Source: Acidobacteriota bacterium
Lineage (GTDB): Bacteria > Acidobacteriota > Vicinamibacteria > Vicinamibacterales > UBA2999
Assembly (NCBI GenBank): GCA_021730945.1
Contig: JAKFYH010000064.1
Span: 1 to 36,215 of the forward strand
Length of the DNA stretch: 36,215 bases
Reading direction: 5' to 3'
Part shown: in pieces, positions 1 to 36,215 of the stretch
Numbering within the stretch: the first letter of the stretch is position 1
How the letters are laid out: each line of letters opens with the position of its first letter
Made by a program: the position numbers and the translations under genes
Notes under the pieces: model-generated
Database searches by the model: none
Seen by the model: the letters and a program-made list of their open reading frames with translations, nothing else
Told to the model about the DNA's origin: nothing

Positions 1-2
1 AG

Positions 3-158
3 AACCCGTTCTTGTTCCAACGTGTCCACGTCGAAACCCGTCGCGCGGTACTGTCCCGATTCCCGTATGCGGTCTATTTCCGGGTTTCGGATACCGAGGT
101 TGTCGTGCTGGCCATTCATGGACGCCAACATCAATCACGATGGCAGGAGCGTTCCTAG
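3..158 (+). CDS. ParE/RelE-type toxin, C-terminal part (5' end outside window)
   Basis: An open frame enters from the left edge and stops with TAG at 156-158. The 51 visible residues include ETRRAVLSRFPYAVYFRV followed by a VVVLAIHGRQ strand. This is the usual last third of ParE/RelE-superfamily mRNA interferase or gyrase toxins: a basic arginine cluster, a beta-strand with FPYAVYF, then a final strand ending in a basic tail. The start, and probably the antitoxin gene, lie upstream of the window. The stop is 20 nt before an attC-like site, so the gene looks like the cargo of an integron cassette. Family assignment rests on motif resemblance only; ParE and RelE cannot be separated from this fragment. 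Confidence 0.7.
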   Translation, partial: NPFLFQRVHVETRRAVLSRFPYAVYFRVSDTEVVVLAIHGRQHQSRWQERS

Positions 159-178
159 TTGAGGTTGCTAATCACGCG

Positions 179-252
179 GTCTAACATGGCTTGCAGCCGT
201 CGGCGTGCCGCGCAATACTGAGCGCGCCGCGGCTGAAGCCTGGCCGTTAGCC
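179..252 (+). other. attC-like integron recombination site 1
   Basis: R'' GTCTAAC (179-185) and R' GTTAGCC (246-252) bracket an imperfect palindrome. L'' GGCTTGCAGCC and L' GGCTGAAGCC pair completely except for one extra G in L'', the extrahelical base that polarises attC recombination. The site lies between the ParE-like stop and the BrnT start 47 nt downstream. Visible evidence: architecture and spacing. Known: such folded sites are substrates of integron integrases. The call needs a covariance-model search for certainty. Confidence 0.65.
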
Positions 253-298
253 CGATAAGCCGCAAAATGGTTGGACGTGCTAGCCTCTGGCGATTCCA

Positions 299-592
299 AT
301 GAGCCTCGAGTTCGAGTGGGACGACGCCAAGGCGAAGGCCAATCTCAAGAAGCACGGCGTGCCCTTCGACGAAGCGTTGAGCGTGTTCGCGGACCCGTTG
401 GCGCGCATTTTCGACGATCCTGACCATTCGGAAGACGAGCCCCGCGAGATCGTCATCGGCTTTTCGTCGACTGCCCGGTTGCTGGTCGTCGGCTTTACAG
501 AACGGTCTGGACGGGTCGGACTGATTCACGCGCGTCGGTCTACCAAGGCCGAACAGAAACGCCATGAAGAAAACGTCAAGCGCACGACCTAA
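299..592 (+). CDS. brnT: BrnT family toxin
   Basis: This is a 97-residue protein, the usual length for BrnT ribonuclease toxins. The N-terminus FEWDDAKAKANLKKHGVPF is the family signature (F-W-D-x-K-A-x-x-N-x-x-K-H-G-V-x-F). It is followed by EALSVFADPLARIFDDPDH and a central ReIVIGFS...LLVVGFTER strand pair, then IHARRSTKAEQK at the C-terminus. BrnT folds like RelE and blocks translation by cutting RNA; BrnA neutralises it. The gene starts 47 nt after attC-like site 1, and its 3' end overlaps brnA by 29 bp, so the two are translationally coupled. The overlapping reverse-strand frame at 155-565 is a shadow. Confidence 0.92.
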   Translation: MSLEFEWDDAKAKANLKKHGVPFDEALSVFADPLARIFDDPDHSEDEPREIVIGFSSTARLLVVGFTERSGRVGLIHARRSTKAEQKRHEENVKRTT

Positions 593-821
593 AGCCCGAT
601 CGAAGGGACTCCGCGCCGAGTACGAATTCGACTACTCGCGCGCCCGTCCCAATCGATTCGCATCTCAGCTAGGGCCGCAAACCGTCACCGTTGTGCTGGC
701 ACCCGATGTCGCGCAGGTCTTCGATTCATCCCGGAAGGTGAACAAGTTGCTGCGGTCGATCATCGCCGCGACTCCCGCGACCGACGAGACCCATCGTGGC
801 TCTCGACGAAAAACGGGCTAA
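564..821 (+). CDS. brnA: BrnA family antitoxin
   Basis: This is an 85-residue partner of the preceding BrnT. The N-terminal part is basic (Lys/Arg-rich). The middle EYEFDYSRARPNRFASQL is the toxin-binding segment seen in BrnA proteins (E-Y-D-F-S-x-A-R-x-N), and TVTVVLAPDVAQVF plus the following helix is the ribbon-helix-helix DNA-binding part. BrnA normally binds the toxin and represses its own operon as the complex. The TAA stop (819-821) lies inside the R'' sequence of attC-like site 2, as expected when the pair is one mobile cassette. Confidence 0.88.
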   Translation: MKKTSSARPKARSKGLRAEYEFDYSRARPNRFASQLGPQTVTVVLAPDVAQVFDSSRKVNKLLRSIIAATPATDETHRGSRRKTG

Positions 822-905
822 CACCGGCCTGGAGTCGACGGCGTTCGAGGGTCGGGCATTCATCGAGGCTTGGTTGCCGCCGCGGCTCAGGCCGAAACGT
901 TAGGC
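816..905 (+). other. attC-like integron recombination site 2
   Basis: R'' GGCTAAC (816-822) overlaps the brnA stop codon and R' GTTAGGC (899-905) closes the site. L'' CGGCCTGGAGTCG and L' CGGCTCAGGCCG are complementary apart from one extra G in L'' and one mismatch. About 50 bp of variable terminal structure lies between the inner arms. DUF433 starts 45 nt after R'. This repeats the geometry of site 1. Confidence 0.65.
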
Positions 906-950
906 ACTCAACAAACGGCAACCGCGTATACTCGATCCGAGAAGGTCATC

Positions 951-1175
951 ATGCCCAGCAAGCCCGCCGTCGTTCACAGCCATCCGGGCATCTTGAGCGG
1001 GACTCCTGTGTTTGTGGGTACGCGCGTGCCGGTTCAGTCGCTGTTTGACTACCTCGAAGGTGGCGAGACCCTCGACGAATTCCTCCGCCAATTCCCATCG
1101 GTCACCCGTGGCCAGGCGCTGGGGGCGCTCGAACAGGCCAAGGAAAGCGTGCTGACCAGTGCGCGTCCTGCTTGA
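951..1175 (+). CDS. DUF433 family antitoxin
   Basis: This is a 74-residue protein. HPGILSGTPVFVGTRVPVQ followed by LFDYLEGGETLDEFLRQFPSV is the DUF433 signature (GxPvfxGTRvPv, then a MerR-like helix-turn-helix and xxFLxxFPxv). DUF433 proteins are the putative DNA-binding antitoxins of the DUF433/DUF5615 pair. ATG 951 is chosen because GAAGG lies 5 nt upstream; a longer frame back to 870 would run through the attC-like site. The 3' end overlaps the next gene by 17 bp. A TATACT -10-like hexamer at 927-932 suggests the cassette has its own promoter, as toxin-antitoxin cassettes often do. Confidence 0.9.
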   Translation: MPSKPAVVHSHPGILSGTPVFVGTRVPVQSLFDYLEGGETLDEFLRQFPSVTRGQALGALEQAKESVLTSARPA

Positions 1176-1479
1176 CGAGAACGTCCCGCACGACCTGAAG
1201 GCCAAGTTGGTCGGCCACGAGGTGGTGACTGTACAAGGGCTCGGGTGGTCCGGCACGCTCAATGGTGAGTTGCTCAAGCGTGCCAGTGGGACCATCGACG
1301 CATTCGTCACCATGGACCGCAAGCTCGAGCACCAACATGACCCCACCGTCTTGCCCTTCGGCATCGTCGTTCTTCGTGCGCGCTCGAGCAAGATGCAGGA
1401 CCTAATGCCGCTCGTTCGGGACATTCTTGGCGCACTCGCGAGCCTCAAGCCTGGACAAGTTACCAGAGTTGGTGCCTAA
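1159..1479 (+). CDS. DUF5615 PIN-like toxin
   Basis: This is a 106-residue protein starting at GTG 1159. The N-terminus RVLLDENVPHDL carries the D-E-N of DUF5615 (PIN-like nuclease) proteins. GHEVVTVQGLGWSG and a central DAFVTMDRKLEHQH follow, with the second acidic residue, and then GIVVLRARSSKM. These proteins are predicted RNases and pair with DUF433. The 17-bp overlap with the upstream antitoxin gene points to coupled translation. The TAA stop (1477-1479) again falls within R'' of the following attC-like site, matching the brnA arrangement. Confidence 0.9.
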   Translation: MRVLLDENVPHDLKAKLVGHEVVTVQGLGWSGTLNGELLKRASGTIDAFVTMDRKLEHQHDPTVLPFGIVVLRARSSKMQDLMPLVRDILGALASLKPGQVTRVGA

Positions 1480-1568
1480 CAAGCCGCTGCAGCCGACAAG
1501 CGGCGGATGGTTTAGACTCCTTCGCGTGAATGTGTCCGCCGCTCGCGGCTGAGCGCCGATCGCTAGAC
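1474..1568 (+). other. attC-like integron recombination site 3 (degenerate R')
   Basis: R'' GCCTAAC (1474-1480) fits the RYYYAAC consensus. L'' CGCTGCAGCCG and L' CGGCTGAGCG pair fully except for one extra G in L''. The outer right box reads GCTAGAC (1562-1568), where GTTRRRY is expected, so this end has decayed and may no longer recombine. The next start codon lies 37 nt downstream. Confidence 0.6.
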
Positions 1569-1605
1569 CCTTCGTCGTTCACACCAACAGGCGTAGAATC
1601 GGCCC

Positions 1606-1722
1606 ATGCCATATCGCATCACGCGCGAGCGGATGATCGAGGCGACTCGTGAACTGCCCGAAGATGCCTCGGTCGACGAGACCCTTGAGCGCCTGATGTC
1701 GCGAACGTGTGACCCCCAATAG
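1606..1722 (+). pseudogene. Truncated antitoxin of a ParE-type pair
   Basis: ATG 1606 opens a 38-codon frame. The first 31 residues include MPYRITRERMIEATRELPED and a following helix ending VDETLERLM. This matches the start of small antitoxins that precede ParE/RelE toxins (a tRxxvieatkeLPeDAs-type helix followed by -xxiErLxFL-). The expected remainder is missing: after ERLM the frame runs into an unrelated MSRTCDPQ and stops, and no toxin follows. A TAGAAT -10-like box at 1594-1599 ends six nt before the ATG, so transcription could start at or near it. I read this as the stump of a fourth cassette at the eroded end of the array. Confidence 0.55.
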
Positions 1723-1747
1723 CCACAGCGGCATACGAGAGAGCCCG

Positions 1748-2143
1748 ATGGACCCGAGCCCGGTACTTGACCTGAAAGCATTCGTCCCGGCGAGAAACTT
1801 TGAGCTCGCAAAGCAGTTCTATCAGGACCTCGGATTCACCCTCAATTGGGGCAGCGATCAGATTGCCGAACTTCAGATCGGCTCCTCCCGATTCCTTCTC
1901 CAACCGTTCTATGTCAAGGACCATGCTGAGAATTTCATGATGAGCCTGATGGTTGAAGACGTCGACGAGTGGTGGTCCCACATCGAACGCATCGGGCTCA
2001 CGAAGAAATATCCTGGCACCTCGGCCAAGCCGCCAGCGATGCAGCCGTGGGGGCTTCGCGTGCTGTACCTGATTGACCCCACCGGCATCCTGTGGCACAT
2101 CACCGAGGTCAAGCGGGCCTCACCGGCCGGCCACCCCCTATAA
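1748..2143 (+). CDS. VOC superfamily (glyoxalase/bleomycin-resistance-like) protein
   Basis: This is a 131-residue single VOC module. DLKAFVPARNFELAKQFYQDLGF is the first beta-alpha unit (xxxFYxxLGF). AELQIGSSRFLLQ and MMSLMVEDVDEWW lie in the middle, and LRVLYLIDPTGILWHITEV is the closing GxxxxfxDPxGxxxxI motif. The fold supports metal-dependent lyase, isomerase, dioxygenase or drug-binding roles; no substrate can be named. ATG 1748 is preferred over GTG 1709 because a purine-rich GAGAGAG precedes it and the VOC homology begins there. It sits just past the cassette array and has no attC after it, so whether it was once a cassette is open. The stop TAA lies inside a TATAAT box. Confidence 0.82.
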   Translation: MDPSPVLDLKAFVPARNFELAKQFYQDLGFTLNWGSDQIAELQIGSSRFLLQPFYVKDHAENFMMSLMVEDVDEWWSHIERIGLTKKYPGTSAKPPAMQPWGLRVLYLIDPTGILWHITEVKRASPAGHPL

Positions 2144-2152
2144 TCAAAGGTG
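2139..2152 (+). promoter_or_regulatory. TATAAT box directly before the GTG start
   Basis: A perfect TATAAT (2139-2144) overlaps the stop of the VOC gene and ends 7 nt before GTG 2152. Normal -10 to +1 spacing would place the transcript start at or within a base or two of the GTG, which would give a leaderless mRNA. No convincing -35 box is seen. Confidence 0.4.
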
Positions 2153-3240
2153 TGTCCCCCCGTCTCGTTGCCGCGGCGCTGATCGTTGCTGGTGCCGTTT
2201 CGGCATCGGCACAGACCAGCCCCAAGGCCGCCATGCTCGCGCAGCAGGGCTGGGCCGAGCTCGCCGCGGGCAATGCGCTGGCCGCCGAACAGGCGTTTCG
2301 CGAAGCCATCACCCTCGATGCCAAGAGCGCCAGCCTGCATCTTGGCCATGGCACCGCGGCCTTCGTGCTGCGGCGCGACGCCGAGGCGAAGGTGTCGCTT
2401 GAGCGTGCACTGGCGCTGGAGCCCGGGCTCACTCGGGCGCGCGCACAGTTGGCGCAGTTGGCCAAGCGCCAGGGCGACCTCCAGGAAGCGATCCGGCTTT
2501 ACGAGATCGTCGCCACCGAAGTCCCGGACGATGGTGGCGTGCGCGACACGCTGGAGCGGTGGAAACGCGAAGCCGACCTGCACGATCGCATGCGGCTCAC
2601 CGTCGGCGACTTCTTTACCGTGTCGTTCGAAGGCCAGGAAGATGCGGCGATGGCCGACCTGGCGCTTGAATCGCTCAATCGCGCCTACTGGCGCATCTGC
2701 GACCTGTTCGGCGTGTTTCCGCCCCGGTCAGTGCCGGTGGTGCTTTACAGCGGCGAGCAGTTTCGCGACATCACCCGCTCACCGCAATGGGCGGCCGCCG
2801 CCTTCGACGGCACCATTCGCGTGCCCATGCGCGGCGCCGGCGAGAAAGGCGAAGACCTCGACCGCGTGCTGGCGCACGAGTTCGCCCACGCGCTGATTCG
2901 CTCGCTCGCCACGCGCGGCCTGCCGACGTGGCTGAACGAAGGCCTGGCCTCCGTGCTCGAGAGCGACAGCCTCGATTGGGCCGAAGGCCGCATCGCCAAG
3001 GCGGCGAGGGTACCGTCGCTCACCGCGCTGGCCGGCTCGTTTGCCAGGCTAAGCGGCGCCGATGCTCAGGTGGCTTATGCCGCCAGCGCGCTGGCGGCCC
3101 GCCGGCTCCTGGATGAGGCTGGCGGGATCGCCGTGGCCAACCTGCTCCGCGATTTGGGCGCCGGCGCCGACTTCGAAGCCGCCTTCCTGTATCGCATCCA
3201 GAAGTCGTTCGCGGATTTTCAGGCCGCATCCCAGCACTGA
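2152..3240 (+). CDS. Exported TPR protein with peptidase-MA-like metallohydrolase domain
   Basis: This is a 362-residue protein. GTG 2152 begins a signal peptide (hydrophobic LVAAALIVAGAVS, then an ASA|Q cleavage site). Residues about 25-130 are TPR-like helices (QQGWAELAAGNALAAEQAF; ASLHLGHGTAAFVLRRDAEA; ARAQLAQLAKRQGDLQEAI). The C-terminal half has HEFAH at about 242-246 and LNEGLA with the third zinc ligand Glu at about 263, the gluzincin arrangement of the peptidase MA-like family. Probably a periplasmic zinc hydrolase or a catalytic-domain scaffold; the substrate is unknown. A start at 2092 would place 20 odd residues before the signal peptide and is rejected. It converges on thrA with a 21-bp gap. 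Confidence 0.85.
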   Translation: MSPRLVAAALIVAGAVSASAQTSPKAAMLAQQGWAELAAGNALAAEQAFREAITLDAKSASLHLGHGTAAFVLRRDAEAKVSLERALALEPGLTRARAQLAQLAKRQGDLQEAIRLYEIVATEVPDDGGVRDTLERWKREADLHDRMRLTVGDFFTVSFEGQEDAAMADLALESLNRAYWRICDLFGVFPPRSVPVVLYSGEQFRDITRSPQWAAAAFDGTIRVPMRGAGEKGEDLDRVLAHEFAHALIRSLATRGLPTWLNEGLASVLESDSLDWAEGRIAKAARVPSLTALAGSFARLSGADAQVAYAASALAARRLLDEAGGIAVANLLRDLGAGADFEAAFLYRIQKSFADFQAASQH

Positions 3241-3261
3241 TCGGACGGGGCCGTCACGCCG

Positions 3262-5709
3262 TCATCGGTTCTTCAGTGAATAGATGTCGTTCAGGATGCC
3301 GGCCGCCGTCACACCGGCGCCGGCGCCAGGGCCGCTGATCACCAGCGGCTCGAGGTCATAACGGCGCGAGTGAAACGTCACCAGGTTGCGCGTGCCGCCG
3401 GCCGAACCCATGGGACTCGTGACCGCCACGTCCACCAGTCCGGCCGTGACCTTTCGCGAGGTCGCCGACACGACGTAGCGCAGCACGCGTCCCCGGCTCG
3501 CCAGCGAGGCCGCCCGTGTTCGCCAGGTGTCATCGAGCTCTGGCATCCGCGCCAGGAACTGGTCGAGCGACAGCGTGCTGTAGGCTTTCGGCACCAGATC
3601 GTCCGGCCGCGGTGGCTCGCCGCGATACCCCAGCATCCGCGCGAGGATCAGTCCCTTCCTGGCGGCATCGCGGCCCGACAGGTCGTCACGCGGATCGGGC
3701 TCGGCGTAGCCTCGTTCGACCGCCTCCCTGACCGCCGCGGAGAACGGCCGCCCGGCTGACACTTCCGACAACACGAACATGAGCGTCCCACTGACGCATC
3801 CCTCAATGCGGCGGACGCGATCGCCCGTCTCATCCAGCTTGCGGAACGTGTCGATGATCGGCAGGCCGGCGCCGACCGTGGCTTCGTAACGCACGCGGCG
3901 CTTCGTTGGTGCCGGCCGCCTCACCAGCCGGTCGTAGGCCTCCAGTGAACCGGCGAGTGGCTTCTTGTTTGCGAGCACCACGTCGAAGCCATTGCCGATC
4001 GCCGCCTCCAGTAGTGCACCGGTCTCATCGCTGGTCACATCGACGACGACCGGCCGCGACACCGCATGGCTCGACATGATCCGCAGCGCTTCGCCGGCCG
4101 GCGCTTTATGTCCCCCCAGTGACGTCAGCAGCGCGCCTGCGTCCTTCTCGCGCGCCAACGCCAGCAGACGGGAGCGCGACAGGCCACGCGGATCAAAGAC
4201 GTACCCCGACCGGTCCAGCAGCCCGACAATGCGGACGTCGCCACCTGCTGATCCAATCTGATCCGCCAGTGCGCGGCCGACTCGCCCGAACCCCAGCAAG
4301 ACGACGTCGGTGTGGGCTTTGGCCGCCGGCCGGCCGCCGCCGATCTTGGCAAGCTGGAACGCGGCGTGGACCCGGCGGGCCGCCTCCGGCGCCTGGGCGC
4401 TCGACACCACAAACGAGATGTTGCGTTCCGAAGATCCCTGGGCAATGGCGACCACGTTGATGCCGCCGCTGGCGAGCGCCGTGAACACCCGGGCCGAAAT
4501 ACCAGGTGTGCCCACCATTCCCTCGCCGACCACGGCGATCACCGACATCTGCGCCCGCGCGGTGACGCCGTCGATCAAGCCTTGGTCCAGTTCGTGCCGG
4601 AAGGCATACCGCAAGCGGCGAATGGCCCGGTCCGCCTGCGATTCAGGAATCGTGAATCCGATCGAGCTTTCGGACGACGCCTGGAAGATGGTCGACACCG
4701 AGAGCCCTTCGGCATCGACCGCGGCGAACGTGCGGGCGGCCATGCCATGCACCCCGACCATGCCTTTGCCGGCCACCGTCACCACGGCCTGCGCCGGCAG
4801 CATGGCGAGCGCCTTCACCGGATAGCCGGCCAACGACTGGCGTGCCGACACCTCAGTGCCCGGCAGCTCCGGCTTGATGAACGAGCGGACGTGCAGCGCC
4901 ATGGTGGTGCCGGCCATTGGAATCAGCGCCCGCGGGTGCAACACCTTGGCGCCGTAATGCGCCACTTCGGCCGCCTCGCGATGGTGTAGTTGCGGGATCA
5001 GGCGCGCGTCAGGCACGTCTCGTGGGTCCGCTGTCAGGATGCCAGGTACGTCCTTCCACAGCACCACGGTCCGCGCTCCAAGCGATCGGCCGAGCAACGT
5101 GGCCGTCAGGTCCGATCCGCCACGGCCGAGCGTGGTCAGGCTGCCGTTGGCGGCGCGTCCGATGTAGCCGGGGACGATGGCCACCGCGCCCGACGCCACC
5201 AGCGGACCAATCACCTTGCGGGCGCGCGTTCGCGTCTCGGTGAGTCCCGCTGTCGCACCCCCATGCTCATCGTCCGTGCGGACGACGTCGAGTGCGTCGA
5301 TGTAGCGCGCCTTTCGCCCAAGGCGCGTCAGCGTGGCGGCCAGCAGTTGCGCCGACACCCGCTCACCTCTCGAGACCATGGCGTCCTGGACGCGCGGGTC
5401 GAGGGAACCGAGCGCCGCCACCGCCGCACACAAGTCCTCGTATTCGCGCGTCAGCGTGTCGATGCTGGTGATGACTGCCCTGAGCGGCGCCCCGGTCCCG
5501 AGAAGGACCTTGGCGGCCAGCACATGCTTTTTGCGAAATGCGGCTGCGGCCGTCGGCGTCGCCTGCAGGAGCAGGTCGGTGACACCGGCCAGCGCCGAGG
5601 CCACCACGACCAAGGGGCCGCGGTGCGCCGCGATCTGCCGTGCGGCTTTCTGGATGGCGCGGCCGTCCGCCAGCGACGCGCCGCCGAACTTCCAAACTTC
5701 AAGTTTCAT
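3262..5709 (-). CDS. thrA: Bifunctional aspartate kinase / homoserine dehydrogenase
   Basis: This is an 815-residue ThrA-type fusion, close to the family length of about 820. Aspartokinase comes first: KFGGASLAD near residue 8, then GRGGSDLTATLLGRSL and the VPGILTADPR loop. Two ACT regulatory repeats follow around residues 310-460 (VVTVAGKGMVGVHGMAARTF; VIAVVGEGMVGTPGISARVF). The homoserine dehydrogenase has the NAD(P) site VVLLGFGRVGRALADQ near 470, and DDLSGRDAARKGLILARMLG holds its catalytic Asp/Lys region. It catalyses the first and third steps of the threonine/methionine branch from aspartate. The ATG at 5709 is chosen over 5715 because AGGGA lies 8 nt upstream of it but only 2 nt from the other. 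No thrB or thrC is adjacent. A leader peptide and terminator precede it. Confidence 0.96.
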   Translation of the reverse strand: MKLEVWKFGGASLADGRAIQKAARQIAAHRGPLVVVASALAGVTDLLLQATPTAAAAFRKKHVLAAKVLLGTGAPLRAVITSIDTLTREYEDLCAAVAALGSLDPRVQDAMVSRGERVSAQLLAATLTRLGRKARYIDALDVVRTDDEHGGATAGLTETRTRARKVIGPLVASGAVAIVPGYIGRAANGSLTTLGRGGSDLTATLLGRSLGARTVVLWKDVPGILTADPRDVPDARLIPQLHHREAAEVAHYGAKVLHPRALIPMAGTTMALHVRSFIKPELPGTEVSARQSLAGYPVKALAMLPAQAVVTVAGKGMVGVHGMAARTFAAVDAEGLSVSTIFQASSESSIGFTIPESQADRAIRRLRYAFRHELDQGLIDGVTARAQMSVIAVVGEGMVGTPGISARVFTALASGGINVVAIAQGSSERNISFVVSSAQAPEAARRVHAAFQLAKIGGGRPAAKAHTDVVLLGFGRVGRALADQIGSAGGDVRIVGLLDRSGYVFDPRGLSRSRLLALAREKDAGALLTSLGGHKAPAGEALRIMSSHAVSRPVVVDVTSDETGALLEAAIGNGFDVVLANKKPLAGSLEAYDRLVRRPAPTKRRVRYEATVGAGLPIIDTFRKLDETGDRVRRIEGCVSGTLMFVLSEVSAGRPFSAAVREAVERGYAEPDPRDDLSGRDAARKGLILARMLGYRGEPPRPDDLVPKAYSTLSLDQFLARMPELDDTWRTRAASLASRGRVLRYVVSATSRKVTAGLVDVAVTSPMGSAGGTRNLVTFHSRRYDLEPLVISGPGAGAGVTAAGILNDIYSLKNR

Positions 5710-5730
5710 CTGCATGATCCCTGTAACGTC

Positions 5731-5798
5731 AAAAGGGCCATCACCCTTGCGGATGATGGCCCTTGGTCTAAGGTCCCGGTGAACGGCAGCTCACCTCA
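5731..5798 (-). promoter_or_regulatory. Threonine attenuator (alternative hairpins and terminator)
   Basis: Read on the minus strand after the leader stop, three competing stems are visible. First, GGTGA/TCACC with an 8-nt loop. Second, GGACCTT-agacc-AAGGGCC, one mismatch, the antiterminator. Third, a perfect 11-bp terminator stem AAGGGCCATCA/TGATGGCCCTT (5754-5764 and 5733-5743) with 10-nt loop, running into TTTT. Stems two and three share the AAGGGCC strand, so they exclude each other. This is the layout of ribosome-stalling attenuation; thrA starts 22 nt past the terminator. Confidence 0.82.
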
Positions 5799-5843
5799 TC
5801 CGCCGGAGCTGTCTCCAGTGGTAATCGTGGTGGTGCGCGTCAT
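5796..5843 (-). CDS. thrL: thr operon leader peptide
   Basis: The minus strand encodes MTRTTTITTGDSSGG and stops at TGA 5796-5798. Six Thr codons and one Ile fall within residues 2-9. The TTTITTG core followed by a short Gly/Ser-rich end matches the plan of the enterobacterial ThrL leader (runs of Thr and Ile ending in TTG plus a few small residues). An in-frame upstream ATG at 5870 would give a 24-residue version; neither start has a clear Shine-Dalgarno sequence. Ribosome stalling here when charged tRNA-Thr (or tRNA-Ile) is scarce should favour the antiterminator and allow thrA transcription. Too short for ordinary gene finders. Confidence 0.8.
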   Translation of the reverse strand: MTRTTTITTGDSSGG

Positions 5844-5914
5844 GGTGGGGCGGACCGGAACGATGAGCATGAGCTGGCTTAGACTAGCACCATGCGCGCC
5901 TCGCGTGTGAGCCG

Positions 5915-7516
5915 ATGACGAAACACGCTTTCGCCCCGCGGCTGCCGACGCCGGTCGCTCCGCTCAGCGGGGCATCGTCCGTGCGTCTGCCAGACGATGT
6001 CGTTGCCGACCAGGTCAACCGGCTCAAGCTGTTTGCCCTGATCAGCGGCGGCATGTGGCTCATGGGCATGTTCATGGACTTCGTCGTGTTCCCGCGGACC
6101 ATGGGCACGCGCACCAACCGGATGACCCTGGCAATCGAAGTCAGCGCCGTGGCCTTCGCGGTTGCCGTGTATCTTCACGCCCGCTTCTCGGGGAGGGCGC
6201 CCCGGGCCAAGGAGAATGCCGGCCTGGTACTGATGGTGCTCAACTCGGCCGGCATTGCCATGCTGGAAACGTGGGCCACCGATCCTACTCCCGCAACGCT
6301 GGGACAGCTGTCGTGGATCCCGATCGCCATTCTGTTGTCGGCCATGGTCATGCCGGGCCGCCCGCGGCCAATGCTGATGGCCGCGATGGCCTCGGCCTCG
6401 ATGGGACCCGTTGGCGTGTGGTTCGCGCACCTTCGAGGCGTGGACGTGCCATCGGTCGTCGATACCCTTGTCATGGCGATGCCCAACTACAGTTGCGCGG
6501 TGGCGGCGGTCTTGCCGTCGCAGATGTTTCAGAAAATGAGCCGCCGCCTCAACGAGGCGCGGGAACTGGGCAGCTACGAATTGATCGAGGAGCTTGGCGC
6601 CGGCGGCATGGGCGCGGTCTGGCGGGCTCGCCACCGGCTGCTGGCGCGGGACGCCGCGGTGAAGCTGGTGCGCGCCGATGCGATGGGCGACACCGAAGTG
6701 GCGGCGCAAGCGCAGTTGCGGCGTTTCGAACGAGAGGCGCAGGCGACGGCAGCCTTGACCTCGCCCTATTCCGTACGTCTGTTCGACTTTGGCCAGACCG
6801 ACGATGGCAGCTTCTACTACGCTATGGAGCTGCTATCGGGGCGCGATCTGGAGTCACTAGTGCGGGAGTTCGGGCCGCTGCCGCCCGAGCGGGTGATGCA
6901 CCTCTTGCAGCAAGTCTGCCACTCGCTGGCCGAGGCCCACGAACGCTGCCTGGTGCATCGCGACGTCAAGCCGGCCAATATCTTTCTCTGCCGAATGGGT
7001 CGCGACTTCGATTTTGTGAAGGTGCTCGACTTTGGCCTGGTCCACGTTCGCCGGGCCGATTCGGCGACAGCCGTGACTGAAACGCTGGTGACGGCGCAGG
7101 CGTTGATCGGCACCCCGGCGTATATGGCGCCCGAGATCATTCTTGGCCGCGACGATGTGGATCGCCGGGCCGACGTGTATGCGATTGGCTGCGTGGCCTA
7201 CTACCTGCTGACCGGCACCCGCGTCTTCGAGGGCAGCACCCAGATGCAGGCATTGATTGACCACGTGCATACGCCGCCGGTGGCGCCGTCGGAACGCATC
7301 GCCGGCGGCTTGCCGCGTCAGGTCGACGAAATGGTCCTGCACTGCCTGCGCAAGGATCCCGCCGAACGTCCACACAATGCCAGCGAGCTGCTGGCGACCA
7401 TCAAGGCCATGAACCTCCCCCGCGTGTGGACCAACGACCACGCACGCGCCTGGTGGGAGGCGCGACTGCCAGAACTCTCGGGCCCCCTCGCCCCGAGCGC
7501 CAGAACCCCCTCCTGA
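5915..7516 (+). CDS. Membrane-anchored serine/threonine protein kinase
   Basis: This is a 533-residue protein with reversed topology. Residues about 37-200 form four to six hydrophobic segments (LFALISGGMWLMGMF; LAIEVSAVAFAVAVYL; LVLMVLNSAGIAML; IAILLSAMVM; VMAMPNYSCAVAAVL). A Hanks-type kinase domain starts at about residue 220. It shows GAGGMGAVWRA (glycine loop), AVKLVR (ATP Lys near 249), HRDVKPANIF (catalytic loop near 347), DFGLVHV (metal-binding Asp near 371) and GTPAYMAPE. All catalytic residues are present, so it should be active, with the kinase in the cytoplasm. Bacterial Pkn proteins more often put the kinase first and a single TM helix after it. The membrane part may sense an unknown signal. 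It is divergent from the thr leader transcript. Confidence 0.93.
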   Translation: MTKHAFAPRLPTPVAPLSGASSVRLPDDVVADQVNRLKLFALISGGMWLMGMFMDFVVFPRTMGTRTNRMTLAIEVSAVAFAVAVYLHARFSGRAPRAKENAGLVLMVLNSAGIAMLETWATDPTPATLGQLSWIPIAILLSAMVMPGRPRPMLMAAMASASMGPVGVWFAHLRGVDVPSVVDTLVMAMPNYSCAVAAVLPSQMFQKMSRRLNEARELGSYELIEELGAGGMGAVWRARHRLLARDAAVKLVRADAMGDTEVAAQAQLRRFEREAQATAALTSPYSVRLFDFGQTDDGSFYYAMELLSGRDLESLVREFGPLPPERVMHLLQQVCHSLAEAHERCLVHRDVKPANIFLCRMGRDFDFVKVLDFGLVHVRRADSATAVTETLVTAQALIGTPAYMAPEIILGRDDVDRRADVYAIGCVAYYLLTGTRVFEGSTQMQALIDHVHTPPVAPSERIAGGLPRQVDEMVLHCLRKDPAERPHNASELLATIKAMNLPRVWTNDHARAWWEARLPELSGPLAPSARTPS

Positions 7517-7520
7517 CCGC

Positions 7521-7680
7521 GTATCTGCGGCCCTCTCTGTGCGTCATCTGTGTCATCTGCGACCCTGGCTACTTTCTGTGTCATCTGTGTCATCTGCGGC
7601 CCTGGCTGCTCTCTGCGTTATCTGTGTCATCTGCGGCCCTGGCTGCTCTCTGCGCTATCTGTGTCATCTGCGGCCCCAAG
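7521..7680 (+). repeat. 37-bp tandem repeat array, about four copies
   Basis: The gap between the kinase and the DUF5916 gene is filled by near-identical units starting at 7536, 7575, 7612 and 7649 (39, 37, 37 and about 30 bp). Each has the core CTGTGTCATCTGCGGCCC followed by TGGCTGCTC. A partial unit precedes at 7521. TCTGTGTCA is itself repeated within units. A frame at 7426-7827 crosses the array but encodes only the repetition (Cys/Leu/His/Pro-rich), so it is not a gene. Spacers are absent, so this is not CRISPR. Confidence 0.85.
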
Positions 7681-7723
7681 CCAAAACCAAACAATCGGTG
7701 TCTAAAGCCGAGGACCAACGCTC

Positions 7724-10195
7724 ATGACCCCATTGTGGCGATCGATTCTGATTGGTATGTGGCTGTGGCCCGCCGCGCTGGTGCCGGCTTCGCTGGCGTT
7801 GGCGCAGACTCCAGCCCGCCCTGGTGAGCCGATCGTGGCGGAGAAAGCCGGCAAGGAGCTGGTGGCCTTCTATGTCGGCGACACGCCGCCTCGTATTGAT
7901 GGCCGGCTGGACGATGCGGCCTGGGCTGCGGCGCAGGCCATTGACGACATGATGCAGAACGATCCCGACAACATGGCCGCGCCCTCCGAGCGGACCGTGG
8001 TCAAGGTGGCCTACGACGACCGCTCGATCTACGTGGCGGTGTTCAACTACATGCGCGACCCGGCGAAGATCACCACGGCGCTCGGCCGCCGCGACACCAA
8101 CCCGCGCAGCGATTCGATCAAGATCACCTTCGACCCGCGTCACGATCACCTCACGGCCTATACCTTTGATGCCAATCCATCAGGCGTGCAGGGCGACATG
8201 ACCTGGTACGACGACACCCGATCGAGCTCCGACTACGATGCCGTGTGGGAGGTGCAGACTGGGCGCACGGGCGAGGGGTGGACGGCGGAGTTCCGCATTC
8301 CGTTTTCGCAGATGCGCTTCAGCGCCACCCCGGGCGAGGAGGCCGTCTGGGGCTTCAACATCAGGCGCGACATCATTCACAACGCGGAAGTCGACCGCTG
8401 GGTGGCCACGCCGCGCGGTGTCAACGGCTTCGTGTCGCGGTTCGGTCACCTGACCTTCGCCAAGGCCCCGGCGCCGCCACGCCGGCTGGAAGTACAGCCG
8501 TTCCTGCTCGGACGGCAGGAGCATGTGACCGACGTGGGTTACGGCCGCGACTATTCCGGCGGCGTCGATTTCCGCATGGGCCTGGGTACCTCGACGACGC
8601 TGTCGGCGGCGGTCAATCCGGATTTCGGCCAGGTCGAGCAGGACCCGGCGGTCCTGAACCTCAGCGTGTTCGAGACCTTCTTTCCCGAGAAACGTCCGTT
8701 CTTCATCGAAGACAGCCGATCGCTGGTGTCATCGTTTGGGCAAATGCCGATGTTTCACTCGCGCCGCATCGGTCAACGGCCGGGACGCTTCGCCATCGCT
8801 GACGGCGAGACCGTGATCGAGCGGCCTGACGCCACGACCATTCTCGGCGCCACCAAGGTCACCGGCAAGGCCAACGGCTGGTCGTACGGCGGGCTCACCG
8901 CGCTGACCGATCGCGAGTACGCCCTGGTCGAGCACACGCCGGAGGGGAGCGAAATTGCGGTGCGGAGTGAGCGGCTGATTGAGCCGTACACGTCGTATAA
9001 CGTCGGCCGCGTGCAGCGGGATGTCCGCGGCGGTTCCACCCTCGGCGGCAGCGGCACGGCGGTGCTGCGCGAGAACGACGTCAACGCCTACTCAGGGGCG
9101 GTCGACTACAACATTCGCTGGAACCGGAATCGCTATAACTGGAGCGGGCAGTGGGCCACCACCCGGGCGGCAGTCGATGGCGCCATGCGGACCGGCTTCG
9201 GCGGCCTGACCAATCTCAATTATTCGAGTAAGCACTTCGGAGCATTTGGCCGCTACGAGCATTTCGACGACGATTTCCGCAATACCGACCTGGGCTTCCT
9301 GTTCGGCCGCAACAACAAGCGGGTGGTGAACGGCGGCTTCAATCTGGGCCGGCCCGACCCGGGCAAGTTGGTCCGTAGCGCGACCATGTTTTCGAATTTC
9401 TTCACGCAGTTCAATGGTGATGGGCTGCGTCTCGACAACAGCTACTTCATGGGTGGCGAGGTCCAGTTCCTGAACTATTGGAACATGTTTGTCGGCACCG
9501 GCCGGAGTCTCCAGGCCTACGACGACCTCGATACCCGGGGCGGACCGCCGATTGAGAAGCCGGCGGGTTGGTGGCTCGACTCGTTTGTCGGCACCGACTC
9601 GCGCAAGCCGCTGCGGCTGTCATTCAACTTCAATACCAATGGCAACGACGCCGGCGGCTGGAGCCGCCGCTATAACGTTGACCTGCGCTACCAGCCGGTG
9701 CCGCAGTTGCAGACGTCGATCAGCGGGAATTACACCCACGGCCAGGATGTGGCCCAGTGGGTCACCAATACCGACGTGACTGGCGACGGGGCGGTCGACC
9801 ACATCTACGGCCGTCTCGATCGCGACGTGGTCAGCGTGACGGCCCGCAGCACCTACGCGTTCACCCGCGACATGACGCTCGAGGTGTACCTGCAGCCGTT
9901 TGTGGCCGTCGGGGACTATACCGACCTCCGCCGGCTGGTGCGGGCCAAGTCGTTCGACTTTGAGGCGGCCACGATCGACTTCAACCCCGACTTCAACAGC
10001 AAGTCGCTGCGCAGCAACGTGGTGTTCCGCTGGGAGTACCAGCGTGGAAGTACGCTGTACCTGGTGTGGAACGTCAGCAACAGCGACCGTGCCCGGCCCG
10101 GTGAGTTTGCGCCGGTGCGCGACCTGCGCGCCGGGTTTGGCGCCGCCGGCACGCAGGTGCTGATGGTCAAGTTGAACTACTGGCTCGGGCTGTAG
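7724..10195 (+). CDS. DUF5916 outer-membrane protein with N-terminal CBM9-like domain
   Basis: This is an 823-residue protein with a signal peptide (WRSILIGMWLWPAALVPASLALAQ). Residues about 50-240 resemble a family-9 carbohydrate-binding domain: PPRIDGRLDDAAWAAA, VVKVAYDDRSIYVAVF, GEGWTAEFRIPFSQMRF. The remainder is a DUF5916 beta-barrel region with alternating aromatic strands (for example SAAVNPDFGQVEQDPAVLNL, ETFFPEKRPFFIED). It ends VMVKLNYWLGL, an outer-membrane-style C-terminal strand. Such proteins are frequent and multi-copy in Acidobacteriota and Bacteroidota, and their substrate is not known. It stands alone after a repeat-filled gap. Confidence 0.88.
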   Translation: MTPLWRSILIGMWLWPAALVPASLALAQTPARPGEPIVAEKAGKELVAFYVGDTPPRIDGRLDDAAWAAAQAIDDMMQNDPDNMAAPSERTVVKVAYDDRSIYVAVFNYMRDPAKITTALGRRDTNPRSDSIKITFDPRHDHLTAYTFDANPSGVQGDMTWYDDTRSSSDYDAVWEVQTGRTGEGWTAEFRIPFSQMRFSATPGEEAVWGFNIRRDIIHNAEVDRWVATPRGVNGFVSRFGHLTFAKAPAPPRRLEVQPFLLGRQEHVTDVGYGRDYSGGVDFRMGLGTSTTLSAAVNPDFGQVEQDPAVLNLSVFETFFPEKRPFFIEDSRSLVSSFGQMPMFHSRRIGQRPGRFAIADGETVIERPDATTILGATKVTGKANGWSYGGLTALTDREYALVEHTPEGSEIAVRSERLIEPYTSYNVGRVQRDVRGGSTLGGSGTAVLRENDVNAYSGAVDYNIRWNRNRYNWSGQWATTRAAVDGAMRTGFGGLTNLNYSSKHFGAFGRYEHFDDDFRNTDLGFLFGRNNKRVVNGGFNLGRPDPGKLVRSATMFSNFFTQFNGDGLRLDNSYFMGGEVQFLNYWNMFVGTGRSLQAYDDLDTRGGPPIEKPAGWWLDSFVGTDSRKPLRLSFNFNTNGNDAGGWSRRYNVDLRYQPVPQLQTSISGNYTHGQDVAQWVTNTDVTGDGAVDHIYGRLDRDVVSVTARSTYAFTRDMTLEVYLQPFVAVGDYTDLRRLVRAKSFDFEAATIDFNPDFNSKSLRSNVVFRWEYQRGSTLYLVWNVSNSDRARPGEFAPVRDLRAGFGAAGTQVLMVKLNYWLGL

Positions 10196-10205
10196 CACGA
10201 GCCAG
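10180..10205 (+). terminator. Hairpin over the DUF5916 stop codon
   Basis: CTGGCTCG (10180-10187) and CGAGCCAG (10198-10205) form a perfect 8-bp stem with a 10-nt loop containing the TAG stop. It sits between two converging genes and could end transcription from the left, but there is no U-run. Confidence 0.35.
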
Positions 10206-10226
10206 CCACGAGTCGAGCCCGTCTGG

Positions 10227-10739
10227 TCATCGCCGGTGCCGGTCGCCGGGCTCGGCCCGGAGTTGCGCCCGCACTTGCCGCTCGACCATCAGCGCCGCCT
10301 TGGTTTCGTAGATGTCGAGGTTGGCGGTGGGGCGGTGGCCGGCCGCCTGGTACAAGCGCCGCATGCCGTCGGCATCGTGGGCGTCGGAAGCCGCCACCTC
10401 GCACGCATGCTGCAGTTCGTGTCCCATCACAGCAGCGCGGTCCTCGGCCCGAAGATCGACGCCGACCACGATGCGGACGTAGCGATACCCGCCGCGGCTG
10501 GTGACTAATCTCGTCGTCCCGCCGAGGCCGGCCGGCATCTGCCGGGACGAGACGATGTGCACGACCAGGTCGGACGATTCCAGCTGGCGAACGAGGTCGC
10601 GCACCAGTGCCGAGCCGGCCATGGCCTGCACGAAGGTCTCGGCGGCCAGCGCATCCAATGGCCGCGGCGTCCGCGGACCCTCAGCCGACGTCACGCCGGC
10701 CAGCGACAAATACAACACGATCAGAAACGTGGGCTTCAC
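10227..10739 (-). CDS. Small exported HExxH protein (putative zinc protease)
   Basis: This is a 170-residue protein. GTG 10739 is chosen because GAGG lies 8 nt upstream and it starts directly on a signal peptide (VKPTFLIVLYLSLAGVTSAEG); the longer frame to 10799 adds 20 residues with no sense. The mature part has DLVVHIVSSRQMP, GYRYVRIVVGVDL and then VMGHELQHACEVAAS, where HELQH is an HExxH zinc motif with Glu/Asp downstream. The C-terminus is basic. Resembles short hypothetical metallopeptidase-like proteins; no substrate or named family is recognised. It converges with the DUF5916 gene. Confidence 0.75.
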   Translation of the reverse strand: MKPTFLIVLYLSLAGVTSAEGPRTPRPLDALAAETFVQAMAGSALVRDLVRQLESSDLVVHIVSSRQMPAGLGGTTRLVTSRGGYRYVRIVVGVDLRAEDRAAVMGHELQHACEVAASDAHDADGMRRLYQAAGHRPTANLDIYETKAALMVERQVRAQLRAEPGDRHRR

Positions 10740-10818
10740 CGAAGCAACCTCGCGAGAAAGGAGCGATAGCCAGCCGGCGCATGGCGCCGGCGGAGTCAAC
10801 CAGGAGAATCGGGAGGGG

Positions 10819-10944
10819 CTACTGCTGCTGCGACGGCTGCTGGCAGCGCTGGTACTGGCGGAGGGCGATCGCGGAGAACTGGCAGGTCGTGGCGTGCGAG
10901 GCGAAGGTGACGGGGAAGTGCGAACCCATCGGGCGGCTGTCCAT
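10819..10944 (-). CDS. Small protein of 41 residues, unknown
   Basis: An ATG at 10944 is preceded by AGGA at a spacing of 8 nt on the minus strand. The frame encodes 41 residues, starting MDSRPMGSHFPVTF, with two Cys, and ends in a Gln-rich tail (YQRCQQPSQQQ). Only one of its 41 sense codons ends in A or T, a third-position bias matching real genes of this chromosome and hard to get by chance. No signal peptide, TM helix or known domain is visible. It lies 79 bp upstream of the HExxH gene on the same strand and could be co-transcribed. Too short for the usual length cut-offs. Confidence 0.45.
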   Translation of the reverse strand: MDSRPMGSHFPVTFASHATTCQFSAIALRQYQRCQQPSQQQ

Positions 10945-11060
10945 GCGGATCATCCTATGCAACGGTTCGCCTGGATTCAACGCATGAGCAAGCGGCATGC
11001 TCCGGCCCGACGCGGCGCCAGCGCTGCGGGGTCGTCTGTGGGCTACAATGGTGGCTGGTT

Positions 11061-11137
11061 CGGGGCGTGGCTCAGCCTGGTAGAGCGTCCGCTTTGGGAG
11101 CGGAATGTCGCTGGTTCGAATCCAGTCGCCCCGACCA
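11061..11137 (+). tRNA. tRNA-Pro (anticodon TGG), integration target
   Basis: This is a 77-nt cloverleaf. The acceptor CGGGGCG pairs with CGCCCCG, the D-arm GCTCAGCCTGGTAGAGC is standard, and the anticodon stem TCCGC/GCGGA closes the loop TTTGGGA (TGG at 11095-11097). The T-arm is GCTGG-TTCGAAT-CCAGT and CCA is encoded. A TACAAT -10-like box lies at 11044-11049. The gene remains whole because the integrated element restores its 3' half. Confidence 0.97.
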
Positions 11138-11138
11138 A
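11089..11138 (+). repeat. attL: 50-bp direct repeat (copy 1)
   Basis: Anticodon stem to CCA plus one base of tRNA-Pro, identical to 21859-21908. Crossover occurred somewhere within these 50 bp. Confidence 0.93.
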
Positions 11139-11154
11139 TAGAGTCAACTACTTA

Positions 11155-11188
11155 CGAGCGCGGCGTAAATCCGCGCTCGTTTCTTTTT
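11155..11188 (+). terminator. Rho-independent terminator after tRNA-Pro
   Basis: A perfect 9-bp stem CGAGCGCGG (11155-11163) / CCGCGCTCG (11171-11179) with a 7-nt loop is followed by GTTTCTTTTT. It is carried by the element, so the element supplies the tRNA gene with a new terminator. Confidence 0.85.
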
Positions 11189-11205
11189 GCAACGTTTTTG
11201 CAACG

Positions 11206-12219
11206 ATGGCTGACCGAACACCATTTGAGAAGGTCCGACTTTTGCTGGAAAAGCCATCCCCGGGTGCGCTTTACAGCTATCCGCGACCGGAAATGATGGA
11301 CGTTTCGCAGTCTCGCGGGGGCGAGCCAGCCCCAGCCAGTTCGGGCGCACGATTGCTACACCCGACAGCCACGGCGATCCGAATACTAATCACCAATCTT
11401 CAAGAGCCTGAGCGAACCGCCGCTGAACAAGCTGTCTTTTTCTGGCCTCAAGCTCACAATCAGGACCTGATCGGCGCACTGATCATTGACCTAGGTCTCT
11501 CAAAGCACCTGAGCCCGACCTTCGATGCTCACACGATTAAATCACTAGCAACAGGCATCAAGGCGGCGATAGTCAGTCGTCCGGCAGCACCCAGCGAGTC
11601 GGAGCTAGACCAAATAAAGAAGTGGGCGACAGACGTAAAAAAGCTGATACCCGAAACGACAGGCTCTCTAGGACTTCGGAAAATCGGCAGTACCGGTTTC
11701 TACTGCGATTCTTTGTTAGGCGTTATTCGCGATGTGGAGCGCAGTCGGATTCAGAACGAATTGCTCGGTTTCGAAAATCCGATGATCGACCGAGACCGCC
11801 GCGAACTGCTCGGCCGTTTGGAGTCTTTAAGCGTTGACTCAGCGGCGTTGGCTTTACTGCACGACGCGGATGCCGAGGCCGCTCAGGGCAAGTTCGAAGA
11901 CGGATTGCATGAACTCCGCAAATTTCTCGAACAGGTAATGAAGACGGTTACGAAAGACACGGTTACTGAGACCGGTGGAGCGCGGTTCAAGATACGGAAA
12001 GACCAAGCCAGTAGTCAGAAGCTGGTCTCGGCCGATGAAGCGGAGTTGCTGCAGAAGCTATACAACCTGCTGTCGAATGCAGGCTCGCACGCGCTGGGCA
12101 GCAAGGCAGAACTATATAGCGTGTGTCGGGCCACCGTCATCGAATGGTGTCTGTTATTGACAGGCCGATTCGCATCACACTCCCCCCACCCTTCGGCGCA
12201 ACTCGACGATCTCGCCTGA
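11206..12219 (+). CDS. Cargo protein of unknown function, HEPN-like C-terminus
   Basis: This is a 337-residue protein if ATG 11206 is used; ATG 11293 is an alternative, and neither has a clear Shine-Dalgarno sequence. The open frame extends back through the tRNA to 10501, but that part cannot be coding. The N-terminal half is helical and polar. The C-terminal region (EDGLHELRKFLEQVM..., LLSNAGSHALGSKAELYSVC, VIEWCLLL) resembles helical abortive-infection or HEPN-type domains with an N-x-G-x-H-x-L-x-S pattern, a loose resemblance only. Codon use is more A/T-rich than the flanking chromosome. It is the first gene inside attL and runs against all the replication genes, the usual place for satellite cargo such as phage defence. 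It overlaps the next gene tail-to-tail by 45 bp. Confidence 0.72.
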   Translation: MADRTPFEKVRLLLEKPSPGALYSYPRPEMMDVSQSRGGEPAPASSGARLLHPTATAIRILITNLQEPERTAAEQAVFFWPQAHNQDLIGALIIDLGLSKHLSPTFDAHTIKSLATGIKAAIVSRPAAPSESELDQIKKWATDVKKLIPETTGSLGLRKIGSTGFYCDSLLGVIRDVERSRIQNELLGFENPMIDRDRRELLGRLESLSVDSAALALLHDADAEAAQGKFEDGLHELRKFLEQVMKTVTKDTVTETGGARFKIRKDQASSQKLVSADEAELLQKLYNLLSNAGSHALGSKAELYSVCRATVIEWCLLLTGRFASHSPHPSAQLDDLA

Positions 12220-12915
12220 GCTTCCGATATCACGCAGGAAGACGAACACCCTATCGAACGCGAAGACGAAGCACTCATTCGCAATCGCCTCAGGCCGTAG
12301 ATAGATTTCACCGGGTCCGAGGTATCGGTTGTTCACGATCAATAGCCATACCTCCGACACGTGCCTTCGATAGTCGGCTACGCGTCCGTTCTTCTCGGAA
12401 ATCCTCGCCTCGACCATTTCCACACCGCCCATTACGGTGTGAATTGCCCGATTCACCGGCCATGTACCATCGGGGGGCTCGTTCCCGAGCGGATCGTAAA
12501 TGGCGATGTGACACCATCCCTTAGGCAGGCGTTCGTCCCGCACCTCGCCCCGTTCGTGCCGGTGCCGGTACACAAACTCGGCCAGCGACAGCGCCAATTC
12601 GTCAACGCGCATCTCCTCCGCTTGTGTAGACATCGCCGTCGCGACACTCAGCGGTGGCGTGTCAGGCCGACTCATATACATCTGCTTGGCGCGTGGGACG
12701 ACCAATGACAGGCGTTTGCCATCCGAGCGTCCTTCCGGGTCGCACAGTTCGGTGATCTCGATGCCGAGCGCGTGGTCCTCAGTCACGAAATCGGGATAGG
12801 GCTTGAACGGTAGCAGTGCAGCCGGGAACAGCGACGACACGTTGCGCGCCTCGTCTAGGTACACCTTCTCGATCCGTGCCTGCTCCTCGACCTTACTCAA
12901 TCGAGCCGTGTTCAC
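12175..12915 (-). CDS. Cargo protein, putative PD-(D/E)XK-like nuclease
   Basis: This is a 246-residue protein from GTG 12915; a TTG at 13014 would add 33 residues. A TACACT box ends six nt before the GTG, so the transcript may be leaderless. The N-terminal EEQARIEKVYLDEARNVS is helical. PYPDFVTEDHALGIEITEL has the layout of a PD-(D/E)XK core (Asp on one strand, E-x-x on the next), and further Glu/Lys residues follow. The rest has strands VWLLIVNNR and ECFVFAFDRVFVFLRD. A nuclease role is inference from this motif alone; fold prediction would be needed. It faces the HEPN-like gene tail-to-tail, and the pair looks like a defence-type cargo module. Confidence 0.7.
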   Translation of the reverse strand: MNTARLSKVEEQARIEKVYLDEARNVSSLFPAALLPFKPYPDFVTEDHALGIEITELCDPEGRSDGKRLSLVVPRAKQMYMSRPDTPPLSVATAMSTQAEEMRVDELALSLAEFVYRHRHERGEVRDERLPKGWCHIAIYDPLGNEPPDGTWPVNRAIHTVMGGVEMVEARISEKNGRVADYRRHVSEVWLLIVNNRYLGPGEIYLRPEAIANECFVFAFDRVFVFLRDIGSSGEIVELRRRVGGV

Positions 12916-13196
12916 AGCAGGAGTGTAACAGAGGGGCGAACGACCGCTGGCCCCGTCAATGAACGAAGCCTGTTCCAGCTTCTTGGTTACCAATCGGGCG
13001 CGTGCCAGCGACAATCGCCCTTGGGCTTTCGTCGCTGGCTACTCGGCGTCACGCCCGACGCCCTTGTGGGTATCTCGACAATGGAGAACACTGGTGCGGA
13101 GCGCCAACGAAGCGGCGCTCAACGCGGGAACGAGGGCCATCATTCGAGCATTACGTATGTCGCAACCCGGCGACAGTCTGCATCCCCCCGCTCCGG

Positions 13197-13796
13197 TTAG
13201 ACTGAAACAGGAACAGACTCACTGAGTAGGGCGGCTGCACCCGACATCAGGGTCTTTAGGCTGTTCTGCAATTCCGCGATCCGCTTTTCCGCTTCTGCAA
13301 TGTCGGCATCGAGTGCCGACAGTGGCCCCGGCCACGCCACTTCCGAGTGACCACACTGCGCACACGTGTCAGTGAGCAATTCCCGCAGCGGCGTTGGCAA
13401 TGCCGGGTGTCCGTTGAGATACTCAACACCGTCCCGCACGGCCGTCAACGACGCGATCAGCGCGTTCTGGTGCGCCCACGCCGCATCACGTGGGCGGGCC
13501 TCAGTGATTGTGCGCACCGGAGGCGCGTCACTGATCTGTTTCTCGATGTTCGCCTTCGCGGCGACCAAGCGCGTGCGCTCTGGTTGCAACACGGCCAGCT
13601 TCGTTGTGGGTTTCGTCAGCGCGTCCAACGTCCCGCGAATGCCGAACAGGTGTTGATCGATGGATTGGGTGTGCGTCAGATACTCGTTAACCTGCCGCTG
13701 CGTCATCGTTCGCGGCAAGTTGAGTTCATCGGTTCGCGTTGCACGTGCGCGTTGCAGGTCGAGCAAGATCGTTTCCGGCGATGCGGGGATTGTCAT
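13197..13796 (-). CDS. Coiled-coil protein of unknown function (satellite operon)
   Basis: This is a 199-residue protein. Its ATG overlaps the stop of the 94-residue gene (TAATG), with AAGGGGA 7 nt upstream, so the downstream start at 13796 is right and the longer frame to 14039 is a shadow. It is rich in helices with heptad-like spacing: LNLPRTMTQRQVNEYLTH near the start, LVAAKANIEKQI in the middle and ALDADIAEAEKRIAELQNSL near the end. A single CAQCGH is visible, one half of a zinc knuckle. No signal peptide or TM. It follows TerL and the 94-residue gene in the leftward operon, where a virus would have its portal; length and composition do not fit a portal. Confidence 0.7.
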   Translation of the reverse strand: MTIPASPETILLDLQRARATRTDELNLPRTMTQRQVNEYLTHTQSIDQHLFGIRGTLDALTKPTTKLAVLQPERTRLVAAKANIEKQISDAPPVRTITEARPRDAAWAHQNALIASLTAVRDGVEYLNGHPALPTPLRELLTDTCAQCGHSEVAWPGPLSALDADIAEAEKRIAELQNSLKTLMSGAAALLSESVPVSV

Positions 13797-14080
13797 TAGC
13801 GGTTCCCCTTTGCGGCAGCCAGGTCCGCCGCGTATGAATCGGGCGGCGCATACGTGGCAGGCTTCGGTGCCGCTGATCGCGTTGATCCCGTCTTGAGTCT
13901 TGCCAGTTCTGGCGCGTATGAGTCGGGCGGTGCGTACGCCGACACGGGCGCGACACGTGACAATCCCCGATTCTGCGTTGGCGTCTTGCCTTGGCACTTC
14001 GCGCAGCGGGGAAAGTCGGGCGTGTCGCCGGAGCAACACACTGCGCCTTTGGCGTTTCGAATCTCGTAATTGTTTTTCAT
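13796..14080 (-). CDS. Small Cys-motif protein with an internal duplicated motif
   Basis: This is a 94-residue protein; AGAGGA lies 5 nt before its ATG. The N-terminus has CC at about 15-16 and CAKC at about 26-29, a possible zinc-binding set. The C-terminal half holds two copies of the motif YAPPDSYA-x-x-LA (YAPPDSYAPELARLKTG and YAPPDSYAADLAAAKGN), separated by a short linker; a third, partial YAP occurrence is part of the same run. The function is unknown. It sits between terL (24-bp gap) and the coiled-coil gene (TAATG overlap), so it is certainly part of the same transcript. Confidence 0.68.
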   Translation of the reverse strand: MKNNYEIRNAKGAVCCSGDTPDFPRCAKCQGKTPTQNRGLSRVAPVSAYAPPDSYAPELARLKTGSTRSAAPKPATYAPPDSYAADLAAAKGNR

Positions 14081-14104
14081 AGTTGTCCTCTTGCTATTCG
14101 TGAA

Positions 14105-15739
14105 TTACAGATGGGGTGATGGTTTGCCGAGCATTGCAAGCATTTCGCCGGTGCGTTCGACGCGACGGCGTTCGATTTCGTTCGGATCGTCCACGTGAAG
14201 CGCACGCCACGCGGCGGGATTGTGAAGTTTCAACCACTGATCGCGATCTGAGGTCCGGAGGCGTTCGGCTGCTTCGTGCTCGATGATCCATTCAGGAGTG
14301 TGCGGCGTTGGGAGCGGTTGCGCCTGCTGCTGTAGGTGGTCATTGCCCCACACCGCCGATTTGCGCAGCGGCTTGTGTGCCGCCAATACCAGGGCACCGG
14401 CTGCAGCGTTCGCCACGTCGTCGTGTTGGCGCGGCGCGTGATCGATGCTGTCTTTGCCACCACGGGCCGTGCGTCGTTCAAGGCCACCGAACTGTTTAAG
14501 CAGACGCGGGTCATCGAGCAGTTCGCAGGTGCCCGACATGATGAGCGGCAGACAGTCTTGGTAGATTTCAGATTTCGTGCGCTCTGATGGCAAGACCGTG
14601 ATGCCCACCTTGCGGAATGCCTCCGTGGGCCAACTTCCGGCGTAGCGGTCGCTGGTGGCCTGCCTGATGGCATACGCCTTCATCACGTCGGCAAACTCGG
14701 CAACGGTCGCTTCAGGCGAAAACGGCGGTTTGGCTTCGCGCAGCAGGTCGAGAACGGCCCGGCCATTCTGGTGGTGTGCGATTGCCAACGTCATGCTATC
14801 GCTACCAGTGCCGCCCGCTGGATCGAGAAAGGCGAAGTAGCTGGCGCGGCGGGTCGCTTGATAGGGCTGCTCGAAACGACCGGGCATGCACACGGCCTCC
14901 AAGGCGGCGTTGGGTAGGAACCTCTCCACGTCACGTCGAAACTGCGCACCGTATTCGGCGGCTGCCGCAATCGGGTCGTCCTCGTACGCGGAATCGACCA
15001 CGTGCTGACTGATAGTAGGATTCATGATTGGTGTTGCGCCGTTGACGACAAGGACCTCTGCCGATTCGTTCTTGCCGAAGTGCTTCTCAAACGTGCGGAA
15101 CACTTCGCCCCTTTGGGCGTAGACGCTGGTAAGTGCGACTAGCATCGCCTCCGGCACGGACGCCATAGCCGCACGCAGCGCGATCAACACCTCCTTGTCT
15201 GGGTTGGCGCTGTCGTCGTCGTCCCAAAATGCAACTTCATCGATGGCCGCGCCGATCACGGTGTACCCACGCAGCGAGCGGAATGAACACGTGTGGATCT
15301 CGATTACCGTGCCATTGGTGAGCGTGATCGCTTCTTTCGTCTCATTGGCAATCAGGACCGCCAGCGAGGGGTGTGATCGCAGCAGACCGGAGACGTAGCG
15401 CTTGATCACGCGGGCCTGCTTGCGGTCAGCGGCGATGACCATGAACACGCCCACTTCGCCGGGCGCGAGTGTGTATGTGCGACAGGTGGTGGCGAACACC
15501 GCCAATAGCGCAGCGATGATGCTCTTGCCAGATCTGCGGCCAAGCAAAAGCCATAGTTCTCGCACAGGCGATGTGGGCAGGGTTTGGCGATGCGTTAGGG
15601 CGTCGACCACCACGCGTTCCTCTGGGGACAAGTCGAGTGCGTGAGCGGCCTTGAGGACCGTGCGCCACGTTTGCCAGGTGTCACCCGCGAAGGTGGAACC
15701 GAGCACACGCGTCATGAGTTGCAAAACGTTATTTGTCAT
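14105..15739 (-). CDS. terL: Phage terminase large subunit
   Basis: This is a 544-residue protein with both TerL domains. The ATPase has Walker A GRRSGKS at 67-73 and Walker B VIGAAIDE with D167/E168. The RNase-H-like nuclease has FLDPAGGTGSD (D306), TSDRYAG (D364) and a QHDDVANAAAGA end (D440/D441). All catalytic residues are present, so it should both translocate and cut DNA. It packages DNA into preformed heads together with a small subunit and a portal. Here the portal and capsid must come from elsewhere. It overlaps the terS-like gene by 11 bp. Intact TerL without any head gene is unusual for a satellite. Confidence 0.93.
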   Translation of the reverse strand: MTNNVLQLMTRVLGSTFAGDTWQTWRTVLKAAHALDLSPEERVVVDALTHRQTLPTSPVRELWLLLGRRSGKSIIAALLAVFATTCRTYTLAPGEVGVFMVIAADRKQARVIKRYVSGLLRSHPSLAVLIANETKEAITLTNGTVIEIHTCSFRSLRGYTVIGAAIDEVAFWDDDDSANPDKEVLIALRAAMASVPEAMLVALTSVYAQRGEVFRTFEKHFGKNESAEVLVVNGATPIMNPTISQHVVDSAYEDDPIAAAAEYGAQFRRDVERFLPNAALEAVCMPGRFEQPYQATRRASYFAFLDPAGGTGSDSMTLAIAHHQNGRAVLDLLREAKPPFSPEATVAEFADVMKAYAIRQATSDRYAGSWPTEAFRKVGITVLPSERTKSEIYQDCLPLIMSGTCELLDDPRLLKQFGGLERRTARGGKDSIDHAPRQHDDVANAAAGALVLAAHKPLRKSAVWGNDHLQQQAQPLPTPHTPEWIIEHEAAERLRTSDRDQWLKLHNPAAWRALHVDDPNEIERRRVERTGEMLAMLGKPSPHL

Positions 15740-16262
15740 TCATCACTTCCGCGAGTGACGGCACGCGTTTCGTTTGCCGTTGTAGACCGACCACACCGGC
15801 AATTTTTATGAAGCGGTCTAACACCATGAGGTATGTCGTTGTCGCAGCCCGCATTGCGCCTTTGCCCGTTAGAACGCCGCCCTCGATCAATTCGTCGCCA
15901 AGTGCCGCCAAGATGATTTCGAGTCTCGCCACTTCGCGTACGGATGCCCGTTGCAGGGATGACAGTTCAGAGGCACCACCCAAGTCGGCGTGAATCGCTT
16001 CGACCTGTTCCCGGTGCCACTCGGCTACGTCTCGCTGCTCCAAGAGCAGGGACGACCGCAGGCCCGTTTTCACGGCCATGGCGTTGCCCGGCCCGGCCCG
16101 GCCGTCTGACTGCCTGCCGTGCCCTCGAAGTGCGGCCACGGCTTCGCGGGCGCGTTCGAATAGCTCTTCAGGTGGACGTTCCCCGGACGGTGTGACCGGT
16201 TGTGCGCCTTCTTGCGAGTCTTTTTGCAAACCGAGTGGTTTCTCTTCGAATTCGTTAAGCAT
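15729..16262 (-). CDS. Putative terminase small subunit
   Basis: This is a 177-residue protein directly before terL and overlapping it by 11 bp. Residues 1-70 are polar and probably disordered. GLRSSLLLEQRDVAEWHREQ and the following helices (LSSLQRASVREVARLEIIL, TGKGAMRAATTTYLMVLDRF) resemble the helical centre of small terminase-like phage proteins. No sequence motif proves it; position and helical content are the main evidence. In satellites the small subunit redirects packaging to satellite DNA by recognising its own pac site. The large hairpin at 16407-16488, 145 bp upstream, is a candidate target. Confidence 0.6.
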   Translation of the reverse strand: MLNEFEEKPLGLQKDSQEGAQPVTPSGERPPEELFERAREAVAALRGHGRQSDGRAGPGNAMAVKTGLRSSLLLEQRDVAEWHREQVEAIHADLGGASELSSLQRASVREVARLEIILAALGDELIEGGVLTGKGAMRAATTTYLMVLDRFIKIAGVVGLQRQTKRVPSLAEVMNDK

Positions 16263-16265
16263 TTG

Positions 16266-16523
16266 TCACCGACATCCCGCCTGTAGGGCAAGCGCACGGG
16301 TTGGAACGGGGGTGCCACTGGCCGTCCGTTTGGTTGAGCCGAGGGACAACGTTCTGAGTTTCTGCGTTGCCGCCGAACGGGGGGGCTGGTGTCCACTGGT
16401 CGTCTTGCAGGCTTCGCAGGCTTCTACCCAAACTTCCATATACGAGAAGTTTTTGTAGGTAAGTTGGGTAGAAGGCTGCGAAGCCTGCACGCCCCCGAAT
16501 TCCGCCCCGTTTTCACGTTTCAT
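16266..16523 (-). CDS. Small ORF (85 residues) spanning the large hairpin
   Basis: Its ATG overlaps the stop of the primase gene (ATGA), and its TGA lies 3 nt before the terS-like start, so it fits the operon exactly. The product begins MKRENGAEFGGVQASQPSTQ and continues with YMEVWVEACEACKTT, then a Ser/Thr/Arg-rich end. Much of the middle is dictated by the inverted repeat, and third-position bias is weaker than in neighbours. It may be a real small gene, or merely an open frame that keeps ribosomes running across a cis-acting hairpin. No domain is recognised. Confidence 0.42.
   Translation of the reverse strand: MKRENGAEFGGVQASQPSTQLTYKNFSYMEVWVEACEACKTTSGHQPPRSAATQKLRTLSLGSTKRTASGTPVPTRALALQAGCR
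16407..16488. repeat. Large inverted repeat between primase and terS (candidate ori or pac)
   Basis: The arms at 16407-16435 and 16461-16488 are complementary over about 28 bp with one mismatch and one unpaired A. The left arm begins with two tandem GCAGGCTTC copies. The 25-bp centre overlaps a second hairpin, AAACTTC (16430-16436) / GAAGTTT (16446-16452), so two foldings compete. Confidence 0.75.
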
Positions 16524-18859
16524 TGCAGCCTCCGTGCCTCAGGCACCTCTTCGAAGATGTCGTCTGCTATGGCCTGCACGACCGGGTCACGCCTCAACCC
16601 CACCCCCACGAACGTCACGTGCCGCTTGGCCTGCTCTGACACCGGGAACAAGCGCCGCATCGCTTTGCCGAAGGCTTTGTCGGTCAGCGGATCGGCGTGT
16701 TGAAACGTGCGGTATTCGGCGTACGCTTCCCCGGCTGTCATCATCAACCCCTCACGCTGATCGCATCGCGCTTCGATGAACGGCATCAGCGGGCTCGACT
16801 CTTGGCGATACGCTCTGGTCGCCGCCTGCACCGTCGGTGGTGGCTTCAATCCTTGTTCCAGCCAGCGCCGCGTCCCCTTGATCATCCAGTTCAGGATGCC
16901 GGGTAGCTCATCGCGCAGTTGATCTTTCAGTTGCTTCTTCTCGCGGCCTTCAAATGAGTTGGTAAAGGGGATCAAGTAAATGCGCCGCCAGATGCCGTCA
17001 TCGTCGCCCACGATCTCGGGTTTAGTGTTCGTGGCAATCCAGATTTTGCCGACCGGAATAAACGTGAAAAACTCTTTGTGAAGAAATCGCGCCGTCATCG
17101 GATCGCGGCCCGTCAACGTCTTTAACTTCGATTCGTTCAGCCGGAACTCGTTGACCTCCGAACTCGTCACAAATCGCTTCCCGACTAACTTCGCCACATC
17201 ATTAGGCACACCACCTCCGCGATCTGATTTTTCTAGGGTCGAGTACGGCAGATCGTCGGTGTAGTCGGCCAACGCCCACGCGATGGTGTTGATCACGGTG
17301 CCTTTGCCATTCCCCCCAAGGCCCCATGTGAAGAAACAACACTCTTCGCGGCAATCGCCGGTGATCGAATAACCGATGGCCCGCTGCATGAACGCAGCCA
17401 TCTCGCGGCCTTGCTCACGGTGTGCGGCTTCGGTCGTCAGATCAAATGGTGGGGTAAAAATGTCGAGCAGCGTTTGTTCCCAGGTCGGGCACGTCGCGTT
17501 AGGGTCATACACCACGCGGGTGCGCATCGTGATGCGATCTTCGGGACGGGCTTTGCGAAACTCGCCAGTGTGTAGATCGACCACGCCGTTGTGAACGCCG
17601 AGCAGGAAGGGATGTTGATCCCAGTTGTCACCTGGGTCCGCAATGGGGGGCACGGTGGCTGCGATGTGCAGCATGTTGATCAAGCGGCTGCGCGATTCGC
17701 CCTTCAGCGCCCAACTGATCGCCGTCTTCTTTTCCTCCGATGGCATCGTGAGAGCGTCTCGCTGGCGGCTGCGCATCGCACGTACCGCCATCCGCGTAGC
17801 CCTCTGGACTTGATCCGGCACCCAGATTCCTGATGCGGAATCCGCAATCAGCCACCGGTCTTGCCGATGATCAAACCGCACATGATCGGCATGCACGTGC
17901 GCGAAGTACTCCGCATCGCCGGCTTCGGTATGAGGGAACGCTTTCGTGTCGCTGGAATCGCCTAGCCCGATCTCCTGCGTCCTATCAAGCGTTCTGCTGA
18001 ACGCGTTCAGCACCTTGCTTCCGGTGTCCTCGCCTAACGCCTCTTTGATCGCGCTCGCGCCTTTTGTTTTCTCGCCCTTGTCGATCAACTCAATCGTGTT
18101 GCGCACAGCAGGGGCCACATCCGCCACGTCGCTGCCGGTGGCATCCATCACGGCTTCGAGCAGCGTGATAATCGGCCCCGCTGTCAGGCCGTGTTCGTAC
18201 AACACCTTCGCGTACGCAAGGCGCAGATCGTGGCGATGGTTGCCCGGCCACGTCGTGACGATGATGAACGCGATGGCGAGATGTTGCACAGCTGTGGCGA
18301 GCACGCTGGCGTCCACACGTCCGATTTCTCCGCGAGGTTCCAGAAAGCGAATCGGTTCTCCTGATGGATGCACCGACCCCGGTGCGACACTCAGTGAATA
18401 CGTGTGCTTCTTGGTGCGTGCGCGTAGTTCGACGTGCATCCCGCCGTCGGTGCCGCGATACTGACGGGTGACAAGGTGGCCGGTCGTTAGATAGGTGAAG
18501 TGGGACACCGGCTTCGACGCCCGTCCGTAAACCCACCCGGTGCGCGGTAGGATTCGACGGGCGAGCGTTGCGGTCGCTCGGTGCGTGATGTCGATGTCCA
18601 CATCCGCAATGGCGGTGCCAGGTTCCGGCGCAAAGCCATTGAGCAGCGCAATGTTGTCATCGGGCTTGAACTGGCCGTCCTTGGCTTCATGCCCCGGCTC
18701 ACTCCACCTAGTGAGGCGTCCTCGTTTTTCACCACGCGCCACCGGTGTGACGGCTATGCCATGCGCCTTGTAGAACGCAATCGCGTCAGCCAATGAAATT
18801 GGACTGGACACAACCGACGTTGGCCGTTCGGACATTGCCTCTAACGAAACGACCGTCAT
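16520..18859 (-). CDS. Primase-polymerase / P4-type helicase
   Basis: This is a 779-residue replication protein. The N-terminus (SLADAIAFYKAHGIAVTPV, then GTAIADVDID) resembles bifunctional primase/polymerase domains, with the DVDID acidic residues. The C-terminal third is the D5/P4 superfamily-3 helicase: a D5_N-type region, Walker A GLGGNGKGT at about 510-520, an IATNTKPEI sensor and a WRRIYLIPF arginine-finger region. Satellite P4 and many SaPI-like islands replicate from one such protein plus an origin. It overlaps the gene on each side (TAATG upstream, ATGA downstream), so it belongs to one polycistronic unit. Confidence 0.9.
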   Translation of the reverse strand: MTVVSLEAMSERPTSVVSSPISLADAIAFYKAHGIAVTPVARGEKRGRLTRWSEPGHEAKDGQFKPDDNIALLNGFAPEPGTAIADVDIDITHRATATLARRILPRTGWVYGRASKPVSHFTYLTTGHLVTRQYRGTDGGMHVELRARTKKHTYSLSVAPGSVHPSGEPIRFLEPRGEIGRVDASVLATAVQHLAIAFIIVTTWPGNHRHDLRLAYAKVLYEHGLTAGPIITLLEAVMDATGSDVADVAPAVRNTIELIDKGEKTKGASAIKEALGEDTGSKVLNAFSRTLDRTQEIGLGDSSDTKAFPHTEAGDAEYFAHVHADHVRFDHRQDRWLIADSASGIWVPDQVQRATRMAVRAMRSRQRDALTMPSEEKKTAISWALKGESRSRLINMLHIAATVPPIADPGDNWDQHPFLLGVHNGVVDLHTGEFRKARPEDRITMRTRVVYDPNATCPTWEQTLLDIFTPPFDLTTEAAHREQGREMAAFMQRAIGYSITGDCREECCFFTWGLGGNGKGTVINTIAWALADYTDDLPYSTLEKSDRGGGVPNDVAKLVGKRFVTSSEVNEFRLNESKLKTLTGRDPMTARFLHKEFFTFIPVGKIWIATNTKPEIVGDDDGIWRRIYLIPFTNSFEGREKKQLKDQLRDELPGILNWMIKGTRRWLEQGLKPPPTVQAATRAYRQESSPLMPFIEARCDQREGLMMTAGEAYAEYRTFQHADPLTDKAFGKAMRRLFPVSEQAKRHVTFVGVGLRRDPVVQAIADDIFEEVPEARRLQ

Positions 18860-19272
18860 TACTGCACGCTGCCCTGTTTTGGCGTCACGCGACGAAGCAG
18901 CAAGGACTCAATTGCGGCTGCGGCTGCGGCAGGGTCGAATGTCACCGTCCAGCAGTCGGGATCACTGAACCAACTGAATCTTCCGCACGGTCGGCATAAG
19001 CCCGTCACCATCGTCGCGGTTACGCTGGTGGCGTGCGTTGCGCGACGGTGCGCGTAGGTGAGCATGATCCCCCGCCAGCCGTCGATCGGCGGGATCACCA
19101 CGAACGTGTGTTCGTTGGCGACGGCGATGATGCAGAACGCGTCGGGCAGCGGCAAATTGACAATCTGTCGCAACGCCGCTGCGAATTCCGGATCTCTTCC
19201 CGAAAACAGAATCTTTGAAACTCGCAGCGCTGCGTCTTTCAGCGCTGCGTCTTTCATGGGGGCTGGGCTCAT
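18859..19272 (-). CDS. Unknown protein of the satellite operon, 137 residues
   Basis: The start overlaps the excisionase-like stop (ATGA) and the stop overlaps the primase start (TAATG). The N-terminus contains a small duplication (KDAALKDAAL; the 15-bp unit is repeated in DNA). The body has two hydrophobic strands (DAFCIIAVANEHTFVVI; GWRGIMLTYAHR) and a CRPCGRFSWFSDPDC segment that may bind zinc. No family recognised. The position between excisionase and primase is often used for small regulators or replication accessory proteins, but nothing in the sequence decides. Confidence 0.68.
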   Translation of the reverse strand: MSPAPMKDAALKDAALRVSKILFSGRDPEFAAALRQIVNLPLPDAFCIIAVANEHTFVVIPPIDGWRGIMLTYAHRRATHATSVTATMVTGLCRPCGRFSWFSDPDCWTVTFDPAAAAAAIESLLLRRVTPKQGSVQ

Positions 19273-19481
19273 CGACGCACCTCGATGGGTGCGCTACTAG
19301 CGATCAGCCACTCGTTGATCCATTCGACGTGAATCCTGATGTCGCGCCGCGCCCCGATTCGTGCGCAGCGTAGCCGCCCCGCTTTGATCTCGCGGTACAG
19401 CAATCGTGCGCCGACTTTGGCGATTGTTCTGGCTTCCGCAATCGTCAGCCATGGTGAGGTGGGCTGAGCATTCTCAACCAC
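19269..19481 (-). CDS. Excisionase-like MerR/HTH-17 DNA-binding protein
   Basis: This is a 70-residue protein. LTIAEARTIAKVGARLLYREIKAG, continuing RLRCARIGARRDIRIHVEWINEWL, is the winged-helix layout of excisionase/AlpA-type proteins (L-t-xxEA, then Y-xxI-xxG-L-xxxRxG-xxxR-I-xx-xxxxxWL). GTG 19481 is chosen because GAGGG lies 9 nt upstream; GTG 19490 is another possibility. It begins within the 3' end of the repressor gene and overlaps the next gene by ATGA. Such proteins bend attachment-site DNA for excision or activate integrase genes. The long frame to 19715 is rejected because its first 75 residues are the repressor read in another frame. Confidence 0.8.
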   Translation of the reverse strand: MVENAQPTSPWLTIAEARTIAKVGARLLYREIKAGRLRCARIGARRDIRIHVEWINEWLIASSAPIEVRR

Positions 19482-19725
19482 GGCGGTCACCCTCGATCTC
19501 GACGGGCGGTGCGTCGTCGGCAGGCCCGCCGGGCTCGCGGACCTCACGCTGCAAGGCGTCAGCGGGCACGCCGAGCAGCCGCGAGAGGCGCTGAGCTTGG
19601 AGCGGGCGGGGCTCGGCCATGCGCCGCTCAAATCGTGAAATCTCGCCCTGCGTCGTCTGGGCGTGGAAGGCAAGGTCTGTCTGGGACCAGCCCCGGTCCC
19701 GGCGTTCGGCTTCAAGCACAGTCAT
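19474..19725 (-). CDS. Cro/cI-like HTH-XRE repressor
   Basis: This is an 83-residue protein. RDRGWSQTDLAFHAQTTQGEISRFERR is the helix-turn-helix of the XRE family (W-S-Q-x-x-L-A, then x-x-x-x-x-I-S-x-x-E). LQAQRLSRLLGVPADAL follows, and the tail is a short Pro/Glu-rich stretch. It lacks the C-terminal oligomerisation or LexA-like cleavage domain of long cI proteins, so induction probably works through another protein, for example a helper-phage product. It is the first gene of the leftward operon, and its promoter region holds the operators that separate it from the rightward integrase unit. Confidence 0.85.
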   Translation of the reverse strand: MTVLEAERRDRGWSQTDLAFHAQTTQGEISRFERRMAEPRPLQAQRLSRLLGVPADALQREVREPGGPADDAPPVEIEGDRRG

Positions 19726-19732
19726 GGTGAGA

Positions 19733-19785
19733 ACTGTTATACCGCCGCCCTAGCGGTTTTGGTATATGATACCGCCGTAAACAGT
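19733..19785. promoter_or_regulatory. Divergent promoter/operator switch
   Basis: Between the repressor and the rightward unit lie a dyad GGTAT-atg-ATACC (19761-19773) that overlaps TATGAT (19765-19770, -10 for the right unit) and two direct repeats ATACCGCCG at 19739 and 19769, 30 bp apart. There is also a minus-strand TATAAC (19735-19740) and outer arms ACTGTT (19733-19738)/AACAGT (19780-19785). This fits cooperative repressor binding; -35 boxes are not clear. Confidence 0.62.
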
Positions 19786-19811
19786 ATTTAACGCTTTATC
19801 ATGGAGATGCC

Positions 19812-20510
19812 GTGAGTCCCAGAATGCGACAACCGAAGCCCCCCAAGGCACCAGAGGCACCCGACAAGGGTGAACGGCTGCGATGGCTTCTCGACTTCAT
19901 CCAACGCGACTTGGCCGCCCTGCGCCCCGGCGAACGGCTAGACCTGACTGCCGACTGCGACCGCCTGTTGCACTGGCGTGACCCGTCAATCGATCTGGCG
20001 TCCGTCGAACCGCCAGACAGCTTCGCCTTCGAGCTGTCGAAGTTGAACGGTGCGCCCGACGTGTCGTACTTCGATGCACTGGTACTCAACGTTCAGGCTT
20101 CATTGAAGATCGGAGTTGAGCACCTTGAAGCGAAGCGGAGTTGGAAACCCATTATCAAGGACGCACTACAGCCCGTGTTCACTGTTCAGAACGACAACAC
20201 GATTGCGCGTCACTATCGCGGCAGTTACGGCGCGATCATGCTCGCATCAGCCGTCGATCTGCTGGTAGAAGGATGGCCGTCGCTGAAGCGTTGTGAGTTG
20301 TCAACGTGCAAGCGCTTGTTTCTTCCTGACGATGGGCGAAAACGGTTTCATGAGACGAAGTGCGGCAACCTCTCACGGTTTCGCAGCGCCGCTGCGAAAA
20401 GGAAACCCCGTGACTACGTGCGGGAAGAACAGACGGCGGCCCGCCGCGATCTTGAGCGCAAGAAGAAGACAACACGTCAACCAATCGGTAACACACGGAG
20501 GACGACATGA
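19812..20510 (+). CDS. CGNR-like zinc-finger protein coupled to integrase
   Basis: This is a 232-residue protein from GTG 19812 with GGAG 5 nt upstream. The first 130 residues are unassigned helices (GERLRWLLDFIQRDLAAL) and a strand-rich middle. The C-terminus KRCELSTCKRLFLPDDGRKR, then FHETKCGNLSRFRSAAAKRK, matches the CGNR zinc-finger plan (C-x4-C...RxxxC...CGN-x-xRxR), although the spacing is slightly altered. It ends in a basic tail. CGNR proteins are usually transcription regulators. The stop overlaps the integrase start (ATGA), so both are made together. It could direct integration or set the switch; this is inference from position. Confidence 0.7.
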   Translation: MSPRMRQPKPPKAPEAPDKGERLRWLLDFIQRDLAALRPGERLDLTADCDRLLHWRDPSIDLASVEPPDSFAFELSKLNGAPDVSYFDALVLNVQASLKIGVEHLEAKRSWKPIIKDALQPVFTVQNDNTIARHYRGSYGAIMLASAVDLLVEGWPSLKRCELSTCKRLFLPDDGRKRFHETKCGNLSRFRSAAAKRKPRDYVREEQTAARRDLERKKKTTRQPIGNTRRTT

Positions 20511-21856
20511 AGGGTCGAACGAAGGGGTTACGCAAGCTGTGCAAGCATCCAGTCCGCCAGTGGTCAACATGCCCGTGCGCGTGGCACTTCAATTTCAAAT
20601 GGAAGGACAAACACCATCGATTCTCACTCGATAAGGAATTAGGCCGTCATATCGACAGCAAGACGGAAGCAGAACTGGAAGCGGCGACACTCAAGATTGC
20701 AATCAAGGCCGGAACGTACGGAACACCCACTGCTGTCAGCGATTTGACCATGCGCCAATTGGCCGATCAGTATCTAGAGCGGAAAGTGGCGGTCAAGAAT
20801 GCGAAGACTAAAGGAGCGTTCGAGTACTCGTTCAGCACGATCTTTGAAACCCAGGTGCCCACGGTGACGGGTGGCACATTGCCATTCGGAGAGTGGCGCG
20901 TGGCAAACGTAGTGACAGACACTATCGAGCGATATCGGGAAGTGCGGTTGCAGCGCACGGGCGCGGTGGGTGTCAATCGTCATTTGGGCACGTTACGCAC
21001 CATGTTCAAGTGGGCCGTCCTCACGGGCTACATCCAGCACACGCCCTTTAAGGTCGGTCATGAGGTCGCGATCAAGCTGTCAAAGGAACATGGGCGCGTA
21101 CGTCGGCTCGTTGAGAACGAGGACACGCGACTGTTTGCAGCGTGCTCGCCACCCCTCAGAGCGATTGCCGAAGCGGACCTTGAAACGGGCATGCGCAAGG
21201 GCGAGATCATGAGCCTGCAATGGTCACAGGTTGAAGGCATGAAGGTCGAGGGGGCTGCGGTCACGTGGACGCCAACCGCACAGATAGCGCTGCCCTGGGC
21301 GAAGACGAAGACCAAAACGCATCGGTTCATTCCGATCTCGACGCGCTTGCGGACGATCTTGGAAATGCGCCGCCACGATCCGGCAGGCAATCCTCACCCG
21401 CTGAGTGCGTTTGTCTTCGGCACGCCTGTCGGCACGCGCCTGTTGAACTTCGGGCGGGCGTGGTACACCGCCGTGTTGAAATCACACGGGCACACCCCCA
21501 CGTACAGTAAGACCGCGAACCTCATGCCTGAGTCGCGTGCGGCCCTCAAACAGATCGATTTGCATTTCCACGATCTGCGGCGCGAGGCCGGGTCGCGCTG
21601 GCTCGATCTCGGCGTGCCGTTGCACACCATCCGCGATTGGCTCGGGCACACGAACATTAGCCAAACGAGTGCCTACTTGTCGGGTACCGAGCGTACGTCG
21701 CACACCGCGATGCAGCAGTACGAGGAGCGAAAAGCCACCTTGCAAAATCTTGCAACAACGAACGGTTTAGGGGGGCAAGACCGGCCACAGGCGGCCACGG
21801 GGGCGGATGAAAAACCTAGCAAAACTATAGAAGGACACAGTTCGACCATCATGTAG
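20507..21856 (+). CDS. int: Tyrosine recombinase (integrase)
   Basis: This is a 449-residue protein. The N-terminus has a Cys/Trp-containing segment (WSTCPCAWHFNFKWK) before a SAM-like core-binding domain. The catalytic set is complete: Arg in LETGMRKGEIMSLQW (about 229), HxxR in HFHDLRREAGSRW (about 354-357), His in WLGHTNISQTS (about 380) and Tyr in SAYL (about 389). The stop lies 2 bp before attR, the standard arrangement for tRNA-targeted islands. The C-terminal 50 residues are polar and low in order. Expression is tied to the upstream zinc-finger gene. Confidence 0.95.
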   Translation: MKGRTKGLRKLCKHPVRQWSTCPCAWHFNFKWKDKHHRFSLDKELGRHIDSKTEAELEAATLKIAIKAGTYGTPTAVSDLTMRQLADQYLERKVAVKNAKTKGAFEYSFSTIFETQVPTVTGGTLPFGEWRVANVVTDTIERYREVRLQRTGAVGVNRHLGTLRTMFKWAVLTGYIQHTPFKVGHEVAIKLSKEHGRVRRLVENEDTRLFAACSPPLRAIAEADLETGMRKGEIMSLQWSQVEGMKVEGAAVTWTPTAQIALPWAKTKTKTHRFIPISTRLRTILEMRRHDPAGNPHPLSAFVFGTPVGTRLLNFGRAWYTAVLKSHGHTPTYSKTANLMPESRAALKQIDLHFHDLRREAGSRWLDLGVPLHTIRDWLGHTNISQTSAYLSGTERTSHTAMQQYEERKATLQNLATTNGLGGQDRPQAATGADEKPSKTIEGHSSTIM

Positions 21857-21858
21857 AA

Positions 21859-21908
21859 CCGCTTTGGGAGCGGAATGTCGCTGGTTCGAATCCAGTCGCC
21901 CCGACCAA
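21859..21908 (+). repeat. attR: 50-bp direct repeat (copy 2)
   Basis: Second copy of the tRNA-Pro 3' half, identical to 11089-11138 and lacking the 5' half of the gene, so it is not a functional tRNA. Confidence 0.93.
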
Positions 21909-21923
21909 ATTCACCCTCAAGTT

Positions 21924-23141
21924 TCAGTTCCTCGCCAGCCGCACCATGTGATCAAAGTCCGGGTCAGTGGGTTCGCCGAGCGCCCGCTTGGCGATGTACT
22001 CGCCGATCACCGGTCCGTGTTTGAAGCCGTGCCCCGAGCCGCCGCCGGCGATCAGCACATTGTCGTAGTCGGGGTGGCGGTCGATGATGAAGTGTTCGTC
22101 GGCGGTGTTCTCCAACTGGCACACGCGCGTCTCGATCACCGGCTGGTCTTTCAGTGCCGGAAAGCGCAGGGCGAGATACGCGCGGGCGCGCCGCACTTCG
22201 TGCGGTGTGACGATGCGTTCGTCGGTGTCGGGGTCGAATGAGGACGCGCCCGAGGTCGCGCATACCTTGAAGCCGCGCTCGTCGATGTTCGCGAAGCCGT
22301 AGTAGCGGTCTTCAGAGTAGTTAGGGAAGTTGGGGAACGTGAACCGGGTGTCGCCGGCCGGGGTGCCGAAGTACAGCACGTCGCGTCCGGGCACCTGGAT
22401 GCGGCTGCCGAGCAGCGCGGGAAACAACCGCGGCAGCCACGGGCCGCAGGCAAACACGAACTGCTGCGCCGCCACGCGGTCGCCATTGGCAATCTCCAGG
22501 TCGACCAGCCGCCGGCCGTCACCGCGCCCGGGTTTGGCGCGGGCAATGGTGACGGTGCCGCCCTTGCGCTTGAAGGCTGAGGCCACGGTGAGAATCGCCT
22601 GCTTGGCCCGCAGCACCGAGGCGCCCGGCTCGAGCAGGCCGACACCCATGCCCTCGGGGTTCATCTGCGGATAGCGCTTGCGCATCTCATCGGGCGTCAA
22701 CGCCTCGGTCGGGACGCCGAGCTTCGCCAGCGTGGCCTGGGTCGCTCGCAGGCCCGGCGTCCAGTCCGGTGCCAACTGCAGGCGCCCGGTCTCCATCATC
22801 AGCGGCACGCCAAACTCGTCCTGGCGGGCTCGCCAGGCCGTGAAGGCCCGCAAGGCCGATCGCGAATACAACTCGCGGTCGCCGTAGCCACAGCGGATCT
22901 GGCGCGTCTCGTCGCCCGAGGTCGCGCGCGAGTTGCCGGGGCCGTAGGCGTCGAGCAGGGTCACGGTGTGGCCCATCTCGCGCAGGTGCAGGGCGGTCCA
23001 GGCGCCGAAGGCGCCGCCGCCCACCACCACCACTGTCGAGCGCGCGGCCGTCTGCACGGCCGCGGCAAGGGTGGCGTCGAGCCCAAGGGCTGCGGCGCCA
23101 ATCGGCACCCCGGTGGTCTTCAAGAACGTGCGTCTATCCAC
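21924..23141 (-). CDS. TAT-exported FAD-dependent amine oxidase (sarcosine-oxidase-like)
   Basis: This is a 405-residue protein from GTG 23141, with GAGGAG 5 nt upstream. The N-terminus DRRTFLKTTG is a twin-arginine signal followed by a hydrophobic run. VVVVGGGAFGAWTALHL is the FAD GxGxxG site near 37. SGDETRQIRCGYG and, near the C-terminus, CQLENTADEHFIID with GGGSGHGFKHGPVIGE resemble monomeric sarcosine oxidase, including the Cys that carries FAD covalently there. Its likely role is oxidation of an N-methyl or other secondary amine in the periplasm; the substrate cannot be read from the sequence. It is the first chromosomal gene past attR. Confidence 0.85.
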   Translation of the reverse strand: MDRRTFLKTTGVPIGAAALGLDATLAAAVQTAARSTVVVVGGGAFGAWTALHLREMGHTVTLLDAYGPGNSRATSGDETRQIRCGYGDRELYSRSALRAFTAWRARQDEFGVPLMMETGRLQLAPDWTPGLRATQATLAKLGVPTEALTPDEMRKRYPQMNPEGMGVGLLEPGASVLRAKQAILTVASAFKRKGGTVTIARAKPGRGDGRRLVDLEIANGDRVAAQQFVFACGPWLPRLFPALLGSRIQVPGRDVLYFGTPAGDTRFTFPNFPNYSEDRYYGFANIDERGFKVCATSGASSFDPDTDERIVTPHEVRRARAYLALRFPALKDQPVIETRVCQLENTADEHFIIDRHPDYDNVLIAGGGSGHGFKHGPVIGEYIAKRALGEPTDPDFDHMVRLARN

Positions 23142-23181
23142 GACTGCTCCTCACCTGCGCGATCGGGGCGAGTGCCCGCGA

Positions 23182-24810
23182 TCAGGGACGTCGAACGAAC
23201 GGGCCGGCTTCCATGAGCAACCAGGTGGAAGGGTCAATCACCACCGACACTGGCGCGGCGCTCGCGGCGAACCGCATGATGGCATGCTTTGACGTCATCA
23301 GGACGCGCTGAACCGAGGGCAGGGCGCCTGGTGTGCTGACGATGCCCACTTCCACGTTCAGCCGATAGGCCTCGGCGGCCTGCGCCTGGGTCAGGGTGAC
23401 TTCCACCTGCTTGCTGGCCGCGTCGTAGCGCCAGCTCCCTTCCACCTTGGGTAGGCCCGGCCGCGTCAGCCACTGGGCAAAGAACCAGTCCAACTGCTGC
23501 CCCGACACCTGTTCGAATACCGCCTGCAGCTCGGCGGTGGATGCGTTCAGGTTCTGATAGCGGCGGTAGTACTCGCGGATCGCGGTCCAGAACACCTCGG
23601 TGCCGACTTCAGCGCGCAGCATGTGCAACACCCAGCCGCCCTTCTGGTAGATCAGGCCGTTCAGGACTTTGCTCATGTCGTCGAGGTTGCGGTGAATGAT
23701 TGGCGCCTCGGGCAGCTTCTGGGTCAGCCCGAGCACCTGTTCACGGCTGCGCTTGAGCCCGTTGACGAAGCTGTCGCGGCCTTCATCGAACTCCGTGAAG
23801 AGCAGCGCGAAATAGGTCGCGAACCCCTCGCTCAGCCACACATCGTCCCAGTCGCGTTCGGTCACCGCATCGCCGAACCACTGGTGGGCGATCTCGTGAA
23901 CGACCGGTGCCCGCCCCGACGCCACGTCCTTCTCGCCGTAGAAGATGGCACTGGCCAGTTCCATCCCGCCGCCGATGCCGACGGCCTGGACGTTGGCGAG
24001 CTTCTCATACGCGTAGGGGCCGACGTGATCGATGAAGAACGTCAGGGCGCGACGCGACAGGTCTTCGAACAGGGCCAGTCCGCCGTCGCGGTTCTGCGGA
24101 AACACCCAGGTCTGCAGCGGAATGCCGCGCACCGTGCCGGCATGGTGCGCGGTGAATCGCGCCACCCCCAGGGCGTGCAGCCAGGAGGCGATCGGCACCG
24201 ACTGCTTCCAGTGCGTGCGGCGCTCGCCACCGGGCAAGTCGAGCACTTCAATCAGCCGCCCATTCGATACCACCTGGTAGTGGGCCGGGGCCGTGACGAT
24301 GAACTCGCTGGTGGCCTTGTCGTAGGGATGATCGACGACCGGCAGCCATTGGCGCGCCTCGGCCGGCCAACTGTCGCTGAACATGGCGCGCTCGCCGTGC
24401 ATGTTGGGCCTGATGTGCAGGCCCTCGGCCGGTACCCCCGTGTAGGCGACAGTGAAGCGGAACTCCTGCCCGGCCCGTGACGGCGCCGGCAAGGTGATGC
24501 GGAGCCGGTTACCGGCATGCGCAAAGGCGAGCGCATCCACGGACTGCACGGTCATGCCCTTGTCGCCGCTGCGCGAGGCGAGATCAAGCGCGACCTCACG
24601 CACGCCGTCGGCCAGGAACTTCACCGTTACCGTGGTGCGGCCGGTAATCTCGTCGCTGGCGTCGCCGACCGACAGGCGAAAGACGTAATGGATGACGTCC
24701 ACACCCGGCTGGCGCGGATAGGTGTCGGCGGCGGCCGGGCTGAGGCCGCCGGCCAGGAGCATCAGGGTCAGCGCGGCGAACCAGGCCCGGGTGCGAGTCG
24801 ATCGGAGCAT
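23182..24810 (-). CDS. M1-family metallopeptidase
   Basis: This is a 542-residue protein. ATG 24810 is taken because a signal peptide starts there (WFAALTLMLLAGGLSPAAA); the frame to 24996 adds 62 arginine-rich residues that are the shadow of another gene. The N-terminal beta-sandwich is M1-like (TVTVKFLADGVREVALDL). GIGGGMELAS replaces the usual GAMEN. HEIAHQWFGD at about 303-312 and WLSEGFATYF at about 326 give the two His and Glu zinc ligands. The last part is helical and strand-rich (QQLDWFFAQWLTRPGLP). It is exported and cleaves N-terminal residues. It follows a sigma/anti-sigma pair with a 47-bp gap. Confidence 0.93.
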   Translation of the reverse strand: MLRSTRTRAWFAALTLMLLAGGLSPAAADTYPRQPGVDVIHYVFRLSVGDASDEITGRTTVTVKFLADGVREVALDLASRSGDKGMTVQSVDALAFAHAGNRLRITLPAPSRAGQEFRFTVAYTGVPAEGLHIRPNMHGERAMFSDSWPAEARQWLPVVDHPYDKATSEFIVTAPAHYQVVSNGRLIEVLDLPGGERRTHWKQSVPIASWLHALGVARFTAHHAGTVRGIPLQTWVFPQNRDGGLALFEDLSRRALTFFIDHVGPYAYEKLANVQAVGIGGGMELASAIFYGEKDVASGRAPVVHEIAHQWFGDAVTERDWDDVWLSEGFATYFALLFTEFDEGRDSFVNGLKRSREQVLGLTQKLPEAPIIHRNLDDMSKVLNGLIYQKGGWVLHMLRAEVGTEVFWTAIREYYRRYQNLNASTAELQAVFEQVSGQQLDWFFAQWLTRPGLPKVEGSWRYDAASKQVEVTLTQAQAAEAYRLNVEVGIVSTPGALPSVQRVLMTSKHAIMRFAASAAPVSVVIDPSTWLLMEAGPFVRRP

Positions 24811-24857
24811 GCGCGCATCATGGCCCGACTCGGCCGGGATCCGGAAAGGGAAGTTCG

Positions 24858-25151
24858 TCAGCCCGCCGCCGGCCGGCGGCCGACGCCGCGCAGCACCAGC
24901 GCCAGCCCGGCCACAGGCGGTGCGAACGAGGCCGCGATCAGGGGCCATCCGAGCGCGACGGCCTGCATCGCCCAGACCGACACCGCGAACGCGCACACGC
25001 CGTAGGCCGCGAGCACCAGGCGGCCGCCCGCGCTGACACGCCGGGGTTGCAGGCGCGCCATCAACCGGGGCGCGAAGTCGGGCGACAACTCCGGCACCGG
25101 CGCGCGAAGCGCGTCGGTCAGCAGCCCGTCGATCGGATCGTGATCAGGCAT
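24858..25151 (-). CDS. Small membrane protein, likely anti-sigma partner
   Basis: This is a 97-residue protein starting 8 bp inside the end of the sigma gene, so translation is coupled. Residues 1-40 are a cytoplasmic segment (DPIDGLLTDALRAPVPELSPDFAPRLMARL), like the binding helices of short anti-sigma factors. Two TM segments follow (LVLAAYGVCAFAVSVW and PLIAASFAPPVAGLALVL). No zinc-finger (HxxxCxxC) is present, so it would be a non-ZAS type. The anti-sigma role is inference from position, coupling and layout, and from the same arrangement at 35204-36215. Confidence 0.6.
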   Translation of the reverse strand: MPDHDPIDGLLTDALRAPVPELSPDFAPRLMARLQPRRVSAGGRLVLAAYGVCAFAVSVWAMQAVALGWPLIAASFAPPVAGLALVLRGVGRRPAAG

Positions 25152-25707
25152 GGTCGTAACCTCGCTCTCGCAGCTTCACCTGCAATAGTCGGCGGGCCCG
25201 GTGCAGGTACGATTTTACGGTGTTGTCGGGAATATCGAGCAGTTCCGCGATGGCCGCCGTTGGCGTTCCCATCCAGTAGTGCAGCCGCAGCGCCGACTGG
25301 TAGACGTCGGGCAGTTCCTCGATGCAGGCGGCCAGCGCCAGGCGCCGATGCGCCGAGGCAAGTTGGTCGTGCGGATCGGGCCCCGGCGCCGCCAGGCCGG
25401 CGAGCGACTGGTCGGACAGGTGCGGGGCGCGGTAGCGGACCCGCTGCTTCAGGTTGATCGCGGCATTGAACGCGATGCGATACAGCCAGGAACCAAACGC
25501 GGCCTCGCCGCGAAAGGACCCGAGCGAATGGTGCACGCGGAGGAAGACTTCCTGTGTCACTTCTTCGGCCTCGCCGGAAAATCCCTGGCCGAGGATTGAC
25601 AGGGCCAGGCGGAAGACCTGGCGGCGATGGCGCGCCACGAGGTCGGCAAACGCGTCGGCATCGCCGGCGTCGCGGCATCGGGCCACGAGGATTTCATCAG
25701 AATCCAC
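25144..25707 (-). CDS. ECF-type RNA polymerase sigma factor
   Basis: This is a 187-residue protein. Region 2 is FADLVARHRRQVFRLAL with GEAEEVTQEVFLRVHHSL and FGSWLYRIAFNAAINL. Region 4 is IEELPDVYQSALRLHYWMG with AAIAELLDIPDNTVKSYLHRARRLL, an HTH that reads the -35 element. GTG 25707 lies within the end of the DUF6249 gene (11-bp overlap) and starts the recognised homology; the longer frame to 25821 is the reverse shadow of that gene. It probably directs RNA polymerase to a small regulon under control of the next gene. Confidence 0.9.
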   Translation of the reverse strand: MDSDEILVARCRDAGDADAFADLVARHRRQVFRLALSILGQGFSGEAEEVTQEVFLRVHHSLGSFRGEAAFGSWLYRIAFNAAINLKQRVRYRAPHLSDQSLAGLAAPGPDPHDQLASAHRRLALAACIEELPDVYQSALRLHYWMGTPTAAIAELLDIPDNTVKSYLHRARRLLQVKLRERGYDHA

Positions 25708-26092
25708 GTCGGGTTGGGTCAGACGGGCGGCGCCCGTCGGTGACCAGGCGATGGTAGAGCACCAGGCCAAGGCCCATGAAGGCCACCGGGAGCGGCACGG
25801 GCCAGGCCGCGCGCATGTCATCGATCAGCGAGAGGCCGAGCATCGTGCCTAAGCCAAACGCCGCCAGGACAATGCCGATGATGAGCGGCACGTCAGGATC
25901 GTCCGGACGGACCTTGACCGCCGGATCCAACGGCAGCTCCGGCAGGGGGATGCCCTTGTCCATGGCCGCCACGCGCTCGGCATGCAGGATCTCCAGCCGC
26001 CGGCTGCGCTCCCGGGACTTCAAAAATAGATAGCCGACGATGCCCGCGGTGATGGCCGCGACGATGAGTGCGTCTCCGACGCTATGGCCCAT
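25697..26092 (-). CDS. DUF6249-like membrane protein
   Basis: This is a 131-residue protein from ATG 26092 with a textbook AAGGAG 7 nt upstream. One TM segment comes first (DALIVAAITAGIVGYLFLKS), then RRLEILHAERVAAMDKGIPLPEL, the family mark (RxxxxxAERxxAIekGiPLP). Two more hydrophobic segments close it (LIIGIVLAAFGLGTMLGL; LPVAFMGLGLVLYHRLV). It starts the sigma / anti-sigma / M1 peptidase cluster, so a role in sensing the envelope for the sigma factor is possible but not shown. The DUF number is from memory of the signature. Confidence 0.78.
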   Translation of the reverse strand: MGHSVGDALIVAAITAGIVGYLFLKSRERSRRLEILHAERVAAMDKGIPLPELPLDPAVKVRPDDPDVPLIIGIVLAAFGLGTMLGLSLIDDMRAAWPVPLPVAFMGLGLVLYHRLVTDGRRPSDPTRRGF

Positions 26093-26142
26093 GCGTTGTC
26101 TCCTTATACCTTGAGACAGGACGTCGCCGCCGGAAGTTGCGG

Positions 26143-26520
26143 TCAGGGTTCGGGAGCGGCGCCTTTGTGGTGGAGCCATGCCGTGTACTGCGCCGAATCT
26201 GCCGCGTGAAGGCAGGCCTTCTCATCGGGCGTGAACGGCTCGTCGGGCGGGTGTTGGGAGTAGGCCGGGTACTCAGCCGGCGTAATGACGTCGCGGTAGT
26301 CCTGGCAGGCGACCGCGACTTGAGATCGAAGCCGCTCGAGGTTGCCGGCTGCGAGCTTCAGGATGGCCAGCCGCACCCGGGGGGGCGCCACCTGCCAGGG
26401 CTCGTCGCCGTATCGGCCAAGGGCCGCCAGGACGTCGGCGTGGGCCGCTGGCGGGAAGTCACGTCGGACGATCCGGGTGACGTCTTCGTCTGTAGCGTCC
26501 GGGACTGGCGTTTCGTCCAT
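26143..26520 (-). CDS. Conserved hypothetical protein downstream of nhaA
   Basis: This is a 125-residue soluble protein with AAGGA 6-7 nt before its ATG. RIVRRDFPPAAHADVLAAL, WQVAPPRVRLAILKLAAGNLERL and CQDYRDVITPAEYPAY form a pattern I know from widespread small proteins in many phyla (a run of helices with a conserved W...RV-xLA-xLKLa-GdxxxL and a YRDvl-xxEYP-xY end). The function is not established. It lies 26 bp after nhaA on the same strand and is probably co-transcribed. Confidence 0.78.
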   Translation of the reverse strand: MDETPVPDATDEDVTRIVRRDFPPAAHADVLAALGRYGDEPWQVAPPRVRLAILKLAAGNLERLRSQVAVACQDYRDVITPAEYPAYSQHPPDEPFTPDEKACLHAADSAQYTAWLHHKGAAPEP

Positions 26521-26546
26521 GCCGAATTCCTTCCCTGGTAACCGGG

Positions 26547-27773
26547 TCAATTCTTGGCAGAGTCGACCTGATCCGCGGCGGGCAACGTCACGTGGAGAAT
26601 GAGATAACCCAGCGCACCGGCCACCAGGGACCCGACCAGGATGCCCAGCCGATCGACGCCAGGGTAGGCGAGTCCGCCCTGCTCGAACGCGAGCGAAGCG
26701 ATGAACAGGCTCATGGTGAAGCCCACGCCGCACAGCATCGCAACCCCCGTCATCTGCGACCAGCGCACGCCGCGCGGCAACGAGGCCAGGCCCAGGCCGA
26801 CCGCCAAGGCACTGACGGCCATGACGCCGACTAGTTTTCCAGCCACCAGCCCACCCGCGATCCCGAGCGGTACCGGCCGCAGCAGGTCGGCAGGCGAGAG
26901 TCCGAGAATGGGCACACCGGCATTGGCAAACGCGAAGACGGGCAAGACCCCATAGGCGACCCAGGGGTGCAACGCGTGCTCCAGCTGGTCCAGCGGGGAG
27001 GCCGCAGTGCGGTCTGGCCGGCCAATGGGAATGAACGCCGCCAACGCGACCCCGGCCAGCGTGGCATGGACGCCCGACTTGAGCACCGCCACCCAGAGAA
27101 CCACGCCGAACATGAAGTAACCCGCCAGGCGCACGACACCCGTTCGGTTCAGGACGGCCAGGCCCACCAGGGCCAGTGCCGCCACGCCCAGCGCGGCCAA
27201 CGACAGATTCGCGGTGTAGAAGACGGCGATGATGACGATGGCGCCCAGGTCGTCGAAGATCGCGATGCTGAGCAGCAGCGCCTTCAGTGCCGACGGCACC
27301 CGTGGTCCGAGCAGCGCCAGGATGCCCAGGGCAAAGGCGATGTCGGTGGCCGATGGAATGGCCCATCCACGCATGGCCGTCTGGTCGCCCCAGTTCGCGC
27401 TGGCGTAAACCAGGGCCGGGGCGGCCATGCCGCCCACAGCGGCGAATCCCGGCAGGCTGGCGCTCCTGGCCGAGGAGAGGTGCCCTTCGAGCACTTCCCG
27501 TTTCAGTTCCAGCCCTACGAGCAGGAAGAAGACGGCCATCAGCCCGTCGTTGATCCACAGCAGCAACGGCTTGTCGATGCCGAGGGTGCCCAGCCTGATC
27601 TCGAAGGGCAGGGTCAGCGTGCCTTCGTATAGTGGCGACAAGGGCGAGTTGGCCGCCAGCATGGCCAGCGCCGCTGCAAACATCAGGACGATGCCGGACG
27701 AAGCCTCAAGGTCGAGGAACTCCTGCAGCCAGCGCGCCGGATTCGCGACCAGGTTGCGCTTACCGTCGCTCAT
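26547..27773 (-). CDS. nhaA: Na+/H+ antiporter NhaA
   Basis: This is a 408-residue protein with about 11-12 hydrophobic segments. ATDIAFALGILALLG holds the unwound-helix Asp equivalent to E. coli D133, and AIFDDLGAIVIIA the paired Asp residues (D163/D164) that bind and exchange Na+/Li+ for protons. GVGFTMSLFIASLAF is the typical late segment. It exports Na+ or Li+ at alkaline pH, in the inner membrane. ATG 27773 matches the start of homology; the extra 48 residues of the longer frame are the 5' leader misread. That leader is structured (see the next entry). Confidence 0.96.
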   Translation of the reverse strand: MSDGKRNLVANPARWLQEFLDLEASSGIVLMFAAALAMLAANSPLSPLYEGTLTLPFEIRLGTLGIDKPLLLWINDGLMAVFFLLVGLELKREVLEGHLSSARSASLPGFAAVGGMAAPALVYASANWGDQTAMRGWAIPSATDIAFALGILALLGPRVPSALKALLLSIAIFDDLGAIVIIAVFYTANLSLAALGVAALALVGLAVLNRTGVVRLAGYFMFGVVLWVAVLKSGVHATLAGVALAAFIPIGRPDRTAASPLDQLEHALHPWVAYGVLPVFAFANAGVPILGLSPADLLRPVPLGIAGGLVAGKLVGVMAVSALAVGLGLASLPRGVRWSQMTGVAMLCGVGFTMSLFIASLAFEQGGLAYPGVDRLGILVGSLVAGALGYLILHVTLPAADQVDSAKN

Positions 27774-27845
27774 GCGCGCCGCCGGAGTGGCTGATGCGCG
27801 CCAGGCAATACCAGCGGTGAGGTGCGGCCGTTGGCTCCGTCCGAA
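27774..27845 (-). ncRNA. Structured leader of nhaA, candidate nhaA-I type (Li+) riboswitch
   Basis: On the minus strand a long-range stem CGGAG (27835-27839)/CTCCG (27783-27787) closes about 45 nt. Inside it, GCTGG pairs with CCTGGC (wobbles) and there are unpaired CGCACCTCACC and GCATCAGCCAC stretches. The ATG follows 9 nt after the outer stem. Upstream of nhaA, an nhaA-I motif (reported as Li+-responsive and present in Acidobacteria, from memory) is the natural candidate, but I cannot score the consensus. Confidence 0.4.
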
Positions 27846-27910
27846 GACGACATGGCTGGAGTCTAATGCATTCGTTTCCGGGCCGCCTCGGCTGTGGCCG
27901 GCCGGGATGC

Positions 27911-27940
27911 TTGACACTAATCATCAAATCGCCATACATT
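27911..27940 (+). promoter_or_regulatory. Promoter of the SAM-riboswitch operon
   Basis: A perfect -35 TTGACA (27911-27916) and TACATT (27935-27940, 4 of 6) are separated by 18 bp. The expected transcript start is near 27947, about 20 nt before the riboswitch. Confidence 0.6.
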
Positions 27941-27964
27941 GATTACGTTCTGCCGCCGGCAGGA

Positions 27965-28066
27965 CGTTTTATCGAGAGTGGCTGAGGGACCGGGCCCGAT
28001 GACGCCACAGCAACCTGGCCGCACGCGCCGTGGTGCTAACTCCCGCCCCACCAGGGGGAGAGATAC
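27965..28066 (+). ncRNA. SAM-I riboswitch
   Basis: The P1 ends TATC (27970-27973)/GATA (28062-28065). The internal GAGAGTGGCTGAGGGA, GGGCCCGATGA and CAGCAACC are SAM-I core sequences. P2 is GTGGC/GCCAC (27978-27982, 28004-28008), P3 is CC-GGC/GCC-GG, and GGTGCTAACTCC is the P3-P4 junction. P4 pairs CTCCC with GGGAG, and that GGGGGAG is also the Shine-Dalgarno of the next gene. SAM binding should therefore hide the ribosome site; no terminator follows. Confidence 0.88.
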
Positions 28067-28069
28067 GGC

Positions 28070-28471
28070 ATGGCGACCCCAGCGGCCCTGACTGATCCCG
28101 TCTTCGTACGACACGCGCCTTCCGATCGGGACGGCGTGACCAGTCGCGACGCGCTCGAACTGCTGAGCGCCCAACTCGGACTGGGCGCCGGCCTCGAGGG
28201 CGACGGCCTTGCCGGCGTCACCCGCTGGTGCGTGCGCCTGACCCTGCCCGGCATTGCGCCGGCCGACGCCATCATCGTGGCCACCGCCGTGGCCGCCGGG
28301 CTGGCGGTCGAGGGTCTGCGGGCCGCCTCTCCCAACCAATCGCGGTGGTTGTTGATCGGTCCGCAATCACGAGCCGCGGTTGCCGCCGCGGTCGCCCACC
28401 TGCGCCGGGCTCACCGCATCCAGGCCGTCCCCTTTCGCCGATTGACTGAAATCGCACAGGAGCATCCATGA
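28070..28471 (+). CDS. Unknown small protein of the SAM-riboswitch operon
   Basis: This is a 133-residue protein starting ATG 28070, 9 nt after the GGGGGAG inside riboswitch P4, and overlapping the next gene by ATGA. A short polar start (HAPSDRDGVTSRDALELL) is followed by WCVRLTLPGIAPADAIIVAT, VAAGLAVEGL, SRWLLIGPQSRAAVAAAVAHL and a basic end. An alpha/beta character is likely; no family is recognised. Riboswitch control and coupling to a transsulfuration-type gene argue for a part in methionine or sulfur metabolism, for example a subunit or chaperone of the next enzyme, but nothing in the protein itself confirms it. Confidence 0.75.
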   Translation: MATPAALTDPVFVRHAPSDRDGVTSRDALELLSAQLGLGAGLEGDGLAGVTRWCVRLTLPGIAPADAIIVATAVAAGLAVEGLRAASPNQSRWLLIGPQSRAAVAAAVAHLRRAHRIQAVPFRRLTEIAQEHP

Positions 28472-29679
28472 AGTTCGCGACCCGCGCCATTCACGCCGCC
28501 CAACCGAGCGACCCCGCCACCGGAGCGCTCGTCGCGCCGATCTACCAGACCTCCACGTTCGAGCAGCACAGCCCCGGCGTGAATCTCGGCTTCGACTATG
28601 CGCGCACCAACAACCCGACGCGCCAACGGCTCGAGCAGGTGTTGGCCGAACTCGAGGGCGTCAGCCACTGTGCGGTCTTTGCCTCCGGCCTCGCGGCCGA
28701 ACACGCCGTCCTGCAGGCCTTCTTGCGGTCTGGCGACCACGTGGTGGTCCCGGCCGACGTCTACGGCGGCACCTATCGCCTGCTGCATCGCGTCTTTGGC
28801 GGCCTCGCGCTCTCGATCACGCCGGTCGACACCACCAATCTCGCGGCGGTCGCCGCCGCCATCACGGCGGGCACCCGCCTGGTGTGGCTGGAGTCGCCGA
28901 CCAACCCGCGGCTGCTTGTCTCCGACATCCGCGCGATTGCCGACCTCGCGCATGCGCAAGGCGCCCTCGTCGTGGTCGACAACACCTTCGCCACCCCGGT
29001 GTTTCAGCAGCCCTTCACCCTGGGCGCCGATCTCGTGGTGCACAGCGTCACCAAGTACCTGGCCGGACACTCCGACCTGATCCAGGGCGCGGTGCTGGCG
29101 CATGACGCGGCGGTGTTCGAACCGGTGAAGTTTCTGCAGAATGCGATTGGTGCCGTACCGGCGCCACTGGACTGCTGGCTGACACTGCGTGGACTGAAGA
29201 CGCTCGAACTGCGGGTGCAGCGGCATGCCGAGAACGCCGGCCGCATTGCCGCCGCTCTCGCGGGGCATCCCGCCGTGAGGCGGGTCTACTACCCGGGCCT
29301 TGCCGATCATCCCGGCCACGCCGTGGCGACCCGGCAAATGACCGGTTTCGGCGGCATGCTGTCGTTCGAACTCGACGGCACCGTCGCCGATGTGACGGCG
29401 TTCATCACGTCGCGACGCTTCTTCATACTCGGCGAAAGCCTGGGCGGCGTGAAGTCCTTGATCTGCCATCCCGCCCGCATGACCCACGCGTCGATTCCGG
29501 CCGGGCAACGCACGGCGGCGGGCTTGTCGGACACGTTGGTGCGCCTCTCGCCGGGCATTGAGCACGCGCAGGATCTGATCGACGACTTGCTTGAGGGATT
29601 GCCCGACGTCGGGACGGGCCGGCGACTCGCAAACCACCACGCCGGGGCGGTTTCGAGCGAAGCGGGGAGCAGATGCTAA
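28468..29679 (+). CDS. metB: Cystathionine gamma-synthase-type PLP enzyme
   Basis: This is a 403-residue protein. It has FATRAIHAAQPSDPATGALV, APIYQTSTFEQ, YARTNNPTR, SGLAAEHAVLQ, VDNTFATPVFQQP and the PLP Lys in SVTKYLAGHSD (K196), followed by GGMLSFEL and SLGGVKSL near the end. This is the Cys/Met metabolism PLP family: MetB condenses an O-acylhomoserine with cysteine to cystathionine. The SAM riboswitch favours biosynthesis, but MetB, MetZ and cystathionine gamma-lyase cannot be told apart by sequence alone. The last 25 residues are a low-order tail. It shares ATGA with the upstream gene. Confidence 0.9.
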   Translation: MKFATRAIHAAQPSDPATGALVAPIYQTSTFEQHSPGVNLGFDYARTNNPTRQRLEQVLAELEGVSHCAVFASGLAAEHAVLQAFLRSGDHVVVPADVYGGTYRLLHRVFGGLALSITPVDTTNLAAVAAAITAGTRLVWLESPTNPRLLVSDIRAIADLAHAQGALVVVDNTFATPVFQQPFTLGADLVVHSVTKYLAGHSDLIQGAVLAHDAAVFEPVKFLQNAIGAVPAPLDCWLTLRGLKTLELRVQRHAENAGRIAAALAGHPAVRRVYYPGLADHPGHAVATRQMTGFGGMLSFELDGTVADVTAFITSRRFFILGESLGGVKSLICHPARMTHASIPAGQRTAAGLSDTLVRLSPGIEHAQDLIDDLLEGLPDVGTGRRLANHHAGAVSSEAGSRC

Positions 29680-29692
29680 GCTGGTGCGTTCA

Positions 29693-30676
29693 ATGGCGAA
29701 GTATTTCGTCACCGGCGCCACCGGCTTCATCGGCGGAGAGATCGTCAAGCAGTTGATCGGACGCGGCCACAAGGTGGTGGCGCTGGTCCGCTCGCCTGAG
29801 AAGGCGGGCATGCTCAAGGCGATTGGCGTCGAGATGCATGCCGGCGACATCACCGATCGCGACACGCTGCGCGCGCCCATGCAGGGGGTGGACGGTGTCT
29901 TTCACGCCGCCGGTTGGTACAAGGTCGGTGTCCACGACCCGTTAGCGGACCAGGTTAACGTCGACGGCACGCGCAATGTGCTCAAGACCATGCGCACGCT
30001 GGAGATTCCCCGCGGCGTCTACACCAGCACGGTCGCGGTGTTTTCCGATACCCGGGGCGCCGTCCCCGATGAATCGTTTCGCTACGACGGCCCGCACCTG
30101 AGCGAGTACGACCGCACCAAGTGGATTGCCCACCACCGCGTGGCGGTCCCCAAAATGGACGAGGGCCTGCCGCTCATGATCGTCATGCCCGGATTGGTCT
30201 ACGGTCCCGGCGACACCAGCGGCATGCACACGGCGCTGGTCGATCTGTTGCGCGGCCGGCTGCCGGTGACGCCGGCGCGCACCGCTTTTTGCTGGGCGCA
30301 TGTCGAAGACACGGCCCGCGGCCACATTCAGGCGATGGAAAAGGGCACGCCGGGCCAGACCTACATCATCACCGGGCCCCGCCACACCTTCGAGTACGCG
30401 TTTGACATGGCGGCCAGGCTGGCGAAGGTCCGCGCGCCGCTGCTGCATCCAGGCCCGCGGACCATGCGGGCCACGGCCGTGCTGATGAGCCTGGCGCGGC
30501 GCTTCACGACGCTGCCGCCGGGGCTGCAGCCCGAATCGCTGCGCGTGCTGGCCGGCACGACCTACTTTGGCTCCAACGAGAAGGCGGTGCGTGAACTTGG
30601 ATTCTCGGCCCGCCCGATCGAAGAAGGCCTGGCGCAAACACTCGAGCACGAACTGCGCGCGCTCGGCCGCGGTTAG
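29693..30676 (+). CDS. NAD-dependent epimerase/dehydratase (extended SDR)
   Basis: This is a 327-residue protein. VTGATGFIGGEIVKQLIGRG is the NAD(P) Rossmann site, DITDRDTL the second strand, and YDRTKWIAH the YxxxK catalytic pair. The middle PGLVYGPGD and later SARPIEEGL are typical of the extended SDR family (dihydroflavonol-reductase or sugar-epimerase-like). The substrate is not readable. ATG 29693 starts just before the homology; the longer frame to 29591 lies over metB. It is 13 bp after metB and convergent with rdgB, overlapping by 4 bp. Confidence 0.88.
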   Translation: MAKYFVTGATGFIGGEIVKQLIGRGHKVVALVRSPEKAGMLKAIGVEMHAGDITDRDTLRAPMQGVDGVFHAAGWYKVGVHDPLADQVNVDGTRNVLKTMRTLEIPRGVYTSTVAVFSDTRGAVPDESFRYDGPHLSEYDRTKWIAHHRVAVPKMDEGLPLMIVMPGLVYGPGDTSGMHTALVDLLRGRLPVTPARTAFCWAHVEDTARGHIQAMEKGTPGQTYIITGPRHTFEYAFDMAARLAKVRAPLLHPGPRTMRATAVLMSLARRFTTLPPGLQPESLRVLAGTTYFGSNEKAVRELGFSARPIEEGLAQTLEHELRALGRG

Positions 30677-31323
30677 CTTTGCGGCGGCTGCCCGCCGTGA
30701 AGCCAGCGTCGCAGATCGCGGAACGCACGAGCCCGATGCGAGACGGCGGCCTTATCGCCATCCGCCATCTCCGCCGTTGTCAGGCCCAACGGCGGATAGA
30801 AGAAGATCGGGTCGTAGCCGAAGCCGTGGTGGCCGGCCGGCGACGGCGCGACGAGTCCTTCGATTGCCGTTTCGGTTTCGAACAGGAGCTGGCCGCCCTG
30901 GGCAACGGCCAGGGCGGTGACAAAGCGTGCGGCGGACGGCCGGCCGGCGAGCCGGCGATAGATTTCCGCGAAGCGCTCCGCGTAGCTGGCCGAGGAGCCG
31001 AGGAACCGTGCCGAGTGGATGCCAAGCTCGCCGGCGAGCAAGTCGATCGCGAATCCCGAGTCCTCGGCCACCGTCGGCAGTCCGGTCGCCTGTGAATAGC
31101 TGATCGCCTTCAGACGGGCGTTCTCCCAGAAGGTGGCCCCGGTCTCTTCGGGCTCCGCCACCGGCGGCAAATCGGCCAGCGTGGCCAGCGTGATGCCCGC
31201 CGCGGACAATTCGGTTTCGATCAGCGGCCGGATTTCCCGCAGCTTGTTGGCGTTGGTGGTGGCGACCAGGAGCCGGCCGCCGCGCCGGATCACGTCCCGC
31301 GAGGGATCGAGGCGAGCGGTCAT
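30673..31323 (-). CDS. rdgB: XTP/dITP diphosphatase (RdgB/HAM1)
   Basis: This is a 216-residue protein. [14 protein letters not shown] is the family's N-terminal nucleotide grip. [36 protein letters not shown] and [10 protein letters not shown] are conserved HAM1 blocks. It removes ITP, XTP and their deoxy forms to keep them out of nucleic acids. The start shares ATGA with the rph stop, the last gene of the amiC-gerM-rph-rdgB chain. Confidence 0.96.
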
Positions 31324-32051
31324 CGGCCCAGGATAGTGCCGACGATCTCCCGCTGTTTGGCGACGAGATCGTTGATGCCCTTGTCGGCCAGCGCCAGCAG
31401 GCCCGTCAGCGCGTCAGTGCCGAACGGTTCGGCCTCCGCCGTGCCCTGGATCTCGATGAAGCGGCCGTCGCTGGTCTTGACGATGTTCATGTCGACGTCG
31501 GCTTTGGAGTCCTCTTCATAGGCCAGGTCGAGCAGCGGCATGCCGCTGACGATACCGACGCTGGTGGCGGCCACGTAGTCGCTCACCGGGATGGCGCGCA
31601 GTTGGCCCTTGTCCTTCATCTTGCCGAGCGCCAGCACCAGCGCGACAAAGGCGCCGGTAATCGAGGCGCAACGGGTGCCGCCATCGGCCTGGATCACGTC
31701 GCAGTCGAGCCAGATGGTGCGCTCGCCGAGTTGTTCCAGCTTGATCACCGAGCGCAACGAGCGGCCGATCAGCCGCTGGATTTCCATGGTGCGCCCGCCC
31801 ACCTTGCCGGCGGCCGCCTCGCGGCCCGACCGCGTCGAGGTGGCGCGCGGCAGCATGCCGTACTCCGCCGTGACCCAGCCCTTGCCGCTCCCGCGCAGGA
31901 ACGGCGGCACTTTCTCTTCGACGCTGGCGGTGCAGATCACGCGGGTGAATCCCACTTCGATCAACACCGACCCTTCCGCGTGAATGGAGAAGTGGGGCGT
32001 GATGGTGGTGGGGCGCAGTTCGCCCGGCGCGCGATCGTTCAAGCGGTTCAT
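31320..32051 (-). CDS. rph: Ribonuclease PH
   Basis: This is a 243-residue protein, the usual length. [29 protein letters not shown], split over the N-terminal domain, and [13 protein letters not shown] are RNase PH signatures, as are [15 protein letters not shown] and VDMNIV. It trims tRNA 3' ends using phosphate. It overlaps gerM by ATGA and rdgB by ATGA; pairing of rph with rdgB is common in bacteria. Confidence 0.97.
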
Positions 32052-32695
32052 GGGTTACTCGGTGGGAGTGTCGTGGACGAGGGCGACAGAATCAGCTCCT
32101 GGTTCTGTCGCAGTGGCCGCCGCAGGTCGACGTGACCGGCAAGCGTGTCGGCTTCCTGCCCGCCAATCAGGATCTGCACTTCTTGCAGGTTCGGCAGGTT
32201 GGTGAGCAGGGCGTTGACGATGGTGTAGACGGTCATTAACTCCTGGTGGGATCCGCCGGCATGCGCGGTGCGGATCGTCGGGTCCAGGTCGACGAAGGCT
32301 TCGTGGCGGGCCGAGATGAACACGCCGCGCAAGGTGGCGCCGGCCGGAATCGTCGCCGCCAGCGGCGGTGGCGGCTCGGCGGAGAGTTGCGCTTCGATAA
32401 TGGCCCGTGCCTGCGCCACTGCGCCGTCGGCCAGCGGCACCTCGCGCTCGGCCGCCACGAGATGCAGCCCGTCTTCCGACGCGAAGTAGAGCGTCGCCTT
32501 GATGCGCGGGATGGCGGGATTGAGCGGTGGTGGCGCCACCACGACCGGCGGGTCGATGTCCGGGCCGGCCGGCGTGTTCAGCACGCGGCTGAGGCCCGCG
32601 ATCACCGCCCACGCGAAGGCCAGCGCGGCGGCCGCCGTGCCGGCAATCGCCATCCACTGGCGAGGCGTCAGCTTCCGGGGCAGCTTAATGTTCAA
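32048..32695 (-). CDS. GerMN-domain membrane-anchored protein
   Basis: This is a 215-residue protein from TTG 32695, which lies within the last codons of amiC. One N-terminal TM helix ([22 protein letters not shown]) follows a basic start, then a Pro-rich linker ([12 protein letters not shown]). The GerMN domain runs from [16 protein letters not shown] to [15 protein letters not shown]. GerMN domains occur in the sporulation protein GerM and in many Gram-negative lineages with amidase genes, probably as periplasmic binding modules. ATG 32653 would cut off the basic anchor and is less likely. Confidence 0.87.
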
Positions 32696-34187
32696 GGAAC
32701 TCGCGGAACTTGATGAGGGCGTCGAGCAACGCCTGGGCGACCTGATCCTGATAGGCGCCGGTGGCCAGTTGGGCTTCCTGTTCGGCGTTCGAGAGGTACC
32801 CAATCTCGACCAGTGCCGCCGGCATGTTCGCGCCGACCAGCACCCGGAGCGACGCCTGCTGGATGGCCCGCGGGCTCATCTCGACGCGGCCGGCCAGGGC
32901 CTGCTCGACAAAGCCGGCCAGCGCGGCCGATTGTTCGAGGTATCGGGCCTGCGCGGTTTCCCACAGGATCAAGTCGATCTCGCGCGAGCCGCCGCCGAGG
33001 GCCGGCAAGGTGGTGGCGTTGTCGCCGGCGCGCTTGCGCGCCTCGGCGTCGGCACGCTCGACGGTGAGGAAGTAGACTTCCGCGCCCTTCAGCGCCGGCC
33101 GCACCGCCGAATTGGCGTGCAGGCTCAGGAAGACGTCGGCCTGGTGGTTGTTGGCGAAGGCCGAGCGCTCATCGAGCGACAAGGTGCGGTCATCGTCCCG
33201 GGTAAGAAACACCTTGGCACCCAGCCGGCTCTCAATCAGCGTGCGCAGGCGGCGCGCCACCGACAGCGTGATCTCTTTTTCGAGCGTGCCCTTGGCGCCC
33301 TGCGTTCCCAGCTCATCGCCGCCGTGGCCGGGGTCAATCACGACCGTGCGCAGGCCCGACGCCGGCGCCGGCGGCGGAATCACCAGGCGCGCCTCTGGCG
33401 GGGCCGCCGGCGGCGTGACCGTCGGGGCAGTGGTCTCGGCGGTCGTGGCCGGCAGCAGATCAATGGTGACGCGGCCGGAGCCCGCATCGGCCGGCGTGGT
33501 GGCGACGCGGTGCGTGGCGTAGCGCGGCCCGGTGGTGAGAACCACCGAGTTGGCCGTGTCGCCGGGCGCCAGGCCCAGGAGAAACGTTTGTGGCGGCAGC
33601 GAGGGCAGGGCGAGGTCGATGACATCGGCCTCGAACTGCACCACCAGCCGGCCGGGTTGAGCCGTGACCTGCGCCTGGGTATTCGGTGTGACCTCGAAGG
33701 TGACCGCGACATTGGTGGTGCCGGCGTCGACCCGCGCCACTACGCGCGGCGCCCGCAGGTCGCCGACGATCAGCAGTCGCGGCGCCCGCCGCAGATCCAG
33801 CCGCGTGTCGAGGACGAGCGCCAGCGCTCGTGGCAGAAAGTCGAGTGGCACATGCCAGCGGCCGTCGCGCCGGACCGGCGGCGAGGGCAGCGAGACCAGC
33901 CGCCCGCCGACCGAGACGACGTTCTGGTCGGCGGTGAGTACGATCGAGCGGCTGCGCAGCGTGATGGTGAGTCCGCCGGCCAGGCGATCTTCGCGCGCGG
34001 TCGTGCCGAACACCGTGTTGATGTCATCGACCGCGACGTATTCCTGGTTGTTGACGGCGATCACCGGCAGCGGCTTGCGACCGTCGCGGGAGAGTACGGT
34101 CAGCGACGCCGGCTGGGCCGTAGCCATCAGCGCGATCGCCAGGACGAAGCAGACGCCGGCCGCGCGTAACAGGACTCTGGTCAACAA
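32685..34187 (-). CDS. amiC: N-acetylmuramoyl-L-alanine amidase (AmiC type)
   Basis: This is a 500-residue protein. A signal peptide (VLLRAAGVCFVLAIALMATAQ) is followed by a copper-amine-oxidase-like/AMIN region (NNQEYVAVDDINTVFG; VPLDFLPRALALVL), which may bind the envelope. A Thr/Ala/Pro linker follows, then Amidase_3: VVIDPGHGGDELG (zinc His), LSLHANSA (second His) and a late VEIGYLSN (catalytic Glu). It splits the bond between peptidoglycan glycan and peptide at cell division. The start is TTG 34187 (or 34184), right after a TATCAT box and without a Shine-Dalgarno sequence. It begins the overlapping amiC-gerM-rph-rdgB chain. Confidence 0.94.
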   Translation of the reverse strand: MLTRVLLRAAGVCFVLAIALMATAQPASLTVLSRDGRKPLPVIAVNNQEYVAVDDINTVFGTTAREDRLAGGLTITLRSRSIVLTADQNVVSVGGRLVSLPSPPVRRDGRWHVPLDFLPRALALVLDTRLDLRRAPRLLIVGDLRAPRVVARVDAGTTNVAVTFEVTPNTQAQVTAQPGRLVVQFEADVIDLALPSLPPQTFLLGLAPGDTANSVVLTTGPRYATHRVATTPADAGSGRVTIDLLPATTAETTAPTVTPPAAPPEARLVIPPPAPASGLRTVVIDPGHGGDELGTQGAKGTLEKEITLSVARRLRTLIESRLGAKVFLTRDDDRTLSLDERSAFANNHQADVFLSLHANSAVRPALKGAEVYFLTVERADAEARKRAGDNATTLPALGGGSREIDLILWETAQARYLEQSAALAGFVEQALAGRVEMSPRAIQQASLRVLVGANMPAALVEIGYLSNAEQEAQLATGAYQDQVAQALLDALIKFREFLEH

Positions 34188-34190
34188 TCA

Positions 34191-34218
34191 ATGATAGCGC
34201 GGTCGAGCGCTCTGTCGG
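34191..34218 (-). promoter_or_regulatory. Promoter of amiC
   Basis: On the minus strand CCGACA (34213-34218, 4 of 6 to TTGACA) and TATCAT (34191-34196, 5 of 6) are spaced 16 bp. The transcript start would fall at 34184-34187, on the TTG start codons. The -35 lies inside the 18-bp repeat array. Confidence 0.42.
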
Positions 34219-34312
34219 GAAGGCGCTTCAGGCCGGGAGGACATTGCTTGTCGGGAGGGCACTCCTGGTCGGGAGGACATTGCTTGTCGGGAGGACATTG
34301 CTTGTCGGGAGA
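34211..34312 (+). repeat. 18-bp repeat array 1 (plus orientation)
   Basis: Five to six units of TTGTCGGGAGGACATTGC type, spaced 18 bp, with constant TTGTCGGGAGG and about five variable bases. Three units are nearly identical. Confidence 0.88.
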
Positions 34313-34366
34313 TGCTTCGGCCGATTCGATCGACCGACTTGCCGGCACCAGCTACCCTCGGCGCCC

Positions 34367-34465
34367 ATGACCTGGCCGCGCGATCTCTCTTACATGGTTG
34401 CGACCGTGGCGGCCGTCTGGCCGGTCGCCGCCGTCAATCCCGTGGAGGTTCTTCGCGCCGAATAG
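34367..34465 (+). pseudogene. C-terminal remnant of an ABC/ADOP-type permease
   Basis: A 32-codon frame ends VATVAAVWPVAAVNPVEVLRAE and TAG. The closing NPVEVLRAE is the standard last line of MacB/FtsX-type permeases, including acidobacterial duplicated orphan permeases (ADOP). A P-to-A-R-type helix precedes it. The rest of the protein, about 800 residues in an ADOP, is missing: repeats lie to the left and more repeats follow to the right. It is a fossil, not a gene. Confidence 0.5.
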
Positions 34466-34483
34466 CTAGGCACGCCACGAGTC

Positions 34484-34566
34484 GTTCCCGACAAGCGGTG
34501 CCCTCCCGACAAGCGGCGCCCTCCCGACAAGAGTTATCCTCCCGACCAGGAATGCCCTCCCGTCAG
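34484..34566 (-). repeat. 18-bp repeat array 2 (minus orientation)
   Basis: Four to five units CCCTCCCGACAAG plus five variable bases, the reverse complement of array 1. It ends on the stop of the GNAT gene. Confidence 0.86.
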
Positions 34567-35078
34567 AGTCGCAAAGCCATAAACCGCGTTCCGGCGATCG
34601 GCGTGTCGTAGTACGGCGCGATATCGCGAAATCCCAGCGCTTCGTACAGCGCCTGCGCCTCACCCATCATCGGCAGTGTGTCGAGGCAAAGCTCGCCGTA
34701 TCCAAGCCGGCGCGCCTCGTCCAGCAGACGGAGAACCAGCGCGCGTGCCAGCCCCTGGCCACGCGCCGCCGGTGTGACGAAGAGGCGTTTCATCTCTCCC
34801 GCCTTCGCGCTTCGCGCTTCGGCGAGGCCGGCCCCGTCCGCGCTTCGCGCTTCGGCCAGCGGCCGCAACGCGATCATCGCGACTGGTTCGTGGCCAGGCA
34901 GGCAGGCGACCATCAGCATGCCGTCGGGCGGCGCGTAGTCACCCGGCAGGCCTTCAATTTCGGCGTCGATCTCCTGGAACGCCAGGTCCAGTGCGACCCA
35001 CTCTACGTACTCGCGAATCATCTGCCGGATTCGCGGCAGGTCGTCGCCGGTGGCCGCACGTATTTCGTATCCCGACAA
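34563..35078 (-). CDS. GNAT family N-acetyltransferase
   Basis: This is a 171-residue protein from TTG 35078 (other TTG starts at 35096, 35114 and 35132 add six-residue repeats each). EIRAATGDDLPRIRQMIREY is the first beta-alpha unit. The acetyl-CoA site is MKRLFVTPAARGQGLARALV (motif A: R-G-x-G-x-A), and YEALGFRDIAPY closes the fold. It transfers an acetyl group from acetyl-CoA; the acceptor is unknown. Between IALRPL and GEMKRLFV there is an extra 17-20 residue loop with two LAEARSA copies, encoded by GCGCTTCGCGCTTCGGC repeats. The start is built of repeat array 3. Confidence 0.85.
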   Translation of the reverse strand: MSGYEIRAATGDDLPRIRQMIREYVEWVALDLAFQEIDAEIEGLPGDYAPPDGMLMVACLPGHEPVAMIALRPLAEARSADGAGLAEARSAKAGEMKRLFVTPAARGQGLARALVLRLLDEARRLGYGELCLDTLPMMGEAQALYEALGFRDIAPYYDTPIAGTRFMALRL

Positions 35079-35150
35079 ATGTTGCCCTCCCGACAAGTAG
35101 TTCCCTCCCGACAAGGAGTTCCCTCCCGACAAGTATCGTCGTCCCGGCAG
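35070..35150 (-). repeat. 18-bp repeat array 3 over the GNAT start
   Basis: Units at 18-bp spacing with constant CCCTCCCGACAAG. Read on the minus strand each unit gives TTG-TCG-GGA-GG and places GGGAGG 7 nt before the next TTG, so the array offers several consecutive in-frame starts with their own ribosome sites for the acetyltransferase. Confidence 0.86.
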
Positions 35151-35203
35151 GCGCGAGGCCAGTGGCGGGTTTTTTCCAACCGCCGGCCGAGCGCATCAGT
35201 CTT

Positions 35204-35848
35204 ATGGACGTGACCCTGGCTGAACTCGGCGTGCCGATGCTGGCCACCGCGGTGGCGCGCGACACCGCCAACCCGGAACTTGTTGCCCTGGTTGCACTTG
35301 CCAGGGGAGGCGACCGTCTCGCCTTTGGCCGGTTGATCGAGGATCACCTGGCGCCCGCGCGCCGGGTGGCGCTGGCGGCAGTGGGGCAGCCCGCCGAGGC
35401 CGACGAGGCGGTGCAGGAGGCGTCGGTCGCGGCCTGGCAGCGGCTCGACGCGCTCAGCGATCCCGCCGCCTTCCGCGGCTGGTTCATGCGCATCGTCTGG
35501 CGCAAGGCGCTCGACCGGCGGCGGTCACTGCGCGGGTGGTTCCAGCGATTCGGCGGTGCCTCGGTCGACGCCAGTGGCGCGCCCGAACTCGAATCGGTCG
35601 CTCCGGACCCGGCGCCGGATGCATTGTTGATGGCGAGCCAGCTCGAGACGGCGATAGCCGGGGTGATTAAGGGACTACCGCGGCGGCTGCGGGATCCGTT
35701 TCTGCTGGCGGCGAGCGGCGATCATCGCTACGAAGAGATCGCGACGCTGCTGGCCATTCCCCTCGGCACCGTGAAGTGGCGCATCTCGGAGGCGCGCCGC
35801 CTGACGCGGACCAAACTCGAGCGATTGGGCCACGGAGCACCGCGATGA
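35204..35848 (+). CDS. ECF-type RNA polymerase sigma factor
   Basis: This is a 214-residue protein. Region 2: FGRLIEDHLAPARRVAL, DEAVQEASVAAWQRL and FRGWFMRIVWRKALDRR. Region 4: IKGLPRRLRDPFLLAAS with YEEIATLLAIPLGTVKWRISEARRL. Region 2.2/2.3 is less standard than in the other sigma factor of this window. ATG 35204 lies 54 nt past the repeat array and before the homology; the upstream part of the longer frame is the GNAT repeats read in reverse. Its stop shares ATGA with the next gene. Confidence 0.88.
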   Translation: MDVTLAELGVPMLATAVARDTANPELVALVALARGGDRLAFGRLIEDHLAPARRVALAAVGQPAEADEAVQEASVAAWQRLDALSDPAAFRGWFMRIVWRKALDRRRSLRGWFQRFGGASVDASGAPELESVAPDPAPDALLMASQLETAIAGVIKGLPRRLRDPFLLAASGDHRYEEIATLLAIPLGTVKWRISEARRLTRTKLERLGHGAPR

Positions 35849-36215
35849 GCAGCGTACCCCGTCGCGACCTGGACCAGGTCATCGACCGCGTCGCGGCCAA
35901 GTTAGTGGCCGTGCCAGATGATGCCGGCTTGCTCGCGCGAACGGTGGCGCGACTGCCGGAGCGCACCGCTACGCCGTGGTTACTCACCTTGCCGGCACAA
36001 CTGACGGTTAGCGTCGCGGTGGTGATGGCATTCCTCTATGCCCGCCCGCTACGGGAGGCGCCGCCGGTCGGTGTGTCACCGATGGCGGAACGACTGGTGG
36101 TTGCCGAACGCCAGCCACTCGAAGCGCCGCCTCAAATGGCCGCCGCGCCCGTTTCCCCCTCTCGGGTCCCCGATCCCGGATCCCCGATCCCCGGTCCCCC
36201 GGTCCCCGGTCCCCG
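35845..36215 (+). CDS. Putative anti-sigma partner, cut by window end
   Basis: At least 123 residues, starting on the ATGA shared with the sigma gene. The N-terminus (RRDLDQVIDRVAAKLVAV, LLARTVARLPER) is a helical cytoplasmic part. One TM helix (WLLTLPAQLTVSVAVVMAFLYA) follows. The visible C-terminus is Pro-rich (SRVPDPGSPIPGPPVPGP) from a GGTCCCCGATCCC-type repeat. No zinc-finger is seen. Position, coupling and topology suggest it controls the sigma factor. The end is missing. Confidence 0.62.
   Translation, partial: MSSVPRRDLDQVIDRVAAKLVAVPDDAGLLARTVARLPERTATPWLLTLPAQLTVSVAVVMAFLYARPLREAPPVGVSPMAERLVVAERQPLEAPPQMAAAPVSPSRVPDPGSPIPGPPVPGP
36150..36215 (+). repeat. GGTCCCCGATCCC-type low-complexity repeat
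   Basis: Six imperfect units of 7-13 bp (ccccgatccc / ccccggtccc) run to the window edge, in frame with the anti-sigma-like gene and coding for a Pro/Gly tail. Confidence 0.75.

Follow-up and report, generated by a model that had tools for sequence, protein, structure and literature searches.

We identified a 10.8-kb integrated element in an Acidobacteriota contig that is probably a PICI-like phage satellite with a packaging motor of its own, borrowing procapsids, tails and lysis functions from a helper. Comparable elements without recognisable shell genes are found in several bacterial phyla, which suggests a type of phage parasite that has rarely been described. The features of the window (the whole stretch of DNA that was analysed, 36,215 nt) are:

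11061..11137, + strand: tRNA-Pro (TGG), integration target (ARAGORN, Rfam RF00005)
11089..11138, + strand: attL, 50-bp repeat (direct-repeat search)
11206..12219, + strand: gene A, cargo, 337 aa; without Pfam, PHROG, PADLOC or NCBIfam match
12175..13014, - strand: gene B, cargo, 279-aa ORF; without Pfam, PHROG, PADLOC or NCBIfam match
13197..13796, - strand: gene C, 199 aa; Pfam, PHROG and NCBIfam matches all below cut-off
13796..14080, - strand: gene D, 94 aa, its stop overlapping the gene C start; without Pfam, PHROG or NCBIfam match
14105..15739, - strand: TerL, 544 aa; PF03354 at its cut-off (4.4e-5), phrog_2 (1.8e-20)
15729..16262, - strand: TerS-like protein, 177 aa; synteny and profile, without named family match
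16406..16489, no strand: inverted repeat with iteron-like 9-mers (repeat search)
16520..18859, - strand: primase/helicase, 779 aa (Prim-Pol, D5_N, DUF5906); Pfam and PHROG
18859..19272, - strand: gene H, 137 aa; without Pfam or PHROG match, one sub-cut-off NCBIfam match
19269..19490, - strand: excisionase-like HTH_17 protein; Pfam HTH_17 (1.1e-6)
19474..19725, - strand: XRE-type regulator; PHROG (2.6e-7)
19812..20510, + strand: CGNR zinc-finger protein; PF11706 (E 1.5e-5, over its cut-off)
20507..21856, + strand: tyrosine integrase, 449 aa; PF00589 (E 8e-17)
21859..21908, + strand: attR, 50-bp repeat (direct-repeat search)

Integration site and empty site

The element lies between the two copies of a perfect 50-bp direct repeat, the longest within 10000-23500, and its placement in tRNA-Pro between such repeats, as proposed in the initial annotation, was borne out by ARAGORN, Rfam and the repeat search. 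Since the repeat comprises the 3' portion of the tRNA gene and one further base, the left copy leaves tRNA-Pro whole. The G+C content per kb is about 0.56-0.63 in the element compared to 0.63-0.72 in most of the flanking DNA, the exception being the 2 kb at the start of the window (0.60). An empty site, which the annotation had suggested looking for, is present in the congener G005: the same two right-hand genes follow in order about 80 bp past tRNA-Pro with no intervening element, and the first of them shares 83% DNA identity with the window over 1.2 kb. This is the sole clean empty site among the congeners compared. In G008 the left flank and tRNA-Pro match, but a 441-aa ORF adjoins that tRNA, and contig C30 holds two further 49-bp copies separated by about 12 kb, of which the second adjoins the right-flank peptidase gene; because of this ORF and these copies other islands seem to occupy the site, and G008 was dropped as an empty site. 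We also rejected as clean controls G007 and G002, where the matching flank is inverted relative to tRNA-Pro, and G004, where the right-flank gene is present and tRNA-Pro is absent from the stretch compared. An element at tRNA-Arg of a congener encodes an integrase 57% identical to that of the window.

Terminase pair and accompanying genes

The main frames of the element are open, and the integrase, repressor, excisionase-like gene, TerS-like gene and intact TerL of the initial annotation were all recovered by Pfam, PHROG and synteny. By motif, the TerL has a Walker A (GRRSGKS, residues 67-73), a Walker B (D167/E168) and the nuclease residues D306, D364 and D440/D441. When the TerLs of 21 compact relatives (see below) were aligned with that of the window, the Walker B Glu and the four nuclease Asp were kept in 22/22 and the Walker A Lys in 21; the TerL of locus L082 (704 aa), beyond the length limit, was left out of these counts and of the tree. 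In the six closest compact pairs dN/dS is 0.12-0.34, with dS close to saturation. The TerS-like protein is identified by its stop overlapping the terL start and by relatives encoded directly upstream of terL (89 of the 117 profile matches). Its AF2 model (pLDDT 78) gave no Foldseek match at E<=0.001; HK97 TerS is among the top structural matches of this predicted fold (6z6e: Z 7.1, rmsd 3.0, 85 residues; 8pop: Z 6.9, rmsd 2.7, 84 residues), a weak and not decisive likeness, as an unrelated chain ties at Z 7.1.

Upstream of terS, the 9-mer GAAGCCTGC occurs twice in one direction and once inverted within 16406..16489, which we regard as a candidate replication origin, packaging site or both. We rejected the long inverted repeat there (z -8.3) as a family trait, a comparable one being found only in L047 among 99 other terS upstream regions. 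Iteron-like repeats are enriched upstream of terS: 23 of the 41 gaps there contain them, compared to 63 of 483 other gaps; the trait common to these gaps is short repeats rather than a long inverted repeat. The primase/helicase (PHROG DNA primase, 2.7e-108) is present as annotated, while the label 'P4-type' proved loose, the protein being a Prim-Pol plus a D5-type helicase. The HTH_17 protein also matches NCBIfam excise at 1.8e-4, under its cut-off, and the CGNR zinc-finger protein is a probable regulator.

None of the element's proteins matches a capsid, portal, tail or lysis family in Pfam, PHROGs or NCBIfam; the element thus lacks the recognisable genes of a complete prophage, in line with the annotation. 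Against the same collections, genes A, B, C, D and H gave no match to sid, psu or delta families. These five could hide divergent head proteins, and a cfPICI-like element, in which a divergent capsid or portal is encoded by one or more of them or by the helical post-TerL gene of the relatives, would fit the unknown genes directly after TerL, the HK97-type capsid gene of some relatives and the member of family c10 that sits between TerL and a portal in L116, L127 and L191. We consider this rather unlikely: besides the missing head families, the modelled post-TerL protein of L075 is all-helical and not HK97-like (gene C being only a putative member of that family), and genes A and B are convergent at the element's far end, a cargo-like placement. 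Families c10 and c13 are related (98.8%), and no relation of c36 to either was found on comparison. The c13 model (pLDDT 94) has no structural match at E<=0.001, and a second look gave generic helical bundles only. Gene C was rejected as a member of the helical family, its single sequence having no match to c13 and an alignment including it matching weakly. It has no PHROG match at E<=0.001 and is coiled-coil-like by eye; by eye only, gene B, which may start at 12915, is nuclease-like, and the C-terminal part of gene A, for which there is no plasmid match, looks HEPN/Abi-like. The search for a helper prophage, also proposed in the annotation, came up empty in the element's own genome (portals PF04860 and PF05133, capsid PF05065, terminase PF03237); the last of these families fails to match even the TerL encoded in the window.

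Relatives at other tRNA genes

In 37 of 169 TerL loci from our scans (36 distinct), TerL is bracketed by repeats that lie at a tRNA or next to an integrase, and 32 of the 36 are at tRNA genes, so a one-off deleted prophage is unlikely. According to family scans, 22 of the distinct loci have no head or tail gene, 12 have one to a few, some relatives encoding an HK97-type capsid, and 2 are unclassified. The 22 compact elements (6.4-12.9 kb; repeats of >=22 bp in 18) typically show the order integrase, xis/AlpA, replication gene, TerS, TerL, unknown genes and cargo, and 20 of them are inserted at 11 kinds of tRNA gene, so that the gene order was indeed met again at the relatives' tRNA genes, where the annotation had advised looking. 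Carriers of compact elements include Marinobacter bryozoorum DSM 15401 (L083) and a Bradyrhizobium isolate (L040). TerS and integrase were labelled in 19/22 each and a clustered primase/helicase in 8/22, with PHROGs adding further primases and at least three integrases. Among 58 proteins (54 from the compact elements, same strand, >=100 aa and downstream of TerL, plus window A-D) matching 18 PHROGs, the sole virion-related hit was 'head scaffolding' in one protein (E 7e-4), the carrier not being among the 10 proteins re-examined; upstream and antisense proteins of the compact relatives were scanned among those listed. Genes of the two PHROG-identified portal clusters occur in none of the 36 loci.

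Could the element be the decaying remnant of a complete phage that lost the genes for head, tail and lysis after integration? The TerL family also adjoins portals in viral contigs, and the 12 relatives with head or tail genes, which partly match an outcome that the annotation had named as speaking against a satellite, would fit such a loss. However, 22 att-bounded elements share the capsid-less layout, the two portal clusters are absent throughout, the TerL catalytic residues are kept with dN/dS of 0.12-0.34 among compact pairs, and in the window the two repeats remain identical and the main frames uninterrupted; we therefore rate the remnant as quite improbable. The same 12 loci indicate, at the level of gene content, a gradual transition from this layout to relatives that have some head or tail genes, and together with a TerL tree in which capsid-less elements are not grouped they support a separate class, as first suggested, at most in part. 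The tree is weak either way, because 74 of its 155 rows stand for loci without a class. On this tree the compact label must change 18 times, 12 of these changes being forced by starred branches; given the unclassified rows and labels guessed from size and place (portal for c87, c132 and c134; tail for c104), we rejected the tree as proof of repeated origin and make no origin claim from it. Nor are such elements peculiar to Acidobacteriota, most loci of the genome scan being proteobacterial and others belonging to Planctomycetota, Aminicenantes and more.

A non-packaging role of TerS/TerL, either in defence by interfering with phage packaging or in plasmid resolution or maintenance, is suggested by TerL relatives on plasmids that also encode ParA or a serine recombinase and by the restriction-modification, SMODS and HEPN domains among the relatives' cargo. 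It is likewise quite doubtful, as the ATPase and nuclease sites are both kept, TerS remains paired with TerL, and capsid or tail genes lie beside the pair in some relatives. Gene content, the empty site in G005 and the relatives at other tRNA genes instead support the satellite-like element with a terminase pair that the annotation had described.

Comparison with known satellites

Satellites described in the accessible parts of the literature either use or redirect the helper terminase (P4, PICIs) or encode head genes in addition to a terminase of their own (cfPICIs, MulchRoom type). As far as the available text of PMC10111431 goes, Gram-negative PICIs are small islands, often in a tRNA gene, with integrase, excisionase/AlpA-type regulator and primase; their origin is reported downstream of the primase, followed by a variable late zone of captured phage late genes. 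The element shares the small size and tRNA location, the integrase, an excisionase regulator (HTH_17 type) and the primase and, judged from sequence alone, has its iteron-like repeats at the corresponding place. It differs in its hosts, in the constant late module of TerS plus TerL, also seen in its relatives, in having HTH_17 rather than AlpA, and in an outward integrase (+ strand, towards attR), that of typical PICIs pointing inward; many relatives have an inward integrase with a small c2 regulator, called AlpA from place and look. Capsid-forming PICIs bring TerS, TerL, capsid, protease, portal and connectors, and MulchRoom/MiniFlayer satellites TerS, TerL, portal, capsid and scaffold without obvious replication genes (both in the part of PMC10690885 available). 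The element encodes TerL (by family) and TerS (by synteny and profile) like both; unlike cfPICIs it has no recognised capsid, protease, portal or connector family, and its mix is the opposite of MulchRoom/MiniFlayer, with replication genes and without recognisable portal, capsid or scaffold. P4-like satellites, according to excerpts of PMC9122126 and PMC4936722, have integrase, excisionase-type regulator and primase/helicase in about 11 kb without structural genes, all of which the element resembles, but P4 makes use of the terminase and cos of its helper, whereas the element encodes its own pair with an intact TerL. Pseudomonas AH14b was discarded as a capsid-less terminase-bearing precedent, no terminase gene being identified there in the text seen of PMC4936722. 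The partly accessible literature searched, with subscription journals mostly outside its scope, contained no described TerS+TerL satellite without capsid, and among the matches listed no paper combined Acidobacteria and phage satellites.

In the satellite reading, helper infection would relieve the XRE repressor, integrase and excisionase would excise the circle from tRNA-Pro, and the primase/helicase would replicate it from the repeats that separate primase and terS. Satellite concatemers would then be recognised by the satellite's own TerS, and its TerL might dock on a helper procapsid's portal and fill the procapsid with satellite DNA, with capsid, tail and lysis supplied by the helper. Whether such motor-carrying, shell-stealing satellites represent a widespread lifestyle in several phyla is, in our estimate, evenly balanced; they would bring TerS and TerL, replication and a repeat site between these modules, need only a compatible helper portal, and include lineages that bridge PICIs and cfPICIs by gaining or losing head or tail parts. 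If true, carrying their own motor would make satellites independent of both the terminase and the packaging signal of the helper, and a conserved TerS+TerL without shell would amount to a third packaging strategy. This raises the questions of whether a foreign motor can load a helper procapsid and whether the motor-portal match sets the helper range. A TerS-TerL pair between tRNA repeats without portal also offers a handle for finding satellites in little-studied phyla. The relatives' defence genes tie such elements to phage resistance; P4 satellites, too, carry defence cargo, as stated in the portion of PMC9122126 available.

The tRNA-Pro element and its insertion site

The window is an entire contig of a 4.7-Mb genome in 67 contigs, and G+C is lowered across a 10.8-kb stretch of it that is bounded by 50-bp repeats:

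11061-11137: tRNA-Pro(TGG)
11089-11138 and 21859-21908: perfect 50-bp att repeats

On the + strand, inwards from attR, lie an integrase gene and a CGNR zinc-finger gene, followed by a leftward run of overlapping or nearly touching genes (XRE regulator, HTH_17 excisionase, a 137-aa protein of unknown function, primase/helicase). After a 257-bp gap, which holds a long inverted repeat, come a TerS-like gene, TerL and two small genes of unknown function (D, then C); two convergent genes of unknown function, B and A, adjoin attL. The ATPase and nuclease motifs of TerL are complete, and family scans of the element's genes gave no match to capsid, portal, tail or lysis families, confirming the initial annotation of a tRNA-Pro element with 50-bp repeats, a TerS-like gene and intact TerL and without head or tail families. 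An 85-aa, possibly coding ORF (16266-16523, - strand; no NCBIfam match), the ATG of which overlaps the primase stop, spans the inverted repeat.

An empty tRNA-Pro site, proposed as a check of the insertion, was found by searching the right flank against the own genome and 8 congeners and reading the matching places. Genome G005 is one clean empty site: its tRNA-Pro is 100% identical to att-core bases 1-49, a FAD-oxidoreductase-like gene (labelled by eye) lies ~80 bp past the tRNA with 83% DNA identity over 1.2 kb to the right-flank gene of the window, and a peptidase-like gene comes second, as in the window, with no element in between. G007 and G002 also have a tRNA-Pro without element, but the matching flank is inverted. 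G008, which has the left flank (74%) and the tRNA-Pro, was rejected as an empty site, since it looks occupied by other islands: a 441-aa ORF lies beside the tRNA, and contig C30 carries two further 49-bp att-core copies ~12 kb apart (8772-8820 and 20748-20796), the second adjoining the peptidase gene. As the core thus occurs three times in this congener (loci L238 on C80 and L239 on C30) and neither TerL nor integrase was recognised between the two C30 copies, tRNA-Pro seems to act as a hotspot that further islands use as well. At a tRNA-Arg of G005 (L027, contig C22) we observed an 8.7-kb capsid-less element with a 56-57% identical integrase and a distant TerL, indicating that integrase and packaging modules are reshuffled.

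Att-bounded relatives with and without head genes

In 37 of 169 TerL loci, TerL is enclosed by exact repeats of 16 bp or more that lie at a tRNA or adjoin an integrase gene. Distinct loci number 36, L033 being a duplicate of L019; reverse-complemented, L033 (Acidobacteria bacterium SJ725) is identical to contig C8 of G036, a genome of the window's family. The gene order anticipated for relatives does recur: 32 of the 36 lie at tRNA genes, and the usual map is integrase, small AlpA-/xis-like gene, replication gene, TerS, TerL, a variable late zone and cargo. The element is real and recurrent.

Head or tail genes in relatives had been named as evidence against a distinct satellite, and here the outcome is divided. 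At least one, called by the PHROG match of a cluster representative, is present in 12 of the 36 (L042, L048, L054, L078, L114, L038, L057, L059, L063, L065, L071 and L087), but none is found in 22 compact elements (6.4-12.9 kb), and c12 and c22, the two clusters recognised as portals by PHROG match, have no member in any of the 36. Outside this split stand L045 (an 840-aa ORF without PHROG match) and L023 (left out of the scan). The repeats of the compact elements measure 22-58 bp in 18 of 22 and 16-18 bp in L037, L062, L073 and L082; TerS is labelled in 19/22, integrase in 19/22 and a clustered primase/helicase in 8/22, to which the PHROG tally adds further primases and three integrases. A broad scan covered 140 of their non-core proteins (100 aa or longer) together with the CGNR protein of the window; the families listed (25 out of 102 PHROGs, 25 out of 41 from Pfam) include integrases, primases, helicases, methyltransferases and similar functions. 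In a narrow scan of 58 proteins (54 encoded downstream of TerL on the same strand, plus window A-D), the full list of 18 matched PHROGs held a single virion-related one, scaffold-like, in one protein (E 7e-4).

Several side observations concern gene content. An HK97-type capsid gene (by cluster), without a gene of the PHROG-identified portal clusters, occurs in L048, L114 (both att-bounded) and L159, which are possibly capsid-only satellites judging from these genes. A tape-measure gene occurs in att-bounded L042, L078, L038, L063, L057 and L059 (10-18 kb); among those of their genes that were scanned, cluster assignment revealed neither capsid nor portal. Cargo of the compact elements includes defence genes (ISP-type and other restriction-modification genes, SMODS nucleotidyltransferase, HEPN domains).

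Terminase conservation and repeats upstream of terS

None of 22 aligned TerLs (21 compact relatives and the window) lacks the Walker B Glu or any of four nuclease Asp, and 21 retain the Walker A Lys. For the six closest compact pairs, dN/dS was 0.12 (L060/L069, 84% identical), 0.21, 0.21, 0.34, 0.22 and 0.25, rough values because dS is 0.9-1.6. A TerS profile was built from the window protein together with its 28 matches; of the 117 proteins that the profile found (E<=1e-4), 89 are encoded immediately upstream of TerL. Often a helical gene family (clusters c13 and c10; hhalign 98.8%) comes after TerL; sequence comparison did not place window gene C in it.

In the gap before the window terS, the long inverted repeat, which is unique in its own genome, encloses three copies of a 9-mer, two in the same orientation and the third inverted. 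Counting gaps of 200-600 nt with at least 3 copies of an 8-mer, we found repeats upstream of terS in 23/41, against 63/483 other gaps (Fisher P 1e-9) and 8/64 other gaps within att-bounded elements (P 3e-6), the P values being indicative only because the loci are related; for all gaps of 100-900 nt the numbers were 24/68 and 105/1031. As the origin of Gram-negative PICIs is reported downstream of the primase (PMC10111431), a candidate replication origin is the simplest reading of these repeats; a packaging site is possible.

Distribution and relation to known satellites

With the own genome not counted, TerL had matches in 9 of 59 relatives (single sequence, E<=1e-8) and in 18 of 192 further genomes from the class (profile, E<=1e-20); in its own genome the window TerL is the sole match. 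The genome, viral and plasmid sets should not be taken as unbiased. The best 80 of 106 genome-contig loci were mostly proteobacterial, with Planctomycetota, Aminicenantes and others also among them, and viral contigs added another 80 of 85 loci. Annotated phage records gave only distant matches (6 records, none covering 80%). The helper prophage looked for in the own genome was not detected with PF04860, PF05133, PF05065 and PF03237, each of which matched in control genomes, though the silence of PF03237 is weak because it misses the window TerL too.

P4 depends on the terminase of its helper, PICIs carry their own TerS or redirect helper packaging, and cfPICIs and MulchRoom-like satellites combine a terminase with head genes (PMC9122126, PMC10690885); PMC11389934 lists P4-like, PICI, cfPICI, PLE, PICMI, VEIME and tycheposons. 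With its self-encoded terminase pair and no recognised head genes, the window family differs from the P4-like and capsid-forming groups as these sources define them, and it also departs from the inward-integrase plus AlpA criterion of Gram-negative PICIs. This part of the proposed separate class stands; its separateness is not supported, nor is a restriction to Acidobacteriota, given the mostly proteobacterial loci (best 80 of 106). PICI late zones are described in PMC10111431 as dynamic and capturing phage late genes, and the family is therefore best filed as a PICI-like variant with the terminase pair as its constant late module. The element looks functional; it is probably a satellite, with an inferred mechanism.

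Six plasmid records carry TerL matches, two over 80% of the query; they include a 25.8-kb Komagataeibacter and a 9.7-kb Roseomonas plasmid. L018 (Roseomonas, 9720 bp) and L017 (Komagataeibacter pKNA06) are small and circular, with a primase-like gene, a serine recombinase and TerL; in L018 a truncated TerL ORF lies beside a transposase-like ORF (by eye), and in L017, where a unit is duplicated in part, one of the TerL copies is split into two pieces. At L020 (G038:C1:4088493-4096159), two TerL copies of the window family are separated by ~6 kb and an in-frame stop interrupts one of them; the pair may represent tandem or decaying elements.
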